DNA from: Acidithiobacillus sp.
Lineage (GTDB): Bacteria > Pseudomonadota > Gammaproteobacteria > Acidithiobacillales > Acidithiobacillaceae
DNA length: 64,000 bases
Direction: 5' to 3'
NCBI RefSeq assembly: GCF_023256195.1
Contig: NZ_JAGDWX010000023.1
Span: 193,275-257,274, forward strand
In this document: positions 1-64,000 of the stretch, in pieces
Numbering within the stretch: position 1 is the stretch's first letter
Layout: the number at the start of each line of letters is the position of its first letter
Position numbers and translations under genes: made by a program
Notes under the pieces: model-generated
Told to the model about the DNA's origin: nothing
The model's database searches: none
The model's input: the letters and a program-made list of their open reading frames with translations, nothing else

Positions 1-1579
1 CCTCTTCCTTCTCGCCGATGACCATGGGACCAATCTGGGACATGCCCCACTGGGTCACCATCTTGCGCGCCAGATCCGTGGCCCGCTCGATGTCGTTGCC
101 GGCACCGGTGGTCATCTGGTTGAGGAAGACCTCTTCGGCAATGCGTCCGCCCATGAGGATGGAGATGTTGTTGAGGATCTCCTGCCGCTCGTAGTTGAAG
201 CGATCTTCCGTGGGCAACTGCATGGTCAGACCCAGAGCACGCCCACGCGGAATGATGGTGACCTTGTGCACCGGATCGGTACCGGGTAGGAGCTTGGCGA
301 CCACCGCGTGCCCCGACTCGTGGTACGCCGTGGTCTCCCGCTGCTTGTCGCTCATGACCACCGACTTGCGCTCGGCGCCCATCATCACCTTGTCCTTGGC
401 GTCCTCAAAGTCGCGCATGTCCACCAGCCGCTTGCTCTTGCGCGCCGCCATGAGGGCCGCCTCATTGACGAGGTTGGCCAGATCCGCACCGGAGAATCCT
501 GGGGTGCCGCGGGCGATGATCTTGGGATCGACATCGGGCCCGACGGGTACCTTGCGCATGTGCACCTGTAGGATCTGTTCCCGTCCGCGGATGTCAGGGA
601 GGGGCACCGTGACCTGGCGGTCGAAGCGGCCGGGACGGAGCAGGGCGGGGTCGAGCACATCGGGCCGGTTGGTGGCGGCGATGACGATGATGCCCTCCGT
701 ACCTTCGAAGCCGTCCATCTCTACGAGCAACTGGTTGAGGGTCTGCTCGCGCTCGTCGTTACCGCCGCCCAGACCCGCACCACGCTGCCGTCCAACGGCG
801 TCGATCTCATCGATGAAGATGATGCAGGGCGCGTGCTTCTTGGCCTGCTCGAACATATCGCGCACGCGCGAGGCACCGACGCCCACGAACATCTCGACAA
901 AATCGGAACCGGAGATGGAGAAGAAGGGTACTCGCGCCTCACCGGCAATGGCTCGGGCGAGCAGGGTCTTGCCCGAACCGGGCGAGCCCATGAGGAGCAC
1001 ACCCTTGGGAATGCGACCACCCAGGCGCTGGAACTTTTGCGGGTCGCGGAGGAAGTCGACGATTTCCGCCAGTTCTTCCTTGGCTTCCTCCACCCCCGCC
1101 ACATCGGCGAAGGTGATCTTGTTGTTCTCTTCCGTGAGCATGCGGGCACGGCTTCGACCGAAGCTCATGGCCCCGCGGCCGCCGGCACCACCGCCCCCCA
1201 TCTGGCGCATGAAGAAGATCCAGACGCCGATGAGCAGCAGCATGGGGAACCAGGAAATGAGAATGGAAAGCAGCAGCGACTGACCTTCCGGCGGCTTCAC
1301 GTCGATCTTGACTCCGGCGGCCAACAGCTCCTTGACCAAGCTACTATCGTCCTTGGGAGCGTAGACACTGAATTTTTGCCCGGAGCTGAGCGAACCCGTG
1401 TAGTGATTGCCGTCGATGGTGACGTCCGCCACCTGCCCCTGCTTGATGCTACTGACGAAGGTGGAAAAGTTCATGGCCTGGGCCGGCGCTTTCGTGCTCG
1501 TATTGAGATTCTGAAAGACCAGCATCAGGATGACGCCTATGGCCACCCAAAGCAGTACATTCTTGAAAACGTTATTCAT
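1..1579 (-). CDS. ftsH: ATP-dependent zinc metalloprotease FtsH (3' end outside window)
   Basis: Membrane-anchored AAA+ protease that degrades misfolded membrane proteins and short-lived regulators. The first 526 codons are visible and the gene runs off the left edge. There is an N-terminal membrane segment at about residues 5-25, a periplasmic stretch, a second membrane segment near 100-120, and a glycine-rich linker. The Walker A motif is at about 198-205 and reads GSPGSGKT, where GPPGTGKT is usual. Walker B (IIFIDEID), the SRH region and the zinc motif HESGH at about 420-424 follow. The ATG at 1579 has a strong GGGAGGTG ribosome site. It lies 110 nt downstream of tldD on the same strand. 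Confidence 0.97.
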
Positions 1580-1689
1580 GTATTCACCTCCCCCGCAGGG
1601 AGCTTAGACGGGGTAAAAACCCCGGACATTGGTCAGTGTATCCCGGCCACTCCAAGCTGACAACCGAAACCAGAAAGTCAAGACGGCTT

Positions 1690-3135
1690 TCAACCCTGTG
1701 TCCCACCCACCGTAAGATCGCGAATTTTCAGGGTCGGCTGACCCACTCCCACGGGTACGCTCTGGCCGTCCTTGCCACAGGTACCCACCCCGGTATCCAG
1801 TTGGAGGTCGTTGCCTACCATTTCAACCCGGGTGAGCACGTCGGGACCGTTGCCGATAAGGGTGGCGCCCTTGACGGGCTGGGTGATGCGCCCGTTCTCG
1901 ATGAGGTAGGCCTCCGAGGCCGAGAACACGAATTTGCCGTTGGTGATGTCCACCTGACCGCCGCCAAAGTTCACCGCGTAGAGCCCCTTCTTGACACTGG
2001 CGATGATCTCTTGCGGATCACGGTCGCCGGCACGCATGTAGGTGTTGGTCATGCGCGGCATGGGCAGGTGGGCGTAGGATTCGCGGCGTCCATTGCCTGT
2101 GGAGTGGGTGCCCATGAGACGGGCATTGAGGGTATCCTGCAGATAGCCCTTGAGGAAGCCATCCTCGATGAGCACCGTGCATTGAGTCGGTGTGCCCTCG
2201 TCGTCGACATTGAGGCTGCCGCGCCGCCCGGCGAGGGTACCGTCGTCCACTACGGTGACCCCTGGAGCCGCCACCCGCTCACCCACGCGGCCACTGAAGG
2301 CGCTGGTGCCCTTCCGGTTGAAGTCGCCCTCCAGGCCGTGGCCGATGGCCTCGTGCAGCAGGATGCCCGGCCAGCCCGGTCCCAGCACCACCTCCATGCT
2401 ACCGGCCGGCGCATCGCGCGCCTCCAGATTCACCAGAGCCTGGCGAACGGCCTCGCGTGCGTAATGTTCGGCGGCCCCACCCGCGAGGAAGCTACGATAG
2501 TCGCTGCGGCCCCCGCCGCCCGCCGTGCCTTGTTCACGCCGCCCACCGGACTCGACGATGACCATGACATTGAGGCGCACCAGGGGGCGGATGTCCGCCG
2601 CCATGCTGCCGTCCAGGCGCGCGACCAGCACCGCCTCGAAGCGGGCACTCAGGCTGGCCATCACCTGGACCACGCGCGGATCCGCGGCCCGCGCCGCCGC
2701 CTCCACCCGCTCCAGCACGGCGACCTTCTCCTCGCTGGACAGATCGGCGAGGGGGTCGACGGGAGGGTAGAGATCCAGACCCTGCCGCCGCTGCCACACC
2801 AGGGCGCGCTGCTCGCCACTGTGGTGGACGATGGCGCGGGCCGCCTCGGCGGCACTCAGCAGGGCGTCCACCGCGATTTCGTCGGAGTAGGCCAGGCCCT
2901 GGCGCTCCCCCTGGATGGCGCGGACACCCACACCCTGCTCGATGTGGTGCGAGCCGGATTTGACGACGCCCTCCTCGAGACTGAAACCCTCGCTGCGGCT
3001 GTATTGAAAGTAGAGGTCGGCATCGTCCAGAGCCCGCCGCGACAGCTGGGCAAAGACCCGCTCCAGCGCCGACTCACCGATGTTTCCGGGAGCGAACAGG
3101 GTGGCCTTGGCGATTTCGAGGGCGGATTCGGACAT
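1690..3135 (-). CDS. tldD: Metalloprotease TldD
   Basis: TldD of the TldD/PmbA (TldE) family, a zinc peptidase pair that degrades unfolded peptides and matures some modified peptides. The 481-aa length equals that of E. coli TldD. The zinc motif HEAIGH is at residues 261-266 and a glycine-rich C-terminal region with the conserved GTCGKDGQ segment is present. The partner pmbA/tldE is not in the window. It is divergent from nrdA and lies upstream of ftsH on the same strand. Confidence 0.95.
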
Positions 3136-3275
3136 GTGCGGATTCTCCTGAGCAGGCTTCGCTCCCAGTATGCACCTCCCAGCAATCTAGAACAAGTATA
3201 GAACTATTCGATGTCGCGATCGTGGGGCCGGCTTTTCGCCCACAGCTTTTCCCGGAGTCATCAACCGCCTTATCC

Positions 3276-3321
3276 ACACAATATCTAGTTGACAGAAAAG
3301 ATCAGCAGACTATATTTAGTT
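3276..3321 (+). promoter_or_regulatory. nrdAB promoter with two NrdR boxes
   Basis: Two matching 15-mers, ACACAATATCTAGTT (3276-3290) and AGACTATATTTAGTT (3307-3321), start exactly 31 bp apart. That spacing and sequence are those of tandem NrdR boxes upstream of ribonucleotide reductase genes. A sigma70-like promoter overlaps them: TTGACA at 3289-3294, a 16-bp spacer, and TATATT at 3311-3316. Repressor bound to both boxes would cover the -35 and -10. No nrdR gene is in the window. Confidence 0.85.
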
Positions 3322-3366
3322 CAGAACCCCCCAAGGTCCCGTGCAGAACCCAAGGAGATTGTCCCC

Positions 3367-6204
3367 ATGCCCTCGCCCGTTCGCAGTGCCCAGTCTGAAG
3401 CTCTCGAAGTCCCCGCCGACCTGGGTCGGTATCGGGTCATCCGGCGCAACGGTAGCGTCGTCCCTTTTGATGCCAGCAAGATTCACGTCGCCATGACCAA
3501 GGCCTTTCTGGCCGTGGACGGGGGGGCGGGAGCGGCCAGCGCACGGGTGCGCGATCTGGTCACCCGGCTCACGGAGCAGGTGGTAGAGACCTTGCAGCGG
3601 CGCCAGCCGGGTGGCGGGACGCTGCACATCGAGGATATTCAGGATCAGGTGGAACTGGCTCTGATGCGCGCCGGCGAGCACGAGGTGGCGCGGGCCTACG
3701 TCCTGTACCGGGAGGAGCGGGCGCGGGAGCGGGCGCAGAAACGGCAGGCCAGCCCGGCCGAGGCGGCGGTGTTGCGGGTTCGCCACGGCGACGGGCAGGA
3801 GCGGGTCCTGGACATGGAGCGCCTGCGGCAGGTGATCGGTGAGGCCTGCAGCGGTCTAGGAGAGGCGGTATCCGTGGAAGCCATCCTGCATGCCACCCAG
3901 CGCAACCTGTACGACGGCATCACCGAGGAGGAGCTCTTTCAGGCGCCCATTCTGGCCTGTCGGGTGCTGATCGAGCAGGACCCTGCCTACGCTTATGCCA
4001 CCGCACGCCTGCTTCTGGATCGCATCCGGCGCGAGGTGCTGGGCGAGCCGGCTACCCAGGCCCAGATGAGCGAGCGCTATCCGGAGTACTTCCGCGACTA
4101 TCTGCGCACGGGCATTCAGCACGAACTCATCGATCCGCGTCTGGCGCAGTTCGACCTCGATCGTATCACCGCGGCGCTGCGCCCCGAGCGGGATCTGGAT
4201 TTTCAATACCTGGGTCTGCAGATTCTTTACGACCGCTACTTTCTGCACGTGCGCGAGCGGCGCATCGAGCTGCCCCAGGCCTTCTGGATGCGAGTGGCCA
4301 TGGGGCTGGCATTGGAGGAGATCGATCGGGAGGAGCAGGCCATCGCCTTCTATGAGGTGCTGTCGCGCTTCGAGTTCGTGAGCTCGACACCCACCCTCTT
4401 CAACGCCGGTACCCTGCGCCCGCAGCTGTCCAGCTGCTTCCTGACGACGGTGGCGGACGATCTGGACGGCATCTACGAGGCCATCAAGGACAACGCCCTG
4501 CTGTCCAAGTATTCCGGCGGCCTGGGCAACGATTGGACCCCGGTGCGGGCCCTGGGCTCCTATATCAAGGGCACCAACGGCAAATCTCAAGGGGTGGTGC
4601 CCTTCCTCAAGGTGGTCAACGACACCGCTGTCGCCGTCAATCAGGGCGGCAAGCGCAAGGGGGCCGTCTGCGCCTATCTCGAGACCTGGCACCTGGACAT
4701 CGAGGAATTTCTGGAGCTGCGCAAGAACACCGGCGATGACCGGCGCCGCACCCACGACATGAATACGGCCAACTGGATCCCGGATCTTTTCATGGAGCGG
4801 GTGCACAGCGATGGTCCGTGGACGCTGTTCAGCCCCAACGAGGTGGCGGACCTGCACGATCTCACGGGCCAAGCCTTCAAGGAGCGGTACGAGCACTACG
4901 AGCGGCTGGCAGACGCCGGCGAGATCACGCTGTTCAAGCGCCTGCCGGCCTTGCAGCTCTGGCGCAAGATGCTGACCATGCTCTTCGAGACGGGACACCC
5001 CTGGATTACCTTCAAGGATCCCTGCAACCTGCGCAGCCCTCAGCAGCACGTGGGGGTGGTGCATAGCTCCAACCTCTGCACCGAGATCACCCTGAATACC
5101 AGCGACAAGGAGATTGCCGTCTGCAATCTGGGCTCCGTCAATCTGGTGGCGCACCTGCGGGCCGATCTGCCCGACCAGGGTTTGCGAACGGAGGCCAGCG
5201 CCGAGGAGCTCATGGCGCTGATGGACACGGACAAGCTCGCCCGTACGGTGCGGGTGGCCATGCGCATGCTGGACAACGTCATCGACATGAATTACTACGC
5301 CGTTGCCAAGGCGCGCAATTCCAACCTGCGTCACCGTCCCGTGGGCCTCGGTCTCATGGGCTTCTCCGATGCCCTGTTGGCCCTGCGCATTCCCTATGCT
5401 TCCTCGGCAGCGGTGGAGTTTGCCGACATCAGTCAGGAGCTCATCAGCTATTACGCCATAGACGCCTCGGCGGACCTCGCTCGTGAGCGCGGAAGCTACC
5501 GCAGTTTCCCCGGCTCCCTATGGAGCCAGGGCATCCTGCCCATCGACAGCATCGAGCTGCTGGCCCGTGGTCGGGTCGCCGGCGTCGAGGTGGACCGCAG
5601 CCAGCGTCTGGACTGGCAGAGTCTGCGTACCAAAGTGATGGGTGGCATGCGCAACAGTAACTGCCTGGCCATCGCCCCCACTGCGACCATCTCCAATATC
5701 GTCGGCGTAAGCCAGGGGATCGAGCCCATTTACCAGAACCTCTACGTCAAATCCAATCTGTCCGGAGAGTTCACCGTGGTCAACGCCTATCTGGTGCGAG
5801 ACCTCAAGGCCGCGGGTCTTTGGGACGAAGTCATGGTCAACGACCTCAAGTACTTCGACGGCTCGGTCACCCCTATCGACCGCATTCCCGCGGCGCTCAA
5901 GCCCCTCTACGCCAACGCCTTCGAGATCGATCCGCAATGGCTGGTGGAGGCGGCGGCGCGGCGCCAGAAGTGGCTGGACCAGTCCCAGAGCCTCAACCTG
6001 TATTTTGGCCAGCCTTCGGGCAAGAAGATCGACGAGACCTATCGCCTGGCCTGGCGTCGTGGTCTGAAGACGACCTACTACCTGCGCTCCCTGGGAGCGA
6101 CCGCGGCGGAGAAGTCCACGGTGAGCAAAGGTGTGCTCAATGCCGTGCCCGGACAGTTGAAGGCCTGTGCCATCGAAGATCCCGGCTGCGAAGCCTGTCA
6201 GTGA
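3367..6204 (+). CDS. nrdA: Ribonucleoside-diphosphate reductase, alpha subunit (class Ia)
   Basis: Large subunit of the aerobic reductase that makes dNDPs. I take the ATG at 3367 because AAGGAG lies just upstream; a TTG at 3289 is part of the promoter. The 945-aa protein is longer than E. coli NrdA (761 aa) because it has two N-terminal ATP-cone domains, at about 22-115 and 135-235. Catalytic residues are visible: Cys357 (C225 type), the Cys571-x-Glu573 radical pair (C439/E441 type), Cys586 (C462 type), a Tyr-Tyr pair near the C terminus for radical transfer, and a final Cys pair in CEAC for reduction by thioredoxin. It is followed closely by nrdB. Confidence 0.96.
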
Positions 6205-6229
6205 ACTCATACGACCAGGAGCATCGACC

Positions 6230-7354
6230 ATGTTGAATTTTGAAGAACCCAGCCGTCCCGATCCCTTGCGCGTGATGCCTCCCTATCAGGACCATCCGGG
6301 TCTCGGCGCCGACGGCGGCGTTGCGGCGCAGAGTTTCGAGCGGGTGCGCGCCGAGGACAAGCGCATCATCAACGGCAGCGCCGATGTCAATCAGCTGGTG
6401 CCCTTCAAGTATCAGTGGGCCTGGGACAAGTACCTGGCCGCCTGCGCCAACCACTGGATGCCCCAGGAAGTGCAGATGGCCCGGGACATCGCCTTGTGGA
6501 AGGACCCGAAGGGTCTGACCGAGGACGAACGCCGCATCGTCAAGCGTAACCTGGGCTTTTTCACCACGGCCGACAGTCTGGCCGCCAACAATATCGTCCT
6601 CGGTACCTATCGTCACATCACCGCACCGGAGTGCCGCCAGTATCTGCTGCGCCAGGCCTTCGAGGAGGCCATTCACACCCACGCCTATCAGTACATCGTC
6701 GAGTCTATCGGTCTGGACGAAGGCGAGATCTTCAACATGTATCACGAGGTGCCCTCCATTCGGGCCAAGGACGAATTTCTCCTGCCCTTCATCCAGACCC
6801 TGACGGATCCGGCCTTCCGCACCGGTACGCCGGAGAACGATCAAAAGCTCTTGCGTTCCCTGATCGTCTTTGCCGCCATCATGGAGGGCACCTTCTTTTA
6901 CGTGGGCTTCAGCCAGATCCTGGCCATGGGTCGGCAGAACAAGATGGTGGGTGCGGCGGAGCAGTATCAGTACATCCTGCGCGATGAGTCCATGCACTGC
7001 AATTTTGGTATCGACCTCATCAATCAGATCAAGGTGGAAAATCCGGGATTGTGGAGCGAAGCCTTCCAAGACGAGATAGTGGCTCTGATCCGCAAGGGCG
7101 TAGAGCTGGAGTGCGCCTATGCCGACGATACCATGCCCCGCGGAATCCTCGGTCTGAATGCGCCGATCTTCAAAGACTACGTCAAATATATCGGCAATCG
7201 TCGCCTGCAGCAGTTGGGACTGCCAGCGCAATGGCCGGGCATCCAGAACCCTTTCCCCTGGATGAGTGAGATGATGGACCTCAAGAAAGAAAAGAACTTT
7301 TTCGAGACCCGGGTGACGGAGTATCAGACGGGCGGAGCGCTGAGCTGGGATTGA
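6230..7354 (+). CDS. nrdB: Ribonucleoside-diphosphate reductase, beta subunit (class Ia)
   Basis: Small subunit carrying the di-iron/tyrosyl radical cofactor. The ATG at 6230 has CAGGAG upstream and gives 374 aa; a longer reading from 6167 would overlap nrdA and adds unconserved residues. The E-x2-H-x3-Y signature (Glu146, His149, Tyr153) matches E. coli E115/H118/Y122, so this is a tyrosyl-radical enzyme and not the Phe-type class Ic. The second metal-ligand set appears in the RDESMH segment. It forms an operon with nrdA, 25 nt upstream, and should share its NrdR control. Confidence 0.95.
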
Positions 7355-7372
7355 AATCGTAGAAATAATAGG

Positions 7373-7402
7373 GTCGTCCTGTCGCTGATCCGCCAGGACG
7401 GC
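7373..7402 (+). terminator. Possible terminator hairpin after nrdB
   Basis: An inverted repeat, GTCGTCCTG then CAGGACGGC, with a loop of about 12 nt, follows the nrdB stop by about 20 nt. No T-run follows, so factor-independent termination is doubtful. The rest of the 297-nt gap to 7652 shows nothing else recognisable apart from the GGAGG ribosome site of the next gene. Confidence 0.35.
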
Positions 7403-7651
7403 TCACTCGCCTGCCTCCTAGCACCGGCTCACCTGCGGTGCATTTCTATAGGTCACGCCAGTCTCGCTTGTGCCCATAGGCCAGACCTCCCGATGTCTGC
7501 AGACGAGACGGACACACCCTCCCGAGGACGAGCGTAGCCATATCGCGAATAATAAATCTTGAGCTACATTGGTCTTTTGTTTGCTCAGAAGTTCATACTC
7601 TATTAGCATAAGCAAACAGTGCGTTTTCAACGGATAATATCTGGAGGAAGC

Positions 7652-9136
7652 ATGAACGTAACTGCGTGGCTGCAAAATCTGGAGGCACAGTTCCTTGCCG
7701 TCGTGCCGGGCATCATCGGTGCGGCCGTAATCCTCATCATCGGTTGGATCCTTGCGAGCATCGTTCGATCGGGGGTGCAGCGCCTTCTGCACGCCCTCAA
7801 GCTCAATGAGCGTATGCGCGGCGAAGGAGAAGAGGCATCCCGGGCTTTCGACGTCGTCGGCCTCGTGGGTGCTTTGGTGTATTGGCTGATCCTGCTGCTG
7901 GCGCTGGTGGGTGCGCTCGGGGTGCTGCACGTGGACGCCGCCATCGTGCCTCTGGACCGGATGCTGAGCAAGGTGACCTTCTACCTGCCCGATCTTTTTG
8001 CCGGCCTGGTCCTCGTCGGCATCGCCTACGTCGTCGCCAAACTGGTGCGCAGTCTGAGCCTCAAACCACTCTCCATGCTGCGCCAACGGCACCTGGGTGA
8101 AGGTACATCCCCGGAACTGGAGAATGCCCTGGCCAACGTGCTCTTCTGGCTGGTGATATTGTTTTTCCTGCCGGCCATCCTGGGTGCCCTGCGCATCGAC
8201 GGCGCCATCACTCCCGTGCAGGAGATGACGGCAGGCCTGCTCGCGGCCGTTCCTCGCATCTTCGCTGGCCTCGTCATCGCCGTGGTAGGTTGGATCATCG
8301 CGTCCATCCTGCGGGCCCTGACCCGCAATCTGGCGACGGCCTTGGGTGTGGACCAAGCGGCGGCAAGAATGGGTATAGAACCACGCCGTAGCCTGGCCCA
8401 CAGCCTGGGGACCCTGGTGTTCATCGTCGTCTTCCTGCCGGCCCTCATCGCCGCCCTGCAGGCCCTGCACATCGACGCCATCAGTCAGCCCGCCACGCTG
8501 ATGCTGCAGGAGTTCTTCGTCGCCCTGCCACACATCCTGGCCGCTATCCTCATCCTGCTGGTGACTTGGTTCGTTGCCCGCTTCATCGTCGGGGTCATCG
8601 CCGAGCTCACGGCTGGCGCTGGCCTGGACCAGCTGCCCCAGCGCGTCGGACTGGGACATCTGTTCTCGGAGCAGAACTCGGCGTCGCGCGTATTGGCTCG
8701 CGTGCTCTTTTTCTTTGCCATGCTGTTTGCCACCACGGCCGCGGCCGAGCAACTGGGTTTCACGGCGGTGGAGCACCTGGTCGCCCTCTTCATCAACTTT
8801 GCCGGGCAGATTCTGCTGGGTAGCGTCATCCTCATGGTGGGCTTCTGGCTGGCGAGTCTTGCACAGCGCAGCATTGCCCAAAGTGGCGAGGGCAATCGCA
8901 CGCTCTATGCCGAAATTGCGCGTTTTGCCATCCTCGGCCTCGTGCTCGCCATGGGACTGCGCGCCATGGGCATTGCCGACGACATCGTCAATCTGGCCTT
9001 TGGCTTGACCTTGGGTGCCGTGGCCGTGGCCGTGGCCCTGTCCTTCGGCTTGGGTGGCCGTGAGGCTGCGGGCAGGTTATTGAACCACTGGCTGGATCGA
9101 CTGCTGAAGCGCAGCGACGATCCGGGCAATTCCTGA
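7652..9136 (+). CDS. Multi-pass membrane protein with conserved TM-helix repeats (MscS-like/CmpX type)
   Basis: A 494-aa integral membrane protein with about a dozen hydrophobic segments. A unit recurs several times: a VVPGIIGAAVILIIGWILA-type helix, a short amphipathic link, then a D-G/D-A-A-I-x-P motif. This repeat is the conserved TM-helix domain found in proteins annotated as mechanosensitive-channel family. The glycine-rich end (SFGLGGREAAGRLL) resembles the pore-helix edge of MscS. The ATG at 7652 has GGAGG 5 nt upstream; the longer TTG start is less likely. Channel function is inferred from family. No operon partner is evident. Confidence 0.7.
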   Translation: MNVTAWLQNLEAQFLAVVPGIIGAAVILIIGWILASIVRSGVQRLLHALKLNERMRGEGEEASRAFDVVGLVGALVYWLILLLALVGALGVLHVDAAIVPLDRMLSKVTFYLPDLFAGLVLVGIAYVVAKLVRSLSLKPLSMLRQRHLGEGTSPELENALANVLFWLVILFFLPAILGALRIDGAITPVQEMTAGLLAAVPRIFAGLVIAVVGWIIASILRALTRNLATALGVDQAAARMGIEPRRSLAHSLGTLVFIVVFLPALIAALQALHIDAISQPATLMLQEFFVALPHILAAILILLVTWFVARFIVGVIAELTAGAGLDQLPQRVGLGHLFSEQNSASRVLARVLFFFAMLFATTAAAEQLGFTAVEHLVALFINFAGQILLGSVILMVGFWLASLAQRSIAQSGEGNRTLYAEIARFAILGLVLAMGLRAMGIADDIVNLAFGLTLGAVAVAVALSFGLGGREAAGRLLNHWLDRLLKRSDDPGNS

Positions 9137-9221
9137 TCTTCGCAGGCGCCACGGCTTCCCGGTGGTGGCCGGGGTCGTCCTGTGGAGCACCGTGCATCGT
9201 TCACAGCGAACCGGGAAAAAC

Positions 9222-9256
9222 ACGGGGCCGGCGCTCACCGCGCTGGCCCCGCTCAT
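9222..9256. terminator. Hairpin between convergent genes
   Basis: CGGGGCCGGCGC and GCGCTGGCCCCG form a long stem around a CTCACC loop, midway between the convergent MscS-like and PEBP genes. It would fold on either strand. There is no clear T-run, so I call it a bidirectional terminator only tentatively. Confidence 0.5.
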
Positions 9257-9287
9257 GGTGACCGATCTCGGGCACCGGTCCTGAGAC

Positions 9288-9845
9288 TCAGGTCTTGACC
9301 GGAGCGTCGGTGTCCAGGGCGAAGTGTCCTGAGAACTCGGCGTGATCGAGCACGTGACTCAGGGGATGCAGCTCCCGGGCACGGGCGTCGATGGCTGGCG
9401 GTGGAGCCAGATCCTCGGGTGGATGGTGGCCTCTCAGCGCCTGCTTGACGGCATCCCAATCGGCACCCGCCGGCAGGCCCAGACTATCCAGATCCGTTGC
9501 CAGCAAGACAAAGTCGTAGTGTTGCAGAGTACGTTCGGCACTGGCCTCGGGCGCTCGGTAGCGGGTTTCGCCGAAACTGTTGCGACCAAGCTTCGCCCCG
9601 TCGGGCAAGGGCCCACCCTCGTGGATGCCTTCTACCGTTGGCGGAATATCGTAGACCAGCCAGAAGATCCGTTCCTCGGGTTTCGCCTCACGATGCTCCA
9701 TGAGCAGCACGAGGCTGCGCGTCTGCGGGGGCAGATGCTGCCAGAAAATGGGCGGGGTCACCCCGGCGCCGGGCTGGGTGAAGCGTTGGGGGATCCAGTC
9801 GCCCGGATCGATTCCGGTACTGAACACTTTCATCTCTACGGCCAT
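9288..9845 (-). CDS. YbhB/YbcL-type PEBP family protein
   Basis: A 185-aa phosphatidylethanolamine-binding-protein fold member (Raf-kinase-inhibitor-like, bacterial YbhB/YbcL group). The family's ligand-pocket features are visible: a P-x-x-F/W segment near 32-36, a W-L-V-Y-D-I-P stretch near 62-68, and GRNSFGETRYRAP, the equivalent of the conserved G-x-N-x-F/W-G-x-x-x-Y-x-G-P loop. The usual GYxGPxPP is altered to R-Y-R-A-P. The cellular role of bacterial members is poorly defined. It lies 74 nt downstream of the SDR gene on the same strand and may be the end of that operon. A strong AAGGAG precedes the ATG at 9845. Confidence 0.8.
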   Translation of the reverse strand: MAVEMKVFSTGIDPGDWIPQRFTQPGAGVTPPIFWQHLPPQTRSLVLLMEHREAKPEERIFWLVYDIPPTVEGIHEGGPLPDGAKLGRNSFGETRYRAPEASAERTLQHYDFVLLATDLDSLGLPAGADWDAVKQALRGHHPPEDLAPPPAIDARARELHPLSHVLDHAEFSGHFALDTDAPVKT

Positions 9846-9919
9846 ACGGGATCTCCTTTTTTACAGGAACACCCCTTCAGTCTAGACGAGAGATGACGAT
9901 TGTGCCGATGTGTCCGTCC

Positions 9920-10711
9920 CTAGAGTCCGGTGGCGCGGCGAATGAGGGGGAAATACCAAGAGTAGGGTAGACAGCGCAGCCAATGAAAGCGACGGGTAAA
10001 GGCTTTGGGGAAATGGATCTCGAAACTCCGACCCTCCAGCCCACGCAGCAGCAATTGTGCCGCTGCCTCGGGCTGCAGGAGGTGGGGCATGGCAAAATCG
10101 TTCTGCGCTGTGAGGGGAGTGGCGACAAAGCCCGGATGGATGACCTGCACACGTAGGCCGCGCGGCTCGAGGTCAAGGCGCAGGATCTCCGCAAAATGGG
10201 TGAGGGCCGCCTTGCTGGGACCGTAGTAGAGGGATTTGGGTAGGCCGCGAAGACCTGCCACGCTGGAGGTCAGGGCAATATGGCCCGCGCCCGCCTCGAG
10301 GAAACTCGGCAGCACGCAGGATACCGTGCGTAGCGCCCCCAGGTAATTGATATCGAGGATATCCCTGGCCCTGCCCACGTCCAGCTCCCAGGACCGTGCC
10401 GGCACGTAATTGCCGGCCAGGTAGAGCAGTAGGTCAATGCCGCCCCAGGCCTCACGGATACGCTCCCAGGCGACGGCTACGCTTTCGTCCGAGCGGACGT
10501 CCATCGCCACCGCCAGGTGTGCGTTTGGAGCCGGATCCTGTGCGCCTTGGGAAAACTCGGTGCGGAGCGCATCCAAGCTATCCTGGCTGCGCGCACTGAT
10601 GGCAAGTTGGGCGCCGGCGCGGGCCAACTCACGGGCGCAGGCGGCACCGATACCGGAACTCGCGCCCACCAGCCAGCAGCGCTTGCCACGCCAGAAGGAG
10701 GGAGAACTCAT
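9920..10711 (-). CDS. Short-chain dehydrogenase/reductase
   Basis: A 263-aa classical SDR. It has the NAD(P) motif GASSGIG near residue 17, an N-x-A-G-like LAGNYV segment, the catalytic Ser in LTSSVAG and an intact Tyr-x3-Lys in YYGPSK. A C-terminal basic-aromatic tail may touch the membrane. The ATG at 10711 overlaps the stop of the upstream DUF3833 gene (ATGA), so translation is probably coupled. An SDR is a frequent member of light-induced photolyase/Cfa/DUF1365 gene sets; the substrate is unknown. Confidence 0.85.
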   Translation of the reverse strand: MSSPSFWRGKRCWLVGASSGIGAACARELARAGAQLAISARSQDSLDALRTEFSQGAQDPAPNAHLAVAMDVRSDESVAVAWERIREAWGGIDLLLYLAGNYVPARSWELDVGRARDILDINYLGALRTVSCVLPSFLEAGAGHIALTSSVAGLRGLPKSLYYGPSKAALTHFAEILRLDLEPRGLRVQVIHPGFVATPLTAQNDFAMPHLLQPEAAAQLLLRGLEGRSFEIHFPKAFTRRFHWLRCLPYSWYFPLIRRATGL

Positions 10712-11286
10712 CGGATGGTCTCGCCCGAACGTGGGTACTGAGCCATGGCGGCACGGTTGTCGGGGGTGTTCTCTAGCCGGTGTATCTCGATGCTCACCTC
10801 GCCGATATAAAAGCCGAGAAAGAACATCCGGGTGCGATTGATCACGTGATCGGCGTCGATAAGGTACATCCAGTCGTCGGCACGGAGTTTGTAGAACTTG
10901 CCGCCCACGGGCTGACGCACCACATAGCGCCAGTGCATCGCGTAGCCGAGACTCTCGCCTTTGGCCTCGCCGACGATATCGCCAGCGCTCCCCTTGGCCG
11001 TGCCGACAAAATGACCGTGATCTTCCAACTCCAACTGCCAGAGGCGTTCCGCTGTCGTGGTCTGACCGCGGTCGTCCAGAAACAGAAAGCGTTCGCTGAG
11101 GCTGCCGCGCTCGCCCTGCCAGGTACCCAGCAGATGCATCACGAAACGATTGCGCACGCGCCCCGAGCGATCCTGAAAGATCCCCGTCGCAACACTCGGC
11201 CCATCGAAGAACTGGTCGAGGCGGAATTCCGGTGAGGAATTGCCGTAGGGGCGCAGTCTGCTGGAATAGCTCTGGGCTTCGCTCAC
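10708..11286 (-). CDS. DUF3833 family protein (copy A, no signal peptide)
   Basis: A 192-aa protein matching the DUF3833 pattern: an early F-x-G-P-x-x-A-T-G-x-F-Q-D-R-S-G block, central MHLLGTWQG, then TAKGSAGD and the ADDWMYLID motif. A second copy is encoded at 17332-17925 with the same blocks (FNGPLIATGMFQNRSG, MMGTWEG, TAEGSAGD, ADDWMYMIE). This copy has no lipoprotein signal, which is unusual because the other copy does. No biochemical role is established; the family co-occurs with Cfa-like and photolyase genes. It lies 12 nt after the membrane-protein gene and overlaps the SDR start. Confidence 0.85.
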   Translation of the reverse strand: MSEAQSYSSRLRPYGNSSPEFRLDQFFDGPSVATGIFQDRSGRVRNRFVMHLLGTWQGERGSLSERFLFLDDRGQTTTAERLWQLELEDHGHFVGTAKGSAGDIVGEAKGESLGYAMHWRYVVRQPVGGKFYKLRADDWMYLIDADHVINRTRMFFLGFYIGEVSIEIHRLENTPDNRAAMAQYPRSGETIR

Positions 11287-11298
11287 GTCGGACTCTCC

Positions 11299-11916
11299 TC
11301 AGGACTGAGTTACCACTTTGTAGCGCAAGACGGCACGCCGATGCCTCGGCAGATTGATTTTCGCGAGGACGCCGAGAGCCGCCGCCGCCGCCACGGCGAT
11401 GGCCGCGGCATTGACGCTGAAAAGCTGCGTGCCGCTTTCGTCCCGACCCAAGACGAAAAGTAACTGAAGTAGATAGGCGAAGGGAAGATAAATGGCGAGA
11501 GCGGTGACAAAAAAGCGCTCCCACTGCCGATGATTCTGCATGAGCCAGCGAAATTCCAGAACACCGGCGCCGATCAGCCAGAGGCTCGCCATGAGGAGCA
11601 GGCTCGCCAATGCAGCACCCGTGACCAGCCCCAGAAGCACGCTGGCACCGAAGGCGATGTCGGCGCTGGAACGCCAGATGAGGCCTCGAACGGCGCTCAG
11701 GGGCTGCTTTCCTGCTAGCGTGTGGCGCAGGCAAAAGAGCCCGTGGCCCAGATTGTAGCTAGCGAAGAATCCTAGGGTCAGGGGCAGCCACTGGTTTGCC
11801 CAGAGCAGGACCGCCAGGGCGTAGGTCACAAGGAAGGCCGCCCGCAAGGCAAGGAAGCTCGGGCGGCACAGGATCCAGCTCGTTGCTTGTCCGTGCCATT
11901 TTTCGGTAGACGTCAT
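11299..11916 (-). CDS. Unknown membrane protein, about six helices
   Basis: A 205-aa protein that I do not recognise. It has about six hydrophobic helices starting near residue 20, a conserved-looking HGLFCLRHTLAGKQPL loop, and a basic C terminus. The general layout recalls small HdeD/DUF308 membrane proteins, but I see no diagnostic motif. The ATG at 11916 is preceded by AGGAGG, itself directly after a terminator-like hairpin with a T-run (11934-11955). It sits between the 67-aa gene and DUF3833 copy A, all on the same strand. Confidence 0.65.
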   Translation of the reverse strand: MTSTEKWHGQATSWILCRPSFLALRAAFLVTYALAVLLWANQWLPLTLGFFASYNLGHGLFCLRHTLAGKQPLSAVRGLIWRSSADIAFGASVLLGLVTGAALASLLLMASLWLIGAGVLEFRWLMQNHRQWERFFVTALAIYLPFAYLLQLLFVLGRDESGTQLFSVNAAAIAVAAAAALGVLAKINLPRHRRAVLRYKVVTQS

Positions 11917-11931
11917 AAAGTCCTCCTGAAA

Positions 11932-11955
11932 AAAAGGGGAGCATGCGCTCCCCAA
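11932..11955 (-). terminator. Intrinsic terminator or attenuator
   Basis: On the minus strand, GGGGAGC-GCAT-GCTCCCC is followed by seven T residues, a textbook intrinsic terminator. It lies 13 nt after the stop of the 67-aa gene. It abuts the AGGAGG ribosome site of the following 205-aa gene, so transcription of the distal genes must depend on read-through or on another promoter. Confidence 0.75.
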
Positions 11956-11967
11956 AGGCCACCAGAA

Positions 11968-12171
11968 TCAACGTTTGAAAGCTTTGGTCACCGGCACTGC
12001 CGCGCTCCTCTCGGCGAGAGTCCATTGAGCAGCCCGGGATAGCGAAAGCATGAAGAGAATCAATCCGCTCATCAGCCACAGAGGCTCGGCGGGGCTGCCG
12101 ACGGCCATGAACACCAGGGCCGCCACGAACCACGCCAGGGCTTGGAGCAGATAGCTTCTGCGTATATCCAT
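11968..12171 (-). CDS. Small two-helix membrane protein (67 aa)
   Basis: A 67-aa protein with two hydrophobic helices (about residues 8-25 and 30-48) joined by a short GSPAEP loop, and a basic C terminus. The ATG at 12171 has GAGGAGG 9 nt upstream. It starts 13 nt after the hdrA-like stop, so it is probably co-transcribed. No family is recognised. The longer open frame running into hdrA is not needed. Confidence 0.6.
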   Translation of the reverse strand: MDIRRSYLLQALAWFVAALVFMAVGSPAEPLWLMSGLILFMLSLSRAAQWTLAERSAAVPVTKAFKR

Positions 12172-12184
12172 GGCGAAATCCTCC

Positions 12185-13246
12185 TCAGGCGTTGACGGCG
12201 ACGGCCGCCGACTGGTACAGATCCGCCACGGCACGGGAGCCGGCGGACTGACCCTGAGCGATGGAGTCGTCGATGGTTTCCGGGCCCGTGGCTGCGCCGC
12301 AGACGTAGATGCCCTTGCGGGTCGTCCCCTGACTGTTGGTGTACTGCTCGGCGCGGTCGATGAAGCCGTGCTTCTCCAAACCGATGCCGAAAACCTTGGC
12401 AATCTCGGGATTGAGCGCATTGGGATCCATGCCGATGGCGTGCACCACCATGTCCATGGGGATGACGATGGGACGCTTCACCAGGGTGTCCTCACCCTTG
12501 ACCAGCAGACGACCGTCCGGGGACTTGGTCACCTCGGCGATACGCGCCTTGACGAACTTGGTCTTGTACTCTTCCTGGCTCTTCCAATAGAACTTGTCTT
12601 CGTAGAGCCCAAAGGTGCGGATGTCCATGTAGTAGATGAACACATCGGTGCTCGGCGACAGCTCCTTGATCTCCATGGCGAGGTTGGTGGAGACGGTGCA
12701 GCAGATCTTGGAGCACCACTCACGCCCGATCTGCCGGTCCCGCGAACCCACACAGAGGAGGATGGCCACCCGCTCGGGGACGCGCCCATCCGAGGGACAG
12801 CGAATCTGCCCGGCACCCACCATCTGCTCCATCTGTGTGGTGGTGAGCACGTCCTCGTAGGTACCGAAGCCCCACTCCGGCTTATTGATGGAATCGAAGT
12901 GGGTGAAACCCGTGGCCAGCACGATGCTGCCCGCCTCCACCTGCTGCCCGTTGCTCAGGTGCGCCGTGAAGTTGCCGGCCTCACCGTCCAGCTGCGTCAC
13001 CTTGGTGGACTTGTGGATGCTGACGTTACCATTGCCATCCACGCGGCTGACCATGCGGCCGATGGCATCCTTGGCCCATTCTCCAGAGGGCACCAGCTTG
13101 GCGTAACCGGAAATGATGGGCGCGCCACCGAGGACGTCCTCTTTCTCGACGATGACCGCCCTCTTGCCCATGGCCGCCACCGTAGCCGCCGCCGACAGGC
13201 CCGCCGGGCCCGCACCTACTACCAGAACCGTGTCTTGATGTGCCAT
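12185..13246 (-). CDS. hdrA: HdrA-like FAD/Fe-S oxidoreductase (sHdr type), orphan
   Basis: A 353-aa flavoprotein of the heterodisulfide-reductase subunit A family, the short form of the sulfur-oxidising sHdr complex. The dinucleotide motif GAGPAG lies near residue 10 and GGAPIISG near 39. The iron-sulfur signature Cys165...Cys178-S-K-I-Cys182-Cys183 is intact, and the closing FAD motif is CGAATGPETI. In sHdr systems HdrA works with HdrB and HdrC, but neither is nearby. The ATG at 13246 has CGGAGGAA upstream; the longer frame crosses the promoter. It is the first gene after the MerR regulator, with its own promoter and adjacent operator. Function without HdrBC is unknown. Confidence 0.85.
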   Translation of the reverse strand: MAHQDTVLVVGAGPAGLSAAATVAAMGKRAVIVEKEDVLGGAPIISGYAKLVPSGEWAKDAIGRMVSRVDGNGNVSIHKSTKVTQLDGEAGNFTAHLSNGQQVEAGSIVLATGFTHFDSINKPEWGFGTYEDVLTTTQMEQMVGAGQIRCPSDGRVPERVAILLCVGSRDRQIGREWCSKICCTVSTNLAMEIKELSPSTDVFIYYMDIRTFGLYEDKFYWKSQEEYKTKFVKARIAEVTKSPDGRLLVKGEDTLVKRPIVIPMDMVVHAIGMDPNALNPEIAKVFGIGLEKHGFIDRAEQYTNSQGTTRKGIYVCGAATGPETIDDSIAQGQSAGSRAVADLYQSAAVAVNA

Positions 13247-13276
13247 GAAGAGTTCCTCCGTTTCCGTCACAAGGAA

Positions 13277-13321
13277 AGTGTAGGACTCCTCCGGGACAGT
13301 GTCAATGGTATGTACTATACA
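13277..13321 (-). promoter_or_regulatory. hdrA-operon promoter with TGTA-N3-TACA operator
   Basis: On the minus strand, TTGACA (13305-13300), a 17-bp spacer and TACACT (13282-13277) form a strong sigma70-type promoter ending about 30 nt before the hdrA ATG. Just upstream of the -35 lies TGTATAGTACA (13311-13321), a palindrome with a 3-bp centre. The same 11-mer occurs at 23170-23180 in the photolyase/FAD-oxidoreductase control region, which suggests one regulator for both. Confidence 0.75.
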
Positions 13322-13329
13322 AAATGCGG

Positions 13330-14274
13330 TCAGCTCAGATTGCCTGGATTCCAATGCTCGACCGCGCCCAGCAGGTCCTGGAGCCGAGAAAAACAGGGGC
13401 CTGGATACTCCTCCTTGAGTTCGGTGGCGCCGCTGCCGCTGAGCCAGAGACTGATACTGGGCGGGATATTGTCCTGTATCTGTTTAATCCATTGCCGACT
13501 GTCGCCATTCACCGAGGCGGCGGATATGGCCAACTGCAGCACGTGGACAGGACAGTGCCGCAGACAGGGAAGAATGTCCTCCAGCGGCGGCTCAGGGCCG
13601 AGGAACAGCACGTCCACGCCCTTGCCCAGCAGCAGGACGCGCGTCATCTGTACTTCCAAGGGGCGGCCTTCCCCAGGGAGGCTCATGAGCAGGATCCGCA
13701 GGCTGTCGTCTGGCGCGGGCGGGATCTGCGCTGCGGCCAGTTCCAGAGTCTCCAGAAGGAGTTCCTGGGCGGCCCGCTCGGCAAAGGTGGGCAGGCTCTG
13801 GTCCAGGCGGCTGCGTGCCATGCGAAGCAGCAACGGCGCTGCCAACTCCATGACCCAATTCTGGGCGCCATCCCGAGCCAGCTCCTGGCGCAAGAGGTGA
13901 CGCAGGCTACGCAGATCGATGTCCGTGAGAGCCTTCCAGGCCTTGTCCAAGGCTGGATTGGCACGCGGGCTGATAGCGGCTGGGGAGGGAATTTCACGCA
14001 ACAGGCGCTCCAGCCGCTGCGGCTCTGCCCCCACCACGAAACCGGGACGGTAGCCAGCGTTGAGTAGACGGTTGATGTCGTGCAGGCGCTGGATCTGACT
14101 GCGGCTGTACAGGCGGTTGCCGGCGGCATCCCGGGTCGGCACCGGAAAGCCGTAGCGCCGTTCCCACATGCGTAGCAGTTCCTTGGAGATGCCCGTCTCC
14201 TGCTCCACCACGCTGATGGGGAACTGGGGCTGTTCTTCCAGGGGGACGGATTTCGGTGTATTCGTTTTGTCCAA
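13330..14274 (-). CDS. MerR-family regulator with degenerate B12-binding domain (LitR/CarH-like)
   Basis: A 314-aa regulator. The N-terminal MerR helix-turn-helix (about 18-85) has the CarH/LitR hallmark LRMWERRYGFP and the wing NRLYS. A helical bundle and a C-terminal Rossmann-like domain follow, as in CarH. The B12 signature E-x-H-x-x-G is replaced by E202-G-R204-P-L-E207, and the helical-bundle E-H pair reads E166-R167, so the B12 contacts appear lost. This parallels B12-independent LitR proteins (class II) that use a separate photoreceptor. The start is a TTG at 14274 with AAGG upstream. It is divergent from the pyp operon. Confidence 0.85.
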   Translation of the reverse strand: MDKTNTPKSVPLEEQPQFPISVVEQETGISKELLRMWERRYGFPVPTRDAAGNRLYSRSQIQRLHDINRLLNAGYRPGFVVGAEPQRLERLLREIPSPAAISPRANPALDKAWKALTDIDLRSLRHLLRQELARDGAQNWVMELAAPLLLRMARSRLDQSLPTFAERAAQELLLETLELAAAQIPPAPDDSLRILLMSLPGEGRPLEVQMTRVLLLGKGVDVLFLGPEPPLEDILPCLRHCPVHVLQLAISAASVNGDSRQWIKQIQDNIPPSISLWLSGSGATELKEEYPGPCFSRLQDLLGAVEHWNPGNLS

Positions 14275-14349
14275 GACGATACCTTGACATTGCGTGTGGG
14301 CGGGTTACCCTTCGCTCATGATCCCCATTGTACCGAAGCTTGGACAAAA
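14265..14349. promoter_or_regulatory. Divergent merR/pyp control region with inverted 11-mers
   Basis: The 11-mer CTTGGACAAAA occurs at 14339-14349 on the plus strand and, inverted, at 14265-14275 over the regulator start codon. A looser palindrome, TTGTACC-GAAGCTT-GGACAA, spans 14329-14347. I see no confident -35/-10 pair for either direction. These repeats could be autoregulatory operators but differ from the TGTATAGTACA sites. Confidence 0.35.
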
Positions 14350-14419
14350 ATGGCACAACCCGATCTGAGAGCTGGCACTTCGGTCTTGGTCTGCTCGTGC
14401 GAGTGATGAGCCTGTGTCC

Positions 14420-14818
14420 ATGAAAAGCTTTGTTCCACAAGCCATAATGGAGCATCTGGACAGTCTGAACCAGAGCCTGGCCGATCAGCAGAGCTTCGGT
14501 ATCATCGGCTTGGACGTCCAGGCCATAGTACGAATCTTCAACAAGGCGGAAGAGCGCCTCAGCGGATTGCCCGCCAGCGAGGTGCTGAATCGATCCTTTT
14601 TCGATGAAGTGGCGCCTTGTACCGCCAGCCGCCTTTTTCGGGGACGTTTTCGCGCAGGTCTGGAGCGCGGCAGTCTCGATGAGCATTTTTTTTACACCTT
14701 CACCTATCGAATCCGACCCGTTTCGGCCCACATCCACATGCTGTACCGGCCAGCCCAGAGCCCTTTGGTCTTTCTTTTCGTCGACCGTGTCATACCCTTG
14801 TTCGAGGATCTCGGATGA
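14420..14818 (+). CDS. pyp: Photoactive yellow protein (PYP) homologue
   Basis: A 132-aa PAS-fold protein resembling Halorhodospira PYP along its length: an early FGIIGLD block, FNKAEERLSG, SFFDEVAPCT and a C-terminal FLFVDRV strand. Cys67 in VAPCT corresponds to the chromophore thioester Cys69. Glu44 corresponds to Glu46, Phe40 to Tyr42 and Ser48 to Thr50. The Arg52 position is Leu50 and the Met100 position is Ile, so photocycle speed and colour may differ. The ATG at 14420 is chosen; a GTG at 14414 would add two residues. It is divergent from the LitR-like gene and overlaps the next gene by ATGA. It should need p-coumaroyl-CoA for its chromophore. Photoactivity is inferred. Confidence 0.88.
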   Translation: MKSFVPQAIMEHLDSLNQSLADQQSFGIIGLDVQAIVRIFNKAEERLSGLPASEVLNRSFFDEVAPCTASRLFRGRFRAGLERGSLDEHFFYTFTYRIRPVSAHIHMLYRPAQSPLVFLFVDRVIPLFEDLG

Positions 14819-15150
14819 ACGCTGCCTTGGAAGTATCCGGTACCAAGCTCGACGATTTTCTGGATTGGGTGGAGATCCTGCGCGCCCAGAACTTCCACAC
14901 CGAAGATCTGGAGACGGAGCAGCAATTCCTGGCCTACCTGGTTCTGCGCGGTGTCTGGCACCTGCTGAACAACGCCTATCAGGGCGATGGCCGGGGGTTT
15001 TTAACCGTCGAGCAGACTCGTGGCCTGCAGGAGGTAGACGCGCAGATTGCCGAGCTGGAGCGGCAGCTGCCGCCCGGAGCGGTCACAGAGGTGCGAAGCT
15101 GCATCGCGCGACTGCTGCGCCTAGTGGACGAGCATGAGCACAGCGACTAG
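14815..15150 (+). CDS. Unknown 111-aa protein in pyp operon
   Basis: An acidic, mostly helical 111-aa protein without a recognised family. It has an aromatic segment FLDWVEILRAQNFHTEDLE, a WHLLNNAYQGDG segment, and a C-terminal heptad-like helix ending in acidic and His residues. No signal peptide or membrane helix is present. Its ATG overlaps the pyp stop (ATGA) and its end overlaps the ligase start by 17 nt, so it is translated within the pyp operon. It could be a partner of PYP or of the ligase; that is inference from position only. Confidence 0.7.
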   Translation: MNAALEVSGTKLDDFLDWVEILRAQNFHTEDLETEQQFLAYLVLRGVWHLLNNAYQGDGRGFLTVEQTRGLQEVDAQIAELERQLPPGAVTEVRSCIARLLRLVDEHEHSD

Positions 15151-16543
15151 GCAAGCGCTCCTGCAGAGCCTCGAAGCGGGTCTGCATTCGGGCTTCGCCA
15201 TGGAGTGGCAGGCCCCCGATCCCGCTGCGGGGATTCGCATTTGGCCCGGTCCGGCACTCTGGGCCTGGGCTCGGCGCCTGGCCAGCGCATGGCGGCGACC
15301 GTCCCTGCCCCAACGCCCGCGGGTGGCGGTACAGGTGCCCAATAGCCCCTTCTACCTGGCCGCCATGATCGCCACCTGGATGCTGGACGGTATTTTCTGC
15401 CCGCTGCCGGCCTGGCGCGGCGAACAGACGGCCATCGCCTTGGACGCACTGCGGCCCGATCTCTTCCTGAGGCATGCGGGCGGGAGCCTGGAACTGCAGC
15501 GCGGGGAGCGCGCCGATAGGGCAATTGCCGACCCCGCTGATCTGGCCCTGATGCTGTGGACCTCTGCCAGCCTGCACGCACCGCGCGTCTTCGGTCTCAG
15601 TCACGCCGCGCTGGGCTGGCAACTCCACAGCCACCTGCCTTTGCTCGCGCTGCAGCGTGACAGCCTCGTCCGCAATTGTCTGCCTTGGACCCACGTCTTT
15701 GCCGGAGTCCTGGAACTGCTGCCGACCCTTGCCAGTGGCGCGAGCCTGCGGGTGGCCCCCCTGGCCAGTTTTCGTCAGGAGTCCTTCACCCACCTCTTCG
15801 TCGTACCGCGAGTGGCAGCACTGCTCCAGGATAGCCAGATCCGCGCCTTGGCTGGCGGTATCGTCGGGGGAGCTCCCATTGCCGCCGAGCTGGCAGAGCG
15901 TTTGCGCGGCAGCGCCCTGCGCGTGGGCTACGGACAGACGGAGGCGGGTCCGGGAATCTGTCTTGGAGATCCGGGAGACTTTCGTCCGGCCTTCCTTGGA
16001 CGAAGCCTGGTGGAGGCGGAACAGCGTGGGGGGACGCTGCACTATCGTTCACCCGGTCAGGCTCTGGGAGAATGGCGTGCCGGCCGTTGGCAGCCGATCC
16101 AGCACGACGGCTGGGTGGACAGTGGCGACCGCGTGCGGTGCGACGATGATGGCGGTTGGTACTGGTTGGGACGGCGTGATGCGCGTTTCGTCCTGGCCGA
16201 TGGCCGCAACGTCGAGCCAGAGCTCGAGGAGTTGCGTCTGCTGGGGCAGTATCCTGAGCTCGCCACACTGGTGCTGGGTGGCCCTGGCGCCCGCCACTCC
16301 CTGGCTCTGGCGAGGTTGCAGCCAGACCTTACGGCGCAGGGGGAGGCATCCTTGCGACGACGCTGGCACGAGCCCTACCCGCTGCGCATTGCCAGCGACG
16401 GTTTTTGGGATGCTTACCTGGGTCCCAGCGGTAAAGTTCAGCGCGGTAAACTCTACGCGCGTTGGCAGGGGATCGTCCGGGGCGACCGAGATGTGTGCAC
16501 AGGTCATGGAAATTACGCGGCACTGGAAGAGGGTCGAGCATGA
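15134..16543 (+). CDS. AMP-forming acyl/aryl-CoA ligase-like protein (possible p-coumarate ligase)
   Basis: A 469-aa member of the adenylate-forming ANL superfamily. Later motifs are intact: GYGQTEAG (A3/A5 type), DSGDRV, the hinge GRRDARFVLADGR followed by a P-E-L-E core, and the C-terminal catalytic Lys in GPSGKVQRGK. The usual phosphate-binding TSGTTGxPKG is degenerate here (WTSASLHAPRV), so activity is uncertain. PYP chromophore loading needs a p-coumarate:CoA ligase, commonly encoded beside pyp, which makes that role attractive. An acyl-ACP synthetase is the alternative. No tyrosine ammonia-lyase is present in the window. It overlaps both neighbours. Confidence 0.75.
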   Translation: MSTATRQALLQSLEAGLHSGFAMEWQAPDPAAGIRIWPGPALWAWARRLASAWRRPSLPQRPRVAVQVPNSPFYLAAMIATWMLDGIFCPLPAWRGEQTAIALDALRPDLFLRHAGGSLELQRGERADRAIADPADLALMLWTSASLHAPRVFGLSHAALGWQLHSHLPLLALQRDSLVRNCLPWTHVFAGVLELLPTLASGASLRVAPLASFRQESFTHLFVVPRVAALLQDSQIRALAGGIVGGAPIAAELAERLRGSALRVGYGQTEAGPGICLGDPGDFRPAFLGRSLVEAEQRGGTLHYRSPGQALGEWRAGRWQPIQHDGWVDSGDRVRCDDDGGWYWLGRRDARFVLADGRNVEPELEELRLLGQYPELATLVLGGPGARHSLALARLQPDLTAQGEASLRRRWHEPYPLRIASDGFWDAYLGPSGKVQRGKLYARWQGIVRGDRDVCTGHGNYAALEEGRA

Positions 16544-17283
16544 ACAAAGGCAAGCTGTTGATCACGGGCGCCAGCGGCGCATTGGCGCAAGTCTGTATAC
16601 CCATGGCCCAGGCTCAGGGCTGGGAGGTTCTGGCCGTGAGTCGCGCAGTCCAGCCGACCACGGCGACGATGGACACGCGCTGGTGGCGTGCCGATGTGTC
16701 GCAGATGGATGAGGTGGATGGCCTCTTCAAGGCCCTGCAGGGCGAAGACGCCGTCCCCGACGCCCTCCTGCACCTGGCCGGTTCCTTTCTCTTGGCGGGC
16801 CTTGGTCAAACCTCGGAACTGCAGTATCGGCAGTGCCTGAGCGCCAATCTGGATTCGGCCTTCTTTACCTTGCGCGCCTTCGTCGCCGCTCGTCGCAGGG
16901 CCGGCGGTGGGGGTGCTGCAGTTTTTGTGTCTTCGGTTGTGGCCGAGATCGGGGTGGCCTTTCACGAGGCGGTGGCAGCGGCCAAGGGGGGCCTGGAAGC
17001 CATGGTTCGGGCAGCCGCCGCGACTCACGCCCGCGACGGTATCCGTATCAATGCCGTTGCATCCGGGCTCATGGACAGCCGGGCGGCGGCGCACCTGCTG
17101 CGCAACCCGCAATCGCGGGAGTTGGCAGCCAAACAGTATCCCTTGGGTGGCCTGATCCCGCCGGAGCAGGTAGCGCGCATGTTGCTGACGCTGGTCGATC
17201 CGGACAATGGCCAAATTACCGGCCAGATCCTCCCCGTCGATGGCGGTTTCACCGCCATCCGCCCGCTGGTTACTGGAAGCTGA
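16540..17283 (+). CDS. SDR-fold protein lacking the catalytic tyrosine
   Basis: A 247-aa protein with a classical SDR scaffold: ITGASGAL at the N terminus, HLAGSF, SANLDSAFFTLRA, FVSSVVAE, and a C-terminal VDGGF typical of FabG-like enzymes. The active-site Tyr-x3-Lys is changed: the segment reads AVAAAKGG, so the Tyr position is Val while the Lys remains. The third Gly of the cofactor motif is Ala. It may be catalytically dead or specialised. The start ATG overlaps the ligase stop (ATGA). It is the last gene of the pyp operon, ending at a hairpin between convergent operons. Confidence 0.8.
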   Translation: MNKGKLLITGASGALAQVCIPMAQAQGWEVLAVSRAVQPTTATMDTRWWRADVSQMDEVDGLFKALQGEDAVPDALLHLAGSFLLAGLGQTSELQYRQCLSANLDSAFFTLRAFVAARRRAGGGGAAVFVSSVVAEIGVAFHEAVAAAKGGLEAMVRAAAATHARDGIRINAVASGLMDSRAAAHLLRNPQSRELAAKQYPLGGLIPPEQVARMLLTLVDPDNGQITGQILPVDGGFTAIRPLVTGS

Positions 17284-17296
17284 GACCGAAGGAGCC

Positions 17297-17330
17297 GGAG
17301 CCCCCGTCCGCGTATTCGGGGGGGCGCTCC
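17297..17330. terminator. Bidirectional terminator between convergent operons
   Basis: GGAGC-CCCCG and CGGGG-GGCGCTCC form a GC-rich hairpin with a loop of about 10 nt. It lies between the stop of the pyp-operon SDR (17283) and the stop of the DUF3833 lipoprotein gene (17332). On the plus strand it is followed by GTTATTTCT. Confidence 0.6.
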
Positions 17331-17331
17331 G

Positions 17332-17925
17332 TTATTTCTCCTGCGACACCATGGCGCGATTGGCGGCGGTGTCCGGGAGCTTATGCATCTCCAGCGTGAT
17401 TTCGCCGGCGTGTATGCCATACCAGGTGACGTCGGTGCGGTCGATGACGACATTGGGCTCGATCATGTACATCCAGTCGTCGGCGTGGAGATTATAGAAA
17501 CTCTTGCCAACCGGTTGCTTGACGTCGTAGCTCCAGTGCAGGGCAAAACCATAGGCCTTGCCCGAGGCGCTCTTCACATCTCCCGCTGAGCCCTCGGCCG
17601 TACCAGTGAATTCGTGATCGTTGACCTCCGTCAGGTGCCAGGTGCGGTTGGCGTAGGTCTTCTTGCCGTCCGGATCGATGTAGGTGAAATGCTCCACCAG
17701 GGTTCCCTGATTGCCCTCCCAGGTCCCCATCATGCGCACCACGAAACGATTGACGGCCTTGCCCGAGCGGTTCTGGAACATGCCGGTCGCGATCAGGGGG
17801 CCGTTGAAGAATTCCTTGAGACGGAACTTGGGCGTGGTGTGGGCGTAATCCTTGGGTACGGTAGCGCAGCCGGACAGGGCGGCGATGACGGCAACACCGA
17901 GGACGACTTTGCTTGCGGTTTTCAT
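17332..17925 (-). CDS. DUF3833 family lipoprotein (copy B)
   Basis: A 197-aa DUF3833 protein with a lipoprotein signal (hydrophobic segment ending LSGC, Cys near residue 20), so it is probably anchored in the outer membrane or periplasm. It keeps the same blocks as the copy at 10708-11286, including MMGTWEG, TAEGSAGD and ADDWMYMIE. The ATG at 17925 overlaps the MFS stop (ATGA), placing it last in the six-gene operon that starts at 23046. The family role is unknown; genomic association with Cfa-like methyltransferase and photolyase genes suggests envelope lipid handling. Confidence 0.88.
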   Translation of the reverse strand: MKTASKVVLGVAVIAALSGCATVPKDYAHTTPKFRLKEFFNGPLIATGMFQNRSGKAVNRFVVRMMGTWEGNQGTLVEHFTYIDPDGKKTYANRTWHLTEVNDHEFTGTAEGSAGDVKSASGKAYGFALHWSYDVKQPVGKSFYNLHADDWMYMIEPNVVIDRTDVTWYGIHAGEITLEMHKLPDTAANRAMVSQEK

Positions 17926-19232
17926 GAGGCGACTCCCTTCTTGAGTACGGTGATGTTTCGGATTTCGACGGCTCCCAGCTCCATGAGCAGGATGGCCGCC
18001 ACTTTGATGAGCGCGGGCACGATGGCGTAGGCGACGCTGAGCAGCCAAAGGTGCACGCCGGGCCGGAAACCGGACCACTGCAGAAGCGGCAGAATGATAC
18101 CGGCACCCAGGGCGGTGGCGGCCTTGGCCACCCAGTTGAAGAGGCCAAAATAGTTGCCCGCACGTGCGTCGCGATCGTGGTCGGTGTGATCGGCAAGGAT
18201 GCTGGGCGGCAGCGCCTGATCGGCGCCCAGGGTGAGGCCCGTGAGCACACAGATGACACCATAGGCCCAGGCGTCGCCAGGCCCCAGGAAGACGGCGCTG
18301 GTAAAGGCTAGGGTGCTGAGGAGCATGGCGGCAGACCAAGTGCGGGCCTTGCCGAGCTGGGTCGAGAGGGCAAGCCAGACCGGCATACCCAAGGCACCGG
18401 ACAGGAAATAAACCAGGAGAAAGAGCGGTGCGAGAAGCTTGGTGTGCAGGATCTCGTCCACAAAGAAAAAGAACAGGGTTGCGGCGACGGCATTGCCCAT
18501 CTGCGACAGGGTGTATACCCCCAGCAGCCGGCGCAGGGCCGGCCGGCGCAGGGGCTCGTAGAAGGTCCACCAGGGTTTGCGATTGCCGGACACCGGTCGG
18601 CGCATCGTGGGCCTCCACAGAGGTAGAAAGGCCAAAATCAGGGTCAGCGCAAAGATGAGTACGAAGATCTGAAGGCCAGCTTCGGCGCCGTAGCGTCTTT
18701 CGAGAAACTGGGGCAGAGCCGCCGCCAGCAGCACCCCCACCAAGGCTCCCGCCTCGCGGGCGGTGGTGAGCCAGGTGCGGCCGTTGTAGTCCCGGGTAAG
18801 TTCTGCTCCGAGGGCCTGATAGTTGAGGCTGGTGAGGCTATAGGAGACGTAGAACAGCGTCAGTGCCAAGGCCAGACTCCAGACCAGGCCGATCTGCTGC
18901 CAGGGCTGAAACAACAGGAAAAAACCGAGGACCATGCCCGGTATGCCCGCCAGGATCAGGCGCAGTCGACTGCCGACGGCTTCGGCCCAGAGATCGCTCC
19001 AATGGCCGATGAGGGGATCGAGCACGGCGTCGGCCAGGCGCAGCACCAGCAGGAGTCCTCCCAGCAGAGCCAGGGAGAGCCCGTACTGCGTGGCATAGAG
19101 GTGCGGGATGAGGAGGTAGACCGGCAGAGCACCGAAAGCCAGGGGCAGGCCCAGCGGCGCATAGGCCGCCAGCAGGCCCGCGGCGGGCCGTCCGGCAAGC
19201 CAGCCAGGGTGCCGCTGCCGATCCCTGTTCAC
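17922..19232 (-). CDS. MFS (GPH/MelB-like) transporter
   Basis: A 436-aa membrane protein with about 12 hydrophobic helices. An early D-A-V-L-D-P-L-I-G-H-W-S-D motif is typical of the glycoside-pentoside-hexuronide/MFS_2 group. A cytoplasmic loop near the middle has basic residues. Its stop overlaps the DUF3833 start and its start is 4 nt from the chalcone-isomerase-like gene. In this neighbourhood a lipid or lipid-linked substrate is as plausible as a sugar; nothing in the sequence decides. Confidence 0.82.
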   Translation of the reverse strand: MNRDRQRHPGWLAGRPAAGLLAAYAPLGLPLAFGALPVYLLIPHLYATQYGLSLALLGGLLLVLRLADAVLDPLIGHWSDLWAEAVGSRLRLILAGIPGMVLGFFLLFQPWQQIGLVWSLALALTLFYVSYSLTSLNYQALGAELTRDYNGRTWLTTAREAGALVGVLLAAALPQFLERRYGAEAGLQIFVLIFALTLILAFLPLWRPTMRRPVSGNRKPWWTFYEPLRRPALRRLLGVYTLSQMGNAVAATLFFFFVDEILHTKLLAPLFLLVYFLSGALGMPVWLALSTQLGKARTWSAAMLLSTLAFTSAVFLGPGDAWAYGVICVLTGLTLGADQALPPSILADHTDHDRDARAGNYFGLFNWVAKAATALGAGIILPLLQWSGFRPGVHLWLLSVAYAIVPALIKVAAILLMELGAVEIRNITVLKKGVAS

Positions 19233-19783
19233 GACTCCCCCAGCAGGGCCTTGCGAAGCTCGGGGACGGGTGTTTTGGGGCTGAGCCAGATACTGAAGAA
19301 GGCGGGGCCGAAGCTCGGATCGTCGATGCGGCTGTACACCTTGCCGTTGAAGAAGAACTCGGTGTACTGACCGGGAACACAGAGTCCCACCAGCACATCG
19401 CCGCTTTTGACGCTGGGAAAGGCCCGCTCCAGATCCTGCGCCCAGCGTGCCTCCTGCGTCCGCATACCCGGGTTGAGCTTGAGCATCTCCTTGAGGGAGG
19501 TACGGGCCAGCTCGGCCGCGCTGAAATTACGCTCGTAGCGGATGGCCAAGGCAAAGGGTCGCTCCGGCGAGTAGCCGCTGCCGGTAACGTAGAGGGCGGC
19601 ATCGTAGACACTGAAGAAGAGCCAGTTCAAGTGTCCGGCGCCCAGCAGATGCAGACCCTCCACCTGCGCCGCCGCGCGTTCGGGCAGGGGGACGGAGACG
19701 CTGGCCAGGGCGTCCAGAGGAATACCCAGTGTCGCGGTCAGCAGCAGTATGCGCGCGAGACGCTTCCAACGATGATCAGGCAT
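19229..19783 (-). CDS. Chalcone isomerase-like periplasmic protein
   Basis: A 184-aa protein with an N-terminal signal peptide (basic start, hydrophobic core, likely cleavage after ALA near residue 27). It matches the chalcone-isomerase-like fold seen in bacterial envelope operons: YDAALYVTG, ALAIRYERNFSA, LNPGM, and a late FFNGKVYSRIDDPSFGPAFFSIWL block. Flavonoid chemistry is not expected; members are thought to bind fatty-acid-like ligands. The ATG at 19783 overlaps the end of cfa by 8 nt, and the stop overlaps the MFS start. Confidence 0.8.
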   Translation of the reverse strand: MPDHRWKRLARILLLTATLGIPLDALASVSVPLPERAAAQVEGLHLLGAGHLNWLFFSVYDAALYVTGSGYSPERPFALAIRYERNFSAAELARTSLKEMLKLNPGMRTQEARWAQDLERAFPSVKSGDVLVGLCVPGQYTEFFFNGKVYSRIDDPSFGPAFFSIWLSPKTPVPELRKALLGES

Positions 19784-20993
19784 GGGAGAGCGTCCACTGG
19801 CCGACGTCCAGTTCTTTTTCGGCGAAGCCTGCCTCGCAGTAGCTGAGATAGAACCGCCACAGTCTACGGAAAGCGGCATCGAAGCCCAGCGCAGTCAGGG
19901 CCTTGGTCTCGCGATCGAAGGATTCCCGCCAATGCTTGAGGGTCAGCGCGTAATCGAGACCGAAATCCAGACGCCCCAGCACCTGCAATCCCGCCGCCGC
20001 GAGGCTTTGGGAAAAGCGGGTGGGGGAGGGCAGCAGACCTCCGGGGAAGACGTATCGGCGGATGAAATCGGAACCGCTGGCGTAACGCTCGAAGCGCTCG
20101 TCGCGGATGCTGATGGTCTGGATTACGGCTCGCCCGCCGGGCTGCAACAGTTGGTGGACCTGGCCGAAGTAGGTGGACCACCACTCTCGGCCGACGGCCT
20201 CGAACATCTCGATGGAGACGATGCCATCGTAGCGGCCAGCTTCGTCGCGATAATCCTGGTAGTGAAAGCTGGCCAGCCCATCCAAGCCCAGACGAGCGAT
20301 GCGCTGCTCGGCATATTCCCGCTGTTCCCGCGATAGGGTGAGACCGCGCACGCGATAGCCTTGGCGGGCGGCGAGCTCAGCGAAGCCCCCCCAACCACAA
20401 CCGATCTCCAAGATCTCCGCACCGGGGCGCAGTTGCAGGGCGTCCAGGACCGCCTGATATTTGGCTCGCTGTGCGTCCTCCAGGCTCTGCTCACGATCGT
20501 TGCCGTAGTAGGCGCTGGAATAGGTCATGCTCGGGTCCAGCCAGAGAGCATAGAAATCGTTGCCGAGGTCGTAGTGCTGGGCGATGTTGCGGCGACTGCC
20601 CTTGCGGCTGTTGCGACGCAGCAGCTGGTCGGCCAGCCAGTACAGGCCGCGCCGGGCCCAGTGACCCTGGATGCAGTCCTCGAGCAGATGGCGATTGCGC
20701 AGGGCCAGGCGGATCAGGGCGGTGAGGTCCGGGCTGTCCCAGTCACCGTCGCGATAGCTGCGACCGAAACCGATGTCGCCGTCGCGCAGCGTGGCAGCCA
20801 CCGCCGCCCAGTCGTGGATCTGCCACTCGGCTTCGAGCCCGGCGGCCTGACCCCGGAAGGTCCAGATCTCGCCGGCTGGCCCGCGCACCGTCAGCTGGCC
20901 TTCCGGCAGCCGTTCCAGGAGGTTGAAGAGCAGACGTGCCGAGGCGGGTAGACGCGTACTGCGCCGCGCCGGGGTCGCGGTAACGGTATTCAT
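19776..20993 (-). CDS. Cyclopropane-fatty-acid synthase-like methyltransferase
   Basis: A 405-aa SAM-dependent methyltransferase of the Cfa family, acting on unsaturated acyl chains of phospholipids. The N-terminal lipid-binding region carries GDIGFGRSYRDGDW; the family hallmark HYDLGNDFY is at 140-148 and the SAM motif EIGCGWGG at 196-203. Related genes beside DUF1365 and an FAD oxidoreductase belong to light/singlet-oxygen regulons, and some such methyltransferases make furan or methylated fatty acids rather than cyclopropanes. I cannot tell which from sequence. The start overlaps the DUF1365 stop. Confidence 0.88.
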   Translation of the reverse strand: MNTVTATPARRSTRLPASARLLFNLLERLPEGQLTVRGPAGEIWTFRGQAAGLEAEWQIHDWAAVAATLRDGDIGFGRSYRDGDWDSPDLTALIRLALRNRHLLEDCIQGHWARRGLYWLADQLLRRNSRKGSRRNIAQHYDLGNDFYALWLDPSMTYSSAYYGNDREQSLEDAQRAKYQAVLDALQLRPGAEILEIGCGWGGFAELAARQGYRVRGLTLSREQREYAEQRIARLGLDGLASFHYQDYRDEAGRYDGIVSIEMFEAVGREWWSTYFGQVHQLLQPGGRAVIQTISIRDERFERYASGSDFIRRYVFPGGLLPSPTRFSQSLAAAGLQVLGRLDFGLDYALTLKHWRESFDRETKALTALGFDAAFRRLWRFYLSYCEAGFAEKELDVGQWTLSHA

Positions 20994-21721
20994 GAACTGA
21001 TCTCCTCGGAAGGGGGAACGGGTTTGCTATGAAAGGGGACGCGGGCGCGCCACAGTTTCAGCGCCTGCCAGTGGATGCGCCCGGTAACGGCCAGGGTCAT
21101 GAGCGGATAGCGTCCCACACTGCGCCAGACCGAGCTGCGATCGAGGTTCGTGCGCCGCCCTGCCAGTTGAGTGATGAGCAGCACCTTGCCGGCATCGTCC
21201 AGGTAGTGGATGTCGGCCCGAAAGTGCTGGTCGTCGAGGGCGAAGCGGAAGCGATATCGGCCCTCCACCGCAAAGAAAGGCGAGACGTGGAAGACCTTGC
21301 GGGCTTCGATCCAGTCCTGTGCCGCGATGGCCCGGCGGTCGTCGTGGGCAACGAGGTAACTGTGGTGCTCACCGAAGGTATTGTTTACCTCCGCCAGCAC
21401 CCCACGCAGGACGCCGTCGGCATCCAGACCCAGCCAGAAGCTGACGGGTTTGAAGGTATATCCCCACAGGCGGGGGTAACAGACCAGCACGACCCGTTCC
21501 GCGACGATGCCGTGTCGGGAAAAGATCTCCTGAATCCAGGGCAGGAGCGGACTGCCGTCGCGGGCGCCATGATCCTCGGTCCGAAACCGTACTGGACAAA
21601 AACCGGACAGGATTCGCCGTACCGCGGCCTCGTCCTGCAGATCAAAGCTCAGGTGGAATCCGCCGTAACGAAAGCCCGGCCGCCGCGGCTGCAGACGCCG
21701 ATGCACGACCTCGCTCGTCAA
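20990..21721 (-). CDS. DUF1365 family protein
   Basis: A 243-aa protein recognised as DUF1365 from the opening VVHRRLQPRRPGFRYG, the PRLWGYTFKPVSFW block, the E-V-N-N-T-F-G-E-H segment, and KVFHVSPFF. I place the start at a TTG at 21721 (AAAGGAG upstream), 12 nt after the FAD-oxidoreductase stop, because conserved sequence begins there; longer frames run into that gene. DUF1365 genes regularly sit between an FAD oxidoreductase and a Cfa-like gene. The biochemical role is not established. Confidence 0.85.
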   Translation of the reverse strand: MTSEVVHRRLQPRRPGFRYGGFHLSFDLQDEAAVRRILSGFCPVRFRTEDHGARDGSPLLPWIQEIFSRHGIVAERVVLVCYPRLWGYTFKPVSFWLGLDADGVLRGVLAEVNNTFGEHHSYLVAHDDRRAIAAQDWIEARKVFHVSPFFAVEGRYRFRFALDDQHFRADIHYLDDAGKVLLITQLAGRRTNLDRSSVWRSVGRYPLMTLAVTGRIHWQALKLWRARVPFHSKPVPPSEEISS

Positions 21722-21732
21722 CCACGCTCCTT

Positions 21733-23046
21733 TCACAACGCCGGCTGTGGACACAAAATCTCCTGTGCTGCTGCGTTGGAGTGGGCCGCATCCTGCCAGG
21801 GTGCAGCGATTCCCAAGGCATTGGCGACGGCGACGGCGCTGCGCAGGCCGTCCTCGTGAAAACCATGACCGAGCCAAGCGCCAGCGAAGTAGAGACCGCC
21901 CTCGCCCTGCCGCGCGCGCAGGCTTTCCTGGGCTTGCAAGGCGGCGCGGTCAAAGACCGGGTGAGCATAGTCGATCCGACGCCAGACCAGACTTGGATCG
22001 GGATCGCGCTCGGGATTGAGGGTGACGATGATGGGCTCGTCCACCCCCAGGGGCTGGAGGCGATTGATGAGGTAGCTTACGGCAACGGCGCGAGCGCCGT
22101 CGCGCTGCTCTTCCTGATGAAAGTTCCAGGCGGACCAGGCGGCCTCACGCCGCGGCAGGAAACTGCGGTCGTGGTGCAGCCAGGCGCGGTTTTCTTGGTA
22201 GCGTATGGCGCTCAAGGCCGCTGCGGTATCGGGCCAGGCGTCTCCCACCAGTGTTGCGGCTTGGTCGCTATGTACGGCGCAGACGACGAGGTCGAAATGT
22301 TCGGAGTCGGAGCCGGTGTGGACCCGGATCCCGCCATCGGGAGCAGGCTTCAATGCGGTGACGGGTTGCCCGAGGCGAACATCGGGCAGCTGCGCGAGGA
22401 TGCGCTGCACGTATTCGCGGCCGCCGCCGCGCACGGTGCGCCACTGCGGCCGATGGAAGACGTTGAGCAGACCGTGGTTCTCATAGAAACTCAGCAGGGA
22501 GCGGGCGGGATATTCGGTCATCTGGGCCACGGGGCAGGACCAGATGGCAGCTGCCATGGGCAACAGATAACCCTCTCGAAACCAGGCTCCGTAGCCACCG
22601 CGGTCGAGGAATTCACCCAGACTGCAGTCCTCCGCCGGAGAGCGCAGCCAAGCCTTGGCCCTGCGGTTGAAGCGCAGGATGTCGCGCAGCATGATCCAGA
22701 AGCGGGGTCGTGCCAGGTTGCGTCGCTGGGCGAAGAGGGCGGCGAGGTCCGTGCCGCTCCACTCGAGATCCCACTCGCGGATGCGCACGCTGAAGGACAT
22801 ATTGCTGGGAGCCGTCTCCACGCCGAGCTCGGCGAAGAGCCCGAGCAGGTGCGGATAGGTCCAGTCGTTGCACACCAGAAAGCCCGTATCCACGGGGATA
22901 TTCCGCCCTTCCCAGGGCACGTCGACGGTGTGGGTGTGGCCACCGGGGCGGGAGTCCGCCTCGAAGAGGGTCACGTGGTGATGCGGACGCAAAAGCCAGG
23001 CGCTCCCGAGACCTGCTATACCGCTACCGATCACTGCTACACGCAT
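21733..23046 (-). CDS. FAD-dependent oxidoreductase (flavin amine-oxidase/desaturase-like)
   Basis: A 437-aa flavoprotein. The FAD-binding motif GSGIAGLGSAW starts at residue 7, with the acidic end of the second strand and an RPGGHTHT loop after it. A late LYFAGAWLGHGFHEDGL segment closes the FAD site. The family includes carotenoid-desaturase-like and amine-oxidase-like enzymes and is the usual partner of DUF1365 and the Cfa-like protein; it probably acts on lipid acyl chains (inference). The ATG at 23046 has GAGGAAG upstream. It is the first gene of the operon running to 17332. Confidence 0.87.
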   Translation of the reverse strand: MRVAVIGSGIAGLGSAWLLRPHHHVTLFEADSRPGGHTHTVDVPWEGRNIPVDTGFLVCNDWTYPHLLGLFAELGVETAPSNMSFSVRIREWDLEWSGTDLAALFAQRRNLARPRFWIMLRDILRFNRRAKAWLRSPAEDCSLGEFLDRGGYGAWFREGYLLPMAAAIWSCPVAQMTEYPARSLLSFYENHGLLNVFHRPQWRTVRGGGREYVQRILAQLPDVRLGQPVTALKPAPDGGIRVHTGSDSEHFDLVVCAVHSDQAATLVGDAWPDTAAALSAIRYQENRAWLHHDRSFLPRREAAWSAWNFHQEEQRDGARAVAVSYLINRLQPLGVDEPIIVTLNPERDPDPSLVWRRIDYAHPVFDRAALQAQESLRARQGEGGLYFAGAWLGHGFHEDGLRSAVAVANALGIAAPWQDAAHSNAAAQEILCPQPAL

Positions 23047-23149
23047 TCTGTCGCTTCCTCTCGCTGCGAGAGCTCGTCTGCCGCTCCACAACTTGGCTTT
23101 ACGCAAAGATGGCGAGTGCGGATGCCGATACTCCCTCTGGTGGACTCTG

Positions 23150-23194
23150 TTCTGGTAATGTCGCACTTATGTATAGTACAAAAACCCGTCAAGG
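23150..23194. promoter_or_regulatory. Divergent photolyase/FAD-oxidoreductase promoter region with shared operator
   Basis: TGTATAGTACA at 23170-23180 is identical to the site upstream of hdrA at 13311-13321. On the plus strand it contains TATAGT (23173-23178), a good -10 for phrB, although the -35 (TTCTGG) is weak. On the minus strand TTGACG (23192-23187) lies so that the operator falls within the spacer before a poor -10. Bound repressor would block both directions. The rest of the 249-nt gap shows nothing else. Confidence 0.7.
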
Positions 23195-23295
23195 TGCAAG
23201 GGAGTGTTGCGCCGCTCGCTTCGTCGCCTGGTTCCAGGGGCCGGGGGTGCGGGCCATCGTTGCCGGCAGATGGGTGCTGCCCAGAGGAGAAAGTC

Positions 23296-24843
23296 GTGCC
23301 AAAACCGTTACGCCGTCTCGTGCTGCTGTTGGGAGACCATCTGGACCTGCACAGTCCCCATCTGGCAACGGTGGATCCCGAACGGGATCTGTGTCTGCTG
23401 GTGGAGGCGCGCTCCGAGTCGCAGGGGGTCTGGTCCCACAAGGCACGCATCGCCCTCTTCCTGGCGGCCATGCGTCACGCCGCCGAGGCTCTGCGGCAGC
23501 GCGGTCTGCGCGTGGAGTACTGGGCGCTGGGGCAGCACCCCTACGACGATCTGGTCGGGGCCGTGGCGGCCGCGCTACAGCGTTTTGCGCCTCAGCGCCT
23601 GGCCCTGCACGAGCCGGGCACCTGGGCGCTGGCGCAGGGGCTGCGGGAGACGGCTGCAGCCGCTGGGGTGGCGTACGAGCTGTGGCCCGCGACCCCCTTT
23701 CTCTTCCCGCTGCGCGAATTCGAAAGCTGGGCCAAAGGGCATCGCCAGCACCGCATGGAGTTCTGGTATCGCCATGCGCGTCGGCTTACGGGGATTCTCA
23801 TGGACGGCGAGGAGCCACAAGGCGGGCGCTGGAATTTCGATAGCGACAATCGCGGCAGCTTCGGTAAGGCCGGTCCGGGTGCGCTGCCCGAGCCTCTGGC
23901 CTTTGCGCCAGACGCCACCACCGGCGAGGTGCTGGCCACCGTAGAACGGGAGTTCCCGGGCCACCCCGGCAGCCTCAAGCACTTCGACTGGCCGGTCACC
24001 ATGGCCGAGGCCGAAGCGGCCCTGGGGGATTTCATCACCCACCGTCTGCCGAGTTTCGGTCGCTTTCAGGATGCTTCCTGGCCCGGCGCGGTCTGGCTCT
24101 ATCATTCGCGCCTCTCCGCTGCCATGAATCTCGGGCTGCTGCACCCGCAGAAGGTCATCCAGGCGGTATTGGACGCGCACGCCCAGGGTCATGCGAGCCT
24201 CGCCGCCACCGAGGGCTTCGTGCGCCAGATCCTTGGCTGGCGGGAATTCGTGCGCGGAATCTACTGGCGCTATATGCCCGACTATCTGCAAGAGAATGCG
24301 CTGGGGGCGACCTTGCCCCTGCCGCATTTCTACTGGACGGCCGAGACCGAGATGGCCTGTCTTCGCGATGTGCTGCAGCGAACTCTGGACTACGGATATG
24401 CCCATCACATCGAGCGCCTCATGGTCACGGGCCTGTTCGCGCTACTCCTCGGCGTGGCACCACAGGCGATCCACGCTTGGTACCTGGCCATCTACGTGGA
24501 CGCGGTGGAGTGGGTGGAGCTGCCCAACGTCCTCGGCATGTCGCAGTACGCCGATGGTGGGCGGGTGGCTTCCAAGCCCTACGTGGCCAGTGGCCGTTAC
24601 CTCGCGCGCATGACCGGACACTGTAACCGTTGCCCCTACCGGCCGCAGGAACGTGTGGGCAGTACGGCCTGCCCCTTCACCACCCTGTACTGGGATTTTC
24701 TCATCCGCCACGCGGAGACCTTTGCCCGCCACCCGCGCACGGCCCTGCAATGGAAGCACCTCGAGTCCCTGGACGCGCCCACCCGCAGTGCGATTGGGGA
24801 GCGTGCAGAGCAGCTGAGAACGGCTTGGGCGAAGGGTGTCTGA
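23296..24843 (+). CDS. phrB: Iron-sulfur cryptochrome/photolyase (PhrB-type, probable (6-4) photolyase)
   Basis: A 515-aa member of the bacterial Fe-S photolyase/cryptochrome group that repairs UV photoproducts with light. Four cysteines, Cys355, Cys443, Cys446 and Cys459, have exactly the spacing of the [4Fe-4S] ligands of Agrobacterium PhrB (350, 438, 441, 454). The N-terminal domain opens with VLLLGDHLD, and the C-terminal FAD domain has the NVLGMSQYADGG segment. The GTG at 23296 has AGAGGAG upstream; the much longer open frame on this strand is antisense to neighbouring genes. Expression is probably governed by the operator at 23170-23180. Confidence 0.9.
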   Translation: MPKPLRRLVLLLGDHLDLHSPHLATVDPERDLCLLVEARSESQGVWSHKARIALFLAAMRHAAEALRQRGLRVEYWALGQHPYDDLVGAVAAALQRFAPQRLALHEPGTWALAQGLRETAAAAGVAYELWPATPFLFPLREFESWAKGHRQHRMEFWYRHARRLTGILMDGEEPQGGRWNFDSDNRGSFGKAGPGALPEPLAFAPDATTGEVLATVEREFPGHPGSLKHFDWPVTMAEAEAALGDFITHRLPSFGRFQDASWPGAVWLYHSRLSAAMNLGLLHPQKVIQAVLDAHAQGHASLAATEGFVRQILGWREFVRGIYWRYMPDYLQENALGATLPLPHFYWTAETEMACLRDVLQRTLDYGYAHHIERLMVTGLFALLLGVAPQAIHAWYLAIYVDAVEWVELPNVLGMSQYADGGRVASKPYVASGRYLARMTGHCNRCPYRPQERVGSTACPFTTLYWDFLIRHAETFARHPRTALQWKHLESLDAPTRSAIGERAEQLRTAWAKGV

Positions 24844-24941
24844 AGAGGCCACCGCGCACAGACGCGCTGGACGTCGGGCCCGACGGAATAGTTTCCCACT
24901 TTCCGGCTTGGTATCCGCAGATCCCGAGGCTGCGCAGGGGG

Positions 24942-24971
24942 CTGGCACGCGCAGCGGTGCTGTGATATAAA
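24942..24971 (+). promoter_or_regulatory. Candidate rpmB-rpmG promoter
   Basis: CTGGCA (24942-24947), an 18-bp spacer and an extended -10 TG-TGA-TATAAA ending at 24971 lie 28 nt before the rpmB ATG. The rest of the 155-nt gap after phrB holds nothing else recognisable. Confidence 0.45.
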
Positions 24972-24998
24972 GTGCCCCTTTTTCAGAGGGATGTTGCC

Positions 24999-25235
24999 AT
25001 GTCCAGAGTATGCAAGATCACGGGCAAGAAGCCCATGGCGGGAAACAATGTTTCCCACGCCAACAACAAGACGCGCCGTCGTTTCCTGCCCAATCTCCAG
25101 TACCATCGCTTCTGGGTGGAGAGCGAGCAGCGCTGGGTGCGGATGCGGGTGAGTACCAAAGGCATGCGTACCATCGACAAGAAGGGTATCGACGTGGTGT
25201 TGGCCGAACTGCGCGCCGCGGGCGAGAAGATCTAA
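24999..25235 (+). CDS. rpmB: Ribosomal protein bL28
   Basis: A 78-aa large-subunit ribosomal protein. It opens with [11 protein letters not shown] and has the conserved [14 protein letters not shown] segment and a [13 protein letters not shown] block; the length is the usual 78. No zinc-binding Cys pairs of the C+ type are present beyond a single Cys. The ATG at 24999 is preceded by AGAGGG. It is followed 25 nt later by rpmG in the standard order. Confidence 0.97.
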
Positions 25236-25260
25236 GGGAACCGGACTCAGGAGCTCCATC

Positions 25261-25416
25261 ATGCGCGACAAGATCAAACTGGTGTCCACCGCCGGCACGG
25301 GACACTTCTACACGACCAACAAGAACAAAAAGACGACTCCGGACAAGCTCGAGTTCATGAAGTACGATCCCAAGGCACGCAAGCACGTCGCCTACCGGGA
25401 AGACAAGATCAAGTAA
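25261..25416 (+). CDS. rpmG: Ribosomal protein bL33
   Basis: A 51-aa large-subunit protein, [19 protein letters not shown] at the start and ending YREDKIK. It lacks the CxxC pairs, so it is the zinc-independent form. CAGGAG lies upstream of the ATG. It shares an operon with rpmB. Confidence 0.96.
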
Positions 25417-25454
25417 CCGGCACCAGCGGGCCGCGGGGCCCTGCCGCAGTAGCT

Positions 25455-25511
25455 TTGCTCGTGCTGCCTTGCTTTGGTACAGTGTTAGCACTCACGCGGA
25501 TCGAGTGCTAA
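25455..25511 (+). promoter_or_regulatory. hrcA-operon promoter and CIRCE operator
   Basis: A perfect CIRCE inverted repeat, TTAGCACTC-N9-GAGTGCTAA, lies at 25485-25511. A promoter precedes it: TTGCTC (25455-25460), a 17-bp spacer and TACAGT (25478-25483). The operator therefore covers the transcription start, the usual arrangement for HrcA autorepression of class I heat-shock operons. Confidence 0.95.
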
Positions 25512-25566
25512 GGGCTGTACACTGGGTGTAGCCCGCACCAAGCGTTGACTCGGCGGGGAGGTTTTT

Positions 25567-26607
25567 ATGGCTTTGGATGCTCGCGCCCAGCATCTCCTCA
25601 AACAGCTCATCGAACAGCACATCGCCAGCGGCGTGCCCGTAGGCAGCCGTCAGCTTGCCCGGGATTCGGGCCTGCAGATCAGTGCCGCGACGGTACGCAA
25701 TGTCTTGGCGGACCTGGAGGACGAGGGGCTACTCATGGCGCCGCACACTTCGGCCGGACGTGTGCCCACCCGGGCGGGATATCGTTTTTTCGTCGATTCG
25801 CTCCTGCAGACGCTGCCAGTGGCGCCTGAGGCACGTCGCTTGGTGCTGCGACGCATCGGCGAGCACATTCCCGACACCGACGAGGTTTTGCACGCGGCCA
25901 CCGAGGTGCTCTCGAGACTCACCCGCATGGCCGGCTTCGTCCGTGTACCCCGGCGCGCGACCCGGATCCTTCGGCACGTGGATTTTCTCGCCCTGCGCGA
26001 GCGCGAAGTGCTCGCCATCTTTGTCACCGATCGCGGCGATGTGGAAAATCGGCTCATCCGTCTGGAGCAGTCTCTGGATCAGAGCCAATTGGCCCAGGCC
26101 GCCAACTACTTCAATGCCACCTACGGCGGCAAGCCGCTGCAGGAGATTCTTTGGCAGTTGCAGCGCGACCTGCAGGAAAACCGCGACGAGCTCGATCGCA
26201 TCCTGCGCAATGCCATGGAACTGGGTGAGGAAATGCTCGATGCCGACGCCGAGCGTATCCTCATCGAAGGGGAGTTGCAGCTCCTGGATCTGCCGGACTT
26301 TGCCGATAACGAGCGACTGCGGGAGCTTCTACAGGCGGTGCGGCGCAAACGCGATCTGGTGCATCTCCTGGACCAGAGTGTGCGTGGCAGCGATGTCCGC
26401 TTGTTCATCGGCGAGGAGTCCGGTTACGCCCCTCTGGCCGACTGCAGTGTGGTGGCGGCGCCCTATAGCGTCGATGGTGAAGTGGTGGGCGTGATCGGTG
26501 TCATCGGTCCCATGCGCATGCCCTATCACGAGATCATTCCGCTGGTGGACGGCACGGCGCGGGCGCTGGGCAAGGCGCTTTCCTCGGAGTTGCCGGGTCA
26601 CCCTTGA
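25567..26607 (+). CDS. hrcA: Heat-inducible transcription repressor HrcA
   Basis: A 346-aa CIRCE-binding repressor whose folding depends on GroEL. The N-terminal winged helix carries ISAATVRNVLADLEDEGLL and SAGRVPTRAGYRFFVDSL, both family hallmarks. The C-terminal GAF-like region has GVIGPMRMPY. The ATG at 25567 follows a GGGGAGG site. It heads the hrcA-grpE-dnaK-dnaJ operon behind a perfect CIRCE element, so the operon should be autoregulated. Confidence 0.96.
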   Translation: MALDARAQHLLKQLIEQHIASGVPVGSRQLARDSGLQISAATVRNVLADLEDEGLLMAPHTSAGRVPTRAGYRFFVDSLLQTLPVAPEARRLVLRRIGEHIPDTDEVLHAATEVLSRLTRMAGFVRVPRRATRILRHVDFLALREREVLAIFVTDRGDVENRLIRLEQSLDQSQLAQAANYFNATYGGKPLQEILWQLQRDLQENRDELDRILRNAMELGEEMLDADAERILIEGELQLLDLPDFADNERLRELLQAVRRKRDLVHLLDQSVRGSDVRLFIGEESGYAPLADCSVVAAPYSVDGEVVGVIGVIGPMRMPYHEIIPLVDGTARALGKALSSELPGHP

Positions 26608-26664
26608 AATAGCGGCGGACGCGCCCCATATCTGACGCGGAGCAAGACAAGGAGCAGTTTGGCC

Positions 26665-27246
26665 ATGACAGAAGCGGAACGGCAGGATCAGCAGGAAGAG
26701 GACAAAGAGAAGACGACCGCAGGTGATGGCGGTGAGGACGCGAGTCCCGCCGAAGAGACCAACTGGCGGGAACAGGCGGAGCAGTATCGCAACGATTACC
26801 TGCGCGCCCTGGCCGATATGGAGAATCTGCGCAAGCGGCTGGAGCGGCAGATGGAGGACGCGCGCAACTACGCCGTGGAGCGGTTTGCGCGGGAGCTCCT
26901 GCCGGTGGTGGACAGCCTGGAGTTGGCCCTGTCCACCCCGGTGGCCGGCGGCGAGGGAGTGGCGCAACTGCGCCAAGGTCTGGAGAACACCCTGAGCCTG
27001 TTCTTCCAAGCCCTGGCCAAGGCAGGGGTGGCGCCGGTGGAGGCCGATGCCGCGCGTTTCGATCCCCACCGCCACCAGGCCATTGCCATGGTCGAGGCAG
27101 AGGGGGAGCCCAACCGCATTTTGGCCGTGCATCAGAAAGGCTATGTCATCCACGATCGCCTCCTGCGTCCGGCCATGGTCACCGTGGCCAAGGCCGCCAG
27201 CGGCGAGTCCGGCCGAGACCCGAGTCCCGGCAGCCAGGATCAGTAA
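26665..27246 (+). CDS. grpE: Nucleotide exchange factor GrpE
   Basis: A 193-aa DnaK cofactor that promotes ADP release. It has an acidic low-complexity N terminus, a long helix containing DYLRALADMENLRKRLERQ, and a beta domain with KGYVIHDRLLRPAMVTVAK near the C terminus, the family signature. I use the ATG at 26665, with AAGGAG upstream, over a TTG two codons earlier. It lies between hrcA and dnaK. Confidence 0.96.
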   Translation: MTEAERQDQQEEDKEKTTAGDGGEDASPAEETNWREQAEQYRNDYLRALADMENLRKRLERQMEDARNYAVERFARELLPVVDSLELALSTPVAGGEGVAQLRQGLENTLSLFFQALAKAGVAPVEADAARFDPHRHQAIAMVEAEGEPNRILAVHQKGYVIHDRLLRPAMVTVAKAASGESGRDPSPGSQDQ

Positions 27247-27291
27247 CAGCATTCGGATCGGTAATCCATTCAGAAATCAGGAGACAGACAC

Positions 27292-29208
27292 ATGGCAAAA
27301 GTCATCGGCATCGATTTGGGCACGACCAATTCCTGCGTGGCCATCATGGAAGGGGACAAGGTCAAGGTCATCGAGAACAGCGAGGGCAAGCGCACCACCC
27401 CTTCCATCGTCGCCTTCACGGAGGAGGGCGAGGTCCTGGTGGGCGAGGCCGCCAAGCGGCAGGCCGTCACCAACCCCGAGAATACCATCTACGAGGTCAA
27501 GCGCCTGATCGGACGCAAGTTTGACGACCCGGAAGTGCAGAAGGATATGAAGCACGTCCCCTACAAGATCGTCAAGGCGGACAATGGCGACGCTTGGGTC
27601 GAGGTGCGCGGCAAGCGTTATTCGCCGCAGCAGATCTCGGCCTATATCCTGCAGAAGATGAAGAAGACGGCCGAGGATTATCTGGGCGAGACGGTGACGG
27701 AGGCGGTGGTGACGGTGCCGGCCTACTTCAACGACGCCCAGCGCCAGGCCACCAAGGATGCCGGCCGCATCGCCGGTCTCGAGGTAAAGCGCATCATCAA
27801 CGAGCCGACGGCGGCTGCCCTGGCCTTTGGCGAGGACAAGAATCCGGGCGACAGCAAGATCGCGGTCTATGACCTGGGCGGCGGGACCTTCGACATCTCC
27901 ATCATCGAGATTGCGGAGCTGGACGGAGAGCATCAGTTCGAGGTGCTTTCCACCAACGGCGACACCTTCCTGGGCGGCGGCGATTTCGACAATCGGGTCA
28001 TCAACTATCTGGCGGATTCCTTCAAGGCCGAGTCCGGCATCGACCTGCGTAACGACCGCCTGGCCATGCAGCGCCTCAAGGAGGCCGCGGAAAAGGCCAA
28101 GATCGAGCTGTCCTCGGCGCAGCAGACCGATGTCAATCTGCCCTTCATCACGGCCGACCAGAGTGGCCCCAAGCACCTCAACATGAAGCTGACCCGGGCC
28201 AAGCTGGAATCCCTGGTGGAGGACCTCATCGACCGCAGCATGGCACCCTGCCGGGTGGCCATGAAGGACGCTAGCCTGTCCACGGGACAGATCACCGATG
28301 TGATCCTGGTGGGCGGCCAGACCCGCATGCCCAAGGTGCAGGAGAAGGTCAAGGATTTCTTTGGCAAGGAGCCGCGCAAGGACGTCAACCCCGACGAGGC
28401 GGTGGCCATCGGTGCGGCGGTCCAGGGTGCGGTGCTCTCGGGCGCCAAGAAGGACGTGCTGCTCATGGACGTGACTCCGCTGTCCCTGGGTATCGAGACC
28501 CTCGGTGGGGTGATGACCAAGCTCATCGAGAAGAACACCACCATCCCGACCCGCAAGTCACAGATCTTCAGTACGGCGGAGGACAATCAGTCGGCGGTGA
28601 CGGTGCATGTGCTCCAGGGCGAGCGCGAGCTGGCGCGGGACAACAAGTCCCTGGCCCGCTTCGATTTGACGGACATTCCGCCGGCGCCACGCGGCGTGCC
28701 GCAGATCGAGGTGACCTTCGACATCGACGCCAACGGTATCCTGCACGTCTCGGCCAAGGACATGCAGACCAACAAGGAGCAGTCCATCAAGATCACGGCG
28801 AGCTCTGGTCTCAGTGAAGAGGAGATCCAGCGCATGGTCAAGGAGGCCGAAGCGCACGCTGCCGAGGACAAGAAGGCCCGTGCCCTCATCGAGGCCCGCA
28901 ACGAGGCGGACGCCAGCATCCACGGCGCGCGCAAGGCCCTGAGCGAACATGCCACTGCCCCCGAAGCAGAAAAGGCCAAGGTCAACGAGGCCATTGCGGC
29001 GGTGGAGACAGCGGTCAAGGGCGAGGACGTGGAGGCCATCAAGGGTGCGGTGGCTACCCTCGTGGCGGCTATGTCCACCCTGCTGCAGCATGCCGGTGCC
29101 AGTACCGCTGGCGATGGTGCGGGCGCAAGTGCCGGCGCCGGCGGTCAGGCCAAGAACGACGACGTGGTCGAGGCGGAGTTCGAGGAAGTCCAGGACAACA
29201 AGAAGTAA
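27292..29208 (+). CDS. dnaK: Chaperone DnaK (Hsp70)
   Basis: A 638-aa Hsp70 with the opening [11 protein letters not shown], the phosphate motif [17 protein letters not shown], and the substrate domain with [13 protein letters not shown]. The lid is helical and the C terminus is glycine/alanine rich with the terminal acidic VVEAEFEEV motif. Length is the family norm. It works with GrpE (upstream) and DnaJ (downstream). A GC-rich stem-loop separates it from dnaJ. Confidence 0.98.
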
Positions 29209-29226
29209 GTCTCTGGGAAACCGTGA

Positions 29227-29248
29227 GGGGAGGCGGGTCGGCCTCCCC
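29227..29248 (+). other. Stem-loop between dnaK and dnaJ
   Basis: GGGGAGGC, loop GGGTCG, then GCCTCCCC form a perfect 8-bp stem 18 nt after the dnaK stop, followed by TTGCCCTTTA. It may be a partial terminator or an RNA-processing/stability hairpin that lowers dnaJ relative to dnaK. Confidence 0.65.
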
Positions 29249-29271
29249 TTGCCCTTTATGGAAACAGGTGC

Positions 29272-30411
29272 ATGGCCAGCAACAGAGATTATTACGAGTT
29301 ACTGGAAGTCAGCCGCACGGCGGACGACGGGGAGATAAAGAAGTCCTACCGGCGTCTTGCCATGCGCTACCACCCGGACCGCAACCCCGGCGACGCTCAG
29401 GCGGAGGAGCGCTTCAAGGAGATCAGTGAGGCCTACGAGGTACTGTCGGACCCGCAGAAACGGCAGGCCTACGACCGCTTTGGTCACGCTGGTGTCCAGG
29501 GCGGTGCGGGCCAGGGCTTTGGCGGCTTCGGCGCCGGAGGCTTTGCCGGCGGTGGCTTTGGCGACATCTTCGGTGATCTCTTCGAGCAGGCTTTCGGGCG
29601 CGGTTTTGCCGGGCGCGACCCCGGCCGCGGCGCAGATCTGCGCTACGAGCTGGAGCTCAGCCTGGAGGAGGCCGCCCAGGGCAAGACCGTCACCATCTCG
29701 ATCCCCAGTTCCAGTGTCTGCGACAGCTGTGGCGGCAGCGGTGCCAAGGCCGGCAGCAGCACCGTGGAGTGCAGCACCTGCGCCGGTCGCGGGCAGGTAC
29801 GCATGGTCCAGGGTTTCTTTTCCGTCACCCGCCCCTGTCCGGACTGCGGCGGCTCCGGTCGGGTGATCAAGGAACCCTGTCCCCAGTGCAACGGGCACGG
29901 GCGGGTGCGCAAGACTCGCAGCATCGAGGTCAAGATTCCGGCGGGTGTGGACACGGGCGATCGCATCCGCCTCGCTGGCGAGGGGGAGGCGGGTGAGCGC
30001 GGCGCCCCGGCGGGGGATCTGTTCATCGAGATCCGCGTGCGTCCGCACCCCCTCTTTGAGCGGGATGGCGACGACCTCCATTGCACCGTGCCCGTGAGCT
30101 TCACCACCCTGGCTCTGGGGGGAGAGCTGGAGATTCCTACCCTCACCGGCCGTGCCCGGATCCAGGTCAATCCCGGCACTCAGTCAGGGACCGTGTTCCG
30201 ACTCCGGGGCAAGGGCGTGCAGGGGGTGCGCAGCAAGCTCGCGGGCGACCTGCACTGCCGTCTACAGGTAGAGATCCCGGTCCACCTCTCCGCTCGTCAG
30301 CGGGAACTCCTGCAGGAGTTCGCCGACGAGCGTGGCGAAGAGGTGCAGCATCCGCAGCAGGAGAGCTGGTGGAACAAGGTGAAGGACTTCGTGGATCGGA
30401 TGGGCTTTTGA
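29272..30411 (+). CDS. dnaJ: Co-chaperone DnaJ (Hsp40)
   Basis: A 379-aa type I J-protein that stimulates DnaK. The J domain has the HPD motif (MRYHPDRNPGD), followed by a G/F-rich linker, then a zinc domain with four CxxCxGxG-type repeats (CDSCGGSG, CSTCAGRG, CPDCGGSG, CPQCNGHG), and the C-terminal substrate domain. The ATG at 29272 is used. Its stop overlaps the dapB start by one base (TGATG). Confidence 0.97.
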   Translation: MASNRDYYELLEVSRTADDGEIKKSYRRLAMRYHPDRNPGDAQAEERFKEISEAYEVLSDPQKRQAYDRFGHAGVQGGAGQGFGGFGAGGFAGGGFGDIFGDLFEQAFGRGFAGRDPGRGADLRYELELSLEEAAQGKTVTISIPSSSVCDSCGGSGAKAGSSTVECSTCAGRGQVRMVQGFFSVTRPCPDCGGSGRVIKEPCPQCNGHGRVRKTRSIEVKIPAGVDTGDRIRLAGEGEAGERGAPAGDLFIEIRVRPHPLFERDGDDLHCTVPVSFTTLALGGELEIPTLTGRARIQVNPGTQSGTVFRLRGKGVQGVRSKLAGDLHCRLQVEIPVHLSARQRELLQEFADERGEEVQHPQQESWWNKVKDFVDRMGF

Positions 30412-31238
30412 TGGGCGCGCCGCGGGTTGCCATAGATGCAGTGGCGGGCAAGATGGGGCGGGCGTTGGTCGCTGCCTTGGCGGAGCATCCGGAGCTGCGA
30501 CTGGGCGCGGCCATAGGCCGGCCCGGCGCGTCCTATCTGGGCGAGGATGCGGGCCGGCTGGCCGGGGTGGGGGAGCTGGGTGTCGCCGTGTGCGACCGTC
30601 TGGACGCGGTCCTGGACGACTTCGACGTGCTCATCGAGTTTGCGCCGGCGGACGCAGCGCTGGGACATCTGCGCCAAGCCGCAGCCCGAGGGCGGGCGGT
30701 GGTGCTGGGGAGTACGGGTTTCAGCGCTGAAGCGCAGGCAGAGATCGACTCCCTGGCGCGATCCATCGCCCTCGTTCAGGCCCCCAACATGAGTGTCGGG
30801 GTCAACGTTCTGCTGGCCTTCCTGCCGCAGATGGTGGAGGCTCTGGGTGCTGGCTACGATGTGGAGATTCTGGAGGCGCATCACGGGCAGAAGCGCGACG
30901 CGCCCTCGGGCACGGCGCTGCAGCTGGGGCGCGCGGTGGCGGCAGGCCGCGGTGTAGAGCTCGATGCCGTGGCCTGCTGGGACCGCAATGGCGTGAGCGG
31001 ACCGCGGCAGCCCGGTTCCATCGGGTTTGCCAGTCTGCGGGCGGCGGACGTGGTGGGCGAGCACAGTGTCTGGCTGGCGGGGGCCGGGGAGCGTCTGGAA
31101 CTGACCCATCGCGCCGGCAGCCGCCGCAACTTTGCCGAGGGCGCGTTGCGGGCGGCGTCCTGGCTGCAGGGACGCGGCCCGGGCCACTACGATATGCAGG
31201 ATGTCCTTGGTCTGCGGACCGCGGCTCGCGTAAGATAA
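30411..31238 (+). CDS. dapB: 4-hydroxy-tetrahydrodipicolinate reductase
   Basis: A 275-aa enzyme of the lysine/diaminopimelate pathway. The catalytic block EAHHGQKRDAPSGTA and late HSVWLAGAGERLELTHRA are intact. The N-terminal nucleotide motif is altered: E. coli reads AGAGGRMG where this protein reads DAVAGKMG, so the first glycine of the G-x-x-G-x-x-G loop is Ala. The ATG overlaps the dnaJ stop, so translation is coupled to the heat-shock operon. Confidence 0.92.
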   Translation: MGAPRVAIDAVAGKMGRALVAALAEHPELRLGAAIGRPGASYLGEDAGRLAGVGELGVAVCDRLDAVLDDFDVLIEFAPADAALGHLRQAAARGRAVVLGSTGFSAEAQAEIDSLARSIALVQAPNMSVGVNVLLAFLPQMVEALGAGYDVEILEAHHGQKRDAPSGTALQLGRAVAAGRGVELDAVACWDRNGVSGPRQPGSIGFASLRAADVVGEHSVWLAGAGERLELTHRAGSRRNFAEGALRAASWLQGRGPGHYDMQDVLGLRTAARVR

Positions 31239-31272
31239 GGGTACACTGAAATGTCGTCGGGAGATCGAGACC

Positions 31273-31584
31273 ATGCACTACGTTGTCGCCAACCGGGTTC
31301 CGGTTCGCACCGAGTATCGTCAGGATTTTGAGGAGCGTTTCCGTCGCCGCGCCGGTGAGGTGGAGAAACAGCCCGGCTTCGTGCGCATGGAAATACTGCG
31401 CCCCGTTGACGACAATGGAGTCTACGTCGTGCTGACCCACTGGGAGAATCGCGAGGCCTTCCAGAACTGGATGCGCAGCGACGACTTCAAGGCAGCACAC
31501 CAGAATCCGCTGCCCAAGGAAGCCTTCGGCGAGGGCGGCGGGATCGAGCAGCACGAGGTCATCATCAGCGCCGGGAAGTCTTGA
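31273..31584 (+). CDS. Antibiotic biosynthesis monooxygenase (ABM)-domain protein
   Basis: A 103-aa single-domain ferredoxin-like fold protein of the ABM group, which includes IsdG-like haem-degrading and quinol monooxygenases. Diagnostic segments are FEERFRRRAGEVEKQPGFVRMEILRP and a WENREAFQNWMRSDDFKAAH stretch. IsdG-like enzymes need Asn, Trp and His in set positions, and N7, W and H all have plausible counterparts, but I cannot confirm haem activity. It stands 34 nt after dapB and 37 nt before mrp. Confidence 0.75.
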   Translation: MHYVVANRVPVRTEYRQDFEERFRRRAGEVEKQPGFVRMEILRPVDDNGVYVVLTHWENREAFQNWMRSDDFKAAHQNPLPKEAFGEGGGIEQHEVIISAGKS

Positions 31585-31621
31585 GGCCGCCGGCAAGGCC
31601 GCAGGGTCGGGGAGTCGAGCT

Positions 31622-32698
31622 ATGAGTGCATTGCAGAAGGAAGCGGTGGAGCAGTCCCTGAAAGGCATCACGGACCCCTATCTGAACCGGGATCTGGCCA
31701 GCGCCAAGGTGCTCAAGGGCGTAACCGGCGACCGCGTCGAGATTGAACTGCCCTATCCCAGTGTCGGCGTAGCAGCGGAGCTTGGTGAGCGTATCGCCGC
31801 CCAGATCCAGCGGGATACGGGCAGCAAGGCCACGGTGCAGGTGAGTCATCGCATCCAGTCGCACCAGGTACAGCGCGGGGTGAAGCTCCTGGACGGCATC
31901 AAGAACATCATCGCCGTCGCCTCGGGTAAGGGCGGGGTCGGCAAATCCACGACCTCCGTCAATCTGGCCCTGGCCCTGGCCCAGGAAGGGGCGGCCGTGG
32001 GCATCCTCGATGCCGACATCTACGGTCCCAGCCAACCGCGCATGCTTGGTATCTCCGGCAAGCCCACCAGCAAGGACGGCAAGAAGATGGAGCCGCTGGA
32101 GGGCCACGGCATCAAGGCCATGTCCATAGGCTTTCTCATCGACGAGGAAACGCCCATGGTCTGGCGTGGACCCATGGTCATGCAGGCCCTGGAGCAGTTG
32201 CTCTCGGATACTCGCTGGGGTGAGCTGGACTACCTGGTCATCGACCTGCCCCCGGGCACCGGCGACACCCAGCTGACCTTGGCCCAGAAAGTGCCGGTCT
32301 CGGGTGCCGTGATCGTCACGACTCCTCAGGACATCGCTCTGCTGGATGCACGCAAAGGACTGAAGATGTTCGAGAAGGTGGGAGTTCCCATCCTCGGTAT
32401 CATCGAGAACATGAGCTTTTACATCTGTCCCAAGTGTGGCAACGAGGACGATATCTTTGGGCACGGTGGCGGTGCCCTCATGGCCGAGCAGTATGGGGTC
32501 GAGCTGCTCGGTGCCATACCTCTGGATCGGCGCATCCGCGATGAGGCCGACAATGGTGCACCGACGGTGGTGGCGGCACCGGACTCGCCCCTGGCCAAGA
32601 TCTACCGGGAACTGGCCCGCCACACGGCGGGGCGCCTGGCCCTGCAGGCGGTGGATCACAGCCACAAGTTCCCGAACATCGTCGTCCAGAATCGCTGA
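31622..32698 (+). CDS. apbC: Iron-sulfur cluster carrier protein Mrp/ApbC
   Basis: A 358-aa P-loop NTPase that carries or transfers [4Fe-4S] clusters. An N-terminal MIP18/DUF59-like domain covers about residues 1-85. The deviant Walker A GKGGVGKST is near 103, the LDADIYGPSQP signature follows, and the cluster-binding CPKC lies near 264. Downstream is dcd, 6 nt away. Confidence 0.94.
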   Translation: MSALQKEAVEQSLKGITDPYLNRDLASAKVLKGVTGDRVEIELPYPSVGVAAELGERIAAQIQRDTGSKATVQVSHRIQSHQVQRGVKLLDGIKNIIAVASGKGGVGKSTTSVNLALALAQEGAAVGILDADIYGPSQPRMLGISGKPTSKDGKKMEPLEGHGIKAMSIGFLIDEETPMVWRGPMVMQALEQLLSDTRWGELDYLVIDLPPGTGDTQLTLAQKVPVSGAVIVTTPQDIALLDARKGLKMFEKVGVPILGIIENMSFYICPKCGNEDDIFGHGGGALMAEQYGVELLGAIPLDRRIRDEADNGAPTVVAAPDSPLAKIYRELARHTAGRLALQAVDHSHKFPNIVVQNR

Positions 32699-32704
32699 GG
32701 GGCC

Positions 32705-33271
32705 ATGAGCATCAAATCCGACCGCTGGATCCGGACCATGGCCGAGGAGCGGGGCATGATCGAGCCCTTCTCGCCGCAACAGGTGCGGGAGGTGGATGGG
32801 CGTCCCATCATCTCCTACGGCCTGTCCTCCTACGGCTACGACATCCGTTGTGCCAACGAATTCAAGGTGTTCACCAATGTCCGTAGCGTCATTGTCGACC
32901 CGAAGGATTTCAGCGCCGACTCCTTCGTGGATTTCGAGGGAGATACCTGCATCATCCCCCCCAATTCCTTTGCCCTGGCGCGCACCGTGGAATACTTTCG
33001 CATTCCGCGCAAGGTCTTGACCATCTGCCTTGGCAAGTCCACCTACGCGCGCTGCGGCATCATCGTCAACGTGACGCCCTTCGAACCCGAGTGGGAGGGC
33101 TACGTGACCCTGGAGTTCTCCAACACCACGCCGCTGCCCGCAAAGATTTACGCCAATGAGGGGGTGGCCCAGGTGCTCTTCCTGGAGTCCGATGAGGTCT
33201 GCGAAGTCTCCTACGCCGATCGGCGAGGCAAGTATCAGGGCCAGGCGGGGGTTACCCTCCCCCGCGCCTGA
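32705..33271 (+). CDS. dcd: dCTP deaminase
   Basis: A 188-aa enzyme that converts dCTP to dUTP, feeding dTTP synthesis. It shows the family blocks [24 protein letters not shown] with the catalytic SxxxR region, [20 protein letters not shown] with the active Glu, and the C-terminal QGQAGVTLP tail. dut is nearby on the other strand (33850-34302), so both dUMP-producing steps are close together. Confidence 0.96.
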
Positions 33272-33294
33272 AATCCATGGGGCAGCAGCCTCCG

Positions 33295-33843
33295 TCAGTG
33301 TCCGTCGCTGCCGTGCGTGGTGCCTGAGGCGCGGTGACTCAGATAGAGGGCGAGCGCTACCAAGGCAATGCCGATGGCGAGGTAGAGCAGGTCAACGAAA
33401 GAGCGCGCGTGCATGGCGAGGGAGCGCTCGAAGAAGCTTACCACCAGGATCATCAGAATGACCTTGGCCAAACGATCCTTGAGTTCGTCCAGGCTACTGA
33501 TGAAGAGCACCCGGGAGCCCTTGCTCTCGCCAGCGATATCGATCTTGCTGATGAAGAGCTCGTAGAGGCCCAGAGAAAAGATCAGCAGGATGGTGGCCAG
33601 GAGATAACCGTCGACGATGCTCACGGCATGGGCGACGATTTCGGCGTGCAGGTCGCTGCGCTGCTCTGTCGACAGTGCGCTGTCGCCATAATGGGCGATG
33701 TGCTGCAAAAGGGTCCAGGCGTCGACCGAAGTCATGTAGAAGACACCAAAAGCTACCAGAAGGCTGGCGATGACGGCAAAGAGAACGACGAAGCGGGAAT
33801 TCCAGAGGGCCCATTCGAAAATGCGTTCCAGGGGATTGTTCAT
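33295..33843 (-). CDS. YqhA/UPF0114 family membrane protein
   Basis: A 182-aa protein with three to four hydrophobic helices, recognised as the YqhA/UPF0114 family by the WNSRF start, the VDGYLLATILLIFSLGLYELFISKID stretch and the SLDELKDRLAKVILMILVV block. The function of the family is unknown. It is convergent with dcd and lies 6 nt downstream of dut on the minus strand. Confidence 0.85.
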   Translation of the reverse strand: MNNPLERIFEWALWNSRFVVLFAVIASLLVAFGVFYMTSVDAWTLLQHIAHYGDSALSTEQRSDLHAEIVAHAVSIVDGYLLATILLIFSLGLYELFISKIDIAGESKGSRVLFISSLDELKDRLAKVILMILVVSFFERSLAMHARSFVDLLYLAIGIALVALALYLSHRASGTTHGSDGH

Positions 33844-33849
33844 CGTGCT

Positions 33850-34302
33850 TCACAGGCTCCCGGTGCTGCCAAAGCCGCCCTCGCCGCGCGTGCTGGGCGC
33901 GAATTCGGCTACCTCCCGCAACTGCGGCCGCAAGACGGGGACGAGAATCATCTGCGCTATGCGCTCCCCCACCTCGATGCATTGCCGCTCGCGGCTGCGA
34001 TTCCACAAAGAGATCTTTACCGGGCCTTGGTAATCGGCATCGATGAGGCCGACCAGATTGCCGAGGACGATGCCCCGATGACCCAGGCCCGAGCGAGGTA
34101 GCAGGAGGGCGGCGACACCGGCGTGGCCGATGTGCATGGCAAAACCCGCCGAGACCAGGGTCGCTTCACCCGGTTCGAGTTCCAAGGGCGCCTCGATGCA
34201 GGCGCGCAGGTCCATACCGGCGGCTTCCGGACTGGCGTAGTGGGGCAGAGGCCAGTCGCGGCCGAGGCGCGGGTCGAGAATGCGGATGTCCAAGGTTTCC
34301 AT
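33850..34302 (-). CDS. dut: dUTP diphosphatase
   Basis: A 150-aa trimeric dUTPase that hydrolyses dUTP to dUMP. Family motifs in order: AAGMDLRA (I), PRSGLGHRG (II), [13 protein letters not shown] (III, with the catalytic Asp), ERIAQM (IV), and the C-terminal P-loop-like [10 protein letters not shown] (V). The ATG at 34302 begins METLDI. It is 10 nt after coaBC on the same strand, a common proteobacterial pair. Confidence 0.96.
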
Positions 34303-34312
34303 GGTTGGTCCT

Positions 34313-35536
34313 TCAGCGTAGGCAAGGGTCGAGAGCACGCAGCAGGGCGCGGGACAGGCAGAGCTTGTCTTGCAGCGGCAAGGACGTGACGCGCTCGCCG
34401 CAGACGAGGGTACAGGCGTTTTCGTTGCCACCCATCGCACCCTCGGATACGTCGTTGACGATGGCAACGTCCGCGCCTTTGGCTCGCAGTTTCGCCGCGG
34501 CGGAGGCGATGTCCGGGGCCGTCTCCGCCGCGAAGGCGACGATACGCCGCGGCCGGTGTGGGCTCTCGTGCACCGTCGCGACGATATCGGGGTTGGCGAT
34601 CCAGGCCAGGCTCTCTCCCAACTCGCCCTTGCGGCGCTTGTGTGCATGGCTCGTCGTCGGCCGGTGGTCGGCGACGGCGGCGTTGGCGAGGAACAGATCG
34701 TAACGCCCGCCTTCCAGGATGCGCAGGATGGTGGCGAGCATCTCTTGGGCCGAAACCACGTCGTGGCGCTGCACTCCGAGGGGTGTGGGCAGGGCGCAGG
34801 GACCGGCCACCAGCACTACTCGGGCGCCCCGTTCCGCCGCTGCCTGGGCCAATGCAAAGCCTTGTCGGCCGCTGGCGCGATTCGTCAAAGCGCGGACCGG
34901 ATCGATGGCTTCCCAGGTAGGGCCGGCACTCACGAGGACTCGGCGCCCGCGCCAATCCTGGGGGCCGAGGCCCAGGCGCAGATGCTCGACGATGCGGGAG
35001 GGCTCGGCCAGACGACCGGCGCCGTTCTCGCCGCAGGCCAATACCCCCTGCTCGGGGTCGATGAAATAGGCGCCATCGGTCCGCAGCTGGGCCACGTGTC
35101 TTTGCGTCGCCGGATGCTCCCACATCGCCGTGTTCATGGCGGGGGCCAGATAGCGGGGAGCGCGGCTGGCGAGGGCGACGGTGCTGCCGAGATCGTCGGC
35201 GAGGCCGAGCGCGAGTTTGGCGAGGCCGTTGGCGGATATGGGGGCATAGAGCAGGGCGTCGGGCCAACGGGCGAGACGGATGTGGTCCATGGCCGCCTCT
35301 TCCTCGGCGGCGAAGAGATCTTGGCGCGGCGCCTCGCCGCTCAGCGCCTGGAGGGTGAGGGGCGTGACGAAGCGGCTGGCAGCGGCGCTCAGAACGCAGC
35401 GCAGTTCCGCTCCCTCCGCCCGGAGGAGGCGGACGATTTCCGGGCTTTTGTAGGCGGCGATGCTGCCGCCAACGAGCAGCAGAATGCGCTTGCCATGGAG
35501 TGGTGCGTTACAGTTCAATGGCGCGGAGACGGTCAT
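34313..35536 (-). CDS. coaBC: Bifunctional phosphopantothenoylcysteine decarboxylase/synthetase
   Basis: A 407-aa fusion that performs two steps of coenzyme A synthesis. The N-terminal CoaC flavoprotein half has GGSIAAYK and the active-site PAMNTAMW. The C-terminal CoaB half has [13 protein letters not shown] and the NAAVADHRP and FAAETA segments with CTP and phosphopantothenate contacts. I use the ATG at 35536; further upstream is a weaker TTG start. Divergent from radC. Confidence 0.94.
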
Positions 35537-35565
35537 GAGCCGCAGTGTACGCAAGGAGGGAGCAG

Positions 35566-36240
35566 ATGACTATCCGCGATTGGCCGGCCGCTGAGCGGCC
35601 GCGGGAGCGCTTGTTGGAGAAGGGGGCGGGGAGTCTGTCGGATGCCGAATTGCTGGCGATCTTCCTGCGGGTCGGGGTGCGCGGGCAGAGCGCCGTGGAT
35701 ATGGCGCGAGGCCTTTTGCAGCATTTCGGTGGTCTGCGCGGCCTGCTCACGGCGAGTGCCGTCGAATTCTGCGCCGAGAAGGGTCTGGGGATGGCCAAGT
35801 ACGCCCAGCTGCAGGCGGTGCTGGAGATGGGCCGTCGCCACATGGCGGAAAGCTGGCAGCGCGGGGAGGCTCTGGACTCACCGCGGCGAGTCGCGGAGTA
35901 TCTGCGCCTGATCCTGCGGGATCGCAGCCGCGAGATCTTCCTCGTGCTCTTTCTGGACAATCGCCACCGAGTGCTGCGTTTCGAGGAACTCTTCCAGGGC
36001 ACCATCGACGCCACCAGTGTCTATGTCCGCGAGGTGGCCAAACGCGCCCTGGAGCTCAACGCCGCGGCCCTCATCGTCGCCCACAATCACCCCTCCGGTG
36101 TAGCCGAACCGAGCCTCGCCGACCGCCAGCTCACGCGGCGTCTGGAACAGGCGCTGGAGCTCCTGGACATCCGTCTTTTGGACCACTTCGTGGTGGGGGA
36201 AACGGAAGCCTTATCCCTGCGCGAGGACGGTGGTTGGTGA
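35566..36240 (+). CDS. radC: RadC/JAB-domain protein
   Basis: A 224-aa RadC. The N-terminal UPF0758 helix-hairpin-helix part has [20 protein letters not shown]; the C-terminal JAMM-like metalloprotease fold keeps AHNHPSG and the Asp downstream, with the upstream Glu in EELFQGT. The true cellular role of RadC is unresolved. The ATG at 35566 has AAGGAGGG upstream. Its stop overlaps the dgkA start. Confidence 0.92.
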
Positions 36241-36593
36241 ACAAGAACGAGCCCTTGTGGCGGCGCTCGCGCAATGCCGTGCGCGGCTTCTTGCGGGCCG
36301 TCGCCGAAGAGCGCAGCCTGCGCACGGAGCTGATTGCCAGTGTCGGTGCCGTCCTGCTGCTCCTGCTCTTGCGTGCAGCCCCGCTGTGGTGGGCGCTGAC
36401 CACCGTGCTCATCGCCGCGATCCTTGCCGCCGAGCTTCTCAATACCGCCATCGAGACCCTTGCCGATAGGGTGAGTCCGGAGCTGGATCCTCTCATCGGT
36501 CGCGCCAAGGACTTTGCCGCCGCCGCCGTGCTGGTGCTCAGCGTTGCGGCACTGCTGGTGACGGTCCTCCTGCTCTGGACCCAACTGGGGTGA
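36237..36593 (+). CDS. dgkA: Diacylglycerol kinase (DgkA, prokaryotic)
   Basis: A 118-aa integral membrane kinase that recycles diacylglycerol to phosphatidate. The family motif [16 protein letters not shown] with its catalytic Glu is present, and there are three hydrophobic helices (one before and two around it). I choose a GTG at 36237 overlapping the radC stop (GTGA); a TTG one codon earlier is possible. Confidence 0.92.
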
Positions 36594-36681
36594 CGTCGGG
36601 AGGGTGGCGAGGCAAGTTTTACGCTGGCAGCCTCGCGCCGCTATACTGAACGACAAAAGGACGGAAAAAGGCGGAAAAAGC

Positions 36682-37035
36682 ATGGGCACCAGTACTGCGC
36701 TGACCATCATTGCTGTTTGCATGTTGTTGATCCTGCTGATTCTGGCGGTCACGGCGGGGGTTGTCGTGCGAACCTTTCTGCGTCTGGAGCGGGTGTTGGC
36801 GCGCGTGGAGCAGGACCTGTCGCCCGCCCTTTTCGAGCTGAAGACGGCGGTGCACCAGGTCCAGCATCTTATCAAGCTCGGCGGTCGGCAGGTGGAGCGG
36901 GTGGATGCGAGTCTCCGTTATGTCGATCGGGAGCTGCGGGAGACGGTCGATACCCTGGTGCTGCCGGTGCGTGAAATCGGCCTATGGTATCGTGCCTTGC
37001 GGGTTGGCCTGCGTTATTTCTTCCGGCGTCGCTGA
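36682..37035 (+). CDS. DUF948-like single-helix membrane protein
   Basis: A 117-aa protein with one N-terminal transmembrane helix (about 8-30) followed by a long helical region with heptad character, then a basic C terminus ending FFRRR. This matches the layout of DUF948 (YtxG-like) proteins. The pairing with the next gene, a YtxH-like protein, supports that reading, since the two are often adjacent. The ATG at 36682 follows GGAAAAAG. Confidence 0.7.
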   Translation: MGTSTALTIIAVCMLLILLILAVTAGVVVRTFLRLERVLARVEQDLSPALFELKTAVHQVQHLIKLGGRQVERVDASLRYVDRELRETVDTLVLPVREIGLWYRALRVGLRYFFRRR

Positions 37036-37083
37036 GAAGCCGCGCCGTTCCGGTAGGGTTTTGTCAACGAAGGAGTGAGATCC

Positions 37084-37446
37084 ATGCGAAATGCCGAAGG
37101 TTTTATCCTGGGAGTGGTGGTGGGTGCGGTGGGTGCACTGTTGTTGGCACCGGCCAGTGGCGCTGAGACGCGCGGAGAACTGCGGCGTGCCTTGGAGCGC
37201 GGCCGGGAGCAGCTGGAAGATCTGCAGGAGGCGGCGGAGGAGCGCATCGGGGCCTTGCTGGAGGAGATTCAGGAGAAAACCTCGCAGCTCATGGATGCTG
37301 GCGGCGACCTGGTGGAGGCCAAGCGCCAGGATCTTCAGGAGGCCATCCGGGTGGCCAAGCGTGCCTTGGCCGAAGAGCGTGAAATTCTGCTGCGCTCCAG
37401 CCGGCAGCGGCGGATGGCAGAGCTGGATGGCGGTCGGGACGACTGA
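37084..37446 (+). CDS. YtxH-like protein
   Basis: A 120-aa YtxH/GvpP-domain protein. It has a glycine-rich N-terminal membrane segment (FILGVVVGAVGALLLAPASGAETR), the family signature G-x-x-L-x-A-P-x-S-G-x-x-T/R-R, and a long charged helix. The role is not defined, though homologues are stress-linked. It follows the DUF948-like gene by 48 nt with AAGGAG before the ATG. Confidence 0.8.
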   Translation: MRNAEGFILGVVVGAVGALLLAPASGAETRGELRRALERGREQLEDLQEAAEERIGALLEEIQEKTSQLMDAGGDLVEAKRQDLQEAIRVAKRALAEEREILLRSSRQRRMAELDGGRDD

Positions 37447-37551
37447 GCTCGCGTTCCATGGCGCATTTTATGCGCGAATCAATCAATTCATGGTGCATCC
37501 CGGCGTTGCCGCCGTTAATATGGGCGGGATTTTTCAGGCAAGGAGTAGAAA

Positions 37552-37929
37552 ATGGCAGATAAATTGTTGATGGTCATGGTCAATACCGATCCCGCCAACC
37601 CCCAGGAGCTGGGTGCGCCCTTCTTCCAGGCGACCGTGGCCGCGGCCATGGACTTCGAGGTGGAAGTGGTGCTGACCGCCCGTGCCGGCGAACTCGCCAA
37701 GAAGGGTGTGGCCGAGAAGATGCACGTCATGCCCGGCAGCCCCAAGAGCGTCTACGACTTCATCAAGGACGCGCACGAAGCGGGTGTCAAGTTCTTCGTC
37801 TGCACGCCTACCCTTGAGCTCTGGGATGTGGACAAGGATGGTTTGATTCCGGAGATCTCGGATGTGGTCGGTGGCGCCTACGTCATTGAGCAAGCCATGG
37901 ATGACGATGTCGTAACCTTCACCTACTGA
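37552..37929 (+). CDS. DsrE/DsrF-like family protein
   Basis: A 125-aa DsrE-fold protein. Such proteins carry or transfer persulfide sulfur in some sulfur oxidisers. A Cys sits in FFVCTPTLELW, at the position of the DsrE-family active Cys (about residue 84). The N-terminal strand LLMVMVNTDP and the helix PFFQATVAAAMDFEVEVV fit the family. It is not next to dsr, tusA or hdr genes here, so a sulfur-trafficking role is inference. GGAG precedes the ATG. Confidence 0.78.
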   Translation: MADKLLMVMVNTDPANPQELGAPFFQATVAAAMDFEVEVVLTARAGELAKKGVAEKMHVMPGSPKSVYDFIKDAHEAGVKFFVCTPTLELWDVDKDGLIPEISDVVGGAYVIEQAMDDDVVTFTY

Positions 37930-37934
37930 AGTCC

Positions 37935-38480
37935 ATGCATCCGAGTCACCTGGGTCCCGCCGAGCAGATCTATCCGGCGGCGGAGGTGGAAGCGGCCATC
38001 CAAAGGATGGCCGTTGCTATCACTAGAGATCTTGAGGCCGGTGCCCTGCATCGACCGGTGGTCGTGCTCTGTGTGCTCTCGGGTGCGGTGGTCGTGGTAG
38101 GACAGATCCTGCCGCACCTGCACTTTCCCCTCTATCTCGACTGCGTACAGCTCAGTCGCTACGGTGCCGAGACCCGCGGCGGAGACCTCGTCTGGGGGCT
38201 GCAGCCCCGGGCCGACCTGCGCGGTGCAACGGTCCTGCTGATAGATGACATCCTCGATGAGGGACTCACCCTGCTGGAGCTGCAGGATTTCTGCCGCAAA
38301 GCCGGCGCGGCCGATGTGCGCTCGGCGGTGATGGTGCGCAAGAGCCGACCGCGAGAGCGGGAGGTGGTCGTCGATTATGTAGGCCTGGAAGTGCCGGACC
38401 GCTTCGTTTTCGGCTACGGGCTGGATGCGCGCGGTCTGGGACGCAATGCTCCGGGCATCTTCGCATTGACGGAGGATTGA
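37935..38480 (+). CDS. Hypoxanthine/guanine phosphoribosyltransferase-like protein
   Basis: A 181-aa type I phosphoribosyltransferase. The PRPP-binding motif VLLIDDILDEGLTL lies near 100-113, and an early VVVLCVLSGAVVVVG loop and YVGLEVPDRFVFGYGLD C-terminal segment match the HPRT group. It probably salvages hypoxanthine or guanine. It is 3 nt upstream of the MTI phosphorylase gene, whose product is hypoxanthine, so the pair makes a coherent salvage route. Confidence 0.87.
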   Translation: MHPSHLGPAEQIYPAAEVEAAIQRMAVAITRDLEAGALHRPVVVLCVLSGAVVVVGQILPHLHFPLYLDCVQLSRYGAETRGGDLVWGLQPRADLRGATVLLIDDILDEGLTLLELQDFCRKAGAADVRSAVMVRKSRPREREVVVDYVGLEVPDRFVFGYGLDARGLGRNAPGIFALTED

Positions 38481-39323
<843 letters not shown>

Positions 39324-39331
39324 GCCGGCGC

Positions 39332-40693
39332 TCAGCGCATCGTGACAAATTCCTCTGCGCTGGTGGGATGTATGGCGATGGTGTCGTCGAAGTCGCGTTT
39401 GCGCGCACCCATGCGGATGGCTACGGCAAAGCCCTGCAGCATCTCCTCGACCCCGTCGCCCAGGGCGTGCAGACCGACGATGCGCTCTTCGGCGCCGACG
39501 GTGACGAGCTTCATGTGGGTGGTCTGGGGATGTTCTCGGTCCAGCGCCCGCAGCAGCGGGGTAAAACGGCTGCGATAGACGCGCACGCTGTCTTCGCCGT
39601 ACTGCTCCTGCGCCTCATCCTCCGTCAGGCCGACGGTGGCGATGGGCGGATGGCTGAAGATCACGGTGGGGGTGAGGCTGCTGTCCAAATACCGATCCGG
39701 CTGGCCACCGAAGAGCCGATCGGCCAGGCGCCGTCCCGCGGCAATGGCGACGGGGGTGAGTGCCGGTGCCCGGGTCACATCGCCCACGGCGTAGATACCT
39801 TCGACGCGGGTATTCTGATAACGGTCGACGGGCACGTAGCCCTCCTCATCGGGATAGACTCCGACCTCCGCAAGGTTCAGATCGCGGCTGCGCGGGCGCC
39901 GACCCACGGCCCAGAGGACGGTGTCCAGCCCCTGTAGGCTCTCGCCGTCGGCAAAGTGCAGGGCAAGGCCGTCCGCGTCCCGGGCAAGACCTGCCACCTG
40001 CCGCTGCGGCAACAGGGTGATTCCTGCGCCTGCCATGGCTTCCATCAAGCCCTCGCGCAGCATGGCATCGAAGCCGTTGAGAAAATGCCGGCGCCGCATG
40101 ACCAAGGAGACCCGACTGCCGAGACTCTGCAAGAGCCCCGCAAGCTCCACCGCAATGTAGCCGGCGCCGACCACGGCGACGTGGCGGGGCTGGGTTTCCA
40201 GGGCGAAGAAACCGTCGGAATCGAGGCCCAGTTCAGCGCCTGGGAGCTCCGGCCGGACAGGCTCACCCCCGGTAGCAATGAGGATGTGAGGAGCCTGCAG
40301 GATCACCTGTGCGTCCACGCGCACGCGCTGCCCACTCAGCAGCTGGCCGAAGCCACGAAAGAGCCGAACGCCGTTCCGGGTCAGACCTTCGGCATAACGG
40401 CCGTTGAGGTAGGCGATATAGTCCTGCCGACGCTGGTAAAATTCGGGCCAGCGAAACTCCGGTGCCTCGGCTTGAAGCGCATAACTGCGCGCCAGCCGTG
40501 CGCCTTCGGCCAGGTGCGCGGCGTTCCAGAAAAGCTTTTTGGGAACGCAGCCTACGTTGACGCAGGTGCCCCCCAGAGGTCCCGCGGCCACCAAGGCGAC
40601 GCGTGCCCCATAGCTGGCGGCGCGGTTGGCGCTGGCGATGCCGCCGCTGCCGCCGCCGAGGACGATATAATCAAAATGGTGCTCATCGGGCAT
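39332..40693 (-). CDS. gor: Glutathione-disulfide reductase
   Basis: A 453-aa flavoenzyme close in length to E. coli Gor (450). FAD motif GGGSGGIASA, redox pair in GGTCVNVGCVPKK, NADPH motif GAGYIAVELAG, and the C-terminal interface His-Pro-T-x-x-E (IHPTSAEEF) are present. The arginines after the second dinucleotide motif (RRRHFL) suit NADPH. It follows the peroxiredoxin-glutaredoxin hybrid gene on the same strand, so it probably supplies reduced glutathione to that enzyme. Confidence 0.93.
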   Translation of the reverse strand: MPDEHHFDYIVLGGGSGGIASANRAASYGARVALVAAGPLGGTCVNVGCVPKKLFWNAAHLAEGARLARSYALQAEAPEFRWPEFYQRRQDYIAYLNGRYAEGLTRNGVRLFRGFGQLLSGQRVRVDAQVILQAPHILIATGGEPVRPELPGAELGLDSDGFFALETQPRHVAVVGAGYIAVELAGLLQSLGSRVSLVMRRRHFLNGFDAMLREGLMEAMAGAGITLLPQRQVAGLARDADGLALHFADGESLQGLDTVLWAVGRRPRSRDLNLAEVGVYPDEEGYVPVDRYQNTRVEGIYAVGDVTRAPALTPVAIAAGRRLADRLFGGQPDRYLDSSLTPTVIFSHPPIATVGLTEDEAQEQYGEDSVRVYRSRFTPLLRALDREHPQTTHMKLVTVGAEERIVGLHALGDGVEEMLQGFAVAIRMGARKRDFDDTIAIHPTSAEEFVTMR

Positions 40694-40735
40694 TTGGATG
40701 TCCCCTGTTTTGAAGAAGATGGCTGCCTAGAGGAT

Positions 40736-40757
40736 GAGGGGGGGCGAGAGCCCCCTC
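40736..40757 (-). other. Intercistronic stem-loop between the Prx-Grx gene and gor
   Basis: GAGGGGGC, loop TCTC, GCCCCCTC-like arms form a GC-rich hairpin just after the hybrid peroxiredoxin stop. No T-run follows on the minus strand. It may moderate read-through into gor or protect the upstream message. Confidence 0.5.
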
Positions 40758-40762
40758 TTGCC

Positions 40763-41506
40763 TTACTGGGCGCTCAGATAGCGGGCCAGATCGTCAGCGC
40801 CGCCGATGTGGCGGCCACCGATGAAGATCTGCGGCACCGTGGAACGGCCGCTGACGGCGCGAATGCTGCGAGAGCTGATACCGGTACCCATGCCCGTGCG
40901 GATTTCCTCGTAGACGAGCCCCCGATCCTGGAGCATCTGCTTGGCGCGGGCGCAGTGCGGACAGCCTTCCCGCGTGAACAGCGTGATGAATTCCGGCTCA
41001 CGGGCCTCGGGATTGATGAAGCGCAGCATGGTGTCGGCATCGGAGACTTCGAAGGGGTCACCGGGCTTGTCGGGCTCGATGAACATCTTGGCCACGATGC
41101 CATCGCGTACCAGCATGGAATAGCGCCAAGAGCGCTTACCGAAGCCCAGATCGTGCTTGTCCACCAGCATCCCCATGCCGGCCGTAAACTCGCCGTTGCC
41201 GTCGGGAATGAGGCGAACGTTCTCGACGGCAAGCTCCTTGGCCCAGGCCTCCATGACGAAGGCATCGTTGACGGAGATGCAAAGGATCTCGTCGATGCCG
41301 TTCTCGCGGAAGGTCGGCGCCAGCTCGTTGTAGCGAGGCAGGTGGCTGGAAGAGCAGGTGGGGGTGAAGGCGCCGGGCAGCGCGAAGACCACAACATTGC
41401 GGCCGCTGAAGAGTTCCCTGCTGCTGACGTCGCGCCACTGATTGTTTTCGCGGGTACGGAATACGACCTGTGGGACGGGCTGGCCTTCTTTGTTAGCGAG
41501 TTTCAT
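40763..41506 (-). CDS. Glutathione-dependent peroxiredoxin-glutaredoxin hybrid
   Basis: A 247-aa two-domain peroxidase. The N-terminal Prx5-type domain (about 1-160) has the peroxidatic Cys in PGAFTPTCSSSH. The C-terminal glutaredoxin domain (about 170-247) has the active site CPHC in TREGCPHCARAK, and STVPQIFIGGRHIGG, the cis-Pro and GSH-binding motifs. Such hybrids reduce peroxides directly with glutathione. The next gene downstream, gor, regenerates it. The ATG at 41506 is preceded by AGGAG. Confidence 0.95.
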   Translation of the reverse strand: MKLANKEGQPVPQVVFRTRENNQWRDVSSRELFSGRNVVVFALPGAFTPTCSSSHLPRYNELAPTFRENGIDEILCISVNDAFVMEAWAKELAVENVRLIPDGNGEFTAGMGMLVDKHDLGFGKRSWRYSMLVRDGIVAKMFIEPDKPGDPFEVSDADTMLRFINPEAREPEFITLFTREGCPHCARAKQMLQDRGLVYEEIRTGMGTGISSRSIRAVSGRSTVPQIFIGGRHIGGADDLARYLSAQ

Positions 41507-41592
41507 GACATGCTCCTGTGACGGTGGTATAAAACACGTCTTAGTTTATATTGTGTCTAAACCGCTTGCAAGGGCTGCAAGCGTGCCCCCTA

Positions 41593-42702
41593 TCACCAGC
41601 CGAGAAAGGCGATGGCGCTGTCCAACCCGCCGTGACGAATCTGAAAGTCGGCCTGGGCGCGAACCGTCGCCTTGGCGTGGTAGGCGATCCCGACCCCGGC
41701 CTTACGCAGCATGGGCAGGTCGTTGGCGCCGTCACCGATGGCCACACAGCGCCCGGCATCGACGCCCACGGTGATGGCCAGGAGTTCCAGGATATTGGCC
41801 TTGGCCTCGGCGTCGATGATGTCGCCCAGTACGGTCCCGGTGAGCTTGCCGTCGCGGATCTCCAGGGTATTGGCAAACTGGTAGTCCAGATCCAGGGACT
41901 CCTGCAGGTGGCGAGTGAACTGGGTGAAGCCACCGGACACCACCGCGGTCTGCACCCCGTGACGCTTGGCGGCGGCGATGAGCTCGCGGGCGCCGGGATT
42001 GAGCTGCAGGCGATCGCGGATGACGGCGTCGATGGCGCTGGCAGGGGTACCGGCCAGCAGGCGGGTGCGTTCGATGAGGGAGCTGCGGAAATCCAGTTCT
42101 CCGGCCATGGAGCGTTCGGTGATGGCGGCGATCTGACGTTTGAGACCGAGGTGCTCGCCCAGCTCGTCGATGCACTCGATGCTGAGCAGAGTGGAGTCCA
42201 TGTCGCTCACCAACAAGCGAAAATGCTCCGGCGACCAGAAGGGCGCCAGCGCGGCATCGGTAGCCAGGCCCTCCATGGCTTCGGCCAGACGGTGATTGCC
42301 CAAGGGGAGGGACAGCTCCGGCCCGAAGATTTCCAGCACCAACACCTTGCCCTGGGCCTCCATCACCCGGGCGGGCAGGAAGCCCTGCAGCTTGAGGGCC
42401 GTCAGCGCGCGCCGCAGGGGTGTGGCCGAGGCCTCGCCCTGCAGGACCAGGCGCAGCCGGATCTCGCCCGGGTCCGTCGGTGTCCAGAAGAGTTCACGCC
42501 CCTGGGCAAGGCACTGGCGTGCCAGCTCGTCCAACACCGGGCTGAGCTCGCTCACGGACACCGGCAGCTCCCAATCCTGTAACCAGCATTCCCAGACCTC
42601 CCGTTGCTCCAGGTGGCCCTGGACGATACTGCCGAGGATGGCGGGCAAGGGCATGGGACCGACAGCGGCGGGGCTCAGGATCGCAAGGCGGGTACTGCTC
42701 AT
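41593..42702 (-). CDS. serB: Phosphoserine phosphatase SerB
   Basis: A 369-aa HAD phosphatase, the last step of serine synthesis. The N-terminal half (about 1-155) is ACT-like and longer than in E. coli; the catalytic D-x-D-S-T lies in VSDMDSTLLSIECIDE near 167, SGGFTQF is motif II, and GDGANDLPML is motif IV. The ATG overlaps the mfd stop (ATGA). The extended N terminus resembles two-ACT-domain SerB proteins. Confidence 0.94.
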   Translation of the reverse strand: MSSTRLAILSPAAVGPMPLPAILGSIVQGHLEQREVWECWLQDWELPVSVSELSPVLDELARQCLAQGRELFWTPTDPGEIRLRLVLQGEASATPLRRALTALKLQGFLPARVMEAQGKVLVLEIFGPELSLPLGNHRLAEAMEGLATDAALAPFWSPEHFRLLVSDMDSTLLSIECIDELGEHLGLKRQIAAITERSMAGELDFRSSLIERTRLLAGTPASAIDAVIRDRLQLNPGARELIAAAKRHGVQTAVVSGGFTQFTRHLQESLDLDYQFANTLEIRDGKLTGTVLGDIIDAEAKANILELLAITVGVDAGRCVAIGDGANDLPMLRKAGVGIAYHAKATVRAQADFQIRHGGLDSAIAFLGW

Positions 42703-45700
42703 GGCGTTCTCCTCAAGGACTGGATGAGTTTCAGGGTAGCTTCGCAGCGGGCTTCGCCGTCGGGCAGCGGCCGGCGCCAGCGCAGCACCTGTTCACCCTC
42801 CAGACGATATTCCGTGGGCTGTTGTTGCAAAAGGGCGATGACCTTTTCGGGGGCGACCTGGTGCGTTTCGGAAAATTCCAGACGGGCGCCGGCGGGGCCG
42901 GCATCGATGGCCACCACACCCATCTCCTGCGCGACCAGACGCAGATGGGTCTGGCAGAGCAGGGCGCGCAGCTCCTCGGGGATGGGGCCAAAGCGGTCGA
43001 TGAGCTCTACCAACAGTTCGCCGATTTCGCTGGCCTGGCGGATCTTGGCCAAGCGTTTGTAGAACTGCAGGCGCAGATGCACGTCGGCGATGTAGCTGGC
43101 TGGGATGAGCGCGGCGATGTTGAGGTGGATACGTGGGCCTTCGGCACGGCTCTGGGCCAGGCTCTGGGGATCACGGCCAGCGCGGATGGCATCCACCGCC
43201 TCGTTCAGCCACTCCATGAAGAGGGTGAAGCCCACCTCTTCCATGTGTCCGCTCTGGGCATCGCCCAGCAGCTCGCCAGCGCCGCGGATCTCCAGATCGT
43301 GACTGGCCAGGGCAAAACCCACGCCCAGATCCTCCAGCGACTGGATGGCGTCCAGCCGCCGGCGGGCGTCCTCGGTCATGGCCCGCGGGTCGGGAGTGAA
43401 GAGGTAGCAATAGGCGCGCTGGTGCGAACGCCCGACGCGACCGCGCAGCTGGTGCAGCTGGGCCAGCCCGAAGCGGTCGGCGCGGTCGATGAGCATGGTA
43501 TTGGCGCTGGGATTGTCGATGCCCGATTCGATGATGGTGGTGCACAGCAGTATATCGAAGCGCTGGTGGTAGAAATCCAGCATCACGCTTTCGAGCTCCG
43601 CCTCGGGCATCTGCCCGTGAGCGATACGCAGGCGCGCCTCGGGGACCAGCCGGCGCAGGGTGGCGGCACTGCGCTCGATATCGCGCACCTCGTTGTGCAG
43701 GTAGTAGATCTGGCCACCGCGATGCAATTCCCGCTGACAGGCCTCGCGCACCAGCTCCTCGGAGAAGATCTGGACGAAGGTCCGCACCGGCTGGCGCCGT
43801 TCCGGCGGTGTGGCGATGATGGACAGATCGCGCAGCCCCGCCAGGGATAGATTGAGGGTCCGGGGAATGGGGGTCGCCGTCAGGGTCAACACGTCCACCT
43901 CGGAGCGTAGGGCCTTGATCTGCTCCTTCTGGCGCACGCCAAAGCGGTGCTCCTCGTCGAGGATGAGCAGACCCAGATCGTGGAACTGCACGTCGCGGCT
44001 CAGCAGGCGGTGGGTACCGATGATGATCCGGATCGCGCCCGACGCCAGTGCCTGCAGCACTTCCCGCCGTTCCCGCGCATTCTGGAAGCGCGACAGCACC
44101 GCCACGCGGATGGGCAGGCCGGCAAAGCGGTCGCGGAAGTTTTCGAAATGTTGCTGGGCGAGCAGGGTGGTGGGGACGAGCACCGCGACCTGAGCGCCGC
44201 TGGCCGCCGCGAGAAAGGCCGCGCGCAGCGCTACCTCGGTTTTGCCGAAGCCGACATCGCCGCAGATGAGACGATCCATGGGCCGCGCCTTGGTCATGTC
44301 GGCCAGGACCGCGTCGATGGCTGCCTGTTGATCCGGTGTTTCCTCGAAGGGAAATCGGGAGACGAAATCCCAGTAGCGCTCGTCCGGAGGCGGAAAGGCG
44401 CGTCCAGGGCGGGCCGCGCGGCGCGCGTAGATATCCAGGAGCTCGCTGGCGGCATCCACGGCCTTGGCCCTGGCCCGTGCCTTGGCCTTGTCCCAAGACC
44501 GACTGCCAAGGCGGGTCAGTTCCGGTTCGTCTACGCCGTTGCCGATGTAACGCGCGATGCGGTCCAGGTGATCCGCAGGGACGTAGACCAGATCGCCGCC
44601 GGCATACTCCAGGACGACGTATTCGTTGACGTCCCCTTGGGCCACGAAAGGTGTCTCGAGGCCGCGGAAACGGCCGATGCCGTAGTCCTCGTGGGTGACG
44701 GCGTCGCCGGCCTGCAGTTCACCAAGATCGCGGATCAGGTGTTCCTGACTGCGCCGCCGGGCGCTGTGGCTGCGTCTTTGAGCAAAGATCCGATCGCCGA
44801 AGATCTGCGCCTCGGATATGAGGGCGCGTTCGATCCTGCCGCCACGCATCTCCAGAAGGCCTCTTTCCAGCGGGGCGACGGCCAGAGCGATGGGGCCCTT
44901 GGCCTTCAGGAAGCTGGGCCAATCGCTGCAGCGCTCGGGGGTGTGGCCGCGCTGGCGGAGATGCTCCGCCAGGGCCTCGGCGCGACCCGGCGACTCGGCA
45001 GCGATGAGGGCGCGGGCGCCCGCAGGCAAGCCGGCGAGAAAGGTGTCCAGGCCCGCCAAAGGCTGATCCAGATCGGCCTGCAGCGGGGGGGGTGCCGCCA
45101 GCGGCAGAGCCTGAGCCGTCGTCCCCGAGCCTTCCGCCAGGCGCCCGCGCAGCGACAGGTCCGCTTGCCAGGTGGCGGCGTCCCACAGCAGTTCCTCGGG
45201 GCTGAGGAGCGGGTGCGCTGGATCGTGCCGGTGTTCCTCGTACCGCTCGTGCCAGTCGGCGCGGACCTGTGCCTCTGCCTCGGTCAGACCTGGGGGCGTG
45301 AGGACCAGGGTGTCGCGGGGGAGGAAATCCCAAAGTTTGCCGGGTGCTTCAAAGAACAGCGGGAGATAGTGTTCGGCGCCCGCGGGGACCGTGCCTTGGC
45401 TGGCACGCCGATAGATTTCGGCCCGCTGCGGATCGCCGCTGAAACGGGCCCGAAACCGGGCACGGAAGGCTTGGAGAGCGTCCGCGTCCACCGGCACCTC
45501 GCGCGCCGGCAAGGTCGTGACCTGGTCCACCGGCTCAAGGCTGCGCTGGCTCTCGGGGTCGAAGGAGCGGATGCTTTCCACTTCCTGGTCGAAGAGTTCG
45601 ATGCGGTAGGGTACGGCGCTGCCACTGGGGAACAGATCGATGATGCCCCCCCGCCAGGCCAGCTCGCCCGGCTCCGACACCTCCGCCACGGCGCGATAGC

Positions 45701-46148
45701 CGGCATCCACCAGACGCTGGCGAAAACGCGCGGGCTCGAGGTGATCGCCGCGGCGCAGGACGAGGGCATGCTGATCCAAGAAGCTGGCCGGCGGCAGTTT
45801 TTGCAGGGCGGCGGCCACCGAGGTCACGCACAGACCGCGCCAACGGGGCAAGGCCGCCAGGGTCGCCAGCCGCGTGGCGGTGGCCTCTGCCGGCGGACTG
45901 AGCCGATCGTAAGGGAGGATGTCGCGATCGGGAAAGACCAGTGCCTCGCCCCATTCCGGAGCAAAGAAACGCCATTCCCGCACCCAGACATCCAGCTCTC
46001 GGGCACTGCTGACGATGGCCAATATCGGCCGCTGCCAGCGCTCCATGGCCTGGGCGGCGAGCCACGGTCCCGCCGCGCCCAGCCATGGACTGAAATGCTG
46101 GACGCTCCCCGGACCGGGCGCGGCGCCCAAGGATAACTCTGCTCCCAA
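42699..46148 (-). CDS. mfd: Transcription-repair coupling factor Mfd
   Basis: A 1149-aa SF2 translocase that removes stalled RNA polymerase and recruits UvrA. In order: the UvrB-like N-terminal module, the RNAP-interacting domain (LQAGDAVTHEDYGIGRFRG region), the helicase with Walker A GDVGFGKTE, DEEH box (LILDEEHRFG), TATPIPRTL, and RecG-like QLRGRVGRS, then the C-terminal autoinhibitory domain. The start is a TTG at 46148 with GGGGAAG upstream. It is translationally coupled to serB. Confidence 0.96.
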   Translation of the reverse strand: MGAELSLGAAPGPGSVQHFSPWLGAAGPWLAAQAMERWQRPILAIVSSARELDVWVREWRFFAPEWGEALVFPDRDILPYDRLSPPAEATATRLATLAALPRWRGLCVTSVAAALQKLPPASFLDQHALVLRRGDHLEPARFRQRLVDAGYRAVAEVSEPGELAWRGGIIDLFPSGSAVPYRIELFDQEVESIRSFDPESQRSLEPVDQVTTLPAREVPVDADALQAFRARFRARFSGDPQRAEIYRRASQGTVPAGAEHYLPLFFEAPGKLWDFLPRDTLVLTPPGLTEAEAQVRADWHERYEEHRHDPAHPLLSPEELLWDAATWQADLSLRGRLAEGSGTTAQALPLAAPPPLQADLDQPLAGLDTFLAGLPAGARALIAAESPGRAEALAEHLRQRGHTPERCSDWPSFLKAKGPIALAVAPLERGLLEMRGGRIERALISEAQIFGDRIFAQRRSHSARRRSQEHLIRDLGELQAGDAVTHEDYGIGRFRGLETPFVAQGDVNEYVVLEYAGGDLVYVPADHLDRIARYIGNGVDEPELTRLGSRSWDKAKARARAKAVDAASELLDIYARRAARPGRAFPPPDERYWDFVSRFPFEETPDQQAAIDAVLADMTKARPMDRLICGDVGFGKTEVALRAAFLAAASGAQVAVLVPTTLLAQQHFENFRDRFAGLPIRVAVLSRFQNARERREVLQALASGAIRIIIGTHRLLSRDVQFHDLGLLILDEEHRFGVRQKEQIKALRSEVDVLTLTATPIPRTLNLSLAGLRDLSIIATPPERRQPVRTFVQIFSEELVREACQRELHRGGQIYYLHNEVRDIERSAATLRRLVPEARLRIAHGQMPEAELESVMLDFYHQRFDILLCTTIIESGIDNPSANTMLIDRADRFGLAQLHQLRGRVGRSHQRAYCYLFTPDPRAMTEDARRRLDAIQSLEDLGVGFALASHDLEIRGAGELLGDAQSGHMEEVGFTLFMEWLNEAVDAIRAGRDPQSLAQSRAEGPRIHLNIAALIPASYIADVHLRLQFYKRLAKIRQASEIGELLVELIDRFGPIPEELRALLCQTHLRLVAQEMGVVAIDAGPAGARLEFSETHQVAPEKVIALLQQQPTEYRLEGEQVLRWRRPLPDGEARCEATLKLIQSLRRTP

Positions 46149-46270
46149 GCCGATGCTTCCCCACGTTGAAGGGGGTCAGTCTATAAGGGGACCGCGAAAA
46201 CTGCAAAATGCCGGGCGTCGAGTTATCATCGGGATTCGTGGCGCAGCCAAAGCGAGGACGGGGAAAGCGG

Positions 46271-46818
46271 ATGGACAAGATCTGGACGGTCATCCCGGCG
46301 GGGGGACGCGGGCAGCGCTTTGGTTCGGCCCAAGCCAAGCAGTATCAGAGCCTGTTGGGGCGTCCGGTGTTGGCGCACGCCATCGCCTCTTTTCTAGGCG
46401 AGGAGCGCATTGCCGGGGTGCAGCTGGTGCTGCCGGGCGCCCCTGCCTGCGCAGCCAAGACCTGCACGCCCTCCTCGATGCCCTCCCAGAGAGTCCCCAG
46501 GGTGCCCTGCTGGCCGTCCCGGTGGCCGATACTCTCAAGCGGGAAGAGGCCGGTCATAGCCTCGGAACCGTCGATCGCCACCACCTCTGGCGCGCCCTCA
46601 CACCCCAGGCTTTTCCGCTGGGATCCTTGCTCTCGGCCCTGACCCACGCCAAAAAGCAGGCCCTGCCCATCACCGATGAGGCCTCCGCCATGGAGCAGGA
46701 GGGCTGGCGGCCGCGCCTCATTCGGGGGCACAGCGACAACCTCAAGATCACCTACCCCGACGATCTCGAGCTGGCGGCCGCCATCCTCGCCGCTCGTGAG
46801 ATGGGAGGTGCCGCGTGA
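46271..46818 (+). pseudogene. ispD: ispD remnant: internal deletion of about 150 bp with frameshift
   Basis: 2-C-methyl-D-erythritol 4-phosphate cytidylyltransferase of the MEP isoprenoid pathway, but broken as written. The start (MDKIWTVIPAGGRGQRFG, CTP loop) is read to about 46440. From about 46440 the conserved sequence continues in another frame as RPCLRSQDLHALLDALPESP, then VPVADTLKR, TPQAF, ITDEASAMEQEG and N-x-KIT-x-PDDL to the stop at 46818. Aligned to E. coli IspD, about 50 residues are missing, including the GGxxRxxSV block and the catalytic Asp of HDAAR. Total length is 548 nt, not a multiple of three, against about 690 expected. The gene is normally essential, so an assembly error is possible. 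The end overlaps ispF (GTGA). Confidence 0.88.
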
Positions 46819-47297
46819 GCGAGCTGCGTATCGGACACGGCTTCGACGTCCACGCCCTGGTGGCGGATCGACCGCTCATTCTCGGCGGTGTCCGAATCCC
46901 CTTCGACCTGGGCCTTGCCGGCCACTCCGACGCCGACGTTCTCATCCACGCCATCTGCGACGCGCTCCTGGGTGCGGCCGCCCTTGGCGATATCGGCCGC
47001 CATTTTCCCGACACGGACCCGCGTTTTGCCGGCGTCGACTCGCGCATCCTGCTGCGCCACTGCCGCGAGCTTCTGGCGCAGCGAGGCTGGCAACCCGTCA
47101 ACGTCGATGCGACGGTGGTCTGTCAACGCCCGCGCCTGGCTGGGCACATTCCCGCCATGCGGCAGAATCTTTGCGCGGACCTGCAGCTCGATGAGGATCG
47201 GCTCAACATCAAGGCCACCACCACGGAGCATCTGGGCTACACGGGTCGAGGCGAGGGCATTGCCACGCACGCCGTCTGCCTGCTGTCCCATGTCTAG
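46815..47297 (+). CDS. ispF: 2-C-methyl-D-erythritol 2,4-cyclodiphosphate synthase
   Basis: A 160-aa zinc enzyme of the MEP pathway. Metal-binding D-x-H appears in GHGFDVHAL, and the conserved [19 protein letters not shown] and [17 protein letters not shown] blocks are intact. The start is a GTG at 46815 overlapping the ispD stop; the end overlaps truD by 8 nt. It appears intact, unlike its neighbour. Confidence 0.95.
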
Positions 47298-48354
47298 CGG
47301 CCCGGAACGTCTGTATCCCGCTCGGGACGCAACTCTCGGCGGGCTGCTCCAGCGGGGGCCGGACACCTTCTTTGTCGAAGAGATCCTGCCTTTTCGCCCC
47401 AGCGGGGTCGGCGAGCACGTATTCCTGCAGATCGAGAAAGCGGGTCTCAACACCGAGGAGGTGGTGCGCCGCATTGCCCGCCACGCCAAAGTCCAGCCCC
47501 GCGACATCGGCTATGCCGGTCTCAAGGATCGCCACGCACGCACCCGCCAGTTCTTTACCGTGTCTCTGCCCGGCAAGACAGAGCCGGACTGGTCGGCGCT
47601 GGAAGACCGGGAGCTGCGCATCCTCCAATGCAGCCGACACGACCGCAAGCTGCGCCGGGGGGTACACCTGGGCAATCGCTTTCGCCTGTCCCTGATGGTG
47701 CAGCACGGCAGTCGCGAGGACTGGGAAGCGGCTCTGTCTCAGCTGGGACAGCGGGGTTTCCCCAATTATTTTGGGGCGCAACGCTTCGGCCACGGTAACC
47801 TGGCGGCTGCCGCCCGGCTCCTGGCGGGTACCGGCCGGCGACCGCAGCGTGGGCAGGTGGGTCTGCTCTGGTCCACGGCGCGATCGGCCCTGTTCAATGC
47901 CGTCCTCGCCGAGCGTGTGCGGGATGGCAGCTGGCAGCACCTGTTGCCCGGCGAGCGCGTGCAGCTGGAAGGTTCGCACAGCCATTTCGTGGCCAGCCCG
48001 GAGGGTGCGGACTGGCCATCCCTGGAGGCGCGCCTGTGCGCCTGGGATCTGCATCCCAGCGGTCCTCTGGCCGGTGCAGGTACCGATGGGCCCGTAGGAG
48101 ACGCGGCGCGTGCGGAGCAAGCCGCATTGGCGGCTTGGGTGGGGCCGCCGGAGTTTGCCGAGAACGGTCTGGTCTGGGCCGATCGTCTTGCCGGACAAGG
48201 ACTGCGCGCCGCGCGTCGGGCGCTGCGTTGCCGTACGCAGGACAGCTCCTGGCAGTGGCGTGATGCAACCAAGCTGGAGATCGAGTTTTTCTTGCCCGCC
48301 GGGAGTTTTGCCACGGTGTGTCTGGAGGCTCTAGGCGTGCAGACACAGGGCTGA
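47290..48354 (+). CDS. truD: tRNA pseudouridine synthase D
   Basis: A 354-aa pseudouridine synthase that modifies U13 of tRNAs. The catalytic Asp is in [16 protein letters not shown] (about residue 80), and the [11 protein letters not shown] segment is diagnostic of TruD. It starts with an ATG at 47290 within the end of ispF, a common ispF-truD arrangement. Confidence 0.94.
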
Positions 48355-48438
48355 GTGATGCGGGCATGTGCTTTGATTTTGCAGAACGCTTTACGATAAA
48401 CTACAGGCTGTTGTCCAGCTAATTACAGGAAGGGAGTC

Positions 48439-48900
48439 ATGAACAATCACGTGACCATTGGGCGTCTGGCGCGCGAGGCAGGACTGGCGGCGGAAACCCT
48501 GCGCTACTACGAGCGCATCGGCCTCATCCGGCCGGTGCAGCGCACACAATCCAACTACCGACTCTACGACAGCGAGGCGGAGTCGCGTCTGCGGTTCATC
48601 CGTCGTGCACAGAATCTCGGTTTTTCCCTCACCGAGATCAAGGAGCTGCTGGATCTCAGCCATCAGCCCGAGAGCGACATGGCGACGGTCAAGGCCCTGG
48701 CGGAGCGCAAGATCGGCGACATCGATCGCAAGATCGCCGACCTGCAGCGTATGCGCGATGCCCTGGCGCACCAGGCCGAACGCTGTCCTGGTCACGGACC
48801 CGTGGAACATTGTCCCATTCTTGCCGCCCTGGCCGAGGCGGATGGGGAGATGCCCAGCCGGAGCAAGTGGGAACCGGCGGATTCGCTGCAAGTGCGCTGA
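48439..48900 (+). CDS. MerR-family metal-type transcriptional regulator
   Basis: A 153-aa MerR protein. The DNA-binding N terminus has TIGRLAREAGLAAETLRYYERIGLI and NYRLYD; a long dimer helix follows; the C-terminal metal loop reads ERCPGHGPVEHCP. The two Cys are separated by eight residues, as in MerR C117/C126, but the C82 position is Asp, so mercury sensing is unlikely. A Zn/Pb/Cd- or Cu-type sensor or a redox sensor is more plausible. No transporter or metal chaperone is adjacent, so the target is unknown. Confidence 0.85.
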   Translation: MNNHVTIGRLAREAGLAAETLRYYERIGLIRPVQRTQSNYRLYDSEAESRLRFIRRAQNLGFSLTEIKELLDLSHQPESDMATVKALAERKIGDIDRKIADLQRMRDALAHQAERCPGHGPVEHCPILAALAEADGEMPSRSKWEPADSLQVR

Positions 48901-49000
48901 AGGCGCCAGCGGGCTGCGTTCGCCGATCCATCCGTCAGAGCCGCTTCCGGCCCTGGGCAGATGGGCACGCTGCGATCGTAGATCTGGCACCTGCGGGCAG

Positions 49001-49597
49001 TCAGCGCTTTCGGGTGCCGCGTCCCAGCAGCACGCGCAGGGCGCCGCTGCCGCCTTCGGCTGGGTGCGCCTGAGTGAAAGCCAGAACCTCCTGACGGCGC
49101 ATCAGCCACAAGCCTACCAGGCGCTTCAGGACGGGCATCTGCCCGGGAGAGCCCAGGCCCTTACCGTGGATGATGCGCACACAGGTCAGGCGTTGGCGAC
49201 GCGCATCCTGCAGAAACTGGGCCACGGCCAGCCGCGCTTCTTCCGCTATCAGACCGTGTAGGTCGAGATCGCTCTGGGTCCGAATCCGTCCCCGACGCAG
49301 ATCGCGCAGCAGCCCTTGGGGCAGCCCCGGTCGCAGGAACACCCACTCATCGCCATTGAGCCAGGCCATGTCTTCCGGGGAGGGCTTGTCCAGGGCCGCG
49401 ATGACCGCCAGTTCGTCGGCCTCTCGCTGGCGAGCCTCCGGCGGCGGCGGGGCCGGTCTTGGCGGTGGTTCTGGAGCGGAGAAGGGACGTACCTTGCCGA
49501 GGCTTTCTCGGAACAGCGCGCACTCATCCGGCGTCGGCCCTTCGCCCGGGACGACCGTGTCTGCAGATCGGGCCTTGGGCCTGCGTCTGCCACTCAC
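49001..49597 (-). CDS. Smr (MutS2 C-terminal-like) domain protein
   Basis: A 198-aa protein with a proline-rich N-terminal half and a C-terminal Smr domain. Diagnostic DLHG (near 112) and IIHGKG (near 143) motifs are present, along with the late GGSGALRVLL. This layout matches the stand-alone proteobacterial Smr proteins (YdaL/SmrA or SmrB group), nucleases that act on DNA or on mRNA at collided ribosomes. It lies 6 nt after trxB on the same strand, and is convergent with merR. Confidence 0.88.
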   Translation of the reverse strand: MSGRRRPKARSADTVVPGEGPTPDECALFRESLGKVRPFSAPEPPPRPAPPPPEARQREADELAVIAALDKPSPEDMAWLNGDEWVFLRPGLPQGLLRDLRRGRIRTQSDLDLHGLIAEEARLAVAQFLQDARRQRLTCVRIIHGKGLGSPGQMPVLKRLVGLWLMRRQEVLAFTQAHPAEGGSGALRVLLGRGTRKR

Positions 49598-49603
49598 GGC
49601 CCA

Positions 49604-50770
<1,167 letters not shown>

Positions 50771-50798
50771 CTAGACAAGCTCCTTTAGCGTCCGAGCG

Positions 50799-53189
50799 AT
50801 GCCCAGTGTCAGCTCCGACGCCGCCCGGTCCAAAACGCGCAAGGGTGCTCCGGCACCGCGGGGGGGCTTTGTGCGACTCTCGGCCTTGCGCAGAGCCGAA
50901 TTGTGGCTCTTGGTCCTCGGTCTTCTGGGTGCTTTCACGGCCATGTCCGTCTACAGCTTCCACCCCCTGGACCCCAACTGGTTCAACAGCGGGCGGGGGG
51001 ACGGGGTGCGCAACCTCGGGGGTACGGCGGGGGCCAATCTCGCCGATGTCCTGATCCAGCTGCTCGGCGTGGCCGCCTGGATCGTGCCCGGACTGGTTCT
51101 GTACTGGGCATGGGGTCTGGCCCGTCAAGTTTTTTGGCAGCGGCGTTTTCCCTGGTGGCGACCGGTCGCCATGCTGCCCCTGCTGGCGACGGTATCCACC
51201 ATGGCAGCGCAATTCTGGCCGGCCGCTTCCTGGCCTTTTCCCAGCCAGAGTGCCGGTGGTCTCCTGGGTGGGGCGCTGCTCTCGGTGCTCCTGCCCAGTA
51301 TCGGCGTCGGCGGTCTGCTCCTCGTGGAGCTGGTGGTGCTCGCCCTGGCACTGGCCCTGGTGTTCGCCGTGTCTCCCCGCCGCGTGCACCATGCCCTGAG
51401 TGGCTGGACGGTGCCGAGCCTGCCGCGTCCCCGCTTGCGTCTGCGTCTGCCATCCTGGTCCTTGCATGTACCGGCGTGGCGACGCTCGCAACGCCGTGCC
51501 GATGCCACCCTGACGCCCGTGCACGAGCCTGCGCCCGCTGGAGTCGAGCCGCCTCTCCCAGCAGCACCCGCGTCCGCCACCCTGGGCGCACCGTCAATCC
51601 CAGCCGCGGCGGCAGCGCGGCGGACATCGCCACGTCCGGCAGGGTCCCGTCCCGGCAGTGTCGTGGAGCGACAGCTTCCCCTGAGCATGACGGCACTGGA
51701 TGAGCGGGGCCTGCCGGTCCTCGCCTTGCTCGACCCTGCCGATCCTCTCGACACCGGCGCCACAGGTAAGCCGGAGGAACTGGCGGCGCGCTCCCGGCTG
51801 CTGGAAGAGAAGATGGCGGACTTCGGCGTGCAGGCCAGTGTGGTCGCCGCTCACCCAGGGCCGGTCATCACCCGCTTCGAGATCGAACCCGCCGCGGGCG
51901 TCAAGGTCAGCCAGGTGGCGGGTCTCAGCAAGGACCTGGCCCGGGTCTTGGCGGCCCGGGTACGCGTGGTGGAGGCCATACCCGGCAAGGCGACCATGGG
52001 TATCGAGGTCCCCAACCCCAAGCGGCGTATCGTCCGCCTGACGGAGATCCTTTCCAGTCCGGCCTTCACCCAGAGCAAAAGCCTCTTGACCCTCGCCCTT
52101 GGTCAGGACATCGGCGGACAGCCGGTGGCTGCGGATCTGGCGCGCATGCCCCACCTGCTGGTGGCGGGTACGACGGGTGCCGGCAAATCCGTGGGCGTCA
52201 ATGCCATGATACTGAGCCTCCTCTTCAAGGCGACTCCCGCCGAGGTGCGCCTGATCCTGGTGGACCCCAAGATGCTGGAGCTCTCGGTCTACGAGGGCAT
52301 TCCCCACCTGCTGGCGCCCGTGGTGACGGACATGAAAGAGGCGGCCAACGCCTTGCGCTGGTGCGTGGCAGAGATGGAGCGACGCTACAAGCTCATGGCC
52401 CACATCGGGGTGCGCAACCTCGGCGGCTACAATCAAAAGCTCCGTGAGGCCGAGAGTCGCGGCGAGCAGCTCTCGGGACCCGACCGCGACAGCGATGGCG
52501 AGGCTCTGCCGCTTGCGCCGCTCCCGGCCATCGTCGTGGTCATCGATGAATTCGCAGACCTGATGATGGTGGTGGGCAAGCAGGTCGAAACCCTCATCAC
52601 CCGCCTGGCCCAGAAGGCCCGAGCCGCCGGTCTGCACCTCATCATGGCCACCCAGCGGCCCTCGGTGGATGTGATCACTGGCCTGATCAAGGCCAATATC
52701 CCGACGCGTATCGCCTTTCAGGTATCGTCGCGGATCGACTCGCGCACCATCCTTGATCAGATGGGGGCCGAGACCCTGCTGGGGCAGGGCGACATGCTCT
52801 ACCTGCCGCCCGGGACCGGTTATCCGCAACGGGTGCACGGCGCCTACGTCAGCGACGAGGAAGTGCACCGTGTGGTCGAGGCCCTGCGCAGCCTGGGCAC
52901 GCCCGACTACGATCCGGACATCTTGGCCGGGCAAGGTGAGGATGGCGAGGGCGGGAGCATGGACGACGAGGATGCCGAGACCGATCCTCTGTACGACCAG
53001 GCCGTCGCCATCGTCACCCGCAGCCGCAAGGCCAGCATCTCCTACGTGCAGCGCCAGCTCAAAGTAGGATACAATCGCGCGGCCCGCATGGTGGAAGCCA
53101 TGGAGCGGGCCGGTGTTGTCGGGCCACTGCAGAGTAACGGGAGCAGAGAAATCTATGGCGGACCCCCACCAGGTCGAGATGAAGACTGA
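50799..53189 (+). CDS. ftsK: DNA translocase FtsK
   Basis: A 796-aa division-site translocase that clears chromosome termini and activates XerCD. It has four N-terminal membrane helices (about 30-195), an Ala/Pro/Arg-rich linker (about 205-290), then the motor: Walker [11 protein letters not shown], Walker [15 protein letters not shown], and a C-terminal gamma winged helix ([22 protein letters not shown]). The linker is short. It is followed directly by lolA. Confidence 0.95.
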
Positions 53190-53841
53190 TCGCGAGCCCC
53201 GGATGACTGGGCTTCTTTGGCGCTGGTTCACGGCTTTCTGTGTCAGCCTGCTCCTCGTTGGCGGCGCCCAGGCGGCCAGCGCTGTGCAGGATCTGCATCG
53301 TTTCTTTCAGGATACCCACACCGTCACCGCCGATTTCAGTCAGGAGATCGCCAACGCCCAGGGCGAGATCATCAAGCGCGCCAGCGGGCGGCTGTGGATC
53401 TCCCGGCCCGGCAAGTTTCGCTGGGACTATGCCGGGGCCGATGGTCAGGTAATCGTCTCCAACGGCGAGCGGGTCTGGCTCTACGAACCGGCACTGCAAC
53501 AGGTGACGGTGCAGCCTTTGAGCAAGAGCCTTGGCTCGACGCCCGCTGCCCTCATCGCCGGACGCGACACCCTGGATCGGGACTTCAAGGTCCAGACCCT
53601 CCCGGCCAAGGACGGCTTGCAGTGGGTGCTGCTCGAACCCAAGGACGGTCAGACACAGGGTTTCACTGCCCTGCGTCTGGGTTTCGATGGCCGCGGACAG
53701 CTGCGCGAGATGCGCATGGAAGACGCCTTCTCCCAGAAGACCCTGCTACGTTTCACCAAGGTGCGCATCAATCGGCCCATAGCTGCGCACACCTTCCAGT
53801 TCGTCCCGCCCAAGGGTGTGGATGTGCTCAGTAATCCGTGA
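53179..53841 (+). CDS. lolA: Outer-membrane lipoprotein carrier LolA
   Basis: A periplasmic chaperone that carries lipoproteins from LolCDE to LolB. The signal peptide is clear ([19 protein letters not shown] then ASAVQDL). Mature segments typical of LolA include [18 protein letters not shown] and LWLYEP-like strands. ATGs at 53155, 53179 and 53203 are all possible; I use 53179 because it keeps a short basic n-region. It overlaps the end of ftsK, as is usual for ftsK-lolA-rarA neighbourhoods. Confidence 0.9.
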
Positions 53842-53857
53842 TCCCGGAGGACGATCC

Positions 53858-54958
53858 ATGCGACGCTCTACTGCCCCCTTCCTTTTGGCCATACTGGCGC
53901 TGAGCGGCAGTGCGCCCGCCTGGGCTGCCGGATTTGCCACACCCACGAGCGTGACGGCTCTCTCCGAGGGCGGGGCCACCGTGGCCGATGGCCAACCCGT
54001 GAGCAGCCTGGGCGACAATCCTGCCGCCATGGTGTTTTTCCCGGGCAACCGCGCTGCTCTGGAGGTGCTGGCGCAGCGGCCCAGCTACAATTATGCGGGG
54101 CCCGGCGGCAGCATCGGCGCGCAGACCCAGACCAGCATCCTCCCCAACCTCTTCTACAGCCACCGGTTTTCGGCGCTGCCCCTGTCTGCGGGTGTGGCCA
54201 TCACCTCTCCCTACAGCATCCGTGACACCTGGGCGCCGGGTGCTCTGGGTAGCAACAGTCCCTACCTCAAGAATAGCCTGCGGGTGCTCGACATCAGTCC
54301 CAGCGTCGCCTATCTGTTGCTGCCGGATCTGAGTGTTGGTGTCGGTCTGGATTATTACCAGACCCTGGGCGGACACTTCGGTCCGGTTTCTGCCAATGGT
54401 GGTGGCGTGGGTGGCAACTTCTCGCTTTTTTACACCACCGAAACCCTGAATGCGGCCCTGAGTTACCGCTCCCCCGCGAGTATCAGCGCCGGCGGTGGTC
54501 ACCTGGACCTGCCGGGTCGCGTACAGGCCGGGCTGCGCTATCGCTGGACCAAGGCTTTCGCTACCGAGCTGGATGTGGACTGGACCGATTGGAGTAATGC
54601 CCAGCTTCCCTATTACGGCAGCCTGCACTGGAAATCCAGTCTCGCCTATCGTCTCGGCCTGAGCTATCACTTAAACCAGGATCTTGCCCTGCGCGCCGGT
54701 ATAGCCCATGAGGGCAATCCCAGCCGTAGTGACGCCGTCGGCGTAGCCATCCCCGCCACCAGCAGTAATCTGGCCGGCTTCGGTCTCGGCATCGGTCTCG
54801 GTCCCTGGCACTATGACATCGCGGCCGCCTATGCCTTTTCCGGGAGCACCGGGCTTTCGGCTTACACCCTGCCCGGCAGCGGCGGTTTCAGCGTGGCTCC
54901 CGGCAGTTACAAAGCCAGCGCCTTTACCTTCGGAGCTGGCATCTCCCGCAGCTTTTGA
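53858..54958 (+). CDS. FadL/OmpP1-family outer-membrane protein
   Basis: A 366-aa beta-barrel protein with a signal peptide (cleavage after AWA near residue 23). The N terminus of the mature part carries an S/T-rich TSVTALSEGGATVADGQPVSSLGDNPAAM segment, the plug-type sequence of FadL-like porins for hydrophobic compounds, then alternating strands and a terminal Phe. Substrate unknown. The ATG at 53858 has CGGAGGA upstream. It is inserted between lolA and rarA, which are often neighbours. Confidence 0.82.
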   Translation: MRRSTAPFLLAILALSGSAPAWAAGFATPTSVTALSEGGATVADGQPVSSLGDNPAAMVFFPGNRAALEVLAQRPSYNYAGPGGSIGAQTQTSILPNLFYSHRFSALPLSAGVAITSPYSIRDTWAPGALGSNSPYLKNSLRVLDISPSVAYLLLPDLSVGVGLDYYQTLGGHFGPVSANGGGVGGNFSLFYTTETLNAALSYRSPASISAGGGHLDLPGRVQAGLRYRWTKAFATELDVDWTDWSNAQLPYYGSLHWKSSLAYRLGLSYHLNQDLALRAGIAHEGNPSRSDAVGVAIPATSSNLAGFGLGIGLGPWHYDIAAAYAFSGSTGLSAYTLPGSGGFSVAPGSYKASAFTFGAGISRSF

Positions 54959-54991
54959 GGTCTTTGCCACGGCCTGGCCGAGCGTTCCGAG

Positions 54992-57789
<2,798 letters not shown>

Positions 57790-57793
<4 letters not shown>

Positions 57794-58833
57794 GGCCCAT
57801 GCAGAAGCGGCGTTGGTGGTATCTGACAGTAGCGGTCGTGGCCGCTGGTCTTACAGGGTCAGCCTCGGCCTCAGAGTTTCCCTTGCCGCCACCCGGCTCC
57901 AACATGGTCGGCAAGCTGCGCGTGGTGACCGCCCGCCAGCAGGATACCTTGCTGGACATCGCCCGCCATTACGACATCGGCTATAACGAGATCCGCGCTG
58001 CCAATCCCAGTGTCGATCCCTGGCTACCTGGCGCCGGTACGCGGGTCTTGATCCCCAGCGAATACATCCTCCCGCCCAAACCCTGGGTCGGCATCGTCAT
58101 CGATATTCCCGCGCGGCGGCTGTACTACTTCCCGCCGGAGCAGAAGGTCGTCTACACCTATCCCGTCGGTATCTTCCGGCCCAAGTGGCCCGATCCTTTG
58201 GGCAGCACCCGCATCATCGCCAAGGTCAAGGATCCCAGCTGGACGGTGCCCAAGAACATCCAGGAAGAGCACGCCAAAGCCGGTGAACCCATTCCCGCCT
58301 ATTTCCCACCAGGCCCGGACAACCCCATGGGCGAGCTGGCGCTGGAGACGGGTTGGTCGCAGATCTACATCCACGGCACCAACAAACCTTGGGGCGTTGG
58401 GATGCGCGTCAGCCACGGCTGCTTCCACGTTTACCCGGAGAACGAGGTGCAGCTTTTCAAGATGGTCAAAGTCGGCACCCCCGTGCGCAGCATCGACGCT
58501 CCCTACCTCGTCGGCAGCGACGGCGACGGCCACCTATATCTCCAGTCCTTTCAGCCTCTGCCGGAATACCGCGATCCCAATTCCCCGCAGCAGCGGGCGG
58601 TAGATGCCATCACCCGCTACCTTGCCAGTGCCGATGCCAAGCCCATGGTGAACTGGCAGCGCGTGATCGATCTGGTGCATCGTCCCAATACCGTACCCAC
58701 GCCCATCGATATTGGCGCGCCCGGTCTCGAGCAGATCGTCGACCAGCTTCCAGCAGAGCCGTACCGTTACCCTCCCTACGGTGCCGACGCCAACCAAGCC
58801 ACACCGCCGGGAGCCAACCCGCCGCAGCCCTGA
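57790..58833 (+). CDS. L,D-transpeptidase (ErfK/YbiS type) with LysM domain
   Basis: A 347-aa periplasmic enzyme that links peptidoglycan or attaches lipoprotein. The signal peptide ends near ASA (residue 28); a LysM-like segment (VVTARQQDTLLDIARHYDIG and later NPSVDPWLPGAGTRVLIP) precedes the YkuD catalytic domain. The active site reads HGTNKPWGVG then SHGCFHVYP: the nucleophile Cys is kept, but the usual Arg after SHGC[I/V] is His. The C terminus is proline-rich. The start overlaps the Rof-like stop. Confidence 0.9.
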
Positions 58834-58921
58834 AAAGACGTATGGCCATACCCGCCGCGAAGCCCCGCCCCTTGGCCGGGTAAGGGCTCTGCCCCCGCGC
58901 GCGGCGCGTACCCCGGCTACT

Positions 58922-61162
58922 TCAGTGCAACAGGGTGGCGAGAACGGCGGCACCGTTCCAGCTGGCGTGCAGGAAAATCCCCGGCCACAACGACCGGTAC
59001 TTCAGGCGCAGCCACAGCAGCGCCAGAGCAAGAGCGGCGATGGGTATCAAAGCCTCAGGATAATGGAAATTGTCCACCTTGGAGGGCAGATGGACGAGTA
59101 CGAAGAGCAGGCTGACGATGCCACCGGCAAGCCACGGGGACAGGCGCTGGCGCAAGCCCGCAAGACCGGCTCCGCGAAAGACGATTTCCTCTACCACCGG
59201 CGCCAGGATCACGGAGAGAAAGATCATCAGGTAGCGGGGCCAGCCGGTCATGTGGAAGGCATCGAATACCCCCAGGGTCTGCGGGCTCAAATGGGTTGGC
59301 GGAGGAAAAATCTGCACCAGCAGGGCACTCAGGCCAAAAAGCAACAGGGCCAGCATCAGCGCTACCGGGTAGGCGCGGACCGTGGAGGCAGGACACCAGC
59401 CGATGCCCTGGGGGCTGCGCCACTGCTCGCGGCTCAGATACCAGCGCAAGAACCCCAGTAATGCTGCCGCTGTAAGGATGTAGGCCAGCAATCCTGTCCA
59501 CACCCGAAAGTCCAGACTGAGCTCGGCAATCCTTGCGTGGAGCAGCGCCACCGGCGGCTTGAGGTGCTGTACCCCGTAACGCGCACCCAATTCCAGCCCG
59601 ATCCAAAACCCCCGCGCAAAAACGGCGAAGGCCGCCACCACCGGCTGCCCCAGGAAAAAAGCGATCATGAGCAGCAGGGCGGCAAGGGGCGTCCAGGGAC
59701 GCTCGCGCGTGGGCGCCATGGTCGGCCCGACGTGGCGCGCAGGCCCCCGACCCAAACCCGTCAGGAGCCAGTCCGCCCGCCCCAGGCGTCCCTTGACACC
59801 TTGGTGCGCCACGAGGACGAAAAGAAGCGCTACGAGGCTCGCGCTCACATCCCAGACCGGTGCCTGAGTCCTGGCCGCGGAGGGGGCCAGCAGGCTCCCG
59901 GCCAGCAAAAAATTCAGCACGAGCATGTTGATCACAGCTCCGGTGCCCACGAGCAAGCCATAGCGGACACCCCGGAACGCCCCCGTAATAGCCACCGCCG
60001 CCATAGGGAGATAGGCATTGATGACCAGGCTCGCTGTAAAGACCGTCAGCGTTGCCAAGATCGTCCAGATCGGCACCTGCAGATAGATTAAGACCAGGAA
60101 GGGGATCAGCAGGCTCGCGGCGACGAGTAGCAACAGGTGTCGAGCAAAATCCTGCATCCATCGGGCGAGCATGGTCTCGCGATGGTCACCCCAGGCGCCG
60201 GTGAGCAATAGGTATTGCCACTCGAAAGGCCGCGATGTCCAGCTCCCCCAGGCCAGACCGAAGATCGAGGCAAAAGTCAGGGTACGGACGATCACCAGGT
60301 CTGGGATGTCGGCTCCTGCTGGCACGTGGCTTGCGAAGGCCAGCGCTATGCTAAAACTGAACGCAAGGGCCGCAAGCCCTATACCCTGTTGCAGCAGCGA
60401 CCCCAGGATGCCGTAGAGCCGGGGGCCGTAGACCCAGGGCGCGAAGCGCCAGCCCGGCGGTGTCCATGCCCAGGCCTTGCTCCATCGGCCGAGACGCAGG
60501 CTCGGCACCCTTCGCCGTGCCGAGCCGCGCAGGTCCAGAAACGCGCGCAGCTCACGAGGAGTGTAAAGAAGCCCAAGACCTAAAAAGCCCGCAATCAGCA
60601 GAGCGAGGGGAACGGCCGCGTTGGGGGGCAAGGTACCGATACGCCAGTAGATTGGCCCACTGAAAATGAGGAGGTAGAAAGGGGACAGGACCAGTAGTCG
60701 CAATCCACGGGTCGCACTTCCCGCCGGAGTCGATAGCGAAATGGGCAGGGTCGCCAGGACCGCGCCCCCCAGCAGAAAAATCAGAGGGAGCAAGACCGCT
60801 CCCGTCGGTGCAGCCTGCCGGTGCAGCAAGACAAAAAAGCCAAAGACAGCGAGCAGACCGAGCAGAGCGGAAAAAAGCCAGCGGTGATCACGGCGAAAGC
60901 GCGGTACCGGGAACACGAGGGGTTCCGCTACGGTGCGCCAGTAGTGTGTGAACATCCCCGCGCCAAGCATTAAGAAGCCGAGGCCAAGGCTTGTCCGCGT
61001 GCCCATGGCGGCCCAGGCGTGATTCGGATGCCAAGGATCGACGCGGGTATTACTCAAAGACAGACCCACCGCCAGCACAACGAAAAACAGGCCACCGGAA
61101 GTCGCGTAGAGGTTATCGCGTAAGAAAAATCCTGGCCGCAGACTGCGCCAGGCGGCCGTCAT
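58922..61162 (-). CDS. ABC-type permease fused to CPBP intramembrane protease
   Basis: A 746-aa polytopic membrane protein. The first part (about 1-470) has many helices and resembles ABC-2-type export permeases. The C-terminal about 200 residues form a CPBP (Abi/Rce1-like) glutamic protease: EEIVFRG, a His in VHLPSK and HASWNG are the motif positions. The start ATG at 61162 overlaps the stop of the ABC ATPase gene (ATGA), so the two form one transporter. Such permease-protease fusions exist in NatAB-like systems; the cargo is unknown. Confidence 0.85.
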   Translation of the reverse strand: MTAAWRSLRPGFFLRDNLYATSGGLFFVVLAVGLSLSNTRVDPWHPNHAWAAMGTRTSLGLGFLMLGAGMFTHYWRTVAEPLVFPVPRFRRDHRWLFSALLGLLAVFGFFVLLHRQAAPTGAVLLPLIFLLGGAVLATLPISLSTPAGSATRGLRLLVLSPFYLLIFSGPIYWRIGTLPPNAAVPLALLIAGFLGLGLLYTPRELRAFLDLRGSARRRVPSLRLGRWSKAWAWTPPGWRFAPWVYGPRLYGILGSLLQQGIGLAALAFSFSIALAFASHVPAGADIPDLVIVRTLTFASIFGLAWGSWTSRPFEWQYLLLTGAWGDHRETMLARWMQDFARHLLLLVAASLLIPFLVLIYLQVPIWTILATLTVFTASLVINAYLPMAAVAITGAFRGVRYGLLVGTGAVINMLVLNFLLAGSLLAPSAARTQAPVWDVSASLVALLFVLVAHQGVKGRLGRADWLLTGLGRGPARHVGPTMAPTRERPWTPLAALLLMIAFFLGQPVVAAFAVFARGFWIGLELGARYGVQHLKPPVALLHARIAELSLDFRVWTGLLAYILTAAALLGFLRWYLSREQWRSPQGIGWCPASTVRAYPVALMLALLLFGLSALLVQIFPPPTHLSPQTLGVFDAFHMTGWPRYLMIFLSVILAPVVEEIVFRGAGLAGLRQRLSPWLAGGIVSLLFVLVHLPSKVDNFHYPEALIPIAALALALLWLRLKYRSLWPGIFLHASWNGAAVLATLLH

Positions 61163-62082
61163 GAACGCTCCGCATCGGTCAGGGCCAAGAAGATCGACCC
61201 CATGTCCTGGGGTATCTCGCTGCGCCAAAGTGCCTCGGACTGGGCCCGCTCTGTTGCGGACAGGGCACGCCAGCCGCGCACCAGAATGGTACCGTCGGTC
61301 GTCTTGGTCAGTACCTCCAGGCCCGCGGGCAAGGTCGGCAAGTCCAGCCCATCTGCCCGCGGATACAGCCAGCGCAGATCCTCGCGCCGATCCACAGTGC
61401 TCCAGTCCCCCAAGAGGCAACCCTGGTGCAGAATCAGGCTACGGTCAGCGAGGGGCTCGAGGTCCGACAGGATATGGGACGATAGTAGACAGGTACTGCC
61501 ACGTGCCCTGCAATCGCCATGCAAGAGCCGGACAAAATCGAGCCGCGCCCGGGGATCGAGACTCGACACCGGCTCGTCCAAGAGGACCAAGCGTGGCCGG
61601 TGGCGCAGGGCAAGCACGATGGCCAAGCGCTGCCTCTGGCCCCCCGATAGTTCCTGCACCCGCGTCCGCCGCGACAACGCGGCCCAGTCCTCCAACTCCG
61701 GCCAGCATCGCCGCTCTCGAGGATAGAACGCCCCAATATAGTCCAGTAGCTCTCCCACGGGCATCCAGCCGAAGCCGGAAAAGTCCTGCGGTACGTAGCC
61801 AATTTCCAGGCGCTGGGCTTCCTTCAGGCGGGCGATTTCGCCATCGAGGACGAAGACGCTACCGCGATCGGGCAATATCAAGCCGACGAGAATGGACAGC
61901 AGCGTACTTTTGCCGGCGCCGTTGGGACCGATCAGGACAGCGAATTCGCCCGCATCCAAAGTAAAGGAAATATCCTTCAACACTTCCTGCGTACCGAAGC
62001 GCTTCGAAAGCTGCAGACAGCGCAAGGGCGCATTGTCGGCAATTGGCTTAGAGCTGACTGTTGCGGCGGCAGTCACGAACAC
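61159..62082 (-). CDS. ABC transporter ATP-binding protein
   Basis: A 307-aa ABC ATPase. Walker A GPNGAGKST is at 52-60, the signature LSGGQRQRL near 144, Walker B VLLDEPVSSLD, and the switch His in SSHIL. The fold and C-terminal extra domain fit the CcmA/NatA export group. I use GTG at 62082; a GTG two codons later has better spacing from a CCGGAG site. It pairs with the permease-CPBP protein. Confidence 0.88.
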   Translation of the reverse strand: MFVTAAATVSSKPIADNAPLRCLQLSKRFGTQEVLKDISFTLDAGEFAVLIGPNGAGKSTLLSILVGLILPDRGSVFVLDGEIARLKEAQRLEIGYVPQDFSGFGWMPVGELLDYIGAFYPRERRCWPELEDWAALSRRTRVQELSGGQRQRLAIVLALRHRPRLVLLDEPVSSLDPRARLDFVRLLHGDCRARGSTCLLSSHILSDLEPLADRSLILHQGCLLGDWSTVDRREDLRWLYPRADGLDLPTLPAGLEVLTKTTDGTILVRGWRALSATERAQSEALWRSEIPQDMGSIFLALTDAERS

Positions 62083-62118
62083 ACTCCGGAGGGAGACGGA
62101 GGAAGTTTATCCAGAATT

Positions 62119-62145
62119 TTATAGAGGTTACGGCGCCCTGTAAAT
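62119..62145 (-). promoter_or_regulatory. Weak candidate promoter for the ABC operon
   Basis: On the minus strand TTTACA (62145-62140), a short 15-bp spacer and TATAAA (62124-62119) precede the ABC ATPase gene by about 37 nt. The spacer is below optimum. The rest of the 202-nt gap (62083-62284) shows nothing else. Confidence 0.3.
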
Positions 62146-62284
62146 CCATGGGTCCGGCCAATTTCGCCGCCGTGCGAGGACAGAGTCTGCGCCGCATCCG
62201 AGCCCGCACTCGCCATCTCCAGGGCCAAAGACCGGCGCCCACCGCCCAATCCTTGGGTGGGGGTGCTCGGGGCCTACCCCGGCA

Positions 62285-63748
62285 TCACACCCACTCGCCC
62301 GGTTTTGCGATTTCCTCATCGTCGTACCAGAGGCTGCCAGGAGTATCTTCATATTCCTCTGACCGTCGGCCGCTGTGCCGCCCTTTGCCCACCCAGGCAA
62401 AGGAGAAGCGCTTCGCGAAATCGAAGAGATCGCAGAGAAAATAGGGGCATCGCTCCGGTTCCCGGCTGAGGGTGTAGGGCCACAAGACGCGCAGGCAATC
62501 GACGATATCCTGGGCCGTGGCCTGCCAGCGGCGCAGCGGTTTTTCGCCCTGCCAGAACTGCCGAGGCCAGGGTACCTTCGGATCGGCGTGGACCAGCCAG
62601 CCGCGGTGCAAGAGCAGGTGCAGCAATTCCAGGACGAAGTCCTGCACCTCCCTTCGAGGCAGGGTCTCGAGTTGCAGTCCGCGCAGCAGTTGATCGAAGG
62701 GGAATCCGAAGTGGTAGCGTGCCAAGGCGTCGACGGAATCGAAGCCCAGGCGGCGGAGATGCCTTTGCAGGGCGAGGCCCACCACGGGCGCGGCGTCCTC
62801 GTTGCGCGGCAGGAGCGCCCACTCACCTGCCTTGGCGTATTCAGAACTGTCGTACCACAGGCCACCGGGTCGATGCTCTTCCGCCAGCCCATGGGCAACG
62901 AGGATCTGCTCGTTCCAGGCCACCCAGGCAAATTGCATGTACCAGGCACAATAGCTCGTCATTACATTGATGTAATCGACATGCTCTACGTCAGGCCAGT
63001 ACAGGCGATAGCAGTTCGCCGCCACCTCGGATGAAGCCGCCCACAGGGGTAGTGGGCGTGCCGGGGAACGACGTAGCTCGTTGATGGTTTTGCCCGGTTG
63101 CGCGTGAACGAGCCGGCCTTCTTCTAAAAGGCGCCGCAGGATGGCAGAAAAGACCTCCGGAGTTTCTTCCCGAGAAAATGCGAAGGGCAGGTAAGCGGCG
63201 ATGTGACCCAGGTGTCCCGGAAAGAAGTGTGCGCAGAATTCTTCCCAGTCATCTACTCCCGTTATCGCAAAGAGGACATCCCAATCGACTTCTTTGGATT
63301 CCCTGTTACGCTGTTCCCTTGGGGGAAGATGTACCGGTTTCACCCGGGTAATATCCATTGTCCAAACGGGGCCGGTATCGTCGATGGCGCCGCTATAATT
63401 GCGCAACCGCACGAAGCGATCGGCGCCCGTAAAGACCATCTCCTGAAACGTCTCGCCCGCAACTCCGGTACTCACGCTGCGTCGCGCTGGGGCTTGGCTC
63501 AAAATGTGCCAAGGGACGGAGGCTGGCGGTAGGTCCGGCTGGGCGGTGATGTTCCCCAAAAAAGCTGCAGCGGCTTCTGGGATTGTGGAAGTCCCTGGAT
63601 CCGACTCCGAGGTAGTTTCATGTTCCTCGACCGTGGGTCCTGGTTCCGGCGAAGGTGGGGGTTGGGGTTCCTCTACCGCGTCAGTGGGGTGGCTCCTCCC
63701 TACGAATCTTTGGATCAGATTGCGCAATAATTGGATCAAGGTATGCAT
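62285..63748 (-). CDS. Unknown two-repeat protein (487 aa)
   Basis: I do not recognise a family. An amphipathic start (about 1-18) leads into a proline/glutamate-rich linker to about 60. After a beta-rich region, two similar units follow, at about 155-335 and 340-487. Each has an L-L-x-x-G-x-L-V-H-A strand, a Trp-rich middle, and a closing FAWV...PG-x-LWYD-x-x-E-x-AK-x-GEW motif. The second closing copy reads LWYDDEEIAKPGEW and ends the protein. No membrane helix or signal peptide is clear. A paralogue lies upstream at the window edge, sharing 55 identical bp. Confidence 0.75.
   Translation of the reverse strand: MHTLIQLLRNLIQRFVGRSHPTDAVEEPQPPPSPEPGPTVEEHETTSESDPGTSTIPEAAAAFLGNITAQPDLPPASVPWHILSQAPARRSVSTGVAGETFQEMVFTGADRFVRLRNYSGAIDDTGPVWTMDITRVKPVHLPPREQRNRESKEVDWDVLFAITGVDDWEEFCAHFFPGHLGHIAAYLPFAFSREETPEVFSAILRRLLEEGRLVHAQPGKTINELRRSPARPLPLWAASSEVAANCYRLYWPDVEHVDYINVMTSYCAWYMQFAWVAWNEQILVAHGLAEEHRPGGLWYDSSEYAKAGEWALLPRNEDAAPVVGLALQRHLRRLGFDSVDALARYHFGFPFDQLLRGLQLETLPRREVQDFVLELLHLLLHRGWLVHADPKVPWPRQFWQGEKPLRRWQATAQDIVDCLRVLWPYTLSREPERCPYFLCDLFDFAKRFSFAWVGKGRHSGRRSEEYEDTPGSLWYDDEEIAKPGEWV
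62389..62443 (-). repeat. 55-bp exact repeat, copy 1
   Basis: A 55-bp run identical to 63946-64000, inside the last repeat unit of the 487-aa gene, coding for the FLCDLFDFAKRFSFAWV segment in the same frame. The match continues to the window edge, so its full length is unknown. Confidence 0.95.
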
Positions 63749-63841
63749 GCTCGTAGCCTCATTTGCAGGGATTGGTGAGGTGCCGCCTGCTACAGCGCGA
63801 TCGTGTTTGTGACTGGGGGTGTGGAAGATAACAAAATGTGT

Positions 63842-64000
63842 TCATTCCCATGCTCCCGGTCCAGCGATTTCCACACTGTCGTACCAGAGGCTGCCGGGGG
63901 TGTCTGTGTTTTCTTTGAACCATCTACCCTTGTGCCGACCTTTAGCCACCCAGGCAAAGGAGAAGCGCTTCGCGAAATCGAAGAGATCGCAGAGAAAATA
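63842..64000 (-). CDS. C-terminal end of a paralogue of the 487-aa protein (5' end outside window)
   Basis: The last 52 codons of a gene entering from the right edge, stop TGA at 63842. Its product ends FLCDLFDFAKRFSFAWVAKGRH, then TPGSLWYDSVEIAGPGAWE, closely matching the C terminus of the 487-aa protein. The segment 63946-64000 is identical to 62389-62443. It is a tandem duplicate upstream in the same direction; the 93-nt gap between them shows nothing recognisable. Confidence 0.85.
   Translation of the reverse strand, partial: YFLCDLFDFAKRFSFAWVAKGRHKGRWFKENTDTPGSLWYDSVEIAGPGAWE
63946..64000 (-). repeat. 55-bp exact repeat, copy 2
   Basis: Identical to 62389-62443 and in the same orientation, offset by 1557 bp. 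It runs to the end of the window. Confidence 0.95.

What the first reader, a model, noticed from the sequence alone, without database searches (positions are those of the whole stretch)
13330..14818. PYP photoreceptor divergently paired with a B12-less LitR/CarH-type repressor
Seen: a 132-aa PYP homologue with the chromophore Cys (VAPCT, Cys67) and Glu44 (E46 equivalent), head to head with a MerR protein of CarH/LitR layout. Known: CarH/LitR usually senses light through B12, and class II LitR proteins instead rely on a separate photoreceptor (a short LOV protein in Pseudomonas). Inference: here PYP replaces LOV or B12 as the light-sensing partner of the repressor. I know of no described PYP-LitR module, and PYP outputs are mostly unresolved.
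Basis: partly seen in the sequence, partly recalled or inferred. Interest (0 to 1): 0.95.

Follow-up and report, generated by a model that had tools for sequence, protein, structure and literature searches.

The report
PYP light switch for B12-less repressor
In sulfur-oxidising acid-loving bacteria, the gene for a homologue of the blue-light receptor PYP sits back to back with the gene for a CarH-like DNA-binding protein that has lost key vitamin-B12-binding residues, so PYP likely serves as this protein's replacement light sensor and is predicted to switch on a photoprotection gene set.

Summary
PYP (14420-14818) is divergent from a CarH/LitR-fold MerR gene (13330-14274). Of 29 Acidithiobacillaceae genomes searched, 13 have this PYP; the same 13 have the MerR, always head to head, plus the AMP ligase and the cluster's DUF1365 gene; the other 16 have none of the four. 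In all 13 MerR proteins W131, H142 and H177 of the AdoB12 site are gone (H177 is Arg); E141 remains in 8. Of 106 listed outside relatives 101 keep all four. On an Azoarcus plasmid a MerR with all four stands divergent to the same operon, suggesting a sensor swap. A conserved TTTGT-N5-ACAAA-type site lies at the pyp, hdrA and FAD-oxidase promoters; its core TGTACTATACA occurs exactly twice in the 1.98-Mb genome, both times here. PYP keeps Cys69 and Glu46; Tyr42 is Phe. Most likely lit PYP is an anti-repressor of this MerR, as short LOV is for class II LitR; interaction is untested. Two surprises: no aromatic ammonia-lyase (PF00221) in 13 of 13 PYP genomes, and a duplicate hdrA behind the operator. 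No PYP-LitR module appeared in three literature searches or in the main text of two PYP surveys; their supplements were not read.

The parts
14420..14818 (+). pyp: single-domain photoactive yellow protein homologue, 132 aa (alternative GTG start at 14414)
   Evidence: Cys67 = Cys69, Glu44 = Glu46, Phe40 = Tyr42 of H. halophila PYP
13330..14274 (-). CarH/LitR-fold MerR regulator without W131, H142 and H177 of the AdoB12 site; predicted dark repressor
14265..14278 (+). candidate operator O1 TTTTGTCCAAGACG, 5 bp upstream of the -35-like TTGACA (14284-14289), -10-like TACCCT 14306-14311; overlaps the annotated merR TTG start
   Evidence: half-site present in 13 of 13 merR-pyp regions, shuffles mean 1.4 (max 5)
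14339..14349 (-). second, inverted half-site TTTTGTCCAAG downstream of the pyp promoter
   Evidence: the same inverted site only in this genome and G001; other genomes carry another second site or none
14815..15150 (+). orf111, 111 aa, no family; overlaps the pyp stop codon
   Evidence: found in 12 of 13 PYP loci by tblastn
15134..16543 (+). compact AMP-binding ligase, predicted to load the PYP chromophore; no close match to ligases of other PYP loci
   Evidence: 13 of 13 next to pyp on the same strand
16540..17283 (+). SDR (FabG-like) at the end of the pyp operon
   Evidence: in 11 of 13 PYP genomes, within the island stretch in 9
13300..13324 (-). hdrA promoter site: TTTTGTATAGTACA (13311-13324) + 5 bp + TTGACA (13300-13305); contains TGTACTATACA on the other strand
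   Evidence: TTTGT-N5-ACAAA-type dyad at the same spacing in 12 of 12 scored regions, shuffles mean 1.05 (max 4)
12185..13243 (-). HdrA-type flavoprotein gene; a second hdrA copy tied to the PYP island
9920..11916 (-). protein without a family (11299-11916), DUF3833 (10708-11286), SDR (9920-10711)
17332..23046 (-). light-type operon: FAD amine oxidase (21733-23046), DUF1365 (20990-21736), CFA-type synthase (19776-20993), chalcone-isomerase-like (19229-19783), MFS (17922-19232), DUF3833 (17332-17925)
   Evidence: same order on Azoarcus plasmid pAZKH
23170..23180 (-). candidate operator TGTACTATACA between the FAD-oxidase operon and the photolyase-related gene
   Evidence: a similar dyad in 10 of 11 complete FAD-oxidase upstream regions, at varying distance
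23320..24843 (+). deoxyribodipyrimidine photolyase-related protein (DPRP, PF04244), divergent from the FAD-oxidase operon

Best explanation
PYP and a CarH/LitR-type MerR protein that lacks key B12-binding residues are encoded back to back in all 13 PYP-bearing Acidithiobacillaceae genomes found, and blue-light-activated PYP would likely bind this predicted repressor and release it from predicted TTTGT-N5-ACAAA operators, switching on a predicted photoprotection regulon. In the dark the MerR protein is inferred to sit on operators just upstream of the -35 boxes of pyp and hdrA and in the FAD-oxidase/photolyase intergenic region. Light would isomerise a thioester-linked hydroxycinnamoyl-type chromophore on Cys67, the PYP signalling state would act as anti-repressor, and induced genes would supply photolyase-type repair, lipid modification and a spare HdrA subunit. 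Because pyp and merR share the controlled promoter region, the system would amplify its own sensor. Shown by sequence: gene order, co-occurrence, loss of three B12-site residues, retention of Cys69 and Glu46, conserved sites at three promoters. Inferred: chromophore, light response, binding, repression and regulon output.
For: Co-occurrence: PYP, MerR (E <= 1e-94), AMP ligase (E <= 1e-113) and DUF1365 (E <= 1e-83) are found in the same 13 of 29 family genomes and at no such level in the other 16, of which 12 are at least 90% complete. Divergent order 13 of 13. W131, H142 and H177 lost in 13 of 13 genomic MerRs and in 15 of 15 listed family sequences; all four site residues kept in 101 of 106 listed outside relatives. 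PMC11796333 (passages) calls W131, E141, H142 and H177 key for AdoCbl binding in CarH and reports a protein with Arg at the H177 position that bound only OHCbl, not AdoCbl or MeCbl; ours have Arg there. CarH fold kept in the model. Sites: 13 of 13 merR-pyp regions (shuffle mean 1.4), 12 of 12 hdrA promoters (mean 1.05), 10 of 11 FAD-oxidase regions (mean 2.0); exact core TGTACTATACA found twice in the genome, both here. Azoarcus pAZKH: MerR with the full B12 signature divergent from the same operon, with TTTGTCCTAGACAAA between them. Precedent: PmlR2 and short LOV, light-dependent binding and anti-repression; the pmlR1 region holds photolyase, FAD oxidoreductase, SDR and ufaM genes (PMC9758184).
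Against: No interaction, spectrum or expression data. The sites were defined on the same sequences used to count them; the reversed control pattern gave 2 genome matches within 1 mismatch against 3 for the real pattern, so only the placement of the two exact hits is informative. At pyp only a half-site is recognisable: full-dyad scoring found 0 of 13 (with a region cut at the merR start). E141 of the B12 site is still present in 8 of 13 MerRs, the window's included. No PF00221 ammonia-lyase in 13 of 13 PYP genomes, so the chromophore source is unknown. The adjacent ligase is not close to the ligases of other PYP loci. Tyr42 is Phe and Arg52 is Leu in 13 of 13. The MerR sits on a long branch. 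In the other PYP loci examined (5 genomes, 6 annotated plasmid stretches) no MerR neighbour was seen. The island is present or absent as a block, so co-occurrence alone does not prove a physical partnership.
Confidence: 0.62

Rival explanations
1. The MerR protein senses another cue of light stress (singlet oxygen, redox or a lipid oxidation product) by itself, and PYP is one of its target genes that signals to another partner, for example orf111.
For: PYP lies behind the same type of site as the other predicted targets. orf111 follows pyp in 12 of 13 genomes. In V. cholerae a MerR-like protein mediates a blue-light response that its authors model as ROS-driven (PMC5241685, passages).
Against: A CarH-type regulator without its B12 residues and a photoreceptor gene always at its back resembles the tested LOV pair (PMC9758184). 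A new sensing motif in the MerR was not looked for, so this rival is not excluded.
Confidence: 0.2
2. The protein is a PYP-fold relative that no longer works as a p-coumarate photoreceptor and senses or carries another aryl or acyl thioester, made by the adjacent ligase.
For: No PF00221 enzyme in 13 of 13 PYP genomes. Tyr42 is Phe and Arg52 is Leu in 13 of 13 genomes. Score below the TIGR02373 cut-off. The ligase is unlike those of other PYP loci.
Against: Cys69 and Glu46 are invariant. Y42F occurs in about 9% of PYPs and the family definition rests on Cys69 (PMC9664959, passages). Many pyp operons lack TAL and uptake of p-coumarate has been suggested (PMC12826048, passages). The setting is a light-type operon with a photolyase-related gene.
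Confidence: 0.15
3. The genes travel together as a photoprotection island and PYP acts elsewhere in the cell; the shared promoter region is only co-regulation.
For: The island is present or absent as a block. Island hdrA copies of 9 genomes form one clade beside the other hdrA copy of the window's genus mate, not with the other copy of their own genomes, which suggests transfer between genera.
Against: Head-to-head order and the promoter-proximal site survive in all 13 genomes while other parts of the island are rearranged or lost: SDR2 moved or missing, permease, photolyase, TspO and nitroreductase genes inserted.
Confidence: 0.1

Closest known systems
Short LOV (PmSB-LOV) with class II LitR (PmlR2), Pseudomonas mendocina (PMC9758184)
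   Same: Stand-alone small photoreceptor of the PAS kind encoded near a LitR/CarH-type MerR that is not thought to bind B12; related target genes (photolyase, FAD oxidoreductase, SDR, UfaM-type synthase); predicted anti-repressor logic.
   Different: Photoreceptor is PYP (cysteine thioester chromophore), not flavin LOV; the MerR is a separate clade in my tree, which held no class II reference; candidate operator is TTTGT-N5-ACAAA-like, not TGTACA-N12-TGTACA; direct binding shown there, not here.
CarH / class I LitR (Thermus, Bacillus, Myxococcus)
   Same: MerR HTH plus helical bundle plus Rossmann domain; CarH is the top structural match.
   Different: W131, H142 and H177 of the AdoB12 site are gone; a separate photoreceptor gene is attached.
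Azoarcus sp. KH32C pAZKH MerR and its divergent operon
   Same: Same FAD oxidase-DUF1365-CFA-chalcone isomerase-MFS-DUF3833-SDR order; TTTGTCCTAGACAAA in the intergenic region; MerR 33% identical to the window's.
   Different: Its MerR keeps the full B12 signature and no PYP is listed within about 6 kb.
Canonical pyp operon (pyp-pCL-TAL, Halorhodospira type; a similar order seen here in L109)
   Same: PYP followed by an AMP-forming ligase; L109 also has an SDR 44% identical to the window's SDR2.
   Different: No PF00221 ammonia-lyase found in the PYP-bearing Acidithiobacillaceae; the ligase is not close to that of L109.
BluF-BluR (E. coli), as cited in PMC9758184
   Same: Blue-light receptor acting on a MerR-type regulator.
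   Different: BLUF flavin receptor; named from the paper, not compared here by sequence.

Membership tests
PYP family | Chromophore cysteine (Cys69), the criterion of Xing et al., PMC9664959 | tested here: met
   Cys67 in the window; Cys in 13 of 13 genomic PYPs and 13 of 13 database homologues
PYP family | Glu46 and Tyr42 hydrogen-bonding pair | tested here: inconclusive
   Glu46 in 13 of 13; Tyr42 is Phe in 13 of 13 genomes, a substitution known in about 9% of PYPs
PYP family | NCBIfam equivalog TIGR02373 cut-off 143.05 bits | tested here: not met
   85.6 bits, E 2.7e-24; so it is a divergent member in the wide sense, not an equivalog
PYP family | PYP fold | tested here: met
   Model against 2phy TM 0.84; PYP entries or PYP domains fill the top 36 places of the PDB list
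PYP family | p-coumaroyl thioester and photocycle | not testable with these tools
   needs protein
CarH / class I LitR (B12 photoreceptor) | AdoB12 residues W131, E141, H142, H177 | tested here: not met
   W131, H142 and H177 absent in 13 of 13 genomes; E141 present in 8 of 13
CarH / class I LitR (B12 photoreceptor) | MerR HTH with four-helix bundle and Rossmann domain | tested here: met
CarH / class I LitR (B12 photoreceptor) | NF052513 curated cut-off 400 bits | tested here: not met
   86.8 bits
Class II LitR (LOV-paired) | LitR/CarH-type protein without B12 capacity | tested here: met
   by residue loss only; binding itself not tested
Class II LitR (LOV-paired) | Groups with Pseudomonas PplR/PmlR in a tree | not tested
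   no reference sequence of that class was fetched; the clade stands alone among 46 rows
Class II LitR (LOV-paired) | Operator T(G/A)TACA-N12-TGTA(C/T)A | tested here: not met
   no match to TGTACA-N12-TGTACA within 2 mismatches in 13 merR-pyp regions; the degenerate positions were not scored
Class II LitR (LOV-paired) | Adjacent short LOV protein | tested here: not met
   the adjacent photoreceptor gene is PYP; no genome-wide LOV search was run
pCL-TAL chromophore pathway | Ammonia-lyase (PF00221) in the genome | tested here: not met
   0 of 13 PYP-bearing genomes (one, G017, is only 69% complete); the control search rings in 5 of 14 control genomes

The most novel reading that the evidence does not exclude
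A third photoreceptor class has been swapped onto the CarH/LitR repressor scaffold: PYP itself is the light-driven anti-repressor of a transcription factor, loaded by its own ligase through a route that needs no tyrosine ammonia-lyase, and it commands a photoprotection island that includes a light-inducible spare copy of the sulfur-oxidation flavoprotein HdrA.
Probability: 0.4. Interest if true: 0.93.

Novelty: new variant of a known kind. Interest (0 to 1): 0.86.

Why it matters
PYP's signal transduction chain is called an important gap in knowledge in the 2025 family survey (PMC12826048, abstract). Here is a minimal two-gene candidate, PYP and a DNA-binding partner, with defined candidate operators that can be tested in vitro. 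It would show that LitR/CarH repressors accept interchangeable light inputs (B12 inside, LOV outside, PYP outside) while keeping much the same target operon, would give a PYP-based gene switch, and raises the question of how PYP gets its chromophore where no ammonia-lyase is found.

Tried and rejected
Class II LitR operator TGTACA-N12-TGTACA: not found within 2 mismatches in the 13 intergenic regions; replaced by the conserved TTTGT-N5-ACAAA-type site. First scoring of the pyp region gave 0 of 13 at 8 of 10 positions (shuffles mean 1.23), partly because the region was cut at the merR start, where the site lies; the half-site count replaced it and is descriptive, since the motif came from the same data. 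In one search two FAD-oxidase rows (G021, G017) were artefacts of truncated matches; one search dropped both, which leaves 11 regions. G009's hdrA promoter was seen by eye only and is not among the 12 scored.

AMP ligase as orthologue of the ligase of other PYP loci: not supported. A profile of 12 island ligases (window plus P0134-P0144) scored 61-96 bits on 17 other AMP-ligase loci and at most 12.3 bits on any ORF of 250 aa or more in five other PYP loci; the 17 loci had been picked because they matched the window ligase, so the comparison leans towards them. Idea that ligase plus SDR make p-coumaroyl from 4-hydroxybenzoate: no supporting gene was sought beyond these; SDR2 is missing in 2 of 13 genomes; kept only as speculation.

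PYP-LitR pairs elsewhere: 5 other PYP genomes among 369 of the class showed no MerR by tblastn (L110 has only 2.1 kb on one side). The 4 other phylum matches (L111-L114) were not inspected. Of 13 plasmid PYP records, 7 were opened: 6 annotated ones without a listed MerR within 4 kb (that gene table is incomplete), one without annotation. Complex modelling was not possible (single chains only). Viral contigs were not scanned. Light and Acidithiobacillus: one literature listing (listing only), nothing relevant among the 10 of 20 shown.

Full report
OBSERVATION. The window encodes a 132-aa PYP homologue at 14420-14818 (+) and a 314-aa MerR protein at 13330-14274 (-), transcribed away from each other. 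PYP matches solved PYP structures at E 2.4e-18, TIGR02373 at 85.6 bits (cut-off 143.05), and its model (pLDDT 88.8) matches 2phy with TM 0.84. In 13 of 13 genomes Cys69 and Glu46 are kept, Tyr42 is Phe, Thr50 Ser and Arg52 Leu. The MerR has CarH as best NCBIfam family and as best solved structure.

CONSERVATION. Among 57 related genomes, 13 of the 29 of the window's family have this PYP and 0 of the 28 outside it. Named records point to Acidithiobacillaceae: Igneacidithiobacillus contigs and Acidithiobacillus sp. YTS05, two of them with contig lengths equal to those of G009 and G007, and MerR and ligase proteins named Acidithiobacillus caldus. The same 13 genomes, and no other of the 29, hold the MerR at E <= 1e-94 (two others have only weak MerR matches, 1.2e-5 and 5.5e-5), the AMP ligase at E <= 1e-113 (others at best 5.7e-13) and DUF1365 at E <= 1e-83 (others none at 1e-10). 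Of the 16 without PYP, 4 are under 90% complete. merR and pyp are divergent in 13 of 13, and the ligase follows pyp on the same strand in 13 of 13, with orf111 detected between them in 12 of 13.

THE REPRESSOR LOST B12 RESIDUES. Aligned with T. thermophilus CarH, W131, H142 and H177 are absent in 13 of 13 genomic MerRs; H177 is Arg in all; E141 is still Glu in 8, the window's included. The same holds for the 15 family sequences (window plus P0014-P0027, whose gene context was not seen), of which 7 keep E141. All four residues are kept in 101 of the 106 other listed relatives; 14 of the 134 proteins found were not listed, and only the candidates sharing most words were scored. H177 is the lower axial cobalt ligand (PMC10442372, passages). 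PMC11796333 (passages) calls the four residues key for AdoCbl binding and reports that a protein with Arg at the H177 position bound OHCbl but neither AdoCbl nor MeCbl. The 15 form one clade at 100/100 support on a long branch, while three other proteins without the signature (P0115, P0116, P0126) sit elsewhere, so losses look independent. The model keeps HTH, helical bundle and Rossmann domain, with CarH bound to DNA as the top match.

SAME OPERON, DIFFERENT SENSOR. Between 17332 and 23046 (-) lie FAD amine oxidase, DUF1365, CFA-type synthase, chalcone-isomerase-like, MFS and DUF3833 genes, with a photolyase-related gene divergent from them. On plasmid pAZKH of Azoarcus sp. KH32C the same order (FAD oxidase 55%, CFA 52%, DUF1365 43% identical) stands divergent to a MerR gene whose product keeps all four B12 residues. 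In P. mendocina the pmlR1 region holds photolyase, FAD oxidoreductase, SDR and ufaM, and the homologue PmlR2 is controlled by a short LOV protein through light-dependent binding (PMC9758184, sections 3, 5, 7 and 15 read). I therefore read this locus as a third way of giving light input to one old operon.

OPERATOR. A site TTTTGT-N2-A-N2-AC stands in front of pyp and hdrA, and a related dyad in front of the FAD-oxidase operon. The core TGTACTATACA occurs twice in the window (shuffles mean 0.02), and a search of the 1.98-Mb genome found two exact copies, both in this locus, and one 1-mismatch copy in what looks by eye like a clpP-clpX region; the reversed control pattern had 2 matches within 1 mismatch, so the placement, not the number, is the evidence. 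Counts with shuffles: merR-pyp regions 13 of 13 with the half-site (mean 1.4, max 5); hdrA promoters 12 of 12 with at least 8 of 10 dyad positions (mean 1.05, max 4), in each the 15-bp dyad followed by 3 bp and TTGACA; FAD-oxidase regions 10 of 11 (mean 2.0, max 5), at varying distance from the gene. In the window the pyp-side site is 5 bp from TTGACA-N16-TACCCT and overlaps the annotated merR start, so autoregulation is likely. Azoarcus has TTTGTCCTAGACAAA in its intergenic region, close to TTTTGTCCAAGACGA here. The motif was found on these sequences, so the counts are descriptive.

CHROMOPHORE. No PF00221 ammonia-lyase was found in 13 of 13 PYP-bearing genomes (controls ring in 5 of 14; G017 is 69% complete). 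The pyp-linked ligase keeps YGQ[ST]EAGPG, SGD and a late GK motif (recalled as AMP-ligase landmarks), but is not close to the ligases of other PYP loci. An SDR of the pyp operon is found in 11 of 13 PYP genomes and 0 of 9 PYP-less ones tested, and a 44% relative lies downstream of a pyp-ligase-ammonia-lyase row in another gammaproteobacterium (L109). In one Acidithiobacillus locus (L020) an amino-acid-permease gene follows the ligase. How the chromophore is made or imported is open.

SPARE HdrA. The gene 12185-13243 encodes an HdrA-type flavoprotein. In 30 genomes searched, the 10 PYP-less members of the family and order have one match each; of 11 PYP-bearing ones 9 show two or more matches (some are fragments) and 2 show one, the window's own genome and G009; the 5' end of a further G009 copy is seen at a contig edge beside its merR. 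The island copies of 9 genomes form one clade (96/93), next to the other copy of the window's genus mate; that copy lies beside a cysteine-rich (CCG) HdrB-like protein. So one duplicate was caught behind the light-type site and apparently spread with the island. That it is the sulfur-oxidation (sHdr) HdrA rests on recall, and a light-inducible replacement for a light-sensitive flavoprotein is my inference. In G016 the island copy is interrupted.

LITERATURE. Searches for photoactive yellow protein with LitR (8 papers), MerR (24, 15 listed) and CarH (9) showed no PYP-LitR work in their listings (one review opened by passage). The two PYP family surveys do not contain the word MerR in their main texts and are not among the LitR or CarH listings; Xing et al. 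say that clade A PYPs are often next to unspecified transcriptional regulators. Supplements could not be read, so prior notice there is possible.

VERDICT. The pair is real and conserved, with clear signs of a sensor swap. PYP as direct anti-repressor is the best reading (0.62); it is untested.

Noticed in passing
window 12185-13243 and loci L118-L147: Duplicate hdrA tied to the PYP island, with a light-type site at its promoter; island copies of 9 genomes are one clade apart from the other hdrA copies.
   Followed up: partly
L158 (Azoarcus sp. KH32C pAZKH): B12-signature MerR divergent from the same FAD oxidase-DUF1365-CFA-CHI-MFS-DUF3833-SDR operon, with a TTTGTCCTAGACAAA palindrome between them.
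   Followed up: partly
L108 (G277), 1041-10986: An MCP-PYP fusion (PF00015 plus PAS) followed by a compact AMP ligase lies about 4-7 kb from a FAD oxidase-DUF1365-CFA cluster, a second link of PYP with this operon.
   Followed up: partly
L109 (G150), 4941-9911: pyp - AMP ligase - ammonia-lyase - formyl-transferase - SDR; the SDR is 44% identical to the window's SDR2.
   Followed up: partly
L020 11727-13103: Amino-acid-permease gene directly downstream of the pyp-linked ligase in an Acidithiobacillus genome; possible importer of a chromophore precursor.
   Followed up: no
L019 12443-15209, L027 3675-5693, L015 17552-18835: Genes inserted in the island of Igneacidithiobacillus-type genomes: DNA photolyase (L019, L027), nitroreductase (L019, L015), TspO/MBR (L019 by Pfam; L027 and L015 by eye).
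   Followed up: partly
L151, L152, L154, L155 (plasmid records): PYP homologues annotated as 'phosphonate transporter', probably a spreading misannotation.
   Followed up: no
window 14815-15150: orf111, a small protein of no known family, kept between pyp and the ligase in 12 of 13 genomes; possible PYP partner.
   Followed up: no
L157 (Comamonas endophytica plasmid), 2366-6906: B12-signature MerR gene about 3 kb from a BLUF gene.
   Followed up: no
P0013: A 141-aa PYP, 51% identical over 80%, that keeps Tyr42 and Arg52; a possible link between the family and canonical PYPs; its genome context was not seen.
   Followed up: no
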